This document shows positions 1 through 64,000 of a stretch of DNA of 64,000 bases, one piece after another. Source of the DNA: Odiellus spinosus. Taxonomy: Eukaryota; Arthropoda; Arachnida; Opiliones; Phalangiidae. The stretch spans positions 6,455,372-6,519,371 of the forward strand of contig OY987225.1 in NCBI GenBank assembly GCA_963920705.1, in the 5' to 3' direction. The translations under genes and the position numbers were made by a program. Position 1 is the stretch's first letter. Every line of letters starts with the position of its first letter. The notes beneath the pieces are model-generated. The model was given only the letters and a program-made list of their open reading frames with translations, was not told where the DNA came from and made no database searches.

Positions 1-235
1 CGATCCATATTTTCAATGGAGGAGTCGTCCTTTTTTATTGGAAAGGAAGTAGCAGGGTTGACCTGGCTATTGGTTTTATTTCCAGAATCCAGATTTTCAA
101 TGGATTTGGGGTTTTTTACTCGATCCATATTTTCAATGGAGGAGTCGTACTTTTTCATCGGACTAGTTGGCTTATAAATGCTATTTTCACCAACACAGGA
201 ACCTGGTTCCTCGATAGGATCAGCAACAACACCGT
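1..235 (-). CDS. partial internal exon, unknown gene, running off the left edge
   Basis: On the minus strand 235 nt stay open in one frame up to the window edge. A good splice acceptor (long pyrimidine tract, then CAG) lies just upstream, its AG at 236-237. The predicted protein is hydrophilic and Ser/Asp/Lys rich and carries a short internal repeat: KYDSSIENMDR and KDDSSIENMDR 40 residues apart, matched by a 120-bp DNA repeat at 1-40 and 121-160. No known domain is recognised. It is probably an internal exon of a host or transposon gene whose remainder lies to the left. Confidence 0.4.
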
Positions 236-1557
236 CTGAAATTTGAAAAAAAAAATAAAATAATAATTAACAGAAAATAAGTCGTACTTTAAATTTCTTT
301 CCTAATTTCTCCGTCACGAGTTTCGCTATAAAAATCCATCCGGCCGCTTAAAACGCGAGACTGCCAAAGCAAATATACTATAACCTTTTACAGTCGGACC
401 TACGTAAATGTAAGCTATCCAAAACTTGAAACTTAACATTCTGGCATAATTAGCGATCATACACGGAACTTGGTCATACATTATGTACATTTATTAAATA
501 ATTAATATATCTGGTTATATGTACAACAGCTAACGAATAATACGAAACTCAGTAGTGGCGGCTATCAAATCCGCCCCCCCCCCATTCCTCACAGTTAGGT
601 TCCGGAAGACAAGTTTAAAACTGATGGTTACAATAGAAGGTTTTTCTTTTTCAATTAAACGAAATTAAATTGAGTATAGCTTACCTTTATTCATCCTATG
701 AGATATAGGCCTAAAAATAATAGTAAAACTTTCTTAAAAGCTTTAAAAGTTGGTAACGCGTACTTTACGCCAGTAACGGAACAAAGCGTCTAGGTTGACG
801 GAGCTCTCGCGCAAATAGGATGTGCGGCGAAGGGATGGAAATAAAACGATTTCACTGGATAAATGTTCAGTTACAAATGTTTGGGGATCTTCTGCACTTG
901 GTGCTTATTAATTCAAAAATTTTGTTGAGAAGTTCAATAACGAAAACTTTTAATATTAATTAAGGAAATTCTCTGTTCTTTTCTATTGTCAAACACGGTC
1001 AGGCCTAGTTCAGTGACGCGTACCGGATAATTTTATGACATTGAAAATACATTAAGAGGTACCCTAACGCTCGCTTCGGTATGTAACCTGAACGTAGATG
1101 AAAAAGGTAAAGAATGAAAAAGATTTCGAAATCAGAACGACAATCAGAAACAGCAAACATGCCACGAGGACGACAAGTTCAGCGGCACGTACCGTATAGA
1201 TACTTTCGCCATAGACAATACGTTAAGAAGAAACCTCTGGGTCGCTTTGGTATGTAGCGCTGACCAAAAAGTTAAACAAGGTAACTATAGTAAAATTTTG
1301 GGAACGGTGGGCTGGAGCACTCTAGGTCGGTTATAATAAAAAGGCGACACATATAATGTGGCGAATTGTGAGGTGGAAACTATGTTTTTAGGCCAGGTTT
1401 CCAAGCCTAAATAGTATGGGGCTAATTTTGACAGAGCCTAAATAAACATGCCCAAAGAAATAAAAAATTAAATGATCTCTTTAATTATAAAAATATGCAC
1501 AGTTTGCTCAAAAATGACTTTTTTTGGCTATTTTTTTTTTGGAAACATGTAACTGTA
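236..1557. other. non-coding stretch with a diverged direct repeat
   Basis: No convincing gene is seen. A C-run lies near 572-583. Two diverged direct copies of about 100 bp are visible near 1013-1110 and 1163-1265; both contain a GTACC start, a TTAAGA core and an ending CG-CTTT/CTTC-GGTATGTA. These look like old repeat copies rather than coding sequence. Confidence 0.3.
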
Positions 1558-1680
1558 ATTGGAGCAAGTTTTGAAATCAACATGCCAAAAAACATATTCT
1601 AGAATTTTTCATCCCGAAAAATTCTTGAATACGTTTTTTGGCAAGGTGATTCCGAGAATTAATTCAAAACTTGCTCCAAT
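1558..1680. repeat. imperfect inverted repeat (MITE-like hairpin)
   Basis: The left arm 1558-1593 begins ATTGGAGCAAGTTTTGAA and its reverse complement ends the right arm at 1680. The inner parts also pair (CCAAAAAAC with GTTTTTTGG). The whole could fold into a 123-nt hairpin. No target duplication was recognised. Confidence 0.5.
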
Positions 1681-2099
1681 TATACATCAAAGTTTCTCCT
1701 TAATTAACATTTTAAGACTAGAACTTTGTATAACAAAAATGTAGAATTTTTTTTCTTTTAAAATTCATAATTTTTGAATGTACTCCAATTGAAGAATTCC
1801 TATATAAAATTAATTAATATGAAGCATATTATTGAATTATTCTATTTTTAGAAAATTTTATTCTTGGAAGCAATGAATCGAGGTAAAAGAATTTAACTTT
1901 AATTTAATCCACGATTAACCACTTAGGTTTATCCATTACAATAGGGGTGGGAAGGTGAATACGGAAAAAAAATTAATTTCTTATAATATTGTACAATTAT
2001 TGTTGTTCTTCCAATTAAAAAATTCTAAAATATAAATTCCAAAAAAAAAAAAAAAAAAAAAACATCTCTTCCTTCGAAATTTCGCTTTCTTTAATGACG

Positions 2100-2243
2100 A
2101 CCTTTGGCAAAATACTTGCAATAACTTGCCTTTCCCAAGGGGTTAACGGCGAAAGCGCCTGTTCAGTTTTTGACACCTTTGTTACCATTGGATATTTAGA
2201 AATCCTTTCTATAAGTCGTCTTTTAATATCCGCATTTGGACAC
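2100..2243 (-). CDS. possible internal exon, unknown protein
   Basis: A minus-strand open segment is preceded by a T-rich acceptor ending TTTTAG and reads a hydrophilic sequence containing CPNADIKRRLIERISKYP. The frame stays open past 2100 into a long A-run (T-run on the plus strand, 2041-2062), where it ceases to look coding. A possible GT donor lies near 2105. No family is recognised, so this is a candidate exon only. Confidence 0.25.
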
Positions 2244-2683
2244 CTAAAATATAATTTAATTTTAGTTGTACTCACTACCACAATTTCAAAGCAATTTATT
2301 TTAACACTTACATTTCGATAAAAAAATATCTAAGACAAATTATTATGTATTAGTAAAATCAAAAGTATAACTATTAAGGGTTAATGAAAAGCATAGGTAC
2401 CATTTACATAATCAGGCTAAGGGACCAAAATAGTTCGGAATTAAATTTATTTACGCGTTGTAAAAAATTATAATCTCTCTTTCAAATTCTAAGCCTAAAT
2501 TTGTTTCATTTATTTTAAAGAGAGGATGTAATTTTTTAAGACTCTTAAACACGAATTAAACAAATTTATTTAGGTCAATTAATATTTTTAAAGGAATGAA
2601 AACATACTTTTCGAGCAGTTTTAGTCACTTTCAAAGGTATTTAGCGTGATTCGATAAATGATGTGTTTCTATGGAACATGTTT

Positions 2684-2881
2684 CTAGTACCTATGCATCA
2701 ACAATAACTTATTTGGGAAAGGTGCAATTTGTTGTCTGAAAAATTGTACTATGGCGGGCTGGCCAGTTGATAAAAACGGTCCAACAATAATTTCGCTAGT
2801 TTTTGATTTTATGATGTCCAAAAGCGTTGAAAAACTTTTTTTCATATCCGTTAGAATTCGGACTTCGTTTGACTTTTGAAA
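2684..2881 (-). CDS. possible terminal exon, unknown protein
   Basis: Minus-strand open segment of about 65 codons with a natural stop at 2684, preceded by an acceptor-like TTGCAG. It reads as ordinary soluble protein (for example DMKKSFSTLLDIIKSK). No domain is recognised and there is no obvious partner exon; it may be a transposon remnant. Confidence 0.22.
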   Translation of the reverse strand, partial: FQKSNEVRILTDMKKSFSTLLDIIKSKTSEIIVGPFLSTGQPAIVQFFRQQIAPFPNKLLLMHRY

Positions 2882-3219
2882 CTGCAACCAATTTAAATAT
2901 TTTATTTGTTTAATAAAACCTAAATATTATTTGTTTTAGGCTTAAATATGAATAATCGGCTTGAGTATGAATATTAGGTTTAAGTATAAATAATTTCAAA
3001 ATTTGTTTGGATTCACACTATTTTTAATTTTATTCCCAAAGGTTAATAAGAAATTCATATTTAATAAAATAAAATAAAAATATTCCCTCGGAATTTTAAA
3101 ATGACCATGTGCCAAGGTTGAAACGCCATCAATTATATGACGTTTATCGTCACGTGGGTTGAGACATAATTTCGTCTGATGTATGGTAAAGAGTTCATGT
3201 TTCTTACTGACAATGCGCT

Positions 3220-3615
3220 TCATGGACTCAACAGTAAGTTTACGTTTAAGTAAGCATTCTCGGTATTGAGCGTGGCGGACATTTTTCTTAATAACTCTGC
3301 GAAAGATTCCCTTCGCAGAGAGGTGTGGCTACTAGCTCGAGATTGTACGTGGGTTCTTATCCATACTAATTGTCCTATTATCAACTTCTGATCTCGGCGG
3401 TGTTCATCATAATGTTTTTTGTTTTTATCATTAGCTCTCGTTATATTAGCTTTTACCGCTACGTATGCCCGACTGAGTTCCTTCGTGAATTCTATCTCTG
3501 GAGGGGGCAACTCTTCTTCATCCTCAAGAGGGGGATCTCTGGGCATTCTAATTTCTCGGCCGAAATTTAAAAAATTGGGGGTGTATCCAGTGCTATCATT
3601 AGGGGTACTGTTCAT
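3220..3615 (-). pseudogene. Ty3/Gypsy-type integrase C-terminal fragment
   Basis: The first 90 residues match the region after the DDE core of retroviral-type integrases: STPNDSTGYTPNFLNFGRE corresponds to the conserved H/N-STG-TPF-L-FGRE block, followed by an acidic linker, KKHYDEHRRDQ and GQLVWIRTH, the start of the C-terminal SH3-like module. The frame then drifts into unrelated sequence. No RT, protease or LTR is seen beside it. The sequence differs from the MBD-tailed Gypsy elsewhere in the window, so this is a separate, older lineage. Confidence 0.7.
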
Positions 3616-3750
3616 AGACGCTATTTAGAGGTTATACGGATTCATATTTGCTCAAGTAGCACTGTGACGCTAATGGAGGGTATAGGCTTAACTTCGAAAA
3701 ATAGTAAAAAGCAATTTCAGAGCAGATTTTTAGTTTTATTTAAAAACAAA

Positions 3751-3963
3751 TTATGCAACACGCTCTAAACATTTTTTAAGTTGGACCAATTGCCCACTAA
3801 TTATCGAAAACAAATTGTAGGCCCTAAAGTCGCTTTTCAGGCCTTTATTTTTTAGATATTCCTCAAAGGTGGAAATAATCGTGAAAGGGCTCACGAAGCA
3901 AGTGTAATATTGATAGACGGCATCGAACTTTTCCGTTTGGTCGTCCTCGAAGAATAGGGACAT
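3751..3963 (-). CDS. small ORF, 70 aa, downstream partner of the virus-like gene at 3985
   Basis: An ATG-initiated 70-codon ORF begins 21 bp after the stop of the upstream minus-strand ORF, a compact spacing typical of virus-like gene blocks. The product is soluble and Phe/Tyr rich at its start (AVYQYYTCFVSPF), with no transmembrane segment or recognised motif. The close spacing is seen; joint function is inference. Confidence 0.35.
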   Translation of the reverse strand: MSLFFEDDQTEKFDAVYQYYTCFVSPFTIISTFEEYLKNKGLKSDFRAYNLFSIISGQLVQLKKCLERVA

Positions 3964-3984
3964 GGTATTTCGGTCGTTGAACGA

Positions 3985-4440
3985 CTAGTCCCTAATTTGA
4001 ATTAAGTACTCGGCGATTGTATGGTACATCTCCTCAAATACTGTCCTATGATTTTTCAGGTGGGCCGTAACACTGGGGCAAACCCGGTGTAACTCGGTAG
4101 CCTCTGCAGACGTCAGTGTGATGTCTTTCTCCGCTACGGAATAGCTGGTTAGTCGCAGGATATCGCTCATGGCCGTTGCTTTCAGAGTGTTCACGCAGTT
4201 CTCGCTAATGGTGACTACGAAAGGTGTCTCCTCGCGACCCAGGGTCCATAAAGCTAAAGGTCCAAGACGGAGGGCCAAGGTCGCCCATTCCGCAGGCGTG
4301 ATACCGAATCCCGACAGAGAATCTTTCGAAATTATTCGAATCTCAATGTCGAAGGTCCCATTGGCAAACCCAAACGTTAAGTAACGCTGTTCGCTAAGTT
4401 GAATCCTATGATTTAGCTTCCTACCTGGGTGAATGACTAG
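3985..4440 (-). pseudogene. accessory protein of the virus-like family with two W/L helices (PC4-like motif), truncated
   Basis: The frame is open from about 4440 to the stop at 3985. It contains RYLTFGFANG, then GFGITPAEWATLALRLG and later ITLTSAEATELHRV. The same layout (YLTFG, then GFSIT...W..L) occurs at 7053-7370 and a related G-F-S-L-K-L-x2-W-x2-L block at 22.7 kb inside the Polinton-like cluster, so the three form one family. The hydrophobic-x-L-x4-W-x2-L block recalls the end of the PC4/p15 ssDNA-binding fold, but that is a weak resemblance. The upstream side is cut where YqaJ sequence begins at about 4425, so the N-terminus is lost. Confidence 0.4.
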
Positions 4441-5741
4441 ACCAATTCAAACTACTTTTATTCCAAGTTTTTCCAAGTTTTTCTTCGTACTTAGCAATGG
4501 CAATAGGTTCGTTTATAATTCCATATTGGGTATTTTCATTACCACGAAATTTGGATAAAACCATTTTGCTAATCTTTTCCGTAGGATCTTTCTGATACGC
4601 GTAAAACTCATAGCACCTGCTTGCAGTTAACCTTTTCCCCCTATTGCGCATCCAAACTTCGTCAGTCTGAGAAATTGTTTTAATTGCAATTTGTAAGGCC
4701 TCATCTCTTGTAACTTTGACGTGGTTTTCGTAGAAGTGTCTCTCATTTTGATTTAGTTCATTCTAGAGGGTCGCTAAATTTTCATTTAACACGTCTAAAT
4801 TTTGGCTGTCAAACATTATATTGAAACGTAGTTTGATATAACTAAAATTATCACAGATAGAACTGTCAGACGTAGCGGATAGATTTGCATCTTTTAAAGG
4901 AGACCTAACAATTGTCTTACGAATTTTTGGCCCAGGTAGAATATGTTTATGAAGCGCCGTTTCATACTTGGATGAGCGAAGAAGCCTTAACAAGATCAAA
5001 TGAAGGAATGTCAAATTTGGATGGTCCAACGCAACAAAGGTCGCTTATAGCAAGGAGGATTAGACAAGGAGAGGAAATGTGGGGCTGCGTTGAGTTAGAG
5101 AGAGAAGAGCCAACCTCCCACTCGGGTGGAAAGGGGGGATAGGAAATTCTCGAGGTAAACTGTTGTCACGTGGTCGCTAGCTAGCGCGTCTCATAAAGGA
5201 TTCGTTTTACCCACGCGACAACATTTTACCACGAAACGTCTCTACCCCCGTTCTCCCAGAGTGGGAGTTTAGGCCGACGCAGTAGGAACCGCGCCGTCCC
5301 CACATTTCTTCTCCTTGTCTAATCCTCCTTGCTTATAGGTTCACCTTGGTGCATTTCGATTGAATTTTTCTTAAATTTTCCCCATTTCTGAGTAACATCC
5401 GTGCATGATTTATCTTCCTTGCATAAAGTGTTACACTTGTTTACGAGTAATAGAACAGAAATACAGTGCTTACAATATCCACCGCTCCCACTTGGACAGG
5501 AACATATTACTCGAAACTCTGTGAATTCCACGTTCAGTTCTAAAATTACATGATGGGGCTCCGCAGAGAAAGCTGAAGACTGAAGTACAAGAGCTTCTAT
5601 TTTGTAACCTTTAAGTTTATCAGATTTTCCAGTTACGCTGCATGAAATTATATGATTACTCCTTAGTTTTTCTTCTCCTTGTTGTAAACAATTCACTCTG
5701 GTTCCTACGTACTCAATAATCTTTGTACAAGTACCTCCCAC
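4421..5741 (-). pseudogene. SWIM zinc-finger plus YqaJ nuclease gene, broken
   Basis: The minus-strand reading starts with a SWIM finger at about 5520-5450: CSCPSGSGGYCKHC fits CxC-xn-CxH/C spacing, followed by a conserved leucine stretch and a T-Q-K-W. It continues beyond an inserted MITE (5051-5331) through about 85 residues to an in-frame TAG at about 4761, then resumes as the N-terminal part of a YqaJ/lambda-exonuclease-like domain (RGKRLTASRCYEF, later NTQYGIINEPIAIAKYE, matching R-x-RLTAS and YG-x2-NE). It is truncated at about 4425. SWIM-YqaJ fusions are common in invertebrate genomes, probably transposon- or virus-derived. The lesions are a MITE insertion, a stop codon and a missing C-terminus. 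Confidence 0.65.
5051..5331. mobile_element. MITE, 281 bp, inside the SWIM-YqaJ gene
   Basis: Terminal inverted repeats begin CAAGGAGGATTAGACAAGGA and extend about 35 bp with few mismatches. A 7-bp direct repeat CTTATAG flanks it exactly (5044-5050 and 5332-5338). The interior is GC-rich and has no ORF. Insertion occurred inside the coding frame of the SWIM-YqaJ gene. The 7-bp duplication does not decide the superfamily. Confidence 0.8.
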
Positions 5742-5744
5742 CCT

Positions 5745-6043
5745 CCATCACCAGGACCAACAGGCACGTCACCGCCCGCATCCACGGGCTGTCGTTCGAA
5801 GGGGGTGACGTGCCCTGTGACCAGATCGAGGCGCTTTTGGAGCGCGCCACCCGCACCTCCCAATCCCTCTGGACCACCGGGCCCGTGGGGGACCTAAACG
5901 ACGTGCTTTGCCCGCGACCGACCGTCGTTGACGTTACCCTTCGGTGCGGACGCCCCCACGGGTCCACCACAGCCACCCGGCCCTGCGCGACGGAGCGCGC
6001 TTGGGCTAACGCAAAGTTTTTGGCTGAATACCCGCATTTTTAG
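5745..6043 (+). pseudogene. fragment of an exonuclease-like (RNase H-fold?) protein family
   Basis: A GC-rich open segment ends in a natural stop at 6041-6043. It contains ARIHGLSFEGGDVPCDQIEA and ends PCATERAWANAKFLAEY. The same pattern (LIGLDCDAG-LPY and KCARETARMHADWVLENY) is in the ORF at 9739-10270, so both are copies of one family. I recall related small proteins from invertebrate genomes with an H-G-L-x-W-x-x-G block and a terminal CA..A..A.WL helix, sometimes regarded as exonuclease-like; that assignment is from memory and tentative. The N-terminal half is missing. Confidence 0.45.
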
Positions 6044-6276
6044 TTTTTTTAATTATTATTGTATTATATGTTTTTTTACCATTAAAATGTTTGAAACTAC
6101 TTCATGCTCCCTTTTATTATATCGTAAGCCGATCCTAAATGATATAAGCCTACCAGTCGTCACTTTTTTACGTTTTGAAATTACTTCATCACCCCTTTAT
6201 TTACTAGAAAAATACTTTAAATACTTTAAATACTATAAGCCTATCATTCGTTTGATTCATTCAGACGTCGTTAGCC
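6044..6276. other. AT-rich spacer
   Basis: No gene is seen. Two diverged copies of a block resembling TTTGAAACTACTTCAT lie at about 6090 and 6175, and TACTTTAAA is repeated near 6211-6230. It could hold the promoter of the BIR gene that follows. Confidence 0.25.
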
Positions 6277-6704
6277 ATGGAAGACACCCGTCTCAGATAT
6301 GGCTCGTTCTTTGACTATCCCACATACGCGTGTCGCAGTTGTTAATGGCTAAAGCTGGGTTTTTCTATCTTAACAAAGGGGGTGATACTGTCTAGTGCTT
6401 CGCGTGCCATGGTAGGCTTCAAAATTGGAAGACCACCGACGACCCTTTATTTGAGCACAAAGAAAAATTTCCTCACTGCGCATTTATTCGCAGCATCACC
6501 CTGGACGGTGAAGGTAGAGCGGATGACGAGACGGGTAAATATCAGAAGCCCGTCTGTATAATTGATGGACGGGCCGAAAACCACGAGAGCTACCACTTGA
6601 AACCTCCCGTCGTCAAAGAGAAGTCGATACCGGACAATCCCCCTTTTATCACGGTCCGCGCTTCCAGGAGGGAAGTAGAAAACTCGTATTGGCCTATCAC
6701 GTAA
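6277..6704 (+). pseudogene. single-BIR protein (inhibitor-of-apoptosis-like), broken
   Basis: An ATG at 6277 opens the first BIR helix (RLRYGSFFDYP, matching R-L-x-SF-x2-WP). After a frame change near 6340 the zinc core follows: AKAGFFYLNKGGDTV, a TAG at 6393-6395, CFACHGRLQNWKTTDDP, then EHKEKFPHCAF. This contains the CxxC, H and C zinc ligands of a BIR domain. The frame closes with TAA at 6702-6704 after a roughly 80-residue tail without a RING finger. BIR proteins bind caspases or IAP-binding-motif proteins, and single-BIR forms occur in DNA viruses. The next ORF starts 15 bp downstream. Two lesions make it a probable pseudogene. Confidence 0.75.
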
Positions 6705-6719
6705 AGAAAATAATAAATA

Positions 6720-6950
6720 ATGGGCAAGGTTCGTTTTGACGATTTTGTAACGACTTATTACGTAAGTTCCGAAGACCGGACAAATTACGATATACGCGAT
6801 GCCATGAGATTTCGGTACCGGATTAAAAAAACTGAGGTATTGTTACAACCTGTATTAAACTCTATGATATTTTGGTATCGTACGACACAAATGGAACTGT
6901 TGCTAACCCCCTCCTCTCTAACAGACTTGCTAAAACTCGCCCCAACATGA
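6720..6950 (+). CDS. hypothetical protein, 76 aa, virus-like block
   Basis: ATG-initiated ORF that starts 15 bp after the BIR gene and is followed by another ORF on the same strand. The product is basic, with IRDAMRFRYRIKK in the middle. There is no recognised domain. Tight packing of three same-strand genes is unlike the spliced host genes nearby and suggests a fragment of a compact viral genome. Confidence 0.35.
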   Translation: MGKVRFDDFVTTYYVSSEDRTNYDIRDAMRFRYRIKKTEVLLQPVLNSMIFWYRTTQMELLLTPSSLTDLLKLAPT

Positions 6951-7052
6951 AATCAGGGGGGTAAATTCCCACCCCCACTACTAAGACCCTCGGTACGAAA
7001 AATCTTCAAATCATTGCCCTTCTACGATCAAAACAGCTAACACGGTCAAAAT

Positions 7053-7370
7053 ATGCTCTCGAATCGAAGCCAAAAACGTGGAATTTCCGACGGTTCATCG
7101 TCGAGCGGAACCCGGGAGCGAGGAATTATCGACGGACCACCGCGCCGTCAAAAATATCGCAAAATTGAATCGCCTAAAAAACGTAACTCGAGATTCCCTC
7201 TCGGTAAAAACTTGTACTTAACTTTCGGCCTGATAAACTACGATCGGTTCGAATTATTTATTCGCCGAGTCGACTCACTGGTCGGATTCTCCATTACTCT
7301 TAACGCCTGGGAAAAGCTGATGGAAAATTACGGGATCCTTCTCAAGGTGACTAAAACTACAGACGGCTGA
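7053..7370 (+). CDS. accessory protein of the virus-like family (PC4-like motif), 105 aa
   Basis: ORF from ATG 7053 to stop 7370. A basic, Arg/Lys/Ser-rich N-terminus (about 55 residues) precedes LYLTFGLINYDRFELFIRR and GFSITLNAWEKLMENYGILL. This is the same order as in the minus-strand fragment at 3985-4440 (YLTFG.., GFGIT..EW..L). A basic tail followed by a beta-rich and helical segment ending in W-x2-L resembles the shape of PC4-type single-strand DNA-binding cofactors, but I offer that only as a hypothesis. Confidence 0.4.
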   Translation: MLSNRSQKRGISDGSSSSGTRERGIIDGPPRRQKYRKIESPKKRNSRFPLGKNLYLTFGLINYDRFELFIRRVDSLVGFSITLNAWEKLMENYGILLKVTKTTDG

Positions 7371-7551
7371 ACAATAAGAGAAAGGAAAAAAAAACACTCC
7401 CCCAAAACTTCCAAGGGAAACAAAAAGTATAAGGGAAAAAAAATTCGCGAAGAAAGAGACAAGGAAATACAAAAAGTCCAAACCCAAAAATCAATAGGGA
7501 GACTATTGCACCCAATACGAGAAAAACATTGTCCACCAAAATAAAGTCTCA
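7371..7551. other. A-rich spacer
   Basis: The plus strand is very A-rich (AAAGGAAAAAAAAACAC and similar). Minus-strand open frames here are low-complexity Phe/Leu strings and are not credible genes. Confidence 0.3.
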
Positions 7552-8187
7552 TTAAACACTCACAACTCTATAAGTATTGTCGCGAATCTGGTGTCCCAAT
7601 TGGGAAACCGACTCACCCCTAATATGTGCCATGTAATGCAAGAGGGGGTAAATAACCCCAGGGTGGGAAACTTCTGGGACATCCTCCGTAAAAGATAACC
7701 CTCTTGGTTTTATCATGGGTGCATTGGACTCAACCAAAAGACGATTCCCTGGAATATGTTTCAATGCTTCCTGGGTCAACTGTGAACTAGAGCGCACAAC
7801 TAGGGGACTCATCACAAAGTGAACGCGAGAAAAGGCCGACAAATATTGAGACACTTGGAGCCGGTTGCCCTAATATTTGGGTGATTAGGGGCAAGTTCTT
7901 GATGTAGAATTGAAAATATATCCGTGAATGCCAAACGACAGCGGACGAAGACAGGTTGCCCGTATTCTTTTGCAATTCCGAGTTGTTTTCGAAACGCAAA
8001 TTGTTGTTGGGGTCTAGAGCAATTGAGCAAGATTTCTTCCGTGTAATCCAACCCAATGTTACCGATACCACGAACTCTGGCGTATCCCAAACATTTTGTG
8101 ACAAGGTCACCCATCGCATCTTCACAATATTGACGAGCAAATGCCGGGGGTACTGCAACCACCATAAAAATGCCAGGCATTTTGCCA
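7552..8187 (-). pseudogene. TatD-family DNase-like protein, C-terminal two thirds, frameshifted
   Basis: Minus-strand reading from about 8187: an FARQY-type segment, then VRGIGNIGLDYTEE, matching the conserved (A/G)-I-G-E-(I/C)-GLDY of TatD metal-dependent deoxyribonucleases, then QQQFAFRKQLGIAKEYGQPV (QEEVFRRQLELA..PV in the family). After a frame change near 7865 it resumes with FVMSPLVVRSSSQ and LLVESNAP (LLLETDAP) and ends with natural stop at 7552. The first catalytic H-x-H part is absent and IGEI reads IGNI, so one metal-site acidic residue is replaced. It lies directly downstream of MULE-like sequence on the same strand. Confidence 0.7.
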
Positions 8188-8760
8188 TAATGTCATTCCC
8201 CTGTTTATGTATCGCTTAATCTGCATGTGTAAATTTTCCACCCTGTTATTGGTATTATTCTGAAGATTTGGCAACTCTTTCCTGTATAATAAGACCCATT
8301 TCTCTTTGCAACTATCGCAATTATCTAGAAAATATTGATAAAAGTGGGCGGGGGCGCATTTTCTTAAATGATCTTTGTAGAGATTATATTTTTCGAGGTC
8401 AAAAGAATAAACTAAACTAACTAAACAATGCATAATCTCTCCCCTAATTTCGATTCCGACTGATGATAATTTATTCGCATTACGTTTGAAACACTTCATG
8501 ACATGCCAAACGCAAATTAGTACTCGAGGAAAGGGGGAATTTTCCTCGATTATTTTAATCTCTACAAAATCCTGAACCATCAATTTTAAATTTGCTCCTC
8601 GCTATTGTAATTTTTCTATAAAAGATGTTAATGCGTCTTTGAATTCTGAGAACGAATCAAAACTATTACCCTGCCTAATTATATCGCTTTCCTTAAGCGG
8701 CCCACCACCCCGTATCCATAAATTTAAAATTACCTAGGCCCCTAAGTGGATAACGCTTGA
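8122..8760 (-). pseudogene. MULE-type transposase remnant
   Basis: The ORF 8122-8583 reads RVLICVWHVMKCFKRNANKL, a segment with the C-x2-H(V)-K layout that follows the second catalytic Asp in MULE/ZSWIM-like transposases, and later CKEKWVLLYRKELPNLQNN with NTNNRVENLHMQIKRYI, the conserved (N)T-T-N-N-R-x-E-x2-(H/N)-x2-(I/L)-K block. Further upstream (about 8690-8600) the same strand reads NSFDSFSEFKDAL, resembling the N-terminal domain seen in such proteins, before a TAG. The catalytic core is deleted. The 3' end runs straight into TatD-like sequence. Confidence 0.6.
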
Positions 8761-9738
8761 AAGACTTTCGTTTATTTCTATGTTTAACTGTATTAACCAA
8801 AGGGAAAAATAAGACTCTAAGGGCAAACATAGCATCTGCACCTCAGAAAATGAGGATTTTACTTCCTTTAAACCGAGTTCGGACTTCTAATGTTAGTTAG
8901 CTGGAATAGTTAATTTTCTAGTTCACGCTTTGGAACTAGTTATAACTGGAATTAAATGATAAGTTGATCAAAAAAAAAATCTTAGACTATATAAGGATCG
9001 AAAAAACGTTTTAACTAGTATCTCGCTTTTAACCCGGGTCATCCGCTGCTGTCTTCTAAAAACTTCGACTTCATCTTAACTTAATCTTAAAAATCTAAAA
9101 AAATTTCTAAGTTTAAAACTAAAAATCTACGACTTCTAAATTCTCAAGTTTTAAACCGACTTTCAACTTTTTTAAAAAAACTTCAAACTTAAATTCTACG
9201 ATGAATGCCGCTACGCAAACTTGTAAGTACTTTTTTATTTTTTAAATATTAGAATATTTAGTTTTAGTTTGTACATTATCTTTTTCTAAATTAGTAATAT
9301 ATATACATTAAAATATCATTAAACAGTTTTTAAATATAATACAACGTATACAGTTTACAAATTATATAACATTAAACTTAGTTTTAGAGGTAAAATTATA
9401 GAACAGTTGAATTTTTAGACAATAGAAAAAGAAAGGTTAAAGGAGGTTGCTAGCTCAGTTTCGGGAGATGGATTTAGAACATTGATATATTATAGTTTTT
9501 TAAGGTAGAGGTACTTCTCGAAGGAGTTTAAGGGAAATAGGCAGTTCATTTTCGGATACGGGAAAAAAACATGAACGTGATTAGAACCCTCATGATTAAA
9601 AGCCAATAGTACCCACGAAGGTTAGCGTCGTGTTCGGCTTCGTAGAGATGGAAATCTCCGCAGCCTAAACAGCTGATATACTCTTCTTCTTCGTCTAGTC
9701 TAAAAAGGAATTGATATATATATATATATTATAGATCA
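8761..9738. other. AT-rich non-coding region
   Basis: About 1 kb without a supportable gene. There are many AAACTTC and CTAAATT words, and an (AT)n microsatellite at 9713-9731 immediately before a splice-acceptor-like TATAG. Confidence 0.35.
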
Positions 9739-10270
9739 ACTGGAAGGAATTCTGGTGGTCGACTTCCTCTACTTGCGGGGTCGACCCGTATTCTGCCCCC
9801 GCCTGGGGAAGCGCCTAGCCGACTTCGCGGTTAAGGAGATGTCCGCTGTATGTTTCGTGAAGTGCGGGTGTCGGGACGGATACCTCACTAAGGTGGTAGA
9901 TCACTCAATATATCAGCCGCCTTACGCCTTGGGTGAGGTATCCGCCCCAGTTCGCAAATCGAACTCATTCGCCATCGCGAACCTCATCGGGCTCGACTGT
10001 GATGCGGGCAGATTACCGTACGAACGTCTCGTGCTCCATTGCACAGCCTTGAAAGGCTTCAAAACAATTCTGTGCAAGGGGCACGAGAAAACTTTACTAG
10101 CGGCGGAGCTAATCTGGGCCCGGGTAGAAGATCTGGACAAGCACGGGTGCCCCAACGTCCCATGGGCATCAAACCCGTGTAGTTTGCATTCCGGGTCGCA
10201 AAAGAAGTGCGCGCGGGAAACTGCGCGTATGCACGCGGACTGGGTGTTAGAAAACTATCAACTTTTATAA
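9739..10270 (+). CDS. exonuclease-like family protein, Cys-rich, about 175 aa
   Basis: The frame is open from a possible splice acceptor (TTATAG at 9731-9736) to a natural stop at 10270. It is markedly GC-richer than its AT-rich flanks, a sign of different origin. Features in order: LVVDFLYLRGR at the start, FAVKEMSAV, VDHSIYQPPY, LIGLDCDAGRLPY, TILCKGHEKTLL, HGCPNVP and the ending KKCARETARMHADWVLENY. The D-near-start, K-E, H-x3-PP, G-D, K-G-x-EK and GCP blocks agree with a family I recall from invertebrate genomes that may have an exonuclease (DEDD) fold; the name is not certain. The same family is present at 5745-6043. Confidence 0.45.
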
Positions 10271-10407
10271 ATTACACACCCAGTCCGGTGCTAAGTGCGC
10301 GAAAGCAATTAAACTTAAAAAAAAAATACATTCTATATAAACTATATAAATATATCTTTAAAATAAAAGAAACTTTTAAAAAATATATAAATTGTTTTTT
10401 CCTTACC

Positions 10408-10515
10408 CCTAGCTTCATTCTCTGAATTAGGATAGGGTAACGAAACATCCCCTAAAACATTATAGATCTCTTCAACCTCTTTAGTAGTCTCGGAATTTTG
10501 CAGAGGCACTAAAAA
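10408..10515 (-). CDS. candidate exon of an acidic protein, near the small gene at 10665
   Basis: Minus-strand segment with acceptor TTTTTAG and donor-like GGGTAAGG; the open frame reads PLQNSETTKEVEEIYNVLGD. Composition resembles the acidic protein upstream. The splice phase does not join cleanly to exon 2 of that gene, so the link is uncertain. Confidence 0.25.
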
Positions 10516-10664
10516 TACGTTAAGAAATTTACCCCTATCTATATTCTAGCCAGCGAGCTTTGAAGTAAAAGGGTTGAACCACTTTTACAGGGGCTGTTAT
10601 AATAAAGAGTATAATTTAATCTCCTTACCTGCTATATTAATCGCCAATGCATTCTATCAGGCTC

Positions 10665-10955
10665 TCAAAGCTTTTTTCTAGACCTTTTTTTTTCTTCGTT
10701 ATTCCTTTCTACAGCATCCATCTTCTCCTGATCCGCGATGAAATTGTTGTAGTATTCTGGATCAGGGGAGGCTGGAGATTCGAAATTCCTAGCATAAATT
10801 CAGTAGTTAACGAATTATGATAATAATAGTATAGCTTACCCGAGCTCGAGCGCGTCTTCGTCAGAGTCAGACCCTAGCCAAGACTCGTTTTCAAACTCCA
10901 GCTCTTCATCAGTTACCCCCTGATCCGTATCCTTTTCTTCTACACCCTTATCCAT
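10665..10955 (-). CDS. small two-exon gene, 79-aa acidic protein
   Basis: Exon 1 is 10955-10840 (ATG at 10955), ending before GTAAGC. Exon 2 is 10788-10665, after an acceptor ATGCTAG, with TGA at 10667-10665. The split codon GG|G keeps the frame, giving 79 residues. The N-terminal half is strongly acidic (ESWLGSDSDEDALEL); the C-terminus is basic (RNNEEKKRSRKKL). The intron is only 51 nt. No family is recognised. An alternative frame after the A-run near the end reads ordinary-looking protein (SFESLIECIGD), so the C-terminus may be a frameshift product and more exons may follow. Confidence 0.4.
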
Positions 10956-11814
10956 CTCTTTAAATTATATTATTTAAATATTAATCCAAACATCGGGTTG
11001 GTGAAAAAATTTATAATTAAACTTCTTACTTGGTATATAACAGTTGAAATAAACCTCCAAATCGTGAAATAATCCGCGGCGAGCGTGAAAAAAAAACGTA
11101 CTTGCTCGATCAGGCTTTTATCCAAATATAAATATTTCCAACAGACAACGTATACTTTAAAATCAACGCTTAGAAAAACCCTCAGGGTACAGACTGTTTT
11201 CTTTTCCGGGTTAGTATAGTCTTTCGCAGCCTTGGAACCACCTAAACCAGCCTATTGGTGGCCACTCGAAATAAAGTGTCCATCCTCTTGAAAATGTAGT
11301 TCCCAATAATATTTTCCTGGCTAGATTTCAAAATTTTAGGCGCCAAACTGCGGGATGTGAGCTTAATGGAAGGATGATGTTTGAAATTTGATGCTTTTAT
11401 AAACAGTCCTTTTACAGTTTTAATAACTATTAATCACTGTATCAATAATAATTTGTTCAAATTCTCATATATTAATAATATTTTATGAATGTTTTTTAAT
11501 AACATATTAATATTTTATAAAATGTTTCATTAACATATTAATATTTTATTAATATATATTCAGTATTGATTATAAATATAAATTCAATTTGATAAAAATA
11601 AGTGCAGTACAAATCAAATTAAAATTGCTTTATTCTTCATTTTAAACAAATAATCAATTATCACAAAATCTCAGCAAGGTACAAACAAAATTTTATTATT
11701 TGTCATAATTTAAACAAATTTTCAGTATTCCAAATTTTAATTATCAGAATAAAACTCAATTATCACTGAAAACAAATTTTATAAAATAAGAACTATCAAT
11801 TATCACAATTAAAT
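10956..11814. other. AT-rich non-coding region with near-palindromic TTAATATT motifs
   Basis: No gene is seen. Between 11440 and 11600 the word ATTAATATTTTATAAA/ATTAATATTTTATTAAT recurs at irregular spacing, and ACAAATTTT / CAATTATCAC words recur at 11645-11815. This looks like decayed repeat. Confidence 0.3.
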
Positions 11815-12624
11815 TTAATTTTCGGGAGAAATATGAATTTTTAGGCATCGATTGTTCAAAGACGAACTGTCGTAGATCTCCCAAATATACGGCATAATTA
11901 GTAGCAATCCGAGAATATGATAAGTAGACTCGAATACGTATCGCGCATCTCGATTGTAAATTGATCTAATTATACCAATCGGTAAGGCATTAGGCAATAA
12001 GAATCGTGATAAACGAAACGTTTCCATCGACAACACTGACAAGTCTCCAACGAGAGCAATTGAGTTTTGTTGACTTAGACGATTCTTCAAGGCTTGAGTC
12101 TTGAATCTAGAGTAAGCCGTCAGCTGGTTATTAGTCTCTGAAACTTGTCGAGAAGGCAATGAATGAGGAAACGAGATCAACTCCGTGGATACAGTGGGTT
12201 GAGGATACTTCATTTTCTGCAGAAACTCTAAACGGGCATTTTGTTTAGCGCGATCTCTTTCTACTTCCTCCACAATCATAGCTGGAGTTAAAAAGAACTC
12301 ATCTAAGTGACTCAAAGACGCGATTGAAGTGGATGCAACATATAGTTGTTTTGGAATGGTTGCCTGATTGTAATTTCTTCCAGTGTTGTTATTCACTATG
12401 GGTTGATAATAATCTGGACGAGCAAGAGGAGAACCAACAGGGTGTTGCTTCGGATTAGGCGTTCTTCTGATGATATTTTCGACGTCGGTCTTATTCATGT
12501 AATTTCTCGCAGGGTTGTTCGGCTCATAATTCTTCAAATTCACGACTTTTTCTTTGATAGAACGCGAATTATAAAGTGTCTTCAACTCATCTTGTGAAGG
12601 ACATAACGTCAGTTCGTCCTCGGA
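11815..12624 (-). CDS. unknown ORF, about 270 aa, 3' of the degenerate Gypsy pol
   Basis: One minus-strand frame is open without interruption for about 270 codons in AT-rich DNA, which is unlikely by chance. No ATG sits at the very start; an SEDELTLCPSQDELK stretch precedes the tracked part. The N-terminal half is Asn/Pro rich, the middle has a charged helix (EEVERDRAKQNARLEFLQK), and the C-terminus has a hydrophobic segment GLLLIMPYIWEIY that could be a membrane anchor. Its place, 3' of pol and on the same strand, is that of an extra ORF or env-like gene, but no envelope motif is seen and it does not resemble ORF3 of the intact element at 30-31.6 kb. Confidence 0.4.
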   Translation of the reverse strand, partial: SEDELTLCPSQDELKTLYNSRSIKEKVVNLKNYEPNNPARNYMNKTDVENIIRRTPNPKQHPVGSPLARPDYYQPIVNNNTGRNYNQATIPKQLYVASTSIASLSHLDEFFLTPAMIVEEVERDRAKQNARLEFLQKMKYPQPTVSTELISFPHSLPSRQVSETNNQLTAYSRFKTQALKNRLSQQNSIALVGDLSVLSMETFRLSRFLLPNALPIGIIRSIYNRDARYVFESTYHILGLLLIMPYIWEIYDSSSLNNRCLKIHISPEN

Positions 12625-12889
12625 TTATTATGTATGAGCTTTAGCCATCTATAATGTTAAAAAGATATTATCTGTTTTGTAGTTTTAATATTAGTTAGAG
12701 ATTGTGTTGGTTTTCTTTGAGGGGGAATCTTATCATATAAAGCATTATGATTCGGTTGCTTAATAGATGACCTATCCTTGCACTCCTTTAACAAGGTTTC
12801 AAATTCTATACTATAACCTCCCATGGAGGAGACGATATCGGCTTTCTCTTAAAGTAAAATTGATTGGAGCGTAGTTTCGAGGGACCATT

Positions 12890-13890
12890 ATCAATGGGGA
12901 ACGCAGACGTTTAGAGTTCGGGCCAGGTGGATAATAATAAACATCTAATGAAGGTCCACCAGGCTTAACTGTTTTTCGCTTAATTAGTTTTCTAATCCAG
13001 CCTTGCTTAAAAGGTTCCTTATAACGCTCATATAATTAGTGAAGGATCATTAGTATTATCTTCTGCAGAAGATAAGGTAAATAATCTCATATCGTGTTCG
13101 AAGAAGAACGGGAGGGTCTGAGAATAATTCAAAACCAGGTTCTGAAGTATCGATAAGTGATTCTAACGATGAACTTCGTGTACTAGGATGGGTTTCTATT
13201 GTACTTCTTCACTTGAGGATCGCAGTTCATTATAACTATCTTGGATTTGGACAGACTGATGACCAAGGATTTCAGAGCCTGTTTGATCAGGAATTTCCTT
13301 AGAAAGGGTATTGGGGACGTTAGATGAAGTCTGCGCGCTGACCTCAGCTGTTGATGTTAAATGAGTACTCGATTGGCCGATCGAATCCTCAGTAGCTGGT
13401 ATATCTGTATCCTCTACCATAAGTCTTTCATCAATATAGTTTGAGTTGAGAGATATGAGTGGTGCCTATAATTTCACCTGTTTCTATGTCTTCTCACTCA
13501 TATACTAAAGGAGATTGTTTATCTACTATTTTGTAAGGTCCTTTCCATTTCGGACTTCATTTTGCCATAAAACCTGATGCTGCCTGGGACAAAGGAAAAG
13601 TTTCCTTCCAGACAAGTGTTCTAATATTATATTCTATCGGATCTCGCTTCTGATCATGGAGAATTTTAATGGTTTTTGCACGATCCATATCTTGGGGTAG
13701 TTCTAACTCATATTCAGAGTAAATTTCCCAAGGATTACGTTGTTCTCTGCCGTAATTTAAATAAAATGGTGATCTACCTGTTGTATCGTGAGGAACTGAG
13801 TTTATTGCAAATGCAATTAAAGGTAAATTTAAATCCCATCGGCGATGGTGTCTACCGACATACATGGAAATTGTTTCACCTAGTGCTTGC
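12890..13890 (-). pseudogene. degenerate MBD-tailed Ty3/Gypsy pol 3' end
   Basis: The upstream part reads ALGETISMYVGRHHRRWD and AFAINSVPHDTTGRSPFYLN, the same blocks as after the integrase E residue in the intact element (LGETISIYVG, AFAINSAPHDTT-RSPFYLN). Then follow a VWKETFPLSQA strand, the GPY module (KWKGPYKIVDKQSPLVYE), an acidic linker, and at 13033-12895 an MBD-like block: GWIRKLIKRKTVKPGG, LDVYYYPPGP, KRLRSP. Several frame changes and stops interrupt it. RT and protease are absent. It is a 5'-truncated, older relative of the element at 29-38 kb; the retained MBD shows that the domain belongs to the lineage. Confidence 0.75.
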
Positions 13891-13929
13891 GTTTTGTGTT
13901 TGTAGCTGGTTTCGCCGTTGATGCCCTTG

Positions 13930-14600
13930 TTCTTTATTTTTTTGGGTTGGAACATTCTGTTGACCCAAATGCGATTCAGACAGGGTATCGTCATCTAGCT
14001 GATCTTCTGGCTCTTCAAGGATGTCTGGGAAACTGGCATCACCTATTTCTTTCAAAATCTTAAATGTAGTGATTGCATTTAGATTTTTAGTTATCGTAAG
14101 AAGAATGTGACGTACAATTATTACTCACAGTTTGTGCCGTTCCCCATCATCTTCATTAATCTCGAGATTACTAAATGTACTAATACAGAAGTTAATCAGA
14201 CCTAGTTATCATTATCTGTTGTAATTTTCAAATAATACTTACTCCCGACGACTCACGACGTCTTTTAAAAACATCAGTTGTTTGAAAAAAGGCCACTTAA
14301 TAAATTCTATGTCCTCTTCTTCAACATATTCTTGACCCGATGTTTTTTTTTTGCTTACAGCGTGGAAATTTGTTCTAAACTGGTCCTTTAGATATTTCCA
14401 CATATTTTTAGTGTCTTTGATTTTAAAATTATTATATTACTTACTGGTCATTTTCATGGTTTTTGGCAATTTCCTCCCATTGGACTCCCTGCAATTGTCT
14501 CTCTCGGAAATCAGAGCGCGATTTGTTCCAAATCGCGGGATAGTTTATGATAATATTTATCAACTCTTCTTTCCTTTCACTGTCTTTCTGCCCAAGCTGT
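13930..14600 (-). CDS. MADF-domain protein gene, spliced
   Basis: The exon ending at 14445 reads a MADF start: INIIINYPAIWNKSRSDF then RQLQGVQWEEIAKNH, matching L-I-x2-V-x2-(H/Y)P-x-LW(N/D)...W-x-EIA. After GTAAGT the reading resumes at 14414 (KDTKNMWKYLKDQFR, then IKWPFFKQLMFLKD, matching the K-x-KW-x-L-R-D..F and W-x-FF-x2-L-x-FL block) to a GTAAGT donor at 14243. Exon 3 is 14170-14129 with the phase preserved; a later exon near 14060-13930 reads an acidic tail. The gap between the first two pieces is only 30 nt, so it may be a deletion scar rather than an intron. MADF proteins are Myb-like DNA binders, often encoded by or derived from PIF/Harbinger transposons. No clear ATG was found. Confidence 0.5.
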
Positions 14601-14792
14601 TTTAAGCAACTTTTTATTTATTCCGGTTATTTGTTGTAGTTTAAATGTCGCATTAGAATTAATTATTTAATTTTCTTGGGCGTCAAGTGTTCCGGTGACG
14701 TAATAACTTTAGCTTGCGTTACTGGTTATAGGGCACGCGTGTTTTACCCGACCGAAGTCGGCACACGCTTTAAAATTTTTAAATTGGCACGC
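14374..14792. repeat. 419-bp direct repeat, copy 1 (MADF 5' region)
   Basis: It aligns without gaps to 16204-16622 with about four visible mismatches (roughly 99 percent). It contains the MADF first exon plus about 190 bp upstream, including a GCACGCGTG...CACACGC element. Copy 2 lacks most of exon 2, so it cannot encode the full domain. Confidence 0.85.
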
Positions 14793-14819
14793 CCAAGTAA
14801 TTCTTCTCTTTGGGATTTT

Positions 14820-15184
14820 AAATCTTCAGCAAGAGTCGAGCAGAGAGCTTGTAGGGTTAGGAACTCTTTAGAGTGAAGTAGAGGAGGTTGAGGTTCAGGG
14901 TTTTGGTTGACGGTAGAAGTAGTGTCAAATCGATTGTAGAGCGCTTCGAGGGCAGAAAATTCATCACGACTGGGGACAGAAGTTTTAAGTTGAGATCTTT
15001 GTGAATGTCCTACCCGATCGTTGATGTATGTCAACAAACTATCAATAAATTCAGTTGTATCCTCTATTTTTGAAAACATTTCATCATACTTCGTTTTTAA
15101 GTTTAATATTTCAATTTTATTCTCAGTGATCTCGATACTTAACTCACACATTTTTTGGGTTGCGACATGTACTTGATCCAACAT
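14820..15184 (-). CDS. predicted coiled-coil protein segment, unknown
   Basis: ATG at 15184 opens a frame of about 146 codons whose first 60 residues are heptad-like (ELSIEITENKIEILNLKTKY). A Pro/Gln-rich linker (NQNPEPQPPLLH) and a second helix follow. From about 14792 the frame enters the duplicated MADF promoter block, so the natural C-terminus is lost there. It lies directly 3' of the unknown ORF at 15230-16192 on the same strand. No family is recognised. Confidence 0.35.
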
Positions 15185-15229
15185 CCTTCAATCCTATAAT
15201 CAAGATGATGTGTGACCCTATCCCCATTT

Positions 15230-16192
15230 CTTTATATCCACCGACATGACTTTGAGATGACTTCATGTGGTAAACATTCTTCTTTCCATCTGTTTAGCGT
15301 TTCAACTTTCTGATTAATATTAAGTAAATGGTACTCACGGGCAACATCAACAATTTTTCTTTCAAGGTCATTAAGATTCAAGTGTTCTTAACGTTCAAGT
15401 GATAAAATTGCCTCTTCCATGACATGTATATGACGTGACTCACTAATGACTAGGTCTCCCTCCTCATGTTGGATATTAGCGCAAATAAAGAAGTCTTTAT
15501 CAGGATTCATCTCAGGGTGAGAAATAATGGTTAACACCTTATTTGATCCGACATTACCAGTTATTAACATTTTTTCTCGGGCGGTATGGTTAACAAATGC
15601 GGTATAACACGAACGACCAGCATCCCAAGATAGTTTAAACATGTTTTCATATCTCATCTTCCAGCTCTCTCCAGGTAAAACTAGATGATCGCATATTCCA
15701 ACAAGTATATCGTTATGTCGTAAGTTGCCCTGCCCCACTAACTCTTCATCTTCATTACCTTCTCGTTGACCATCATTGTTAAGTTCCCAAAAATAATAGA
15801 ATTCAACATTATTTAAATCAAATAGTGTGATACTGTTACATTCTTCATTGTAGGTAAACTGAAATTGATTACAAGCGTTGAAATATCCATGTATGGTATA
15901 AGTTCCATCTAATATCGAATTTTTAAAAGGAAGAAATAGAGGCCAAAAAGATGTTCCTGCGCATGTTTTTAGAATACTGAAAAATAATAACTTGCGGTTA
16001 TTTGATCTCACTTGAATTGTATCACTTCTTGTAATGTTTAGAATAAGTTCATCATTTTTAAAAATAACAATGACTAGTTCATCAATTCAATTCCCACAAA
16101 TGTTATCAACTTGTCTGTAGGCGACTGCAGTTAGGTGTTCTAAGCTAATTTCATCTTGTTCTTTTTTTTTTATTTTTATATTTACCATGCGT
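15230..16192 (-). pseudogene. unknown protein gene with two in-frame stops, about 320 codons
   Basis: From ATG at 16192 one minus-strand frame runs to about 15230, interrupted only by a TGA near 16096 and a TAA near 15386. The part between the stops is 207 residues or more of ordinary soluble protein (EFYYFWELNND, GICDHLVLPGESWKMRYENM, FVNHTAREKMLITGNVG). No recognised domain. It sits between the two copies of the MADF 5' repeat, its ATG only 12 bp from copy 2. It could be an N-terminal retroelement protein or a captured gene; neither can be shown. Confidence 0.4.
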
Positions 16193-16203
16193 GTTCTCTT
16201 CTC

Positions 16204-16622
16204 GCTAAACTGGTCCTTTAGATATTTCCACATATTTTTAGTGTCTTTGATTTTAAAATTATTATATTACTTACTGGACATTTTCATGGTTTTTGGCAAT
16301 TTCCTCCCATTGGACTCCCTGCAATTGTCTCTCTCGGAAATCAGAGCTCGATTTGTTCCAAATCGCGGGATAGTTTATGATAATATTTATCAACTCTTCT
16401 TTCCTTTCACTGTCTTTCTGCCCAAGCTGTTTTAAGCAACTTTTTATTTATTCCGGTTATTTGTTGTAGTTTAAATGTCGCATTAGAATTAATTATTTAA
16501 TTTTCTTGGGCGTCAAGTGTTCCGGTGACGTACTAACTTTAGCTTGCGTTACTGGTTATAGGGCACGCGTGTTTTACCCGACCGAAGCCGGCACACGCTT
16601 TAAAATTTTTAAATTGGCACGC
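16204..16622. repeat. 419-bp direct repeat, copy 2
   Basis: Gap-free partner of 14374-14792. The two copies bracket 1.4 kb of unknown coding sequence. No TG...CA ends, so they are not LTRs by sequence. Confidence 0.85.
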
Positions 16623-16720
16623 GTGTTCTACCCGGCCGAGGCCGGAACGCGCTTTAAATAAATTAATTATATAGGTTACGCGTGTTCTACCCTATCGAAG
16701 TTGGCACGCGCTTTAAATTT
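16560..16720. repeat. three tandem copies of a roughly 57-bp GC/AT mixed unit
   Basis: Unit pattern: GCACGCGTGTTCTACCCG, a C-GA-GCCGG centre, then ACACGCTTTAAA or CGCGCTTTAAA and an AT tail. Three diverged copies follow one another. Each is partly self-complementary (GCGTG/CACGC), like a promoter-type binding-site cluster; function is not known. Confidence 0.5.
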
Positions 16721-18065
16721 TCGTGACTGTCTTAATTATGCGAACTATGTGCGAATTGATGACGCGGAAGTTGATCACGGCCGAGTAGTGGTAAGTCGGA
16801 CGCGTCAGTTGATTGTTCGCATTCACCCAATTTACTAGAGGGGCAGTATTCCGACTCTCTGTGCCCTTGGGCGTCGCACGTGACGTTATCTTTCGGACGA
16901 ATTCCGGTGAGTTCTCGGGGGCTTCCCTTCGCATTTCTAAAATCCGCGGGTACGGCGGACGATCTTGACCGAACAAACCGTTTTCGCTTAGTATATCCGA
17001 AAAATTGCTGGGCATCGCGCTCAATGACTAGAGGGAAATTGCGGTGGTTATGGTACGGTTGAAACGGTAGATTCCACCTTCGCGCCATTCTTGCGTTGCG
17101 GGGATCGTTCAGATTGTTGTTAGATGGGTCCGCGGTAACGGGTTCCTCCCGTATTACTGGCGTCGTGGTGGGAATTTCTTCCTCGACCTCTCGCGGTAAA
17201 CCGGTTGGGTGGATGGACTTCTTCAACAATCCGCGCTTGGATTACTGGCGTCGTGGCGGGAATTTCTTCCTCGACCTCTCGCGGTAAATCCAAAGGGCGA
17301 GATCCTCTTCTCCGTCTCTCGTTTCTAGGGGGGATCACAAACGGATAGTTCGGCCTGAACACTTCCGGGTTGGGACTTCTGTCCACATCATCGACTTCCC
17401 AGATCTCGTTGGGGTCAGCCGGAACCGGGTTCCAAACCTGACGTTCTGGTTGTTGCGGTGTACCCATTTCTAAGGGCCTAGTTTTAAATCGGCGCCAGCG
17501 TCGTTGCTCCTCCGTTTCACCGTCGATAATTTCGTCTTCCAGAGGGGGAATGTTACGAATGGGAGCCTGAGCTTGTCTCAATGCTTCGGCGATTTGGAGG
17601 ACTCGCAAATCTTCCTCGAGATAGGTGAGGGGAGCTATTCTGGGAATCGGAATTCTTACTACTATTGGTTTGTTCTTCCATTCCGGATGTAGAAGACGGG
17701 TGCGAGTTATGAGAGTATCGTCTAGAGGGGGTTGAATCAAATAAAAGGTTAGTACTGGTTGGCATTTAAAGCAATAGTACGTTGGAACGGTATCCAAGGA
17801 GTCTGTCTAAACCGACACATTTAACGTGATACTTTAATTCGCAGTTATCACATTGTATCCAATCGACCATTGGTTCGTTTGAATTGTTTATGATACACTT
17901 GGGGGCACTCTTCTTCGAGAGTAGAATCAGGGTTTTTAGCGCGCGCTGTTTTTTGTTTACGGTTACGTAGTCTCTTCGCGCGTCTAGGGGGGAGTGGGGC
18001 GGTGGCTTCCGCGTGGGAACCGATTTCGCCTGGATTGCTGAACGATTGATTACTAGAGGGGTCAT
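16713..18065 (-). pseudogene. PHD-finger, proline-rich protein gene, frameshifted
   Basis: From ATG 18065 the frame reads a basic leader, then a PHD finger: KCIINNSN, WIQCDNCELKYHVKCVGLD and, after a one-base frame change near 17800, YYCFKC, giving the C-x..C-x2-C..H-x2-C..C-x2-C ligand set. A proline- and arginine-rich region follows (LLHPEWKNKPIVVRIPIPRI, NIPPLEDEIIDGETEE). A 90-bp tandem duplication at 17160-17290 (PREVEEEIP motif twice) shifts the frame again, and the C-terminal 170 residues are split over two frames to 16713. PHD fingers read histone-tail methylation. Host gene or retroelement accessory gene cannot be decided. Confidence 0.5.
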
Positions 18066-18478
18066 TGTTTTCGTTATTTAGTTCACTTTCGGGCCATAAT
18101 CGTTAGAGAAGAGGCCCCTCCCCCGCCCCCTAAAATCGTCGAGGACCAGACCCTTTTCACCCTCTTTCCCCCCCCCCCTCTGAATCCGCCAAACCCTTGC
18201 ACATACCCCCCTCTACCCTATGGTTGTAAACCCTCAAAGTTGCGTATATGGCTGTGAGGTAGTGAGGATTGTATAAAATTGTCTCGATCTAGAAAAAGAT
18301 AGGCTTCAACATAAATAAAAACCACAGTTTCAAAGCCAAAGTCTCGCAAAAAATCAATTTTTATTGTTGTAAACATTCAAAGTTATTATATATACATTTT
18401 ATTACAGATTATTTTACCCATGTTATTACAGATTTGTACATTTATTCTATTTAGTTTACAATTATTACTCTTTTGATA
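18066..18478. other. non-coding spacer with C-rich tracts
   Basis: Contains polypyrimidine stretches at 18115-18215 (CCCCTCCCCCGCCCCC, then a CCCCCCCCCC run) and AT-rich sequence afterwards. It lies between the minus-strand PHD gene and a small minus-strand ORF and may hold promoter sequence. No gene is seen. Confidence 0.3.
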
Positions 18479-18680
18479 CTAGCCAGCGTATCCGTAGGGT
18501 ACCGGTTCAAAGTTCGGTAGGACTCGAACCTTGTCAATTACGGCTCTGTAAATTTTAGTCTCGTCTCGTGAAATTAGCGTATGGTCATTCAACCGCCTAA
18601 TTTGTTTGGGTATAGGAATTTGGTAGCCATCTACCTTCTCGCCCCCAGCTCCTACCAAACGCTTCAAATTATAATTTTTT
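18479..18680 (-). CDS. C-terminal exon or small ORF, about 66 aa, unknown
   Basis: Minus-strand frame with natural stop at 18479 and no ATG at its start. It contains GEKVDGYQIPIPKQIRR and SRDETKIYRAVIDKV. No family is recognised. It is located just outside the Polinton-like gene block and pointed away from it. Confidence 0.25.
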
Positions 18681-18719
18681 CATTGGAGCTATTAATCCTG
18701 AACCCTTTGATTTTAGTGA

Positions 18720-20629
18720 CGTCGTGGTATTCACCGGTGTCGGGGCTGTGAATTCGAGTGGAGTAGTTCTTGGGCCCCCCACACATCTCCTCCATCGTAC
18801 GAACACTGGGCAAATTACAGGGTTTTGATTAAACCAGGGAGCATATCCGCCGATTTAGACGAGCGAGGTCGCGTTATTAACGAGACCTTAGCTCAAAAAA
18901 TTTGCGACGCTTTAAGTTTAACTATATTAAACAGAGTTCGAGGGGTAGTTTTTAAAGTGCAGTTTAATTACGCGAATGATCCTAGTTTTACCATGACGGC
19001 CCCTCCAGGTATCGTAATTCGTTTATCGCCTCAATTAAGTCAGCTCTTAAATATTCCGTACGCGTTTCATTCGAATATTACGGGCTATAATTTTATGGAC
19101 CCCAAAACAGAAAAAATATATATTAAGGATAATGGCAATTATATCGATTACAGAATAAATCCGTTTGGTAACCCGGTTCTTTCAAACCAAAACGATTACG
19201 TTTACTACAATTTTAAATTAGATCCTGAAATGGTTTTTAAAGGTAAAATGGATGAAAATAACGTATATGTTCCCTTTTCCATGTACGAGGAAATTTTAGA
19301 AAAATTAAAAGAAAGTTTAAATTACGCGCCTTTGCGCGCTTATAATATAAAATTTGATATTATCAATCGTAATGAAGAAAAATACTTTCAAATAACCCTC
19401 CCCCATACGTAGAGTGTTTAATTGGCTGTTCTCTCGCTGATATTTTAAATTTAGAGTTAAGCGGATATCAAAAAAATATATTAGTTAGTACTAGAAATTT
19501 ACATGCTAATTATAAAAAATTTCAAGCGGATAAAAATAGTTCGATTAATTTTCGAATTCACAATCGTTTGTTTGTTATGGGTGATGACAATACCGAAATT
19601 GCTGTTCAGCTGGATGACAAAAATTACGTGGCCATGTATAATCGTCAGAATAAGGAAATTATTCCATTTGGATTGCATTTAAAAGTTTTAGCCGCTTTAA
19701 AAGAGCAAATAAAATTACGTCAACTAAGAGGATGTTCTTTTAATATTTTAAAAGTGAATGAAAACGATTTTCGACTCGCGGTAGAATTACCGGCGGGTAT
19801 TCGTTTCAAAATGAGCGAATCTTTAGCCGCTTTATTTAAATTTCCATCCTATGAATACGTTAGTCTTTATTACCAGGGGGGTACTCTTGATCCGCTCGTG
19901 GAAAAGATTGACATTGAATCGAATAGCTTTCAATTTGTGTTTGAAATTAATCGTGATAAAAAACTCGAGGCCGATCAAAAAGTTTTCATAAGAAAAAGAA
20001 AGGGGGGCGATTTATCATTTTATAGTGATCAACCCATGTACCAGCAAAACACGAAAGTCTATACTTGCGAAATCCCTCTCGGGACCTACACGTCAATAGA
20101 AGATATTTTTTCTGCTATGATTGAGGCCTTACCCGCCAAGGTAAACCCAAAAAGTATTCAGTTTTCGGTAAATAAAAATGGTACGGTTAAGGTTTCGTGC
20201 GATAAAAATGTTTGGATTTGTTTTCATTACGTTTCTCACCCCGACGACCATCTTGGAGGGTTAGGCGATATGTTAGGTTTTCGAATCGATCAAGATGCCG
20301 TTTACAAAGAAGTGACGAGCGAGTATCCCTACGATTTACAAAGAGGCATTCACATTATGTATATTTATAGCGCCATAATATTGCCGCAATTAACGGGCGA
20401 TACCGAAAGCATGTTGCTAAGAGCGTTAAAAATTGAGAATTCCAGCCAAGAAAATAACGATCAAAAAGAAGCGAATTTTCTAAACATTGATTATTATCCT
20501 TTACGTCTCTACTCAAATCGAATTATAGAAATTGAATTAAAAACGGATTTTAACGAATTAATTCCCTTTACAAATAAAGGTCGAACGTTAGTAAAGCTTC
20601 ATTTTATAAAGAATCGTCATTATGAATAG
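18720..20629 (+). pseudogene. structural-type protein of the Polinton/adintovirus-like block (tandem beta modules), frameshifted
   Basis: Two plus-strand frames form one gene of about 600 residues. The first is open well before 18825 and stops at 19412; the second is open from about 19405 to 20629. They overlap at a C-run near 19404, where one missing C would explain the change. Both halves repeat the same module: a helix, an F-x-V strand, then (L/A)-P-x-G-I-x-(I/F)-(R/K)-(L/M)-S-x2-L (PPGIVIRLSPQLSQL; PAGIRFKMSESLAAL). Such proteins occur beside F54H12.2-like genes in many invertebrate genomes and are thought to be minor capsid or vertex proteins; that role is inference. It overlaps the next gene by 8 bp, a viral style of packing. 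Confidence 0.5.
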
Positions 20630-21044
20630 ATATCTAGAATATTATAGTTCTCAACAAAGAGGAGGCGGGATCCGCGGTTTTCACGGCGGTGTCTACCAAT
20701 CAGGAAGAGGTCTGGGTTCAATTTTTAGGTCTTTATTAAAATATGTCACACCAGTTTTAAAACCGTTAGCTTCAAATTTGGGTACTGAAGCGTTAAGCAT
20801 GAGTCATAACATTCTTAAAGATATTCAAGGAGGTATGGAGCCTAAACCCAGTTTAAAAAGAAATTCGCGAATTGCCGTAGCCAATTTGATAAATAAAGTG
20901 GTGGATAATACCATTAGACCTCAGAGTGGAAGTGGCAATAAAAGGAGACGCAAGGGTTCAAAACTAGGCTCTGACAAACGCTTTAAAAATCTACGGAAAA
21001 AACGCAAAAAACCTCGTCAAATTAGATCGGATTATTTAGATTGA
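20622..21044 (+). CDS. basic core/membrane-lytic-like protein (adenovirus pVI/pX-type position), 140 aa
   Basis: ATG at 20622 overlaps the stop of the preceding gene. The N-terminal third is Gly-rich (GGGIRGFHGGVYQSGRGLG) and followed by an amphipathic helix (SIFRSLLKYVTPVLKPLA); the last 40 residues are highly basic (KRRRKGSKLGSDKRFK, KKRKKPRQ). Gly-rich start, amphipathic helix and basic tail are typical of the small virion proteins in Polinton/adintovirus-like blocks, compared with adenovirus pVI or core proteins. Only 4 bp separate it from the capsid-type gene downstream. The ORF is intact. Confidence 0.5.
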   Translation: MNRYLEYYSSQQRGGGIRGFHGGVYQSGRGLGSIFRSLLKYVTPVLKPLASNLGTEALSMSHNILKDIQGGMEPKPSLKRNSRIAVANLINKVVDNTIRPQSGSGNKRRRKGSKLGSDKRFKNLRKKRKKPRQIRSDYLD

Positions 21045-21048
21045 AAAA

Positions 21049-22359
21049 ATGGCTCTTTACGAAGGAATGATGTCTAATTTAGATTTGTTTACTCGTCCCC
21101 TATTAAATAGAAATATTATTTCCAATAAAACGACTCAGTATCACCCCATCTCCCCCGTCAATGAAAATACCGAGCAAATAGAGTTTTTTATCGCTGGAAA
21201 CCCGTTATATCTTGATTTATCAAAACTACGCATTAAAGTTAGGGCCCGTATTGTTCATACGGACGGGACCATTTTAGAACCTGACGAGAAAAAAGTGTCC
21301 TTAAGTAACATTACTATCGCGAGTCTTTTTAGCCAAGTTGAGGCATATCTCGGAACTAAACCGGTGCAATCTTCCAATGCTCTTTATCCATATCAGGCCT
21401 ACTTGGCAACTCATTTAAATTACGGGCCGGCGGCCAAAGAAAGTCAATTAACCGCGTGGGGGTATTACAGCGATTATCCCTCTAAGCCAGACGATGCTTT
21501 TGTAGCGGCTGATTCTATCAAAAATGGCATTAAAACTCGCTCTACTTTTGTCCTCCAATCAAATGTTTTCGAATTCTTAGGCTCTTTATTTTTAGATATT
21601 ACCAAACTCGATAAATTTTTAATTAACGATGTGGATGTTCGAGTTAGATTACTTCGCGCTCCTAACGCTTTTTCTATTATTAGCACAGAAGCGAATAAAC
21701 AATATAAAATTGAACTTGTCGAAGTTAGTTTATACGCCAAACATGTAGAAGTGTTGGACCAAATTGTTTTGTCTCACGCGGCTGTAATGAGAAAAACTCC
21801 CGCCATTTATCCTTTGACAAACGTCACGATGAAGAGTTTCGTCATCATGGCGAACTCAACGGATGTCGTAAGGGAATTTTTTGGTTTAGTTCCCAACCGT
21901 GTTGTTATTGGTCTGGTAACGAATAAATGCAAAAACGGTTCACTCGATACAAATCCCTTTAATTTTAAGCATTTTACGTTAAATTTCCTTCAAATAACCG
22001 TCGGTACGCTAAATTTCCCTGACCAAGCTTTTACCCCAAATTTCAATACGAATAAATCTCTTAATTACACCCGTGAATACCAGTCTTTGTTTGATGGCCT
22101 TGGTACTGACCTTACCGATACCGGGAATGGGATCTCCTATCAGCGGTTTCTTCATGGAACTGTTTATACGCGTTTTATCTTACAAAAGAACCATCTCGCC
22201 TCTTCAAGCCACAGCTCCGTGACGCAAACAGGCAGCGTTCGAATCTCCATGAAATTTGAAAAACCCCTGCCGGAAAATGTTTGCGTTTTAATATACGCTG
22301 AATTTGAAAACACGATTCTTATTTCTCAAGAACGAGATATCATCTATACCCCGCAATAA
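21049..22359 (+). CDS. major capsid-type protein, F54H12.2-like, 436 aa
   Basis: Intact ORF from ATG 21049. The sequence resembles the widespread metazoan proteins annotated after C. elegans F54H12.2: a start with DLFTRPLLNRNI, then IEFFIAGNPLYLDLSKLRIK, ALYPYQAYLATHLNYG and many beta-strand-like segments. In those genomes the gene neighbours an F54H12.3-type integrase and an adenain-like protease, as it does here, so a double-jelly-roll capsid-type role in a Polinton/adintovirus-like element is likely. That is family knowledge plus gene order, not a fold shown by sequence. There are no lesions and it is the best-kept gene of the block. Confidence 0.6.
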   Translation: MALYEGMMSNLDLFTRPLLNRNIISNKTTQYHPISPVNENTEQIEFFIAGNPLYLDLSKLRIKVRARIVHTDGTILEPDEKKVSLSNITIASLFSQVEAYLGTKPVQSSNALYPYQAYLATHLNYGPAAKESQLTAWGYYSDYPSKPDDAFVAADSIKNGIKTRSTFVLQSNVFEFLGSLFLDITKLDKFLINDVDVRVRLLRAPNAFSIISTEANKQYKIELVEVSLYAKHVEVLDQIVLSHAAVMRKTPAIYPLTNVTMKSFVIMANSTDVVREFFGLVPNRVVIGLVTNKCKNGSLDTNPFNFKHFTLNFLQITVGTLNFPDQAFTPNFNTNKSLNYTREYQSLFDGLGTDLTDTGNGISYQRFLHGTVYTRFILQKNHLASSSHSSVTQTGSVRISMKFEKPLPENVCVLIYAEFENTILISQERDIIYTPQ

Positions 22360-22401
22360 AAACGCCTCCGTCTTTCAAAATTTAATTATTTAACGGTCAA
22401 C

Positions 22402-23059
22402 ATGGGTCCAGTGCACAACTTGTCCGAGAAGCTCGAAATTACGGTGGTAAACGCCTTAGAACCCGAAATAAACGTTCGACGAGTCGATATGCTGACAACA
22501 TTGAATCTGAAAGAAGAGGCTTGGTTAACTTTATTTCGATTTGCCGACGACATTACCGCTTTTTTGAAAAATAACTCGAGACGATTTCATTTATGGCTTC
22601 CAATTTCAAATGAAAAAATAAAACTGGAATGTTTCGTGAACTCATCGTTACTACGAACGGGGCAATCAAGCAAATTATTTCGTATTATATTCTACCGCCA
22701 GGGGTTTTAGTCTGAAGCTAAAGAATTGGGAAAGACTTCTCATCTTAAAACCAGTTTTGGATCGTGAAATCAAAAGCAAGAAAGCCGCGCGACTTCATAT
22801 GAAAGAATTATTGGTTAATCATTTAACTAATATTATTTTTGACATGACTGATAATTGTCCAAATATCGATTGTAAAAAATCGCTAGCCCATACTCCAGAA
22901 TGTAACGCGGGCGGAGGGAGCTGGGAAAATAGAGTAGAAATAACTCTATCTGAGGCTTTACCTTTAATCGATCGATCTGTTATATTAAATAAATTTCGCG
23001 CCGAATACGGATTTGAAGATGAAAATTTATTATTTAATTATGAGTACGAATTTACATGA
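22402..23059 (+). pseudogene. accessory protein of the virus-like block (same family as 7053 and 3985), frameshifted
   Basis: ATG 22402 begins a frame containing NVRRVDMLTTLNLKEEAWL; it stops at 22710, but the neighbouring frame continues from about 22700 with FSLKLKNWERLLILKPVL and a Cys/His cluster (CPNIDC, HTPEC) to 23059, near 220 residues in all. The x-S-L-x-L-x2-W-x2-L block parallels GFSITLNAWEKL at 7053-7370 and GFGITPAEWATL at 3985-4440. The shift lies in a GGGG/TTTT stretch near 22700. Placement between capsid and integrase genes ties this small family to the virus-like block. The PC4-like reading of the W/L motif is only a suggestion. Confidence 0.45.
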
Positions 23060-23189
23060 ACTAAAGAACGCTCTAGTTTTTGGTTATTAAAAAATGTATA
23101 TTAACTGATGTTCTGAAATAAAAAAATATTTTTGGTCACGTTTTTTCGTTTTTTTCCCACTTATTTTTTGTAGCCTTATTAAATATACT

Positions 23190-24150
23190 ATGAAAAAAAT
23201 ATCAAAATTATCTGCCCCTATTAAAAAACGCTTAAAGAATGTATATTATAATATCGAACATCCAGCCTCGTACAGTAACGTAGAGATCTTAAAAAAAGAA
23301 TTTCCAGATATTTCTCGTAAAGTGATAGTGGAATGGTTTGAAAGTCAAAAATCGTACACGAGGCATCGATTTCGAAGAAAACGTTTTAAAACTAATCAAA
23401 TATTCGCCAATAGCCTTAATGAAACGTGGCAATCAGATTTAATTGATTTGCCTAAATTAAAAAAATACAATAAAAATGTTAGATTTATTTTAGTCGCCGT
23501 TGACATTTTAAGTCGCTACGCTTTCGCTAGACCTTTAAAAGATAAATCCAGTGTGGAAATTATCAAAGCTTTTCGAGATATCTTTCGATATCGAAAACCT
23601 TTAAAATTTAATTACCGATATGGGGAAAGAATATAATAATAACGCCTTTAAGAAATTCTTCAAAAAAAATGGCGTCTCGCTCTATTTCGCTTTAGGCACC
23701 CATAAAGCGGCTATCGCCGAACGATTTATTCGAACCTTGAAGGGTCAAATTTATAAAATAATGACCCATACGGGCCAAAATAATTATATACAATATCTAC
23801 CGCGAATTTTAAAAGCGTACAACGCTCGAGTTCATAGTACAACTAATATTGCTCCGGATCAAGTCACTTTGCATAACGAAAATATTGTTTGGAACACGCT
23901 ATACGGACGTGTTAAAAACATTTCCAAAAAATCTACGTCGTTACAAAAACGAGATCTGGTCCGTTTGTCCGTGGGTGAAAGGGCCTTCAGAAAGATTTAT
24001 ACGGGTACATTCACGCCCGAAATTTTTGTCGTTGATCGAGTTATAAAACGTGACCCTCCTGTGTACAAACTCAAAGATTTGAAAAACGAAGAAATTGCGG
24101 GTCCATTTTACGCGAACGAGCTTCAACGAGTGCGTTTACCAGAGACTTGA
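23190..24150 (+). pseudogene. DDE integrase of the Polinton/adintovirus-like block (F54H12.3-like), one frameshift
   Basis: ATG 23190 starts an HTH-like N-terminus (SYSNVEILKKEFPDISRKVI, VEWFESQKSYTRHR) and the integrase core: first Asp in WQSDLID, then FILVAVDILSRYAFARPL. The frame breaks near 23612; the second frame carries the second Asp just before GKEYNN and the Glu in KAAIAERFIRTLKG, and ends with a C-terminal SH3-like segment (PPVYKLKDL, FYANELQ) at 24150. The three catalytic acidic residues survive, so a single indel separates it from an intact enzyme of about 320 residues. It would insert the element's DNA, giving short target duplications in Polintons. Confidence 0.75.
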
Positions 24151-24161
24151 GGCATAACAAG

Positions 24162-24630
24162 ATGGATACGCATCAACTAATGGCTCTCATGCACTGCAAT
24201 CCAGAAACTAGAAAATACTTTTTAGGCGTCTTCGCTAGGGACCGCTTACCAAGGGTCCCTCATCGCGAAACTTATTGTTTTATTCTCAACACTGATAATC
24301 ACAATCAAGGTCAACATTGGTTAGCGGTTTTTCGAAATAAAGAAAAATTAGAATTTTTTGATAGTTACGGTTTATAGCCAGATTTTTATAATTTATCTAT
24401 CGAAAAATATCATCCCAAAATATACTATAATACAAATCAAAATACAACCAACTCGAGCGGAAACGTGCGGTTTGCATTGCGTCTACTTTTTAACGGCTCG
24501 CTGTAATAATATTAATTATAATGATATTATAAATAAAATGTATTATTCAAATTTAAAATTAAATGACATTTTAATTTTATTATTTTTATGTTTACATTTA
24601 CAAATGCATAACGGTTTTTATTGTCAATAA
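24162..24630 (+). pseudogene. adenain-type (Ulp1-like) cysteine protease, nonsense and frameshift
   Basis: ATG 24162 (not the TTG at 24147) is 12 bp after the integrase stop. The first part reads RKYFLGVFARDRLP, then QGQHWLAVF with the catalytic His and FFDSYG with the acidic residue; a TAG follows at 24375. After a further frame change near 24440 comes the nucleophile block RAETCGLHC, with Cys in the usual E-x-CG-x-(H/Y)-C/A setting. The order H, D, C and the size of about 170 residues fit maturation proteases of adenoviruses and Polintons. The two lesions would prevent a full product. Confidence 0.7.
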
Positions 24631-24652
24631 AAAAAAATATATAAAATGTTAT

Positions 24653-25438
24653 TTAGTCTCTCCATTTTTGAGGTTTTCCAGTTCCTTTTTGCTCTCGTAA
24701 AAATTGTTTGCTACGAGTGCGTGCTCGGGGAGAAACTGGTTCCAATCGTTCGATTCCTCTTTTTCTTTTCTTTCTCGATGATTTACCATTACGGGGGGTT
24801 TGATCAATGTCAGGTGTTTGATCGTTTTTGCTAGACTCGCCACTTAAAACTTCGGATATCGAATCGAGCGCTTCTTGTTTCGCCTGGAGAAAATTTCCCC
24901 GCTCCGGAGTAGGCGTGCCTCCCACGGCGCCTAAAAGCTCTTCGGGGGGCTCTTGAAATAAATCTTGATGTAATTGACGGGTAATTTTTGAGGCGGAATC
25001 TCTTATTAAATCAGAAACGTAATTCGGGCCGAGTTTTTGTTCCATTTCTTCTTTTGACAATGGAGTCGAATGCTCTTGATATAAAGGGGAAATCTTTGAA
25101 CGCGACGTTCTCCCGCGGAATCCTTTCGTCGTAGGATATCTCGGCGTAATAAAAGTTTGCGGCGAAGCTTTTAGAGGTTGCAATCCGGGAGTTAAGGGTG
25201 CAGTAGATTGGGGCGGGAGTGTTAGGGCTGATAAATTACTAGCTTCAAACTTGGGCAAGGGAATATTTTCTTTCATATCTAAATAACGCCGTAGCGTATC
25301 CATATAAACTATTAATTTGGCGGCAGAAGGGGCGTTTGATTTGAATATTCGCTCAATCTCTTCGTCAAGCGTTTGAAAAACTTTGCTCTCGGTACTTTCT
25401 GTGAGAGATGTAGCGGGGATGAGAATCATTGACTTCAT
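24653..25438 (-). CDS. hypothetical protein of the Polinton-like block, 261 aa
   Basis: Intact minus-strand ORF from ATG 25438, convergent with the protease gene and sharing 4 bp with the end of the upstream pX-like gene. It contains an N-terminal helix (FQTLDEEIERIFKSN, IVYMDTLRRYLDM), a proline-rich middle, the segment KLGPNYVSDLIRDSA and a basic C-terminus (GKSSRKKRKRGIERL). Similar proteins follow the pX-like gene in comparable invertebrate loci; the function is unknown. Basic tail and proline-rich linker suggest a virion or nuclear protein. Confidence 0.45.
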   Translation of the reverse strand: MKSMILIPATSLTESTESKVFQTLDEEIERIFKSNAPSAAKLIVYMDTLRRYLDMKENIPLPKFEASNLSALTLPPQSTAPLTPGLQPLKASPQTFITPRYPTTKGFRGRTSRSKISPLYQEHSTPLSKEEMEQKLGPNYVSDLIRDSASKITRQLHQDLFQEPPEELLGAVGGTPTPERGNFLQAKQEALDSISEVLSGESSKNDQTPDIDQTPRNGKSSRKKRKRGIERLEPVSPRARTRSKQFLREQKGTGKPQKWRD

Positions 25439-25827
25439 AATTGACGGGCGATTAAACCCACTAAAGACGGTAACAAAGTAGTTAATAAAGTACCGACAAA
25501 TCCGCCTTTTTGATTAAGCAATAATTTAGGTTTGGCTTTTCGAGAGAGTTTGGACGAAGCTAACTTCCGAATGAGCGCTTTATATTTAGCTAATCGCTTT
25601 TTACGAGCCGTGGTTAAAAAGATACCACCTCCTTTCAAATTTTTGCATAAAGTGGAAATAGAATTTAATTGATTCACGCTACTATTGTTTAAGAAAGCGC
25701 GACGGGCGGGGCCTGTACTCTGACGTAATGCTTGTAAAAATGGTAAAAAAGTCTTAAATTTTTTGCTCGAATAGGCTATCGGATGTTATTTAGATTCTTT
25801 CGAGCGAACTTTTCGCTTTAATACCAT
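25435..25827 (-). pseudogene. pX-like small virion protein, about 130 codons, one in-frame stop
   Basis: ATG 25827 begins a basic start; codon 14 is TAA (25788-25786), after which the frame is open to 25435. The body has a helical part (QALRQSTGPARRAFLNN), a basic centre (KKRLAKYKALIRKLASSK) and a Gly-hydrophobic end KGGFVGTLLTTLLPSLVGL. The basic centre with a GGF(L/V) hydrophobic tail is the usual form of pX-like proteins in Polinton/adintovirus-like elements. If translation starts inside (GTG at 25677), an 80-residue form remains open. Confidence 0.55.
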
Positions 25828-25862
25828 GCTCGTGAATATAGTTCCGAAAAAACAATTATTTG

Positions 25863-26198
25863 CTAGTCACAATAAATTATCATGGGTGCTTCGTTAATTA
25901 AAATACGACTCCTTAGTCTTAAACGGTCAGGTGTTTCTTGTTTATTGTCTATGAGTAAATAACTATAGGGTTCTCGAGTCGCTAGTTTATATGCTTCTAC
26001 TATTTTTTTTCCCTTAACCCGGAGCAATTTGCGATCCTAACAAAGAAATTCCTAAGGAATCTCGGGGATTTTTAAAATAAATAATGTAACAAGTGTTTAA
26101 AGATATTAACCGAGCTTGGCTACCTTTCGGAAATAAAGTTTGACAAAGGATCATGACACTAATATTAAAGTGATGCGATTTTACCGTCACTAAATTAG
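25863..26198 (-). pseudogene. packaging-type ATPase, C-terminal part only
   Basis: The minus strand reads VKSHHFNISVMILCQTLFPKG and SQARLISLNTCYIIYFKNP, then, after a stop/frame change near 26020, AYKLATREPYSYLLIDNKQ to the stop at 25863-25865. The block H-x-N-I-S-(V/I)-x3-QN/TLF-x-KG..AR-x-(I/M)-SLN-x-x-YI(I/V)..KNPRD is characteristic of the FtsK/HerA-like ATPases of Polinton-type elements near their arginine/sensor region. Walker A and B would lie to the right, but the gene is cut at about 26198, where the duplicated P-like gene sequence begins. No ATPase N-terminus is present elsewhere in the window. Confidence 0.6.
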
Positions 26199-27513
26199 CG
26201 TAAATCATTACATGTATCACAAACTGCCTAAATCATTACATGTATCACAAAAATCATTGGCTAAAAGCTATTGATTAAAATTTACTTTTTTCGAATCAAG
26301 TTTTCTTTTTCTTTTCCCTCAAATGATGTTTTTCTCAACTGCGATTTTTCTAAATTTAAGTTTAAAATTTGGTTTTTATTCCATGTATTTTTACTAGAAT
26401 TAATATCTAGACTAGCAAAAGCAGCGCCCTTTTTAGATCTCTTCATTAATTTCTTTGGTGCAAAATTTTGTTCATTAATGTTTACAATTTCTTTCTTCGG
26501 TTTTAAATTGGGCTTGATTGTAGCAGCGGAAGTTTTACCCTTTTTCCCAACCCTTATTTTTTGTTGATCCATAACCCCTTTGGTATTTTCTAGCACTTGA
26601 TCTTTCTTTAAAGTTTCTTCTTTCTTGTCAGCTTCCTTCTTCGCTCTTCGGGTGATCATAGGCGACGAAATGACTAGGATTTTTTCCTTCTTCCCCTCTT
26701 GATTTTATTTTCCTTAAACTTTCTGCGCTTTCTTTCTCTATTTTTAAATTTTGAATAATTGGAGTAGATTGAGATCCTTCAATAAATATTGCACGTTTTC
26801 CCTTTTTCCCATCTTTACAAGAATCAAGGGTGACTACTTGGTTTTGTACTTTCTTTGACTTAAGAACGTCTTTTTTCTCTTTCTTTGAGAGCGAGATATT
26901 TTGCTCGTGTTTGTCTTCTAAAGCTGCCCTGAGAGCTTTTTTGGCTCTAATACTTTCCTTAGTATCGTGCTGATATATCTCCTTAATATCTTTAACTAAG
27001 CACTTCCCTCGTGTGTTAAAAAAAATGTCCAGCATTTTCATTAACCACTTGGTCTCGTCAAACCCGTGCAGCTCTGCCCATTCTTTGGTTATTTCAACAT
27101 CATTTAGTGCATCTTGCATTGCGTTAGTTTTAAGGTTCTGGTTTCGTATTGCGTTAAAATCTACGCTATAATGCTTATCCGACAAGGATTTAATTTTCAA
27201 GATTAGTTCGAAAAACTTGTCTGATACATTAATTAACCCTCCTCGGGATAGTTTCTGAATCCAGGCTTCTGTATCCTCAGTTGATAAAAGATTTCCTTCT
27301 TTAGTCATATTATTTATCATAATTTGGGGGCATTTCTTTTTAATTAATGTACGCACTACAAATCCCCCAACATATCGCAAAACATCGTCATTCTTCCTGG
27401 GTCTTGAAGTCCCGTAGTCCACTGGTTCTTCTACATCACACATAGCTTCTCTATCTTTCTGTCTCTTTTTCTCTACTTTATCAATTAAATTTTGAATTCC
27501 AATTTTAAGTTCT
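26198..27513. repeat. 1.3-kb direct duplication, left copy
   Basis: It matches 38428-39743 almost perfectly; only a few substitutions were noticed (for example at left positions 26285, 27125 and 27443). It starts at GCGTAAATCATTACATG inside a short tandem repeat and ends at CCAATTTTAAGTT. The left copy continues into upstream coding sequence while the right copy stops at an LTR-like TGTAACCGG, so the left copy is the donor-like form. Confidence 0.9.
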
Positions 27514-28054
27514 ACCTTTAAACGGCCGAAAAAAAATGCAAAATACTTTGTACAATAGTTCTTTGTACGGCTACCGGCAGAACCACAAAAGACTTGAAAG
27601 CTTGAAGTATATTAATGATATTGTCTTCTTTTCTCTACCTAAAACATATTTTATTTATTGAAGATTCATACTCAACAATCGATAACGACCTTCCCAACTT
27701 TACCATTTCTGATAATTGAATCAAGTGGTCAGAGATTTTTTGATGAGTAGCATTAGTGCTAGGATCTTCTGTTTGTAGATCAGATATGAAATTAGTTATA
27801 TTCCCCTTTTTTCAATATAAAATCGTCGCTAGACAATTCTTGGATCGAAACCCTCGTTGTTTGATTAATTATTGCTGAAAAGTAGAAAGAAACACCATAG
27901 AAAACAAACCCTATGAATATTTAAGAACCAAGGCTTAATGTAATATTTTAATGTTCTTACCTCTAATATCAGCTTCAAATACTAGTTTTGAATGCACTTC
28001 ACCCGCTTCCACAATCCGTAATATGGGAATACTTTTTATTTCATTACTCTCCAT
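26282..28054 (-). CDS. spliced gene, C-terminal domain resembling P-element/THAP9-like transposases
   Basis: Exon 1 is 28054-27961 (ATG, donor GTAAGA). Exon 2 is 27874-27639 after a TTTTCAG acceptor. Exon 3 starts at 27600. The split codons G|CA and AG|C keep the frame across both introns. Exon 3 reads VFCGSAGSRTKNYCTKYF, then LRYVGGFVVRTLIKKKCPQ and WIQKLSRGGLINVSDKFFE, which resemble the (A/G)-G-Y/F-V-x-(R/H)-K/T-L...C...GGL-x-x-(P/V)S region near the end of P-element-type transposases. A lysine-rich tail follows, split near 26640 into two overlapping frames, and exon 2 has a one-base shift in an A6G4 run. The identity is moderate at best; a domesticated gene is possible. Confidence 0.45.
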
Positions 28055-28229
28055 CTTTATTAATAATTAGAAGTTTATAAGATGGTATGACCGAGAATGA
28101 ATCGAGCAGCCGACAACAATAGTAAAGACTAAATAACCGACTAGCGTTTTTAGTCTTTGCTGGACGGGAAATATGAAATCATCACATCATAGATGGCACT
28201 TATTTCCGGAAGTAGAATTCCCTCTGTTT

Positions 28230-29009
28230 TCAACTGCGGCAGCTACTACCCAAAGCTTCTATTCCTTTTACTATATTTTCTATGCTAGCACTAGCCTGTG
28301 TAGAAGGAGGATTAGATCTATGCCTCCGTCTCGGAGAATGATGTGATCCTAAGTGTCTGGTATTTGGTTGGCTTGTGGGATCAACTGCACTGGACTGTAT
28401 GGTAGTGTTGGGAATTGTTTGTTTGGGAATTGTTTGTGAATTCTGATTGGCCCTTGCAATCGAAACTCTCATATCTACCATCTTGTCTTGTAACGTTTGA
28501 ATAACATTTTCTAAATGACGAATATATAAGACTTTCTGATCTAATTGTTGTTGATAAAGGTTAGACTGATTACCTGAACTTTGTACGGATTGAGTTTGTG
28601 TAATAGTAGTAACCTGAACTCCGGTCAAGACTTCAGAAGCAATTACCGAGGCTCTACCAATACTACCTAAAGTCGGAGCTCGATTGTTAACATTAGTAAT
28701 TTCAGGAATAGATTTGGGACTAGTTTCCACAGTTGACTGTCGAGGAGCCAAGGGATCCAGTAATAATAAGTCTTCTTCTATCGGGATAGTTGCGGTTATA
28801 GGGCGTTCAAAAGTTTGTGAATAACTAATATGAGTGGATGTATCAGTCCCTAAACTAATTTCAAATAATGCATCTTGAAATGATTGCATTGCTGTTCTAG
28901 TGAAAAGGTGTTGAAAAGGTCGTCCAGATCGTAGTAACGCTGGGCCCGTAATCGTGTAATCCTCAGTATGAGGTAGGACCTCATCCTCAAGAGGACGTCG
29001 ATCGGCCAT
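28230..29009 (-). CDS. Gag N-terminal protein of the MBD-tailed Gypsy lineage (element B)
   Basis: ATG 29009 opens 259 codons. The product is Ser/Thr/Gln rich with LLRSGRPFQHLF near the start, a coiled segment (QQLDQKVLYIRHLENVIQTL) and a basic end (HHSPRRRHRSNPP). It lies 197 bp downstream of a primer-binding site and LTR on the same strand, the position of gag. Element A lacks exactly this part because of a deletion, so it is best read as the missing N-terminal Gag region of the same family. Element B is cut at about 28230, with no capsid or pol remaining. Confidence 0.55.
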   Translation of the reverse strand: MADRRPLEDEVLPHTEDYTITGPALLRSGRPFQHLFTRTAMQSFQDALFEISLGTDTSTHISYSQTFERPITATIPIEEDLLLLDPLAPRQSTVETSPKSIPEITNVNNRAPTLGSIGRASVIASEVLTGVQVTTITQTQSVQSSGNQSNLYQQQLDQKVLYIRHLENVIQTLQDKMVDMRVSIARANQNSQTIPKQTIPNTTIQSSAVDPTSQPNTRHLGSHHSPRRRHRSNPPSTQASASIENIVKGIEALGSSCRS

Positions 29010-29205
29010 CAGTAATTATAATTTAAATGAGTTAAAGAAGGGATCCAATAACCTCATTCTGAGGGCTAAACCTCCTTAGAGGAAAACAATCTCCGAACAT
29101 TAGCGAAAAATAAAACCATTGTTAAGCTAAACCATATTAGGCTGAACAATAGAATCTTCTGACATCTAAATTAATAATTATTTATATTGCATAATTCCGC
29201 ATCGA

Positions 29206-29223
29206 GCCCCTGTTCGGGCGCCA
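29206..29223 (-). promoter_or_regulatory. retrotransposon primer-binding site (tRNA-Lys type)
   Basis: The minus strand reads TGGCGCCCGAACAGGGGC, matching the 3' end complement of tRNA-Lys used by many retroelements and lentiviruses (one mismatch to the common GGGAC form). It sits 5 nt inside the LTR end (29229), as expected for minus-strand priming. Confidence 0.85.
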
Positions 29224-29228
29224 AAAAT

Positions 29229-29768
29229 TGTAACCGGTGTAACAGGTTTTCACTCAGGACCTTATTATTCCCACTTCAGGGACGCCTACTAATGAGTTTT
29301 GATTCCCTGTTACAATTTGTGATTATCTTTCAAGGCCTACCTTATTGCGATCTTTGATTATTAATAAATTAATCAATTAAGGAATTCCCTTTGGGAAAGG
29401 CAATTCGTTTCACTTAGTAAGTTAGTATATCAGTTTCTTGAAACCTAGGTTTACCTTTTTATTCGCCATGTGGTATCCCCTTTCTCTTGCGTTTCTTATT
29501 GATTTCCTACTACCAATTTATTTGTCGTTTTTCTTTCTTTTTGCTCTTATCCTTGTTTTATTTCTTTTTACTTTTCTATACAACACTGCCATTCATTGAG
29601 GGCTTCTAACAAAAATGAACTTGACGGTAATAAAACCGAGGAGGAACTAAACCTCTTGAAAACGAAAAAAGAATTATTATTTTTTTGTAAGGGAGGAAAA
29701 GCGCAAGGGTCTACTAAGCCCGAAAGTTTTTTGGCGGGCTTTTCGAACTGTTGCCCCCCCCCGTTGCA
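29229..29768 (-). repeat. LTR, 540 bp, shared between element A (3' LTR) and element B (5' LTR)
   Basis: On the minus strand it begins TGCAACGGGGG at 29768 and ends CGGTTACA at 29229, giving TG...CA. A polypurine tract (29792-29769) precedes it, as for a 3' LTR of element A; a primer-binding site follows it, as for a 5' LTR of element B. One LTR thus serves two internal regions, a tandem arrangement usually made by LTR-LTR recombination. Its first 177 bp match the truncated LTR at 37598-37787. Confidence 0.8.
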
Positions 29769-29792
29769 CTCTCCCACCCTTTTTTTTTTTTT
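29769..29792 (-). other. polypurine tract of element A
   Basis: The minus strand reads an A-rich then G-rich purine stretch ending GGGTGGGAGAG directly before the LTR start TGCAACGG. This is the plus-strand priming site of an LTR retrotransposon. Confidence 0.75.
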
Positions 29793-29854
29793 CAAAATAT
29801 AGTTAGAAAATTTGATAATTTTTTTTTTCGAAAGTTTTCCAATTTATTTGAAAG

Positions 29855-31638
29855 TTAGTCCTTTCCTCTTCTGATTCTTTTTTGGTAGCGCTCTCGGTCA
29901 CGGTATTCAAATCGCGAGGGGCAAAAGACAGGATAATGGAGTCCTTTGCGCTGGCAGGCGACACAGGTAAAATTTCTTCTAGGTGGAACGATCACCGGCC
30001 ATCCTTGATCATCTATAGGGTAGAGAGATGAAACTTGTTGCATCGACATCCCTATCCAGGCCACTGGAATCTTTTCCCTACCGAAGGGGGGCTTGGCAAA
30101 GCTTTTCGGTAAATTTTCTTTTCGTCGTCTGATAGTATCCATCTTCGCGCGGGGTGTACCGGTAGATATCCATAAGCTTGATGGGATAAGGAGCGGAATC
30201 TCTCTTTATCGGTATCCAGAATTCTTCGTCCGGTTATTGGGGAAATCTTTAAGTCTTGTTGTTTCTTTTCTTTTTCTTTCTCGAGGATCCATCTTTTGGT
30301 GAAGGCAAACTGATTTGAAAAGTGTTCATAGTGCATGTCGGGAGTTTTTTCTCTCGGAGTATTTTTTTCTCTGATGCGTTTTGTGGTGGAGAGTTTATAA
30401 ATTCCTCGGTCGCTAGGTGTAATAATTCTCCTAACTGGAAAGAAGTAGTCTTCTCTTCGGAATCACTCAATGTGTCAGTATCGTTTAATATAAGCACATC
30501 TCGATCTTTCAAGTTATCCCCGTGGAGTTGAATTTTTAAATTTTTTCTCTTTGTTTTTCTTTCGTCTTCTTTTTCCTGTGCCTTCTTCATCTTATCGCGT
30601 AAGCCGATCCATTGCTCGACTCTACTTCTAGCTTCCTCTTTTTTCTTCAATTTTTCTCTCTTGTCTGTTTCGTGTTTCTTATTTGGTAATTCCCCAGTCT
30701 CCGGATCAGGTTGAGGGTCCAGGCTTCTCATGAATTTTATATTGTTTCTTCTTTGGATCTGAGCTTCTTCCAATTCTTCCTGAGCCCTTCTTTCTGTTTC
30801 TCTGATCTTTTTCTCTTCCCTTCTCGGTCTTCGTTCTTCCTCTAGATTCCATACTTCTGCCTGCTCTTTTTCAATTCGAGCCCTTCGTTTCTCCATATCC
30901 CTCTTATAATGTTCTTGTAACAACTTTTTTCTCGCGTCTTTCTGATCTTCTTCTTTCTTCCATATTCTAAGCCTCTCCTTCTCTTCTTCTTGTCTCTCTT
31001 TCGCGATTCTTTCTTTTTCCAGTTTCAGTTCTCTCGCTCTTTTTCTCCTATTTTGGGAATTTTTCTATGTATTTTCTTAAATTGTCTGCCTCCATTCGTT
31101 CTCTGTTGACCTTATGTGTTTCTTCTGAACTTTTATCTTCCACTTTATACCTTTTTTCTTTTTGGTTTAGTTTCCCTTTTTTGGATTCCACCGCTTTCGG
31201 TTTTCCTTCCTCGATTTCTTCCTCATCTTGTCGTCTTTGGGTGGGGGAGGCCTTTTTCATAATCCAGTTGGTTTCACTCGGTTTTTCTTTTTCCTGTATT
31301 TCAAGGGTTTGGTCGCGTTTTCCCACTGTTCCACAGAGGAGTACGTTTGAGGCAACTAGATTCGTAGGTATTCTTCGGTACTTGACGATTGAATTTTCAG
31401 TTGAGTCAATTTTCAAAGAAGTGTTGCGTTTTGAGCTTTTATTTTGTTTATTTTGAAATAGTCTCTTTTTCTTGATGTTAAAGATCTTGCGTTCTTCTTT
31501 TGAACTGATTGTATAGTCTGGGAGGACCGTTGACCATTTTTCGAAAGGAAGTTCGCTGATATTATCGAAATATACTGTCTGCCCATTCAAAGTTGCTCCT
31601 AAACATTTTCGATCCAGAATCCAAAGTTTTTTCTCCAA
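29855..31638 (-). pseudogene. third ORF of the MBD-tailed Gypsy (ORF3), about 590 codons, three frame changes
   Basis: Starting near 31638 (KKLWILDRKCLGATLNG), the reading moves frame near 31055, 30285 and 30095 and ends at 29855. The middle is a long, highly charged coiled-coil stretch (EKERIAKERQEEEKERLRIW and onward). The C-terminus has a compact domain: YGYLPVHPARRW, then NFTCVACQRKGLHYPVFC with a C-x2-C-x5-H-x4-C zinc-knuckle-like spacing. It lies between pol and the polypurine tract, the place of env or accessory genes, but there is no signal peptide or membrane anchor. A nucleic-acid-binding accessory protein is more likely. The frame changes fall in simple-sequence stretches, so some may be assembly errors. 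Confidence 0.5.
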
Positions 31639-31934
31639 AAGATTTGTCTAAAGCTCTCGTTCGGTTTGTCGCGAGATAATTCAAATAAATTTGTATTCGT
31701 TCATCATAGTCGTAAATCTTGATCTCGGGTAGGTTTTTTTTTTATTAGCGTCCGTTCCCGCGTGTATTTCTTTTGAAATGGTGGTAAGAAGGTGTATTAT
31801 AGTTTTCTTTTGTACTTCCATGAGATTTTCCGGGGTTTCAGTTTCTTCGACCCAGTTCTCTTGGCCGGTCGGAGACTTGTTCTTTGAGCAGTCCGGTTTT
31901 GTATCCTGGTAAGAAAAATAATTAATAAGAGTTT

Positions 31935-34900
31935 TCAGGTTCGTCTTATTCTGGCAACACGAATTCTTTCCCTGGGAGGTTTGGCAATTGGGTGTCGGTC
32001 AAAATCACCTACTACCAGATCTTTTATATTTTTGGATCTTAAATAAGCCTCCAATTCCCTTGGGGAACGTAACCGTTTGGGTTTTGGCCCTGGAGGAAAA
32101 TAATATACATCAAAAGAAACACCTTTCGGTCTAACGGTATGCCTATAACATATTTCCCTAAACCATCCTTTTTTAAAAGGTTTCTCATAATTTGTGGGAA
32201 TTTCATCCCTAAGAGAAGGGGATTCCCCACTAGGGGAAGAGGAATCGCTTTCCGCGTCATAATTGAGTGGTGGATGTTCCTGAATTTCCTCTTCATCATC
32301 TCTTTGATCTTCCCCTTCTGATCCCTCTTCTCTGTGTGTTTTTCTCTTTGGAACGCCTGTTGAATCTGACTTAGGTGATCCTTTTCTTTTGTATTTAGTA
32401 AGTCGTCCTGCATTTCGTTTTAGGATCTCTCGTCCTTTCTCTATGAGAGCTGCATCGTATACTGAGGAGCTCGAGGATTTTTCCTTCCTTCGTTTTAGGT
32501 CGGGTTTATCTGAAGGACTAGAGGAAGCATCTCTCTTATTTCTCGTTATCTCAGGAATAGATGTAGGAGGTTGAACGTCAATGCTGGTATTGTCTGCCTT
32601 CAGACCCTCTTTCGGGTCATCCTCTTTTGACTTTTTCCTTTGAGGTTTTCCGGAAGATGAGGATGAAGAACTAAGGGCGTGAACGGGTCTTTTTGTTTTA
32701 ACTCGTTCTTCTTCCCTGGCTTTTAATTCTCCTTGAGAGAAGGTTTCTAAAAGGAACCTTGTTTTGTCCTTTTCCTCTTGATTGATGCCCTTCGATTTTT
32801 TCTTAGTTGGTTTTCCGGAATAGGACGATCTTGACCCATGGACTGGTCTCTTCTGATTTTCCCTTCCTTCTTCGGGGACTATTTCTTCCTGAGAGGAACT
32901 TTCTAAAGGGAATCTTTTTTCCCAGTCTTTCTCAGAGTGAATAGGGCTTAATTCGGGCAATGGTTCCTCCACTTCGTATCTCCTCTTCGGAGTGGTTTCC
33001 TCAAGATTAGGCTCTGGTCTCAAGTTTCTTCTTAATTGCTCCGAATCCGTTTCAGGAATAATTTCAGGATGTGAGTCTTGTTCTCTTCCGGATCCTCCTA
33101 CTCTTGGTTCCCCACTTGATTCTGGAGCTAATACTCTCTCTTCTCGTGGGAGAACTTCCGCATCTCGGGACTCGGGTCTTTGGGGAGGTTGATCTTCCCC
33201 AAGGGGAACTTCCTTGGTATGATATAACTTTAGTTGATCAATGTTATTCGCTCCAATATTTTGCTTAGTGATGACATCTTCCAGAATATAGACCAAGGGA
33301 CTTCTTTTTTCTATGATTTTGTATGGACCAGACCACTTAGGACTCAATTTCGCCATCTGTCCTTCAGCTCTTGATAGAGGGTGCGTTAATCTCCACACTA
33401 ACATTCCGACTTCAAATTCTAAGTTTTCTCGCCGTAGGTCGTAGTATTTCATCTGCTTTTCTTGAGCCAGTCTGGAGAATTCTTTGGCTAGAGCCCATTG
33501 TCTTTTTAATTCCTTTATAGTGGAACTCCTGTCCTCCAGTTCTTCAACTGGCATTCCTATTTCCAGATCCCAGGGTAATTGCGGTTCTCGACCCATGTTC
33601 AAATAGAATGGAGATCTTTTTGTCGTGTCATGTGGTGCTGAATTTATCGCGAAGGCTAGAGCATTTAGAGTTTCATCCCATGTTCGGTGATTGTTTCCAA
33701 CATAAATGGAAATCGTTTCTCCTAAAACTCTATTTACTCTTTCTGTTAAGTCTGATTGGGGATGATACGGAGTTGTGTGAACGGGACTTATTCGGAAGAG
33801 CTTGCAGGTATCTCTCCACAATGTCGATACGAACTGAGTCCTTCTATCGCTCAAAATTTGCTTTGGCGCTCCCCATCTGCAGACGACGTTCTTTAGGGCC
33901 TTGGCGCACGTTTCCGCAGATATATTTCTGATTGGAATAAGTTCGACGTATTTTGTCATATAATCCGTAAAGACTAGAAGATATTTATAACCTCTTCGGC
34001 TTCTAGGGAAGGGACCCATAATGTCCGTTCCGCTCTTATCCCACGGTGAGATTGCTTCGGTGGATATCATTAATCCAGGCCTTCTTCGATTACTGATTTT
34101 GTATTGTTGACAGAGTACACACTCACGGATATACGTTCGAATGTCTCTTATTGCCGGCCACCAGAATCTATGTCCAACTCTTTCTATCGTCTTATCCCTT
34201 CCTCGGTGCGCTGCTAAGGGATGGTCATGTAGCAGTCGAAGAACTTCTCGACGCAATATCGTTGGTAAGAAAATTCTGGATGGTCTCGCTTCGGTGGCTT
34301 TTCTATAGATTAATTGATTTTTCATTTCGAACTTGGGGTGTGGAGGAGGATTTTCTTGATCAAAGTGGTTTCTTAACTCTTCCATAGCCGGATCTTCTCT
34401 TTGAGCGGTGATTATCTCATCTCGGTCAAAGATATGGTAATTTGCATGCGGATATGAAGGTATAACATGGGCTACTATCGATCTGTCGGTCCCTTCACTG
34501 GATGATTCCGATAAATTTCTTAATTCTTCCGATTCTAGTTCGGACGATGAACTTGGAAACTTCGTCATGGCTAATAATCCTAGAGGAGCTCTGGATAGGG
34601 CATCGGCGACCACGTTTTCAACTCCTTTCTTGTGTTGTACTCTGAAGTCAAAAGTTTGAAGGTACATTGCCCACCGTACGAGTCGCGAGTTTGGTTCTTT
34701 CATGCCGAAGAGCCAAGTCAAGGCCTTGTGATCGGTGACAACAGTAAATGGACGACTTTCCAGATAAGGCCGGAAATGACTTACGGCCCAATATATGGCT
34801 AAACATTCCTTTTCAGAGGTGGAATATTTTGGCTCGACGTTTCTCAAGCTCCTACTGGCGTAAGCTATTGGGACTTCCACTCCGTCCTGGATTTGAGTTA

Positions 34901-36464
34901 GGAAAGCACCCAGTCCTGAATCGGATGCATCAGTTGTCAGAATACAAGGAAGTTCGGGTTTGTAAGCGGCTAATGGTGGAGCTGAACTGATGGCTTCTTT
35001 CAGTTTCTGAAAAGATTCTTCCTGTTCTTTTCCCCATGAGAAGGGTACTCCTTTTTTCTTTAATTTATTTATCGGGGCAGCTATCGTTGAAAAGTTAGGA
35101 ATGAATCTATGATGCCATCCTGCCATTCCCAAAAATCGTTGAACTTGTTTGAGGTTCTTTGGTGTTGGGAAATTCTTGATCGCTTCTACTTTCGACAGAT
35201 CTATGTGGATACCTGTTTCGCTTACTACGTGTCCGAGTACAGTAGCTTCTGATTGAGCGAAACGACATTTCTTTAGTTGTAGGGTTAGTCCCGCATTTTG
35301 TAGGCGATGCATCACATATTCTAGGGCGTTTTTATGATCTTCCCAGGTCTTGGAGGGAATTAAGATGTCATCCAAGTACACCACTATAGAGAAAGGTTCT
35401 CCATCTCTAAATATTTCGTCCATAAGCCTTTGAAAGGTTGACGGAGCCCCTGTCAAACCGAACGGAAGAACGTTGAATTCATACTTCCCAGCGTGGGAAA
35501 TGAAGGCTGTCTTCGGTGCACAGTCTGGACACATTTCCACTTGCCAGTATCCACTTTTTAAATCGAGTGCAGTAATATACTTTGGTTTTCCCAACTTATT
35601 TAATGTCTCTTCAATCCAGGGTATTGGGTAGGGATCTTTTTCTGTTACTTTATTTACTCCTCTTAAATCCACACAGAATCTAGTTTTGGTCTTTCCAGTG
35701 CCGGATCCATCATCTTTCTCTACTATAACAATTGGAGATGCCCACGGAGAGGTTGAAGGTCTAATTATTCCGTCCTTTAACATTTCGGAAATGTGTTGTT
35801 CAATAATTTCCTTCTTCCGATCACTGACTCGATACGGCATCTTGTTTATTGGCTTGGCGTTTCCGGTATGGACTTCATGAACTACTAAGTTAGTTCTTCC
35901 CAATTTATCGCTAAACAAATCTGGGAAACGGAGGAGCAATTCCTGTAACTCCTTCTTATATCTCATTGGAAGTTTAGTTCTATCAATCGCTTCATTGACG
36001 TTTTGAGGGGAAGGTGGGCCTTTATCTTTTTGGAGGTCTTGAAATTTCAAAGTAGCTCCGTTGATGTGACAAGATTTGTCCTTAAAATTCATAATTACCT
36101 TCCAATCTTCTAGAAAGTCTTGTCCTAGGATAGCATCGCAGAGTAAAGATGGGACTATGTGGAACTCTTGAGTGAATTTTTTTGAGTTACCATTTTCGAA
36201 TTTTATCTCGAAATCCAGTTTAATAGATCCTTTCGTAAAAGTGTAGTGACCATCTCCCATTACAATGCATTCCGTCACTTTCTCATTGGGAGCAAAAGTT
36301 TCTTCTTCGCCTCGTTTTTTCTTTATTTCTCTCCATTGTTCAATACTGATCATTGAAACTTCCGCTCCGTTGTCTAATCGGGTAGGTATTGTTCCATGTT
36401 CGAAAACAACGGAAATGATATGAGGGAGTCTGTAATATCTCCTCCTTCGTTTAATTAATCCCAA
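31935..36464 (-). CDS. pol: Ty3/Gypsy Pol polyprotein with C-terminal MBD domain, intact 1509 codons
   Basis: Domains in order: retropepsin-like protease (about residue 31, LDNGAEV, with Asn in place of the usual Ser/Thr); reverse transcriptase (YLDD near 363); RNase H (TTDASDSGLGAF near 510); integrase zinc domain (H-x-H...C-x2-C, 745-790), catalytic core with D in SGTDIMGPF (about 811), D in LSDRRTQF (about 873) and E in LTERVNR (about 907); a GPY/F module (KWSGPYKIIE, about 1045); a 340-residue charged Ser/Glu/Lys linker; and an MBD/TAM-like domain at about 1425-1482 (GWFREICYRHTVRPKG, DVYYFPPGPKPKRLRSPREL). The frame begins as TTG and is -1 relative to gag, extending upstream over the gag end, so Pol is probably made by -1 frameshifting. 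No stop interrupts 4.5 kb, implying recent activity. Confidence 0.9.
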   Translation of the reverse strand: MGLIKRRRRYYRLPHIISVVFEHGTIPTRLDNGAEVSMISIEQWREIKKKRGEEETFAPNEKVTECIVMGDGHYTFTKGSIKLDFEIKFENGNSKKFTQEFHIVPSLLCDAILGQDFLEDWKVIMNFKDKSCHINGATLKFQDLQKDKGPPSPQNVNEAIDRTKLPMRYKKELQELLLRFPDLFSDKLGRTNLVVHEVHTGNAKPINKMPYRVSDRKKEIIEQHISEMLKDGIIRPSTSPWASPIVIVEKDDGSGTGKTKTRFCVDLRGVNKVTEKDPYPIPWIEETLNKLGKPKYITALDLKSGYWQVEMCPDCAPKTAFISHAGKYEFNVLPFGLTGAPSTFQRLMDEIFRDGEPFSIVVYLDDILIPSKTWEDHKNALEYVMHRLQNAGLTLQLKKCRFAQSEATVLGHVVSETGIHIDLSKVEAIKNFPTPKNLKQVQRFLGMAGWHHRFIPNFSTIAAPINKLKKKGVPFSWGKEQEESFQKLKEAISSAPPLAAYKPELPCILTTDASDSGLGAFLTQIQDGVEVPIAYASRSLRNVEPKYSTSEKECLAIYWAVSHFRPYLESRPFTVVTDHKALTWLFGMKEPNSRLVRWAMYLQTFDFRVQHKKGVENVVADALSRAPLGLLAMTKFPSSSSELESEELRNLSESSSEGTDRSIVAHVIPSYPHANYHIFDRDEIITAQREDPAMEELRNHFDQENPPPHPKFEMKNQLIYRKATEARPSRIFLPTILRREVLRLLHDHPLAAHRGRDKTIERVGHRFWWPAIRDIRTYIRECVLCQQYKISNRRRPGLMISTEAISPWDKSGTDIMGPFPRSRRGYKYLLVFTDYMTKYVELIPIRNISAETCAKALKNVVCRWGAPKQILSDRRTQFVSTLWRDTCKLFRISPVHTTPYHPQSDLTERVNRVLGETISIYVGNNHRTWDETLNALAFAINSAPHDTTKRSPFYLNMGREPQLPWDLEIGMPVEELEDRSSTIKELKRQWALAKEFSRLAQEKQMKYYDLRRENLEFEVGMLVWRLTHPLSRAEGQMAKLSPKWSGPYKIIEKRSPLVYILEDVITKQNIGANNIDQLKLYHTKEVPLGEDQPPQRPESRDAEVLPREERVLAPESSGEPRVGGSGREQDSHPEIIPETDSEQLRRNLRPEPNLEETTPKRRYEVEEPLPELSPIHSEKDWEKRFPLESSSQEEIVPEEGRENQKRPVHGSRSSYSGKPTKKKSKGINQEEKDKTRFLLETFSQGELKAREEERVKTKRPVHALSSSSSSSGKPQRKKSKEDDPKEGLKADNTSIDVQPPTSIPEITRNKRDASSSPSDKPDLKRRKEKSSSSSVYDAALIEKGREILKRNAGRLTKYKRKGSPKSDSTGVPKRKTHREEGSEGEDQRDDEEEIQEHPPLNYDAESDSSSPSGESPSLRDEIPTNYEKPFKKGWFREICYRHTVRPKGVSFDVYYFPPGPKPKRLRSPRELEAYLRSKNIKDLVVGDFDRHPIAKPPRERIRVARIRRT
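32019..32192 (-). other. MBD (methyl-CpG-binding type) domain at the Pol C-terminus
   Basis: Residues about 1425-1482 of Pol show the family hallmarks: G-W-x-R-E at the start, a basic loop, D-V-Y-Y as the central strand, P-x-G-K-x-(L)-R-S, and E-L-x-x-Y-L at the helix. MBD2/MECP2-type domains use Arg and Tyr/Asp residues in these same blocks to read methylated CpG. The arginine positions RE, R-H-T and RLRS are present. The second, diverged element at 12895-13033 keeps the same blocks. In chromoviruses this position carries a chromodomain that guides integration; an MBD here would by analogy guide insertion to methylated DNA. Confidence 0.75.
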
Positions 36465-36508
36465 CCTAAGGGGAGGAGGTGATTCGGTTGAATCGGAACT
36501 GTTTGGAC

Positions 36509-37597
36509 TTATTGAGTGGTGGCGGGAGGCTGGGCGTTTGTAACTCTGCCTCCCGCTCCGGCGTTTCCCTGGTTCTGATTTCTGAAAATTCGTGGGGAAG
36601 GACAGTTCCTGGCCAAATTTCCGATTCCGTTACAGTTAAAACACATGATTTCATTTCTGGAATTACTGGAGGGCTGAAAAGTTCTTGTGGTATTTCCCCG
36701 GGGACTTTGGTATCGAGTTCCCGTTGGGGGAAGCGCTCTTGGTCTTGCGTTATTTGAACTGGAATTTTGCTGTCTTCGGTTTCTATCGTAACCTCTCCCT
36801 CTTTGTTGACTTGGATTGTTAGCTCGGCGAGGGTATCCTGTTGAGGGACCCGAATGAAAATGAGAACAGGTTACATTTGGCTGTTGTGTATATTGGGGAG
36901 CCATGCCTGGAAATGCCCATGGCAAATACATAAAAGGACTTATTGGTGCGGGATATGGGTCGTTCTCTGACTCATTCCCGCTAGGGAAAGTCTGGTAATG
37001 GGACCAGGCTACTCCATAGGGGCTCATTGGACTGATTCCACTCGGTAGTTGAGGTCTAACTGGTGGAGACGGTGTTGTAGATGTTCCTGCCGTTGTTACA
37101 TCTGTAGCTATTGGGACCAAGGATCCCGGTGTCGATGTTGAGACACTAATAGGTATTGAGGTTTTGGCTGATGTTGTTTTTGGAGTTTCTCTCTGAAATG
37201 TCGGCAGAAGTGTTTTCATTTTTCTCCTTCTTTGTTGGAAAAAGTCCGAGTGTTTGTTCAATTCTTAAGGAATGATGATGTAACTCAAACTGATTTAGCT
37301 TCCATGAAGACCATTTCTGTCCTTAGGTTTCTTTTGAGAGTGGCAATCAATTCGGCTTCGGAAATTGGAGGATTTAAATCTTGATTAACTCGAGCAAAAT
37401 GACCAAAAAATTCATCTACAGATTCTTTTGGTCACTGTTTTTTGTTCATTAATTCAGCTCTCGCTTGAGCTTCAGCTTTTTCTACTCGGTAATGTATCCG
37501 CATTTTGGCTTTAAATTCATCCCAGGTGAGTCCGTCGGGATGTGATCTGAACCAGTACTTTGCATGCGATCTCATTAATAGAGGCATCATCTCCATT
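36509..37597 (-). pseudogene. gag: Gag (capsid and nucleocapsid part) of element A, 5'-truncated
   Basis: From 37597 the minus strand reads a capsid-type segment (MRSHAKYWFRSH, LTWDEFKAKMRIHYRVEKAE, then FFGHFARVNQDL) interrupted by stops near 37435 and 37300 and a frame change near 37265. The following 250-codon frame (37261-36509) is a Pro/Thr/Ser-rich linker and then a CCHC zinc knuckle, CFNCNGIGNLARNC (C-x2-C-x4-L-x2..C; the usual His reads Leu/Ala here, so the knuckle is altered). The N-terminus of Gag, leader and primer site have been deleted: LTR sequence abuts the capsid region directly at 37598. Confidence 0.65.
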
Positions 37598-37787
37598 TTC
37601 ATTGAGGGCTTCTAACAAAAATGAACTTGACGGTAATAAAACCGAGGAAGAACTGATCCTCTTGAAAACGAAAAAAGAATTATTATTTTTTGTAAGGGAG
37701 GAAAAGCGCAAGGGGGCGCCACCAGGTCTACTAAGCCCGAAAGTTTTTTGGCGGGCTTTTCGAACTGTTGCCCCCCCCCCCGTTGCA
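37598..37787 (-). repeat. truncated 5' LTR of element A (190 bp)
   Basis: It matches the first part of the 540-bp LTR at 29592-29768 apart from a 10-13 bp indel in a GGGCGCCACCAG stretch and a few substitutions. It begins (minus strand) TGCAACGGGG at 37787. The remaining about 360 bp of LTR, the primer site and the Gag start are missing, joined at a short shared CAATG. With such a deletion the copy cannot be transcribed and primed normally. Confidence 0.8.
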
Positions 37788-38382
37788 AGTATTTAATAAA
37801 TTCTTTGATCTGTGTAATGTGAAAAACTGCACTGATGGTATATACCAAAGAAATGATGATAAAAAACCCTACACCAGTGTCAATGACGAAAGACTTAATG
37901 TATGTTTCTTTTCCGTTGATTTTCTATGGTTCTATATTTATTTTTGTTTTTACTATGATTTAGTGGCTGGAATTTGATTTTATTAACTATTTGGAAGACT
38001 GGTAAAACCAAGTTAGGAACCGACCAGGAAAGTTCACAAAATCAGAAAGAGATAGCATGCTTCTCAGCAGAGAAACTATTGAGGGTTTAAAGATAACGGG
38101 TAAATATAAGTTTTTTAAACAACTGAACCAATATTAATTACTAATTTTTTCTTAGCACTATCAACTGTAAACATTGTGAAATTTTTACTAAATAAAGGGG
38201 CAAAGTTCGTGTTAACGCAACATCTTAATCAAGATGTACTAGAACAGTTATTTGGAAGGCATCGTGCTGCAGGGGGGCGGAACTCTAACCCAACAGTATG
38301 GCACTATGGAGCCAACAAAGATAGTTTCCGCTCACTCAAGGGATTAGTATTAGAAGCGATTGGTGGAAATACCAAAAAATAA
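37788..38382 (+). pseudogene. P-element-type transposase, three C-terminal exons
   Basis: Exon a (37788-37899) reads FFDLCNV and KPYTSVNDERL, ending before GTATGT. Exon b (37964-38099) follows a GATTTAG acceptor and reads FTKSERDSMLLSRETIEGL before GTAAAT; a TAG interrupts it early. Exon c (38156-38382) follows TTCTTAG and reads FVLTQHLNQDVLEQLFGRHR, GGRNSNPTVWHYG and a natural stop. The blocks FD-x-(L/M)N, LS-x-(E/Q)T-x2-GL, and LNQD-x-LE-x-(F/L)FG-x-(I/H)R..GG..NPT are typical of P-element/THAP9 transposases. The N-terminal THAP and catalytic parts are missing; the left side is cut by the Gypsy LTR. Confidence 0.65.
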
Positions 38383-38427
38383 ATACAATGTAAAGATAAA
38401 CCATTATCACAATTTATATCACAAACT

Positions 38428-39743
38428 GCGTAAATCATTACATGTATCACAAACTGCCTAAATCATTACATGTATCACAAAAATCATTGGCTAAAAGCTA
38501 TTGATTAAAATTTACTTTTTTCGAGTCAAGTTTTCTTTTTCTTTTCCCTCAAATGATGTTTTTCTCAACTGCGATTTTTCTAAATTTAAGTTTAAAATTT
38601 GGTTTTTATTCCATGTATTTTTACTAGAATTAATATCTAGACTAGCAAAAGCAGCGCCCTTTTTAGATCTCTTCATTAATTTCTTTGGTGCAAAATTTTG
38701 TTCATTAATGTTTACAATTTCTTTCTTCGGTTTTAAATTGGGCTTGATTGTAGCAGCGGAAGTTTTACCCTTTTTCCCAACCCTTATTTTTTGTTGATCC
38801 ATAACCCCTTTGGTATTTTCTAGCACTTGATCTTTCTTTAAAGTTTCTTCTTTCTTGTCAGCTTCCTTCTTCGCTCTTCGGGTGATCATAGGCGACGAAA
38901 TGACTAGGATTTTTTCCTTCTTCCCCTCTTGATTTTATTTTCCTTAAACTTTCTGCGCTTTCTTTCTCTATTTTTAAATTTTGAATAATTGGAGTAGATT
39001 GAGATCCTTCAATAAATATTGCACGTTTTCCCTTTTTCCCATCTTTACAAGAATCAAGGGTGACTACTTGGTTTTGTACTTTCTTTGACTTAAGAACGTC
39101 TTTTTTCTCTTTCTTTGAGAGCGAGATATTTTGCTCGTGTTTGTCTTCTAAAGCTGCCCTGAGAGCTTTTTTGGCTCTAATACTTTCCTTAGTATCGTGC
39201 TGATATATCTCCTTAATATCTTTAACTAAGCACTTCCCTCGTGTGTTAAAAAAAATGTCCAGCATTTTCATTAACCACTTGGTCTCGTCAAACCCGTGCA
39301 GCTCTGCCCATTCTTTGGTTATTTCAACATCATTTAGTGCATCTTGCATTGCGGTAGTTTTAAGGTTCTGGTTTCGTATTGCGTTAAAATCTACGCTATA
39401 ATGCTTATCCGACAAGGATTTAATTTTCAAGATTAGTTCGAAAAACTTGTCTGATACATTAATTAACCCTCCTCGGGATAGTTTCTGAATCCAGGCTTCT
39501 GTATCCTCAGTTGATAAAAGATTTCCTTCTTTAGTCATATTATTTATCATAATTTGGGGGCATTTCTTTTTAATTAATGTACGCACTACAAATCCCCCAA
39601 CATATCGCAAAACATCGTCATTCTTCCTGGGTCTTGAAGTCCCGTAGTCCACTGGTTCTTCTACATCACACATAGCTTCTCTAACTTTCTGTCTCTTTTT
39701 CTCTACTTTATCAATTAAATTTTGAATTCCAATTTTAAGTTTG
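38428..39743 (-). pseudogene. duplicate of the P-like spliced gene (3' part), right copy of the 1.3-kb repeat
   Basis: Carries the same two overlapping minus-strand frames as the left copy (38858-39673 and 38512-38889) with one Asn-to-Thr change seen in the first and one Ile-to-Thr in the second. Exons 1, 2 and the first 87 nt of exon 3 are missing; the break at 39743 coincides with an LTR-like TGTAACCGG. Shared frame changes show these predate the duplication. Near 38405-38475 a 28-bp tandem repeat (ATCACAAACTGC-TAAATCATTACATGT) marks the other breakpoint, suggesting recombination between repeats. Confidence 0.8.
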
Positions 39744-40136
39744 TAACCGGTTTATATTTTTCTTCTCTTAATTCCGCCCTAATCTGTTTCCCCAAAATAT
39801 CCCCGGCTACAAAATCCCATTATGTTTCAACTGGATGACAAGGCCTAACTTTTTCTCTCGTTGGTTTTTTTTTTTTTTTTTAAGATACTAGTTCTATTTT
39901 GGAGTTCCTCTTAAGGAATAGAGATCTAGTCCCCTGTTTTGTTATTTCTTTAAGATCTTCTTATTTTAGGGGATTAATCTAAAAGAAGAGTTTACTTACT
40001 TTTCGTTTTCTAAATAGAAATGTAATTTCTTCCTTGGCGATACTCGAGGGAGCTGTCATGACTAATACATAGTTTTCACTAAAGGGGGTTTGGTCGCGTT
40101 TCCCCTAAATTCATCCCCTCTTCCCCTCCCCGTACA
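39742..40136 (-). repeat. probable solo LTR of a related Gypsy family
   Basis: It begins on the plus strand TGTAACCGGT, as does the 540-bp LTR at 29229, and ends CCCCGTACA; on the minus strand it therefore starts TG followed by a G-rich tract, like TGCAACGGGGG. A shared CAAGGCCTA word lies at a similar depth. No 5-bp target duplication was found (AAGTT against GAACT), consistent with rearrangement at its left edge. Confidence 0.4.
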
Positions 40137-40262
40137 GAACTGCCAGTCACTTGTGAGCGCAGCTTAGCAGACGAAGTTAGTTTCCCGCTTGAATCGCCCT
40201 ACATTTTACCATAGCATCCAAGGCTTATCATATTTACCTTTTTTGTTTTAATATTTTTAAAA

Positions 40263-41307
40263 ATGGTTTACTGTTACGTTCTTAATTGTAAAAGCCAAAA
40301 CAGAAGAGGTGAAAATTTATCGTTTTTTTCAATACCGGGTATTATTGAGAAACAAAGTATATACACTCGCGAACTATCTTTGAAAAGAAGAAATGCATGG
40401 ATAACAGCTCTTAGACTAGGTGGGGTCGAGCCACAGAGATATCATAGAGTTTGCAGTCGTCACTTTATTAACGGTAAGTTTCATTTAAATCATTTTAGTC
40501 ATTATTTAATCTGAGGTATAATATACACACTTTACTTTAAATATTTTAGGAAAACCAGCGCCTTTGGATGATGAAACACATCCAGACTTGATTCCTTCTC
40601 TTCACTTGGGTTACAACTCTTTAACTAGTTTTAGAACTCCCGAATCAAAACTTGGGTTGCATAACCGGTCAATAGAGAGAGCTAAAAGGCGATTAATGCC
40701 CAGTACCCCTTCGAAGCCGTTAACTCCCACTATTATTGATGAAAGCGCCTATTTCACTGAAGAAGATATCGATGACCTTGATTACGATGTTCATAATAAA
40801 GCTGAAGAATTAACTTTATCTTTTGTGTCCTCTACGTCTGAACTTGAAACCTTAGAAGCTGCAAACATGAAAGATCAGGAAGTGTTTATCGATGATTTGG
40901 AAATAATTGAGAATGCGGGTCAGGATTTTGTTGTCGAAGTTGGCTCGCAATGTACACCCGTTTTGTCTGACGTTTGCGTACAAACTATTGATACTGTTAC
41001 AGAAGAAACTGAAAAGCAAGGTAAACCAAGTGTAATGGTTGTAAATAACGCTACTCAAACTGATCTATCCTCATACGATATTACTCAACTCGAAAGAAAT
41101 GCTTCAAATAGCGTATTGGATGAAAATTATATTCAGTGTAATGAACTTCGTGCAGTTTACTACACCGGGCTTCCTACCTTAACAATTATAATAGGAACGT
41201 TTAATTTAATTTGTGCTGGATTTAATTTGTGCTGGATTTAATTAGCGTGAGACTTTCTCCTTTAATTAAATGGCCCTCTCGAGATCAGTTACATTTAACA
41301 ATGCCTA
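40263..41307 (+). pseudogene. THAP-domain transposase gene, 5' part (THAP + DDE_Tnp_4 type), split by a 21-kb insertion
   Basis: Exon 1 is 40263-40473 and exon 2 begins at 40550; donor GTAAGT, acceptor TATTTTAG, split codon G|GA. The product opens with a THAP zinc finger: C-Y-V-L-N-C (C-x4-C), W in RRNAWITALR, then C-S-R-H-F (C-x2-H-F) and GKPAPLDDETHPDLIPSLHL, the usual sequence after the finger. An acidic linker contains ATQTDL, then a start of the TGLP block (VYYTGLPTLTIIIG). About 60 residues of the helix-turn-helix are deleted at a short tandem duplication near 41210-41240; the reading resumes in another frame with LIKWPSRDQLHLTMP. It stops at the TA where the giant element inserted; the rest is at 62583. 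Confidence 0.85.
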
Positions 41308-41339
41308 CCCTTACCGAAATTTTAAAAGCTAGAAATTGA

Positions 41340-41645
41340 TGAAACATTTAGATATTGACTGATCAGAACTATATCTCAATTACTGCTAAATATAAGGTCA
41401 ATATAGCTGTAAATAATTGTTAAATTACTGCTGAATACTTTATGAATGATGTCCCATAATTATATTGCTCAATATCTTAGGTACATAAGTTGCTCAACTA
41501 TTTATGAATGTGTATTGGACAATAAGCAATACTTGTTGGTTGCTATACAATTGGTGAACGGCGAATTTCAATAATAGATTGACTTGTGCTTCCCAATAAT
41601 ATATGTGCCGTTGTTGTTCAATAATACACGGGAATTGGCTACGCA
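41340..41645. repeat. degenerate outer edge of the 25-bp satellite
   Basis: AT-rich sequence with decayed words such as TTCCCAATAATA, TTCAATAATA and GCAATAGTCGAC, which become the regular unit further right. Old, mutated repeat copies at the edge of an array are usual for satellites homogenised in their centre. No gene is seen. Confidence 0.4.
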
Positions 41646-44600
41646 ATAGTCGACTTGTATATGTTGCCTGATAATTGAGAGAACAAGGGGTGTTTATCGT
41701 GCAATAATCGACGAACGCTCGTCACCCAATAATCAACGAACCCACATCGCAAAACAATCGACGAACGCTAGTTGCCGCATAAAAGACGAACAGTCGTCGC
41801 CCAATAATAGGCGAGCAGTCGTCGCCCAATAATCGATGAACTCTTGTCGCGTAATAGTCGACGAACAGTCGTCTCCTAATAATCTCTGAACCCACTTCCC
41901 TAAACAATCGACGAACGCTAGTCGCAGGGCTCCCAGCGCATAGCCCAGAAAAAATTATAGGTATTATAGGTTTTAAAAGCCAAAAATATAGGTAATTTAT
42001 AGGTCCAAAAACATCAATTTATAGGACTTTTTATAGGTTTTTAGTTTCGAAAAATAGGGGTTTTATGGGTAGGTTTCTCTGACATGTAATGCAATATAGG
42101 TTCTATAGCCTCTAGACCTGTCCCTCTGCCTTTCTTTGGCACTACTAGCTACTCACGCCCCTCTCGATAATCTACCTAACCTCTAAAAAATAGAGTAATA
42201 ATTACCAGTGACCTAGGAGAGAAAACCTTTCTGCCACAGCTTGGTTTTTTTGCAATCATTTGCACTTTTTCAAGCAAAAGTATAATTTTTATAGTTATAT
42301 AGTTCATTCCTTTCGAATTTTATCACCGAAATTGAACAAATTCCCCAAAAATAGGTATTATAGGTTAAAAAGTGAAATTATAGGTTTTTATAGGATCACT
42401 TTAGATTTATAGGTAATTATAGGTATTATAGGTGGTCTGGGAGCCCTGTAGTCGCCCAATAATAGACGAGCATTCGTCGCCCAATAATCGATAAACGCTT
42501 GTCGCTCAACAATCGACGGCCAGTTGTCGCCCAATAATCTACGAACCCACGTCCCTAAACAATCGACGAACGCTAGTTGCCCAATAATTGACGAACAGTA
42601 GTCACCCAATAATCGATAAACGCTTGTCGCTCAACAACCGACGAACCCACTTCCCAAAACAATCGACGACCAGTCGTCGCCCATTAATCAACGAACCCAC
42701 TTCCCTAAACAATCGACGGACAGTCGTCGCCCAATAATAGACGATTAGCCGTCGCATAATAATCGACGAACAGTCGTCGCTCATTATTCGACGAACAGTC
42801 GTCGCTCATTATTCGACGAACAGTCGTCGCCAATAATCGATGCTTGCTCGTTGCCCAATAATCGATGCTTGCTCGTTGCCCAATAATCAACGAACAGTCG
42901 TCGCCCAATAATCAATGAACAGTAGTCGCCCAATAATAGACGAACAGCCGTCGCATAATAATCGACCAACAGCCGTCGCATAATAATCGACCAACTGCCG
43001 TCGCATATTAATCGACCAACATCCGTCGCATAATAATCGAAGAACAGCCGTCGCATAATAATCGCCGAACAGTCGTCGCCCAATAATCGATATACGCTTG
43101 TCGCTTAATAATGAACGAACAGTCGTCGCTTAATAATCAACGAACAGTCGTCGCTTAATAATCAACGAACAGTCGTCGCTTAATAATCAACGAACAGTCG
43201 TCGCCCAATAATCGACGAACAGCCGTCGCATAATAATCGACGAACAGCCGTCGCATAATAATCGACGAACAGCCGTCGCATAATAATCGACGAACAGCCG
43301 TCGCATAATAATCGACGAACAGCCGTCGCATAGTAATCGACGAACAGCCGTCGCACAATAATCGACGAACAGCCGTCGCATAATAATCGACGAACAGCCG
43401 TCGCATAATAATCGACGAACAGCCGTCGCATAGTAATCGACGAACAGCCGTCGCATAATAATCGCCGAACAGCCGTCGCCCAATAATCGATATACGCTTG
43501 TCGCTCAATAACCCACGAACAATTGTCGCTTAATAATCAACGAACAGTCGTCGCCCAATAATAGACGAACAGCCGTCGCCCAATATTGGACGAACAGTCG
43601 TCGCCCAATATTGGACGAACCGTCGTCGACCAATATTGGACGAACCGTCGTCGCCCAATATTGGACGAACCGTCGTCGCCCAATATTGGACGAACCGTCG
43701 TCGCCCAATATTGGACGAACCGTCGTCGCCCAATATTGGACGAACAGTCGTCGCCCAATATTGGACGAACAGTCGTCGCCCAATATTGGACGAACAGTCG
43801 TCGCCCAATATTGGACGAACAGTCGTCGCCCAATATTGGACGAACCGTCGTCGACCAATATTGGACGAACCGTCGTCGCCCAATATTGGACGAACCGTCG
43901 TCGCCCAATATTGGACGAACCGTCGTCGCCCAATATTGGACGAACCGTCGTCGCCCAATATTGGACGAACAGTCGTCGCCCAATATTGGACGAACAGTCG
44001 TCGCCCAATATTGGACGAACAGTCGTCGCCCAATATTGGACGAACAGTCGTCGCCCAATATTGGACGAACAGTCGTCGCCCAATATTGGACGAACAGTCG
44101 TCGCCCAATATTGGACGAACAGTCGTCGCCCAATATTGGACGAACAGTCGTCGCCCAATATTGGACGAACAGTCGTCGCCCAATATTGGACGAACAGTCG
44201 TCGCCCAATATTGGACGAACAGTCGTCGCCCAATATTGGACGAACAGTCGTCGCCCAATATTGGACGAACAGTCGTCGCTCAGTAATCGACGAACAGTCG
44301 TCGCCCAATAATCGACGCACGCTTGTCGCTCAATAATCCACGAACAGTCGTCGCTTAGTAATCAATGAACAGTCGTCGCCCAGTAAGCAACGAACTGTGA
44401 TCGCCCAATAATGGATGAACGCTTGTCGCACAATAATAGACGAACAGGCGTCGCTTCATCATCGACGAACAATTGTCGCCCAGTAATCAAGGAAGAGTGG
44501 TCGCCCAACAATCATTGAACAGTGGTCGCCCATCAATCATTGAACAGTGATCGCCCAACAATCATTGAACAGTGGTCGCCCAATAATCGATGAATGCCTG

Positions 44601-44690
44601 TCGCTCAATAACCGCCAAACAGTTGTCGCCCAATTATCGACCAACGCGCTTCGCTAAACAACCGACGAACGTTCGTCGCCCAATAATCAG
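41646..44690. repeat. satellite A, 25-bp hairpin-forming unit
   Basis: Typical unit: GACGAACAGTCGTCGCCCAATAATC. Each copy contains the inverted repeat CGACGA-ACAG-TCGTCG. At 43570-44280 a homogeneous block of about 28 units has CCAATATTGG in place of CCAATAATCG, adding a second perfect palindrome of the CC(A/T)6GG form. Variants GTCGCATAATAATC dominate 42940-43460. Units decay toward 41650 and 44690. A MITE interrupts it at 41925-42448. The long open frames on both strands here arise because three 25-bp units make 75 nt without stops; they are not genes. Confidence 0.9.
41925..42448. mobile_element. hAT-like MITE, 524 bp, inside satellite A
   Basis: Ends CAGGGCTCCCAG and CTGGGAGCCCTG are inverted repeats; TAGTCG flanks both sides (41919-41924, 42449-42454). 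CAGGG..CCCTG ends suit hAT elements, whose duplications are usually 8 bp, so a 6-bp match in a repeat background leaves the family open. The interior contains many copies of TATAGGT(A/T)TTATAGG, another simple internal repeat. Confidence 0.75.
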
Positions 44691-44899
44691 AGATCTTACA
44701 TCTGCGCTATAGAGATATGTAACTATGTGGAAAAGTGAATCCAGAGACATGTTGCGTCATTCTGAGATGGCGCATGGGAATAATGCAGTTTGGCTGGCTT
44801 GTGTTTTATTCTGGGCTTGAAATAAGGGGGTTTGTTCGTTTTTTCATTGCAGTGTTCCAAATGACTAAATAATCAAACAAAACATATTTTCGTAAATTA

Positions 44900-45181
44900 G
44901 CAAGCCCAATCTATATTTTAATAAGTAGTTTCAACTTTTCAAGGATCTAAAACGTTTTTTGTTTGAAAAGTGAAGGTAGTCTTTGAGTTATATCGTCAAA
45001 GCCTTGACGTCATCTTGAGACAACAGCAACGCTGTGGAAGATTCTTAATTTCCGACGCGCCTGCCTCATTTATCATTCCGTCTGGGTAATGGGTGCCGAT
45101 TAATGTACAATCAGCCTTAAAACGTAAAATTAAACGTTTTAGAGCCTAGAAACTACCTATTATAACAAAGATTGGGCTTGC
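44900..45181. mobile_element. MITE, 282 bp, TA-flanked
   Basis: Inverted ends GCAAGCCCAATCT and AGATTGGGCTTGC extend about 37 bp with mismatches (for example AGTAGTTTC near the inner end). TA lies on both sides (44898-44899, 45182-45183). No ORF. The TA duplication suggests a Tc1/mariner-type or CMC-type non-autonomous element. Confidence 0.65.
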
Positions 45182-45466
45182 TAATATACAAAAAGAGTTG
45201 TTTATTTAGCACTTACGAAAGCCATAATGAACCTAAATTAAAAAACCTTATAGAAAAGCGTAGCAGAAGACCTCTGATATGCATGCGTTACTTGCGTGAC
45301 CTCCTGTCTCGAAGCTCAAAGACCGTAGGTCCTTACTAATAGATTGCGCAACAATCAACTTTCAGTTTCTCTACATTATAGAGGGTATACGAAGTTGCAT
45401 ATCTCTATAGCACAACTGTTAGAATTCTGCAAATAATCGTCCAATATCAGTTTAGCAGATTATTTG

Positions 45467-45619
45467 AAGGGAATATAACCTGCAAGGCGTGCTTCACGAA
45501 AAACCCCGAATTTTATGGATGAGCCACCCAAACAGTGCTAAAAATACGAAGAGCCATAGAACCGAGCGACCAATATTGGAACCCTTGTAGGGTGGGAAAA
45601 ATACAGGTTATATTCCCTT
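45467..45619. mobile_element. small MITE, 153 bp
   Basis: Perfect 16-bp inverted ends: AAGGGAATATAACCTG at 45467-45482 and its reverse complement at 45604-45619. No coding potential. Flanks TTTG/AACC give no clear duplication. Confidence 0.65.
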
Positions 45620-45772
45620 AACCAGTAACTGAGAATCCTTTTCGTTGGACACAATTGTTGAATCTAGCTACCGTAGTAGATATTCATACAAAAACGTAAA
45701 ACTAGAAATACAAACATAAGTGTGTAACACTTAGGATAGGATATGAAACATCTTTAATAAAAAGTACAATTC

Positions 45773-47679
45773 TTAATCTGTCTCGGAATTTACGGATGGT
45801 TCTATGGGCGGCTTTCGGCCCGCGACCCTAATCCTTCTTTTGGCGACCGTTATACGGTTTGCTAATAGTTGGGTCAAGATAGAGTGTGTTAGTCTTTCCT
45901 TCTTGAAGTGACGTTTCAGATACACTGTAAGGTAAAAACGGCCGTCTATGTAAGAAACCATGTGATATTATGCATATTCACGTAAAGTTAGTTTACTTTC
46001 CCTTTGACGAAAAGAAATAAACATATTTACTCATAATCACATCAATTAGCGACTGGTCAATCCCCTTCGACGTTCGCTTTCCCCTAGCACTTCTTTTAGC
46101 TAGTTCCTCGTCACTGTATTTTGTTGCGAGGATTTCTCGCACTGCTGAGGCCTGGTCCTTGGATTTAATTTTAATCTCAATTTTTTTGGGCAATGGAACC
46201 ATGTACCCAGAACCTTCTACAAGCTCCACCTAAATGAAAATATCTTCGTTACTGATAACCATGTAGAGAGACTTATTAATCAATGTTATACTGCCAATTC
46301 TGGTACTGACCATTAGCTCTGTACTTGTTGAGGGTGTGGCAGACGTTGCAGGGGAAGACGATGATGGGGCAGAAGTTGACGGCTTGTATTTAAGAAAGTC
46401 TAGCAGTCTTTCCAAATACGAAATTGTGTCTTGAGAAGCTGTTGTGGAAGGTCATCGTTTTTATAAGTATACACCACAACCAAAATCACACCTACGATTT
46501 GTTAGAAAGGCACAGCGTGGACAACCGTCCAATTGATGCACGCTTTCCTCCGTTGTCACCCTCAATGTGTCTACTATATCCCTTGGGGAGCTGCCAGTCT
46601 CTTCCATTGGGTGGTTTGTTTCATGTCCCTTAGTCACGTCCATGGTTTCCGTTCCTTTTGGTAAATTTTCTTCTTGGGTCTCCTTATTCATCAGAAGATG
46701 AATATCTTCTGTGGAACTGTGCTCCTCTTCCTGTGTACAGTCTTTTTTCTGGTCATGAAAATTCTCCAAAGTCAACAGTTCTTTTTCTGCAAGACATTTC
46801 GCCTTGTTGCTCAGTTGTTTTATCTTTTTGTTTAGTTTTTTTGCTTCTTCTTTTTCTGTTTGTTTTCTTTTTGACGAACTTTGCATATCGTTTGCAGGAT
46901 CGTCCGACGACCCAAAGATAAACGATTTTGACTTTGTTGTTAATTGTTTTTCCACTTCATTTTGTTTCATACGTAGTTGGTTCACATCTACAATTACATT
47001 TTATGGATATTAACGAATGCATTATATTTCCTAAATTCGTGATTTTCTGAAAACATTAAGATATGAAGCGCGATATAGGAACATGGCAGTTGACCCTTAG
47101 CTATCCTGTGGACACTATAATAACTCTTAACTAGTGGGCTTCCAAGCGTGACGCGAGAGGTAAGTGATAATGCCAAGTCGCTACTGAATTTAGAACTACT
47201 GTGGATGAGGCTAATATCGACAATCAATTTAAATGTATTAATGTTTTGAGAAAAATGACATGTTGTCCGACCTCACACTAGTCACAATCGCATTCCTTCA
47301 AATAAAAATCTACACTTCCTCAATTGGAAATTAATATTAGGACAATCGTCCCTAACAGCGCATTATAGTTGTTCCAAAGAATGAATGTAAATCAATTACC
47401 TTTACTTATGCTTATAACGTGGCATTTGAATGCTTTGGATCGTCCACTTGCACCTTTCCATTTCACTTCAGCCGTTTTCCCTTCCACCATTGATGTCGGT
47501 TCCACAAAAGATTTTTCGTCCACGATGCTTATTTTATTTTCAGCAATCCAATAAACCAACGCGTGTGGTAAAACAGGCTTAAATGACTTTCGTTGCATAT
47601 CGTTTTTTTTTTCAGTTAACACTTCTTGACTGTGCTTTTGTAACAGTTCTGCCGCGATATCTTTATCCATTTCAGCCAT
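45773..47679 (-). CDS. BEN-domain protein, five exons, about 421 aa, encoded in the giant transposon
   Basis: Exons: 47679-47400, 46987-46481, 46438-46311, 46229-46031, 45924-45773. All splice phases agree (G|AT, G|CT, phase 0, A|TG), and every junction is GT-AG; an alternative donor for exon 2 exists 9 bp further on. Domains: an N-terminal beta-rich segment (ALVYWIAENKISIVDE, EVKWKGASGRSKAFKC), a long charged helix (KKLNKKIKQLSNKAKCLAEK), a Ser/Thr/Pro linker, and a C-terminal BEN domain (ELVEGSGYMVPLPKK, REILATKYSDEELAKRSARG, SLIDVIM then YLKRHF). BEN domains bind DNA and chromatin. Lying divergently from the transposase in the same element, it is a candidate binder of the subterminal repeats, like TnpA in En/Spm. 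Exon fit is seen; the role is inference. Confidence 0.7.
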
Positions 47680-47803
47680 GATTTAACTACGAAGTTAAAG
47701 ACGCGTGAATGAAAGACGTGAATGAACTACTCCTGAAAATTTATTGCCGATTTGTTGATCAATATTTTCCTTCCCTCCCACAGTAGGGCAATATAACCAT
47801 GCG

Positions 47804-48169
47804 TTAGATAAAAAAGTAGACCAGTGCATTGATTAAAACACACGAATTTAGTAGGTAGGTTTTCTTATCACCCCGCCATATTTCGACTTCGGCACTCTTT
47901 AAATGGAGGGCGAACAGTTTGTTTAACGTCGGCTCTACTATACTTTTTATCTCCTGTTTCAAGAAGTATCTCTTAAAGGGAGGGTGAAAGGGAAAATCAG
48001 CGATTTTTTTTATCGATTCCTTTATAAAAATAAGACCTGTTTGCATTGTATAACATTTATGAAGTATCTCCGAATTATTTAAAAATGAAAAAGGTACGGA
48101 TATGGGTACAACATCAACGATCAACTCCTTGGACGCGACATATATACCACATTTCGGGCACTTAAACAT
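47804..48169 (-). CDS. unknown ORF, 121 aa, with N-terminal C-x2-C
   Basis: ATG at 48169 opens 121 codons: MFKCPKCGIYVASKELIVD then ILHKCYTMQTGLIFIKESIK. A GTGATA donor-like site (after the codons for EIWRG) may mark a splice to downstream sequence. Its first 20 nt form the outer end of the 321-bp palindrome, and a diverged inverted copy of its coding region lies at about 48586-48820 on the plus strand. It may be a first exon of a gene overlapping the BEN gene's promoter. Function unknown. Confidence 0.35.
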   Translation of the reverse strand: MFKCPKCGIYVASKELIVDVVPISVPFSFLNNSEILHKCYTMQTGLIFIKESIKKIADFPFHPPFKRYFLKQEIKSIVEPTLNKLFALHLKSAEVEIWRGDKKTYLLNSCVLINALVYFFI

Positions 48170-48471
48170 TTTGTTTAACGCGCTATTTTAAAGATGTTAA
48201 GGTAGATCCACACTAAGCGAAAGTTTCGCTGAGCCCGCTACGTTCGCCAACTACGCGGAGAAATTAGCTCGTCCGCAATAGGCAAAATTAACGCCCAGCG
48301 TCTCCAAAGATTCGCTGGAGACGCTGGGCGTTAATTTTGCCTATTGCGGACGAGCTAATTTCTCCGCGTAGTTGGCGAACGTAGCGGGCTCAGCGAAACT
48401 TTCGCTTAGTGTGGATCTACCTTAACATCTTTAAAATAGCGCGTTAAACAAAATGTTTAAGTGCCCGAAAT
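48151..48471. repeat. perfect 321-bp palindrome (156-bp arms, 9-nt loop)
   Basis: Arms 48151-48306 and 48316-48471 are exact reverse complements around AAGATTCGC. Each arm contains TTAAGGTAGATCCACACT followed by a GC-rich stretch with GCTGAGCCCGCTACG. The inner 48198-48424 looks like a foldback MITE with TTAA on both sides; the outer parts are an inverted copy of the start of the 48169 ORF. It lies between the divergent BEN and transposase genes. Perfect identity implies recent formation or continued gene conversion. Confidence 0.9.
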
Positions 48472-48820
48472 TTCCCCTAGTGTGGACGAAGGAATTTCTC
48501 GGCGTAAATGACGAACGTAGTGGGCTTAGCGAAACTTGCGCCCAGTGTGGATCTGCCTTACCATCTTTAAAATAGCGCGTACCACAAAATGTTTATTTGC
48601 TTGAAATGTGGGATGTCGCGTCCAAGGAGTTGATCGTTGATGTTGTACCCAAATCCGAACCTTTTTGATTTTTTAATAATTCGGAGATACTTCTTAAATG
48701 TTATACAATGCTAACAGGTCTTATTTTTAGTAAAGGAATCGATAAAAAAATCGCTGATTTACCTTTTCACCCTCCCTTTAAGAGAAACTTCTGGAAACAG
48801 GAGATAAAAATTACCCGATT
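48472..48820. repeat. diverged inverted copy of the 47.9-48.2 kb segment and MITE half
   Basis: After the palindrome comes a second, mutated MITE half (GCGCCCAGTGTGGATCTGCCTTA), then AAATGTTTATTTGCTTGAAATGTGG and onward, a plus-strand decayed copy of the 48169 ORF with stops. Together with the palindrome this makes a nested, near-kilobase inverted duplication. Confidence 0.6.
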
Positions 48821-48944
48821 CTTCACCTCGCCCTTCATTTAAAAAACTATATGCTCCCCCGATGACGTCATTAAAAAAAGTGCACGATTGTATTGCTAGA
48901 GTTAGTAACTTATTCTTTTTACCAGTTCATTAGTTAAATTTGTG

Positions 48945-51692
48945 ATGGCTGAAAACAATGCCCGAAAACGTACCTTGACTAAGGACCCTGTAATTCAATC
49001 TAAAAAGGGCAGAACATTAGATTCAGAGTCAAGCAATGAAAGTACTACTGATTCGAGCAGGTTCAACGAAAGTGTCGAAGCTTTTAATTGGCACACTGGT
49101 AGTGGAACTGAAAACTCTGACTCCGATGGTGAAACGGAGTACTCGGATCCTGATAGTGAGACGTATGACTCGGATCCTGATAGAGGAACAGATGACGGGG
49201 ACTCTTCTACTGTATGTGACAGTGATACCAGTGACTCGGTACATGGAAACGCAACTTCAGATTCTGAGCCAGAAGACCTCAACGTCAATGCAGAGAATAT
49301 TCGTACGTGTTCTGGAAATCGCGAAATTATCGAATCTGATTCTGACCCTGAAAGCGACGGCGGCAACGCGGGTCATGGGGCCAATCTAAATATTGACCAC
49401 GGAGAAGTCGAGGACCTTAACACAAATGAGAGCGAGGGAGAAAATAGGGACGAAATATTTATAAACCAATCACCTCTGTACCAAAATGCACCTATATCCA
49501 AGGATGAAAGTGCAATGGCAATCATTTTGTTTTCCTTGAGGTATTCCTTAAGTGGTGAGGCGATTTCGTCCTTGTTACAATTAATTTCTTTACATATACC
49601 TAGTCCAAATGAGCTTCCCAAGACACTGTATTTCTTAAGAAAGATCTTTAAGAGCTCGATTGGAAGAACGTACATTGGATACTGTCCCTCTTGCTTTACT
49701 ACTGTTAAAGAAGATGCTGTTTTGTGTAGCCTTTGTGGAAATAACTTTCGGCATAAAACCGCTAAACATTTCGTACAATTAAGTATAAAAGACCAGTTAC
49801 AATTGATGTTCTCCAGGAAAGGATTTCAAGAGCAACTTGCGCATCGTTTCAATATCAACCGGGACAGGAATAACTTAACAGATATTTATGACGGCATCAT
49901 TTATAGAACTCTATTTGTTGGTCGAGAAGACCCTAACAGTATTTCTTTCACCTGGAACACTGACGGGGTTCCGTTATTCAAAAGCAGTTCGTCTTCAATA
50001 TGGCCAATATACCTAATGATTAATGAACTGCCATACCCTTTAAGAATAAAACAGGAAAACCTAATTTTAGCTGGACTATGGGTTGACAAGAAGAAGCCCA
50101 ATATGAACACCTTCTTCAAGAGCATATACAACGATTTGAACGAACTAAGACAGGGCGTTTTACTAACACCTTATGGTTCTCACGAACAAATATCAGTGAA
50201 AGGTTATTTGTTATGCGGCACTTGTGACTTGCCCGCTAAGTGCGCTGTTCTAAACATGAACCAGTTCAATGGTCGATACGGATGCTCTGTATGTAAGCAA
50301 GAGGGGCAAATCTTTCGTATAGTTAACGATGTCAACAGAGGACCGAGGGTTTATCCATTTCTAGAGTTGGACGTTGCTGGACCCAAGAGAAACCATGATG
50401 AATTTATCCGCATGGGAAGAGAAGCCTTTGACACTGGTAATGTCATATACGGTGTGCACGGTCCTTCAATAATGACACGTTATGTACCAGATGTCATAAA
50501 CTGCACTGCATTCGATGTTATGCATGCGACATATTTAGGTCAAGCTCGTAAATTGGCCTCATTATTGTTTGACAGTAGTTTCAGCACTTCCAAATTTTCC
50601 CTGTCTAAGGACACAGACGTTATCAACTCCCGTTTGTTGATGTTAAGCGTTCCCCATTTTGTGCACCGTATCCCTCGAAGTTTAAATGATATTAAGTACT
50701 GGAAAGCAGCAGAATTTAAATATTGGCTTCTCTATTATTCCATACCGATCCTAAAAGATTTAATGAAGAGCGAATACCTAAATCACCATGAGCTGCTGGT
50801 TTCATCCATTTTCTTGTTAAATCAAACTGTTGTTTCAAATGAAAATATTAATAAAGCTGAACACATGCTTCACCAATACTGCAGAGATTTCGAGGCACTA
50901 TATAGTCTACAACACATGACAGCAAATCTCCATAGCCATCTGCACGCTGCCGACTTTGTTAGATACCTCGGTCCATTGTGGGTTTTTTCGTGTTTTCCTT
51001 TTGAGACTGTAAACGGAAAGGTATTGTGCTTGGTACATGGAACACAATATAGCCAACACCAAATTGTTACGTCCACAAGTACTATCATAAGTCTACCAAT
51101 GCAGATGTACATTTTAGCCAAGGGGTCAGACATAAGTACTTATAGTGAAGAAACATGCCAAGTTGGGAGACGAGTGAAGAAAGGTTGCTCAATTAATGAG
51201 AACACTTTCGTTGTTGGAAAATTGAAGAACTATAGCATTGTGCCTTTACAAGTCAAAGTCAGCTTAATTCAACTTCACAGGGAGTTAGGCGAAGATATTT
51301 CCTTCTTCCACAGGTTAAAAAAAGGCAAATACTTATACGTTTCAAGATCATACCCAAGACCAGGAAAACATAAATCATATTGTGTCAAGTATGCTGTAAA
51401 TGGCCGGGTTGGGTATGGAGATATATACTGGATGTTGCGCCACAAACCATGTTTATGTAATTTAGACAGTTGCATTTGTGATTTCAAATATGCAATAGTT
51501 TTAAAACCCTTGCAACTCTCTCCCATGCACGTGAACAATATGCGAATTCCTCATATTATGGTGGAATCTAATGAAGGAGGCAGGTCCTACTTGTGCATAA
51601 ACACTGCAGACCTGCTTTCTCCTTGTTTTTCACTATATGTTGCCTCCAAAAGGTATATATCTTACCCAGCTAATGATATCGATAACGAGTGA
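48945..51692 (+). CDS. tnp2/Transposase_21-like (CMC/EnSpm-type) transposase, 915 aa
   Basis: Intact intronless ORF; ATG 48945 is preferred to GTG 48942. Residues 50-175 are an acidic Ser/Asp repeat region (YSDPDSETYDSDPDRGTDD). A zinc ribbon follows at about 246 (YCPSCFTTVKED, CSLCGNNF). The Transposase_21 hallmark begins near 337: TWNTDGVPLFKSSSSSIWP, then INELPYPLR, NLILAGLWVDKKKPNM, GYLLCGTCDLPAK and GRYGCSVCKQEG. Next are FDVMHATYLG (about 524) with the conserved D-x-MH, WKAAEFKYWLLYYS, LHSHLHAADFVRYLGPLWVFSCFPFE (HL/GPLW-x-FS-x-FFE block). A Cys-rich C-terminus follows. The Asp in NTDG and the Asp in FDVMH are likely catalytic. It would excise and insert the surrounding element. Confidence 0.85.
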   Translation: MAENNARKRTLTKDPVIQSKKGRTLDSESSNESTTDSSRFNESVEAFNWHTGSGTENSDSDGETEYSDPDSETYDSDPDRGTDDGDSSTVCDSDTSDSVHGNATSDSEPEDLNVNAENIRTCSGNREIIESDSDPESDGGNAGHGANLNIDHGEVEDLNTNESEGENRDEIFINQSPLYQNAPISKDESAMAIILFSLRYSLSGEAISSLLQLISLHIPSPNELPKTLYFLRKIFKSSIGRTYIGYCPSCFTTVKEDAVLCSLCGNNFRHKTAKHFVQLSIKDQLQLMFSRKGFQEQLAHRFNINRDRNNLTDIYDGIIYRTLFVGREDPNSISFTWNTDGVPLFKSSSSSIWPIYLMINELPYPLRIKQENLILAGLWVDKKKPNMNTFFKSIYNDLNELRQGVLLTPYGSHEQISVKGYLLCGTCDLPAKCAVLNMNQFNGRYGCSVCKQEGQIFRIVNDVNRGPRVYPFLELDVAGPKRNHDEFIRMGREAFDTGNVIYGVHGPSIMTRYVPDVINCTAFDVMHATYLGQARKLASLLFDSSFSTSKFSLSKDTDVINSRLLMLSVPHFVHRIPRSLNDIKYWKAAEFKYWLLYYSIPILKDLMKSEYLNHHELLVSSIFLLNQTVVSNENINKAEHMLHQYCRDFEALYSLQHMTANLHSHLHAADFVRYLGPLWVFSCFPFETVNGKVLCLVHGTQYSQHQIVTSTSTIISLPMQMYILAKGSDISTYSEETCQVGRRVKKGCSINENTFVVGKLKNYSIVPLQVKVSLIQLHRELGEDISFFHRLKKGKYLYVSRSYPRPGKHKSYCVKYAVNGRVGYGDIYWMLRHKPCLCNLDSCICDFKYAIVLKPLQLSPMHVNNMRIPHIMVESNEGGRSYLCINTADLLSPCFSLYVASKRYISYPANDIDNE

Positions 51693-51797
51693 TGTAAAAA
51701 GGTGTTCAATTAATAAATTTTATTTCTGAGCGTAATGAGAAAACTAAAGGTTTATTATTTTTAGATTTGTTGTTTACTACAGTTTATAAACGAGCAA

Positions 51798-54700
51798 CGA
51801 TATGTTAATCGGCACCAGGATATGTAAGATTGGACAGGGATATGTTAATCGGACAAGGATATGTTAATCGGGACAAGGATATGTTAATCGGGACAGGGAT
51901 ATGTTAATCGGGACAGGGATATGTTAATCGGGACAGGGATATGTTAATCGGGACAAGGATATGTTAATCGGGACAGGGATATGTTAATCGGGACAGGGAT
52001 ATGTTAATCGGGACAGGGATATGTTAATCGGGACAGGGATATGTTAATCGGGACAGGGATGTGTTAATCGGGACAGGGATATGTTAATCGGGACAGGGAT
52101 ATGTTAATCGGGACAGGGATATGTTAATCGGGACAGGGATATGTTAATCGGGACAAGGATGTGTTAATCGGGACAAGGATGTGTTAATCGGGACAAGGAT
52201 GTGTCAATCGGGACAAGGATGTGTCAATCGGGACAAGGATGTGTCAATCGGGACAAGGATGTGTCAATCGGGACAAGGATGTGTTAATCGGGACAAGGAT
52301 GTGTTAATCGGGACAGGGATATGTTAATCGGGACAAGGATATGTTAATCGGGACAAGGATATGTTAATCGGGACAAGGATATGTTAATCGGGACAAGGAT
52401 ATGTTAATCGGGACAAGGATATGTTAATCGGGACAAGGATATGTTAATCGGGACAAGGATATGTTAATCGGGACAAGGATATGTTAATCGGGACAGGGAT
52501 ATGTTAATAGGGACAGGGATATGTTAATCGGGACAAGGATATGTTAATCGGGACAAGGATATGTTAATCGGGACAAGGATATGTTACTCGGGACAGGGAT
52601 ATGTTAATCGGGACAAGGATATGTTAATCGGGACAAGGATATGTTAATCGGGACAAGGATATGTTAATCGCGACAAGGATATGTTAATGGGGACAAGGAT
52701 ATGTTAATGGGGACAAGGATATGTTAATGGGGACAAGGATATGTTAATGGGGACAAGGATATGTTAATGGGGACAGGGATATGTTAATCGGGACAGGGAT
52801 ATGTTAATCGGGACAGGGATATGTTAATCGGGACAGGGATATGTTAATCGGACAAGGATATGTTAATCGGGACAAGGATATGTTAATCGGGACAGGGATA
52901 TGTTAATCGGGACAAGGATATGTTAATCGGGACAAGGATATGTTAATCGGGACAAGGATATGTTAATCGGGACAAGGATATGTTAATCGGGACAAGGATA
53001 TGTTAATCGGGACAAGGATATGTTAATCGGGACAGGGATATGTTAATCGGGACAAGGATATGTTAATCGGGACAAGGATATGTTAATCGGGACAAGGATA
53101 TGTTAATCGGGACAAGGATATGTTAATCGGGACAAGGATATGTTAATCGGGACAGGGATATGTTAATCGGACAAGGATATGTTAATCGGGACAAGGATAT
53201 GTTAATCGGGACAAGGATATGTTAATCGGGACAGGGATATGTTAATCGGACAAGGATATGTTAATCGGACAAGGATATGTTAATCGGGACAAGGATATGT
53301 TAATCGGGACAGGGATATGTTAATCGGGACAAGGATGTGTTAATCGGGACAAGGATGTGTCAATCGGGACAAGGATGTGTCAATCGGGACAAGGATGTGT
53401 CAATCGGGACAAGGATGTGTCAATCGGGACAAGGATGTGTTAATCGGGACAAGGATGTGTTAATCGGGACAAGGATGTGTTAATCGGGACAGGGATATGT
53501 TACTCGGGACAAGGATATGTTAATCGGGACAAGGATATGTTAATCGGGACAAGGATATGTTAATCGGGACAGGGATATGTTAATCGGGACAAGGATATGT
53601 TAATCGGGACAAGGATATGTTAATCGGGACAAGGATATGTTAATCGGGACAAGGATATGTTAATCGGGACAGGGATATGTTAATGGGGACAAGGATATGT
53701 TAATCGCGACAAGGATATGTTAATGGGGACAAGGATATGTTAATGGGGACAAGGATATGTTAATGGGGACAAGGATATGTTAATGGGGACAAGGATATGT
53801 TAATGGGGACAAGGATATGTTAATGGGGACAGGGATATGTTAATCGGGACAGGGATATGTTAATCGGGACAGGGATATGTTAATCGGACAAGGATATGTT
53901 AATCGGGACAAGGATATGTTAATCGGGACAAGGATATGTTAATCGGGACAAGGATATGTTAATCGGGACAAGGATATGTTAATCGGGACAAGGATATGTT
54001 AATCGGGACAAGGATATGTTAATCGGGACAAGGATATGTTAATCGGGACAGGGATATGTTAATCGGGACAGGGATATGTTAATCGGGACAGGGATATGTT
54101 AATCGGGACAAGGATATGTTAATCGGGACAAGGATATGTTAATCGGGACAAGGATATGTTAATCGGGACAAGGATATGTTAATCGGGACAGGGATATGTT
54201 AATCGGACAAGGATATGTTAATCGGGACAAGGATATGTTAATCGGGACAAGGATATGTTAATCGGGACATAGATATGTTAATCGGGACATAGATATGTTA
54301 ATCGGGACATAGATATGTTAATCGGGACAGGGATATGTTAATCGGACAAGGATATGTTAATCGGGACAAGGACATGTTAATCGGGACATAGATATGTTAA
54401 TCGAACAAGGATATGTTAATCGGGACAGGGATATGTTAATCGGGACAAGGACATGTTAATCGGGACATAGATATGTTAATCGAACAAGGATATGTTAATC
54501 GGGACAAGGACATGTTAATCGGGACATAGATATGTTAATCGAACAAGGATATGTTAATCGGGACAGGGATATGTTAATCGGGACCAGGATATGTTAATCG
54601 GGACAAGGATATGTTAATCGGGACAAGGATTTGTTAATCGGGACAGGGATATGTTAATCGGGACAGGGATATGTTAATCGGGACAAGGATATGTTAATCG

Positions 54701-55150
54701 GGACAGGGATATGTTAATCGGGACAGGGATATGTTAATCGGGACAGGGATATGTTAATCGGGACAGGGATATGTTAATCGGGACAGGGATATGTTAATCG
54801 GGACAGGGATATGTTAATCGGGACAGGGATATGTTAATCGGCACAGGGATATGTTAATCGGGACAGGGATATGTTAATCGGGACAGGGATATGTTAATCG
54901 GGACGAGGATCTGACAAGCGGGACAAGGATCTTACAAGCGGGACAAGGATATGTTAATCGGGACCAGGATACTTAACATTGGACAAGGATATGTTAATCA
55001 GGGCAAGGGTAAGTAAGATTGGACAAAGATATGTTAATCTGGGGAAGGATATGTTAATAGGGGCAAGGATACCTTAATCGGAGCAAGGATATGTTAATCA
55101 GGATAAGGATACATAAAATTGGACAAGCATAGGCTAATCTGGGCAATGAT
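51798..55150. repeat. satellite B, 20-bp unit, about 165 copies
   Basis: Unit GGGACAAGGATATGTTAATC with A/G change at one position (ACAAGG or ACAGGG) and occasional 19-bp copies lacking one G. Variant clusters recur: a run of GTGTCAATCG units at 52201-52280 and again at 53340-53430; a run of TAATGGGG units at 52681-52770 and at 53680-53830. These mark a higher-order duplication of about 1.0-1.15 kb. Units decay after 54950 into longer, irregular forms (GATACGTAA). No gene. TTAATC may contribute to a homeodomain- or transposase-type binding site, but that is speculation. Confidence 0.95.
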
Positions 55151-55375
55151 ACGTAATTTTCAAACTCGTGTTATCTACTAAAGGTCCCGTATGTTATCAC
55201 CGCGTGTTTTTGATTCGTGTTTTAAAAACCATAAACGCACCTGTAAAACCACGTGTTACGTTGGGTGACACGTGTTCAACGCCAAATACCGATTATACTA
55301 ACACGTGTGGTTGCTACCTGAGTAAGGTGTATTACTTAAGACTAGGTCTTTGAAGACTACAAACAACATTGAACC
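55151..55375. other. unique spacer between satellites B and C
   Basis: About 225 bp without repeat structure; CACGTG-type words recur (CCACGTGTTACG, GACACGTGTTC, ACACGTGTGG). The short open frame here has no family features. No gene is claimed. Confidence 0.35.
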
Positions 55376-58300
55376 TATCAATGACATGGTCGTTAAGAAT
55401 TTGTCAACTTGTCGTTATCAGCACTGGCAACTAATCCGCCGATAAAATATTGTCATATTTACTACGAAGTTTTTACTATCGATGACATGGTCGTTAAGAA
55501 GTTGTCAAATTGTCGCTATTCACATTTTGGCAACCAATCCGCCGATAAAATATTGTCATATTTACTACGAAGTTTTTACTATCGATGACATGGTCGTTAA
55601 GAAGTTGTCAAATTGTCGCTATCAACATTTTGGCAACCAATCCGCCGATAAAACATTGTCATATTTACTACGAAGCTTTCACTATTCACAACATGGTCGT
55701 TTAGAAGTTTTCAAAATGTCGCTATCAACATTTTGGCAACAAATCCGCCGATAAAATATTGTCATATTTAGTACGAAGCTTATACTATTCGTGACATGCT
55801 CGTTTAGAAGTTGTCAAATTGTCGCTATTCACATTTTGGCAACCAATCCGCCGATAAAATATTGTCATATTTACTACGAAGTTTTTACTATCGATGACAT
55901 GGTCGTTAAGAAGTTGTCAAATTGTCGCTATCAACATTTTGGCAACCAATCCGCCGATAAAACATTGTCATATTTACTACGAAGCTTTCACTATTCATAA
56001 CATGGTCGTTTAGAAGTTTTCAAAATGTCGCTATCAACATTTTGGCAACAAATCCGCCGATAAAATATTGTCATATTTAGTACGAAGCTTATACTATTCG
56101 TGACATGGTCGTTTAGAAGTTGTCAAATTGTCGCTATCAACATTTTGGCAACGAAACCGCCGATAAATATTGTCATATTTATTACGAAGCTTTTACTATT
56201 CGTGACATGGTCGTTTAGAAGTTGTCAAATTGTCGCTATTCACATTTTGGCAACCAATCCGTCGATAAAATATTGTCATATTTACTACGAAGTTTTTACT
56301 ATCGATGACATGGTCGTTAAGAAGTTGTCAAATTGTCGCCATCAACATTTTGGCAACCAATCCGCCGATAAAACATTGTTATATTTACTACGAAGCTTTT
56401 ACTATTCATGACATGGTCATTTAGAAGTTGTCAAATTGTCGCTATTCACATTTTGGCAACCAAACCGCCGATAAAATATTGTCATATTTACTACGAAGTT
56501 TTTACTATTGATGACATGGTCGTTAAGAAGTTTTCAAATTGTCGCTATCAACATTTTGGCAACGAAACCGCCGATAAATATTGTCATATTTATTACGAAG
56601 CTTTTACTATTCGTGACATGGTCGTTTAGAAGTTGTTAAATTGTCGCTATCAACGTTTTGGCAACGAAACCGCCGATAAAATATTGTCATATTTACGACG
56701 AAGCTTTCACTATTCATGACATGGTCGTTAAGAAGTTGTCAAATTGTCGCTATCAACATTTTGGCAACGAAACCGCCGATAAAATATTGTCATATTTACG
56801 ACGAAGCTTTCACTATTCATGACATGGTCGTTAAGAAGTTGTCAAATTATCGCTATTCACATTTTGGCAACCAATCCGCCGATAAAATATTGTCATATTT
56901 ACTACGAAGCTTTCACTATTCATGACATGGTCGTTAAGAAGTTGTCAAATTGTCGCTATTCACATTTTGGCAACCAATCCGCCGATAAAATATTGTCATA
57001 TTTACTACGAAGTTTTTACTATCGATGACATGGTCGTTAAGAAGTTGTCAAATTGTCGCTATCAACATTTTGGCAACCAATCCGCCGATAAAACATTGTT
57101 ATATTTACTACGAAGCTTTTACTATTCATGACATGGTCGTTTAGAAGTTTTCAAATTGTCGCTATCAACATTTTGGCAACGAATCCGCCGATAAAATATT
57201 GTCATATTTATTACGAAGCTTATACTATTCGTGACATGGTCGTTTAGAAGTTTTCAAAATGTCGCTATCAACATTTTGGCAACAAATCCGCCGATAAAAT
57301 ATTGTCATATTTAGTACGAAGCTTATACTATTCGTGACATGGTCGTTTAGAAGTTGTCAAATTGTCGCTATCAACATTTTGGCAACGAAACCGCCGATAA
57401 ATATTGTCATATATATTACGAAGCTTTTACTATTCGTGACATGGTCGTTTAGAAGTTGTCAAATTGTCGCTATTCACATTTTGGCAACCAATCCGTCGAT
57501 AAAATATTGTCATATTTACTACGAAGTTTTTACTATCGATGACATGGTCGTTAAGAAGTTGTCAAATTGTCGCTATCAACATTTTGGCAACCAATCCGCC
57601 GATAAAACATTGTCATATTTACTACGAAGCTTTCACTATTCATAACATGGTCGTTTAGAAGTTTTCAAAATGTCGCTATCAACATTTTGGCAACAAATCC
57701 GCCGATAAAATATTGTCATATTTAGTACGAAGCTTATACTATTCGTGACATGGTCGTTTAGAAGTTGTCAAATTGTCGCTATCAACATTTTGGCAACGAA
57801 ACCGCCGATAAATATTGTCATATTTATTACGAAGCTTTTACTATTCGTGACATGGTCGTTTAGAAGTTGTCAAATTGTCGCTATTCACATTTTGGCAACC
57901 AATCCGTCGATAAAATATTGTCATATTTACTACGAAGTTTTTACTATCGATGACATGGTCGTTAAGAAGTTGTCAAATTGTCGCCATCAACATTTTGGCA
58001 ACCAATCCGCCGATAAAACATTGTTATATTTACTACGAAGCTTTTACTATTCATGACATGGTCATTTAGAAGTTGTCAAATTGTCGCTATTCACATTTTG
58101 GCAACCAAACCGCCGATAAAATATTGTCATATTTACTACGAAGTTTTTACTATTGATGACATGGTCGTTAAGAAGTTTTCAAATTGTCGCTATCAACATT
58201 TTGGCAACGAAACCGCCGATAAATATTGTCATATTTATTACGAAGCTTTTACTATTCGTGACATGGTCGTTTAGAAGTTGTTAAATTGTCGCTATCAACG

Positions 58301-61300
58301 TTTTGGCAACGAAACCGCCGATAAAATATTGTCATATTTACGACGAAGCTTTCACTATTCATGACATGGTCGTTAAGAAGTTGTCAAATTGTCGCTATCA
58401 ACATTTTGGCAACGAAACCGCCGATAAAATATTGTCATATTTACGACGAAGCTTTCACTATTCATGACATGGTCGTTAAGAAGTTGTCAAATTATCGCTA
58501 TTCACATTTTGGCAACCAATCCGCCGATAAAATATTGTCATATTTACTACGAAGCTTTCACTATTCATGACATGGTCGTTAAGAAGTTGTCAAATTGTCG
58601 CTATTCACATTTTGGCAACCAATCCGCCGATAAAATATTGTCATATTTACTACGAAGTTTTTACTATCGATGACATGGTCGTTAAGAAGTTGTCAAATTG
58701 TCGCTATCAACATTTTGGCAACCAATCCGCCGATAAAACATTGTTATATTTACTACGAAGCTTTTACTATTCATGACATGGTCGTTTAGAAGTTTTCAAA
58801 TTGTCGCTATCAACATTTTGGCAACGAATCCGCCGATAAAATATTGTCATATTTATTACGAAGCTTATACTATTCGTGACATGGTCGTTTAGAAGTTTTC
58901 AAAATGTCGCTATCAACATTTTGGCAACAAATCCGCCGATAAAATATTGTCATATTTAGTACGAAGCTTATACTATTCGTGACATGGTCGTTTAGAAGTT
59001 GTCAAATTGTCGCTATCAACATTTTGGCAACGAAACCGCCGATAAATATTGTCATATATATTACGAAGCTTTTACTATTCGTGACATGGTCGTTTAGAAG
59101 TTGTCAAATTGTCGCTATTCACATTTTGGCAACCAATCCGTCGATAAAATATTGTCATATTTACTACGAAGTTTTTACTATCGATGACATGGTCGTTAAG
59201 AAGTTGTCAAATTGTCGCCATCAACATTTTGGCAACCAATCCGCCGATAAAACATTGTTATATTTACTACGAAGCTTTTACTATTCATGACATGGTCATT
59301 TAGAAGTTGTCAAATTGTCGCTATTCACATTTTGGCAACCAAACCGCCGATAAAATATTGTCATATTTACTACGAAGTTTTTACTATTGATGACATGGTC
59401 GTTAAGAAGTTTTCAAATTGTCGCTATCAACATTTTGGCAACGAAACCGCCGATAAATATTGTCATATTTATTACGAAGCTTTTACTATTCGTGACATGG
59501 TCGTTTAGAAGTTGTTAAATTGTCGCTATCAACGTTTTGGCAACGAAACCGCCGATAAAATATTGTCATATTTACGACGAAGCTTTCACTATTCATGACA
59601 TGGTCGTTAAGAAGTTGTCAAATTGTCGCTATCAACATTTTGGCAACGAAACCGCCGATAAAATATTGTCATATTTACGACGAAGCTTTTACTATTCATG
59701 ACATGGTCGTTAAGAAGTTGTCAAATTATCGCTATTCACATTTTGGCAACCAATCCGCCGATAAAATATTGTCATATTTACTACGAAGCTTTCACTATTC
59801 ATGACATGGTCGTTAAGAAGTTGTCAAATTGTCGCTATTCACATTTTGGCAACCAATCCGCCGATAAAATATTGTCATATTTACTACGAAGTTTTTACTA
59901 TCGATGACATGGTCGTTAAGAAGTTGTCAAATTGTCGCTATCAACATTTTGGCAACCAATCCGCCGATAAAACATTGTTATATTTACTACGAAGCTTTTA
60001 CTATTCATGACATGGTCGTTTAGAAGTTTTCAAATTGTCGCTATCAACATTTTGGCAACGAATCCGCCGATAAAATATTGTCATATTTATTACGAAGCTT
60101 ATACTATTCGTGACATGGTCGTTTAGAAGTTGTCAAATTGTCGCTATCAACATTTTGGCAACGAAACCGCCGATAAAATATTTTCATATTTACGACGAAG
60201 CTTTTACTATTCATGACATGGTCGTTAAGAAGTTGTCAAATTGTCGCTATTCTCATTTTGGCAACGAAACCGCCGATAAAATATTTTCATATTTACGACG
60301 AAGCTTTCACTATTCATGACATGGTCGTTAAGAAGTTGTCAAATTGTCGCTATCAACATTTTGGCAACCAAACCGCCGATAAAATATTGTCATATTTACT
60401 ACGAAGTTTTTACTATCGATGACATGGTCGTTAAGAAGTTGTCAAATTGTCGCTATCAACATTTTGGCAACCAATCCGCCGATAAAACATTCTCATATTT
60501 ACTACGAAGCTTTCACTATTCATAACATGGTTGTTTAGAAGTTTTCAAAATGTCGCTATCAACATTTTGGCAACAAATCCGCCGATAAAATATTGTCATA
60601 TTTATTACGAAGCTTTTACTATTCGTGACATGGTCGTTTAGAAGTTGTTAAATTGTCGCTATCAACATTTTGGCAACGAAACCGCCGATAAAATATTGTC
60701 ATATTTACGACGAAGCTTTTACTATTCATGACATGGTCGTTAAGAAGTTGTCAAATTGTCGCTATTCACATTTTGGCAACCAATCCGTCGATAAAATATT
60801 GTCATATTTACTACGAAGTTTTTACTATCGATGACATGGTCGTTAAGAAGTTGTCAAATTGTCGCCATCAACATTTTGGCAACCAATCCGCCGATAAAAC
60901 ATTGTTATATTTACTACGAAGCTTTTACTATTCATGACATGGTCATTTAGAAGTTGTCAAATTGTCGCTATTCACATTTTGGCAACCAAACCGCCGATAA
61001 AATATTGTCATATTTACTACGAAGTTTTTACTATTGATGACATGGTCGTTAAGAAGTTTTCAAATTGTCGCTATCAACATTTTGGCAACGAAACCGCCGA
61101 TAAATATTGTCATATTTAATACGAAGCTTTTACTATTCGTGACATGGTCGTTTAGAAGTTGTTAAATTGTCGCTATCAACATTTTGGCAACGAAACCGCC
61201 GATAAAATATTGTCATATTTACGACGAAGCTTTCACTATTCATGACATGGTCGTTAAGAAGTTGTCAAATTGTCGCTATCAACATTTTGGCAACGAAACC

Positions 61301-62425
61301 GCCGATAAAATATTGTCATATTTACGACGAAGCTTTTACTATTCATGACATGGTCGTTAAGAAGTTGTCAAATTATCGCTATTCACATTTTGGCAACCAA
61401 TCCGCCGATAAAATATTGTCATATTTACTACGAAGTTTTTACTATCGATGACATGGTCGTTAAGAAGTTGTCAAATTGTCGCTATCAACATTTTGGCAAC
61501 CAATCCGCCGATAAAACATTGTTATATTTACTACGAAGCTTTTACTATTCATGACATGGTCGTTTAGAAGTTTTCAAATTGTCGCTATCAACATTTTGGC
61601 AACGAAACCGCCGATAAAATATTGTCATATTTACGACGAAGCTTTCACTATTCATGACATGGTCGTTAAGAAGTTGTCAAATTGTCGCTATCAACATTTT
61701 GGCAACGAAACCGCCGATAAAATATTGTCATATTTACGACGAAGCTTTTACTATTCATGACATGGTCGTTAAGAAGTTGTCAAATTATCGCTATTCACAT
61801 TTTGGCAACCAATCCGCCGATAAAATATTGTCATATTTACTACGAAGTTTTTACTATCGATGACATGGTCGTTAAGAAGTTGTCAAATTGTCGCTATCAA
61901 CATTTTGGCAACCAATCCGCCGATAAAACATTGTTATATTTACTACGAAGCTTTTACTATTCATGACATGGTCGTTTAGAAGTTTTCAAATTGTCGCTAT
62001 CAACATTTTGGCAACGAATCCGCCGATAAAATATTGTCATATTTATTACGAAGCTTATACTATTCGTGACATGGTCGTTTAGAAGTTGTCAAATTGTCGC
62101 TATCAACATTTTGGCAACGAAACCGCCGATAAAATATTGTCATATTTACGACGAAGCTTTCACTATTCATGACATGGTCGTTAAGAAGTTGTCAAATTGT
62201 CGCTATCAACATTTTGGCAACCAAACTGCCGATAAAATATTGTCATATTTACTACGAAGTTTTTACTATCGATGACATGGTCGTTAAGAAGTTGTCAAAT
62301 TGTCGCTATCAACATTTTGGCAACCAATCCGCAGATAAAACATTGTCATATTTACTACGAAGTTTTTACTATCGATGACATGGTCGTTAAGAAATTGTCA
62401 GATAGTAGCAATCAACATTCTGGCA
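55376..62425. repeat. satellite C, 103-bp unit, about 68 copies
   Basis: Unit core: GACATGGTCGTTAAGAAGTTG, then TCAAATTGTCGCTATCAACATTTTGGCAAC, a CCGCCGATAAAATATTGTC, and TACGAAGC(T/)TTTACTATTC. Variant classes alternate (TTCACATTTT against TCAACATTTT; ACCAATCC against ACGAAACC). A block of 16 units recurs with a period of about 1645 bp: 56100-57744, 57745-59389 and partly again at a 1234-bp offset, showing higher-order amplification. The many 69-103-codon plus-strand frames starting MTWSLRSCQIVA are by-products of the period and not genes. The array ends at 62425 in decayed copies close to the transposon end. Confidence 0.95.
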
Positions 62426-62582
62426 ATCAATTTATCATCAAGCTATTGTCAAGTTTTAGCTCCATGCAAGCTGACACAACATATTTGTTGTCATCAGTTG
62501 TTCAATTGTTGTTAATTCTTTTCAAATTTGACCAAATGTAGCCCAATTATTGTTTTTAAATTAACTATAATTTTTGTAAGGG

Positions 62583-63162
62583 TAATTCTTTTAAGAAAGC
62601 TTTTGGTAACAAGGTAGTGGTAATTATTGATTGTTTTGAAATCTTTATTGAAAGGCCCTCGTCTTTGGATGCCAGAGCAGAGACATGGTCTAATTATAAA
62701 CATCATAATACCATGAAATTTTTAATCGGGGTTACGCCTCAGGGTACAGTTTCATTCATTTCAGAAGCATGGGGAGGGAGAGTATCAGACAAACACATAA
62801 CGGAAGAGAGTAAAATTTTAGATAATTTATTGCCGGGGGATCTAATTTTAGCCGACCGTGGTTTTAATATTGCCGAAGCTGTTGTTTTTTATTGCGCTGA
62901 AGTTGCAGTTCCTGCCTTTACGAGAGGAAAAAAACAACTAAGCGCAAAGGAGATAGGTGAAACAAGGAAAATAGCAAATGTAAGAATTCACGTTGAAAGA
63001 GTAATCGGTCATGTACGAAACAAATTCAGAATTTTACAATCTACCATTCCTATAGACTACGTACATAGTGATAATAGTGGAAAGCCTACAAAATTGGATA
63101 ACATTGTAAAATCATGTTGCGCTCTTATAAATGTTTGTGACTCTGTTGTTGGTTTTGATTAA
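62583..63162 (+). pseudogene. DDE_Tnp_4 transposase, 3' part of the THAP transposase gene
   Basis: Begins at the right TA of the giant insertion and reads in frame [20 protein letters not shown] with the first catalytic Asp, then [41 protein letters not shown] (second Asp) and [15 protein letters not shown] (Glu), ending with a natural stop at 63162. This is the C-terminal catalytic domain whose N-terminal half with the THAP finger lies at 40263-41307. The DDE triad is intact, but the gene is dead because of the insertion and an upstream deletion. A poly(A)-like run lies at about 63221-63238. Confidence 0.85.
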
Positions 63163-63258
63163 GTTTCATATTTTGTAATTTTTTGTGACTGGTAAAAATT
63201 GTAAATAAATAACAAAATTCAAAAAAAAAAAAAAAAAACCTAGAATCATTTATTTAAC
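63163..63258. other. 3' flank of the DDE_Tnp_4 gene with an A-run
   Basis: Contains AATAAA-like TAAATAAATAAC (63202 onward) and an A18-type run (63221-63238), plausible polyadenylation signal and genomic A tract. Convergent with the YqaJ-PHD gene. Confidence 0.4.
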
Positions 63259-64000
63259 TTATTTTTTGGTTTTAGGCCTACCCCTTGGTCGCGAAGAGGT
63301 TTCTTTACAGTCAGGGCAATACCAAAATTTGGTAGTAGGGGCTTTTCTGATACCCAAACATTTAAAATGAAACCATTTGAGTTTACAATTTTGATTATCA
63401 CACGCAATCATTTTATCACTTTCGCCTTCGTTGCAGAAGCAGAATTTTTCAAGGATTTGATTATCACACTCAAAATTATTTATTGGCAAATCTTGTATGC
63501 CATTTCGAGGAATCTTTGAAGTGAAATATTTGCAAATAAGTTCTGGTAGAATGCAAACGTTAAAAAAACTGTTGCTTCTTCTTTACTTTTGGTCCAAAAT
63601 TCAATGTTTTGATTAACTCTTTCGATTTTAATACCTTGGGGGCTCCAAATCACGAAGTCTGAATATTTAACTTCACATATCATCATTTGCGCTTGTACTT
63701 GGTAGTAATATGAATGTTCGACATCTAATTTAAATTCCTGGGAACTTGCATTTAACTTTAGTGGGGAATTCTTCGTTGAAATAAATTCGTCAATAGTTAT
63801 ATCCTTGGCAGAATATGGACATTTTACCTCTAAAACTCCAGAACCACAACAATCGCATGATATTAAGCCATCGGGAGTAGCTCCCATAAAGGGATATTTT
63901 GGATTAATCACAAGACCAGACTTTTTTAATCGCAGGTTGTCATGTAGCTCTTGGTTTTGTTCTAAATATGTTTTTATGGCAGTTTCTTCGTTTTCAGTTC
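63259..64000 (-). CDS. YqaJ nuclease plus PHD finger protein, partial, leaving the right edge
   Basis: From the right edge the minus strand reads a YqaJ/lambda-exonuclease-like domain: MGATPDGLI (G-x-TPDG with the catalytic Asp), GVLEVKCPYS (ExK), HSYYYQVQAQMMI (YYxQxQxQM) and FVIWSPQG. Near 63560, in a T7 run, the frame changes and the C-terminus of the domain (CILPELICKYF) leads into a PHD finger: CFCNEGESDKMIACD, WFHFKCLGI, WYCPDC, with a basic tail to the stop at 63259. The SWIM-YqaJ fragment at 4.4-5.7 kb is the same kind of gene, so the N-terminal SWIM part probably lies outside the window. YqaJ domains are 5'-3' exonucleases; PHD suggests chromatin targeting. Confidence 0.75.

Follow-up and report, generated by a model that had tools for sequence, protein, structure and literature searches.

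A Ty3/Gypsy retrotransposon group from Odiellus spinosus with a predicted methyl-CpG-binding domain at the end of Pol

The window, by which we mean the whole 64,000-nucleotide stretch of Odiellus spinosus DNA analysed here, contains a Ty3/Gypsy element whose Pol ends in a domain that by its sequence is a methyl-CpG-binding domain (MBD). Our reading, to which we give a probability of roughly 0.65, is that this element belongs to a group of MBD-tailed Gypsy elements that is large and old and has moved recently, and that the MBD tethers integration to methylated CpG.

Results

Pol and its terminal domain

The features of the element are collected in Table 1. The Pol reading frame is open over 1564 aa, of which 1509 are counted from the listed TTG. 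Pfam families occur in it in the order reverse transcriptase (RT), RNase H, H2C2 zinc finger and integrase (IN) core, which is the Gypsy order, followed by PF01429, and the best solved relative of the protein is the Ty3 polyprotein (E 5.7e-122). The 1509-codon Pol is Ty3/Gypsy (Metaviridae), as judged by its RT-RH-IN order and Gypsy-type domains, in agreement with the original prediction made from the letters of the sequence. That prediction also placed a GPY module and a long charged linker ahead of a terminal block with the motifs GWFRE, DVYYFPPG and a third; the GPY module is present, the linker follows it, and all three motifs are found in the tail.

Table 1. Coordinates of the MBD-tailed elements in the window
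Feature	Position	Strand	Basis
Pol ORF, 1509 aa from listed TTG	31935..36464	minus	ORF list, Pfam
Protease active-site motif, residues 29-34, reads D-N-G	36363..36380	minus	sequence
Reverse transcriptase and RNase H, residues about 202-625	34590..35861	minus	YLDD, RNase H acidic residues present
Integrase, residues about 729-1081: H2C2 zinc finger, D-D35-E catalytic residues, GPY module	33222..34280	minus	
Charged linker, 335 residues, rich in E, S, P, K, R	32205..33209	minus	
Methyl-CpG-binding domain (Pfam PF01429), residues 1427-1489	31998..32186	minus	profile, structure model
Gag remnant: capsid-like part (by eye), then zinc-knuckle part (ORF 36509-37261)	36509..37605	minus	
GGGAAAC heptamer in gag/pol overlap, in register for -1 shift into pol	36563..36569	minus	
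5' terminal repeat, roughly 190 bp, LTR candidate, TGCAAC...	37598..37787	minus	
3' terminal repeat, LTR candidate, 90.6% identity to 5' copy, indels included	29592..29768	minus	
Polypurine tract abutting 3' repeat on upstream side, right before TGCAAC	29769..29792	minus	
Second, decayed MBD-tailed copy: integrase C-terminal part, 49% aa identity to main copy	13434..13889	minus	
Second copy: MBD, first 43 residues, 63% aa identity, ends after LRSP	12895..13023	minus	

When the whole Pol was scanned, the Pfam MBD profile matched the tail with 27.5 bits (E 2.3e-6), above its gathering cut-off of 21 bits; the 121-aa tail by itself gave 32.2 bits (E 8.2e-8), and ten of ten tails matched the profile at E ≤ 0.1. 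The chromodomain (PF00385) was absent from the seven families matched in the Pol scan, with the MBD in its place. Of two predicted structures, the first, an AlphaFold model of the tail (109 aa, pLDDT 51), was poor and uninformative, with no MBD-family rows in its VIA list. The second, of middling confidence, matched MBD-family structures first, with MeCP2 and MBD4 leading, and the fold predicted by this better model is MBD-like. The original prediction had called the terminal block an MBD and named the profile score, the predicted fold and the presence of the block in relatives as what bears on this; the score is significant, the better model agrees, and the relatives described below retain the block.

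MeCP2 contacts methyl-CpG through four residues (two arginine fingers, an aspartate and a tyrosine), which were mapped through the MeCP2 alignment, using the residue numbering that we take these contacts to have. They are kept in the window tail and in all 13 aligned tail rows. Searched for by pattern, they were found at 19 of the 20 genomic loci described below, the other one (L016, G000:C2) having a histidine for the second arginine. By homology, the tail may be a reader of methylated DNA.

MBD-tailed copies in the window and the genome

When all six frames of the window were scanned with a tail model built from two sequences, two matches exceeded the inclusion threshold, namely the main element and a second, decayed copy. 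The truncated MBD of the latter scores 16.7 bits, below the MBD cut-off, and keeps the contact residues within the part that is left. In the genome that holds the window (443 Mb, 286 contigs) the 121-aa tail matched at least 150 places at E ≤ 0.001, with 150 of 312 candidates scored and a few of the 150 overlapping each other. By hand count, 25 of these listed matches lie in a frame of at least 1300 aa with no stop within the match.

Twenty of the genomic places, picked for their long frames, were fetched as 9-kb stretches. In every one of them the longest ORF (1365-1706 aa) has the MBD at its C-terminal end; for L028 the tail model printed another stretch, and the MBD is visible at the C-terminus. 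The Pol core could be aligned to that of the window in 19 of the 20, the exception being L016, which is 89% identical to L015 in DNA sequence over 5.5 kb. We divided the copies into subfamilies A (the window element and L009-L014), B (L015-L020), C (L021-L023), D (L024-L025) and E (L026-L028). The subfamily B copy L020 (G000:C183) has most of the MBD, with its end replaced by unrelated sequence. The pairs L017/L018 and L024/L025 are at least 99.9% identical over more than 8 kb, possibly as a result of duplicated assembly, in which case the copy counts would be too high.

Two subfamily C copies have well-defined ends. The long terminal repeats (LTRs) of L021 are identical over 658 bp with CAGT on either side, a 4-bp target duplication, and a stretch starting with TGG follows the LTR; in L023 the 658-bp LTRs are 99.85% identical and flanked by CCAT. 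Some copies of subfamily C are therefore very young. An LTR pair was not detected in 17 of the 20 fetched stretches, whose 9 kb may not span both ends of the element.

Relatives and Pol phylogeny

The protein relatives comprise the best 120 of 2910 and the best 120 of 982 matches, and 236 proteins were listed. The nearest full-core match among them is P0004 (1228 aa, source label lgn), which is 44% identical to the window Pol over RT-IN and carries an MBD in the same layout. YLDD, the RNase H acidic residues, the H2C2 finger, the D-D35-E triad and the GPY motif, under the names that we take these motifs to have, are common to both proteins. A tail model made from the window and P0004 matched just these two out of 237 (the window and the 236 listed proteins). 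A protein search with the tail only (residues 1020-1509) gave no match among the 7995 candidates scored, and scans of viral_contigs and genome_contigs found no relative. Two fish proteins, P0005 (Labeo rohita) and P0009 (Cyprinus carpio), are likewise Ty3/Gypsy and share 41-42% identity with the window Pol across 97-98% of RT-IN; in contrast to P0004 neither shows an MBD, and they stop 29 and 14 residues past the aligned core.

In a first tree, built from 72 of the 177 rows whose core is almost complete, the window Pol and P0004 were joined with an SH-aLRT value of 99, and in a 35-row tree of chosen rows the second window copy fell with these two (100/99). We then have a 39-row Pol tree of 12 MBD-tailed and 27 chosen other rows, calculated with the MBD excluded from the alignment and with no outgroup. 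All 12 MBD-tailed rows form one group in it (100/100), with P0004 inside that group beside subfamilies D and E (100/99). Given this grouping, the MBD was probably acquired once, ahead of the split of the sampled subfamilies.

Selection on the tail

Between the two window copies pN/pS is 0.33 for the MBD (bootstrap 0.17-0.59) and 0.35 for the integrase part (0.27-0.45), where synonymous sites are saturated. Comparisons of the window element with L014, L009, L015 and L017 gave values of, respectively, 0.26, 0.19, 0.48 and 0.50 for the MBD and 0.27, 0.33, 0.70 and 0.61 for the linker. The corresponding values are 0.07, 0.05, 0.22 and 0.20 for integrase and 0.04, 0.04, 0.17 and 0.17 for RT-RNase H. 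The MBD is under purifying selection, which is weaker than that on the enzymes and only moderately stronger than that on the linker.

State of the window copy

The description of the 1509-codon Pol as intact holds for the open frame on the minus strand, but not for all of its motifs or for the rest of the element. The second integrase motif reads D-R-R, whereas its usual glycine is kept in all 20 fetched relatives, and gag is truncated at its 5' end and interrupted by an in-frame TGA and a frameshift. Because of D-R-R and the damaged gag, the window copy, with its open Pol, is unlikely to be autonomous. The D-N-G of the protease was considered as a further defect, and this was dropped, as all 12 copies fetched from subfamilies A and B share it. 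In subfamilies C and E the motif is D-T-G or D-S-G, and in both D copies it is D-C-G. For the aspartic protease of an element with a long open frame, both D-N-G and D-C-G are unusual. The gag and pol of the window element overlap, with pol in the -1 frame, and the GGGAAAC heptamer within the overlap is likely to be the -1 frameshift site by which Gag-Pol would be made.

The 190-bp repeat is the better LTR candidate since the purine tract adjoins its 3' copy. A 1325-bp direct repeat on both sides of the element (26187-27511 and 38419-39741, 99.5% identical) was rejected as the true LTR because its ends are not TG..CA; each of its copies contains a 271-aa ORF, and the one that was scanned has no Pfam match. 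No target duplication was found at the ends of the window copy, and there is no clear primer-binding site past the 5' repeat, so these ends have probably been rearranged. Between pol and the 3' repeat (29855-31638, minus strand) lie about 2 kb of broken ORFs, possibly a third ORF; two pieces of this region were scanned and gave no Pfam family above cut-off. An ORF at 28230-29009 was considered as a displaced gag N-terminus and set aside, having no match to the 236 listed relatives.

Host methylation machinery and CpG content

The genome contains a DNMT1 exon (match to a PDB DNMT1, E 2.1e-26), encodes an MBD2/3 C-terminal domain (E 3.5e-29) and has a second methyltransferase piece that looks DNMT2-like by eye. 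DNMT3 was not seen in the genome search, which exons can escape. The observed/expected (o/e) ratio of CpG is 1.07 for the window when its arrays are left out, and the DNMT1 piece has a value of 0.71. For the fetched stretches with their flanks it is 0.83-0.90 in subfamily A, 0.78-1.15 in B, 1.06-1.09 in C, 0.85-0.86 in D and 0.56-0.61 in E. This spread is compatible with mosaic methylation of the genome but no proof of it.

Discussion

The chromoviruses, which are also Ty3/Gypsy elements, have a chromodomain at the C-terminus of integrase that directs integration. Like them, the elements described here carry what appears to be a chromatin-reading module behind the integrase of a Gypsy Pol; whereas the chromodomain reads methylated histone H3, the present module would, by homology, read methylated DNA. 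We suggest that the MBD, held on its charged linker behind integrase, binds symmetrically methylated CpG of host chromatin and that this binding would tether the integration complex to such sites. As the tail lies where a chromodomain directs integration, the simplest reading is that it would tie integrase to methylated CpG, and methyl-CpG binding, tethering and a bias in insertion sites are what we infer for the MBD-tailed elements.

Three other explanations were weighed. Were the tail the product of a chance fusion, such as read-through into the exon of a host MBD gene, or were the profile match spurious, the modest score of the single sequence would be accounted for, and nothing more. The second window copy, the genomic matches (at least 150) and P0004 with its identical layout argue that the tail is no chance match; together with the C-terminal MBD in five subfamilies and their single group in the 39-row tree, they refute this explanation, which we regard as practically dismissed. 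A more substantial one is that the tail resembles the TAM domains of BAZ2, which are thought to bind DNA or RNA with no preference for methyl-CpG, and gives integrase a general affinity for nucleic acid. BAZ2B is indeed the top solved relative of a ten-tail profile (E 1.3e-9), and the tails of subfamilies D and E appear BAZ2-like by eye. However, BAZ2B lacks the aspartate and tyrosine in the alignment to that profile, whereas both are kept along with the two arginines in 13 of 13 rows. Taken alone, the window tail is closest to MeCP2 and that of P0004 to MBD4 (E 1.1e-5), and these two proteins also head the structure matches. The MBD/TAM domains of MeCP2, MBD4 and BAZ2 all resemble the tail in sequence profile and predicted fold, and differ from it in belonging to host chromatin proteins rather than to a Pol. 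We consider a general affinity of this kind unlikely.

Slightly less likely still, in our view, is that the MBD acts on the methylated copies of the element itself, where it would compete with host readers and recruit or block silencing partners, and so protect expression. The MBD2/3-type coding piece provides a possible reader to compete with, and the CpG depletion of the three subfamily E stretches is what would be expected if those elements were methylated. The position of the MBD behind integrase in all five subfamilies examined is, however, that of chromodomain targeting, and Pol is normally produced in lower amounts than Gag, which suits tethering more than titration. Tethering of integration to methylated CpG is therefore the reading that we prefer.

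An MBD-bearing retrotransposon as such has already been published. De Mendoza, Pflueger and Lister (Genome Res 29:1277) reportedly described in 2019 the capture of an MBD by an arthropod family of Ty1/Copia retrotransposons, CopiaMBD, and are said to have proposed that the captured domain biases its integration by DNA methylation. Both CopiaMBD and the present elements are LTR retrotransposons with a captured host-type MBD; CopiaMBD, in contrast, has IN before RT, as in Ty1/Copia, and the present elements have RT ahead of IN. Since they are Gypsy elements, their capture was probably independent of the Copia one. The original prediction took an MBD-tailed Gypsy lineage to be undescribed, and our search of the full-text literature, thin on subscription papers, found none; the Gypsy form is new, but the combination of an MBD with a retrotransposon is not.

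If our reading is correct, retrotransposons of two superfamilies took up a methyl-CpG reader, which in Gypsy occupies the place where chromodomains steer integration. A single genome contains five or more divergent subfamilies with the MBD tail, among them one whose copies include very young ones, together with coding pieces of DNMT1 and MBD2/3 type. The guiding of retrotransposon insertion by methylation becomes directly testable here, by comparison of insertion sites with the methylome. The fuller account, of a separate Gypsy group with an ancient capture independent of Copia, recently mobile and with an MBD that steers insertion to methylated host DNA, seems to us evenly poised between right and wrong; were it true, methylation reading would have evolved on two or more occasions as a means of targeting integration.

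Other features of the window

An integrase fragment of another Gypsy element lies at 3277-3618 (minus strand), with no MBD found downstream of it. Three large tandem arrays occupy 42451-44688, 51795-55111 and 55375-62431, with units of 25, 20 and 103 bp in about 90, 166 and 69 copies, respectively. DNA-transposon proteins are encoded at 48942-51692 (Transposase_21) and 62617-63162 (DDE_Tnp_4). On the plus strand, 19568-24150 contains ORFs of 353, 436 and 176 aa that have no Pfam match and presumably resemble proteins encoded by a large mobile element that is widespread among invertebrates.
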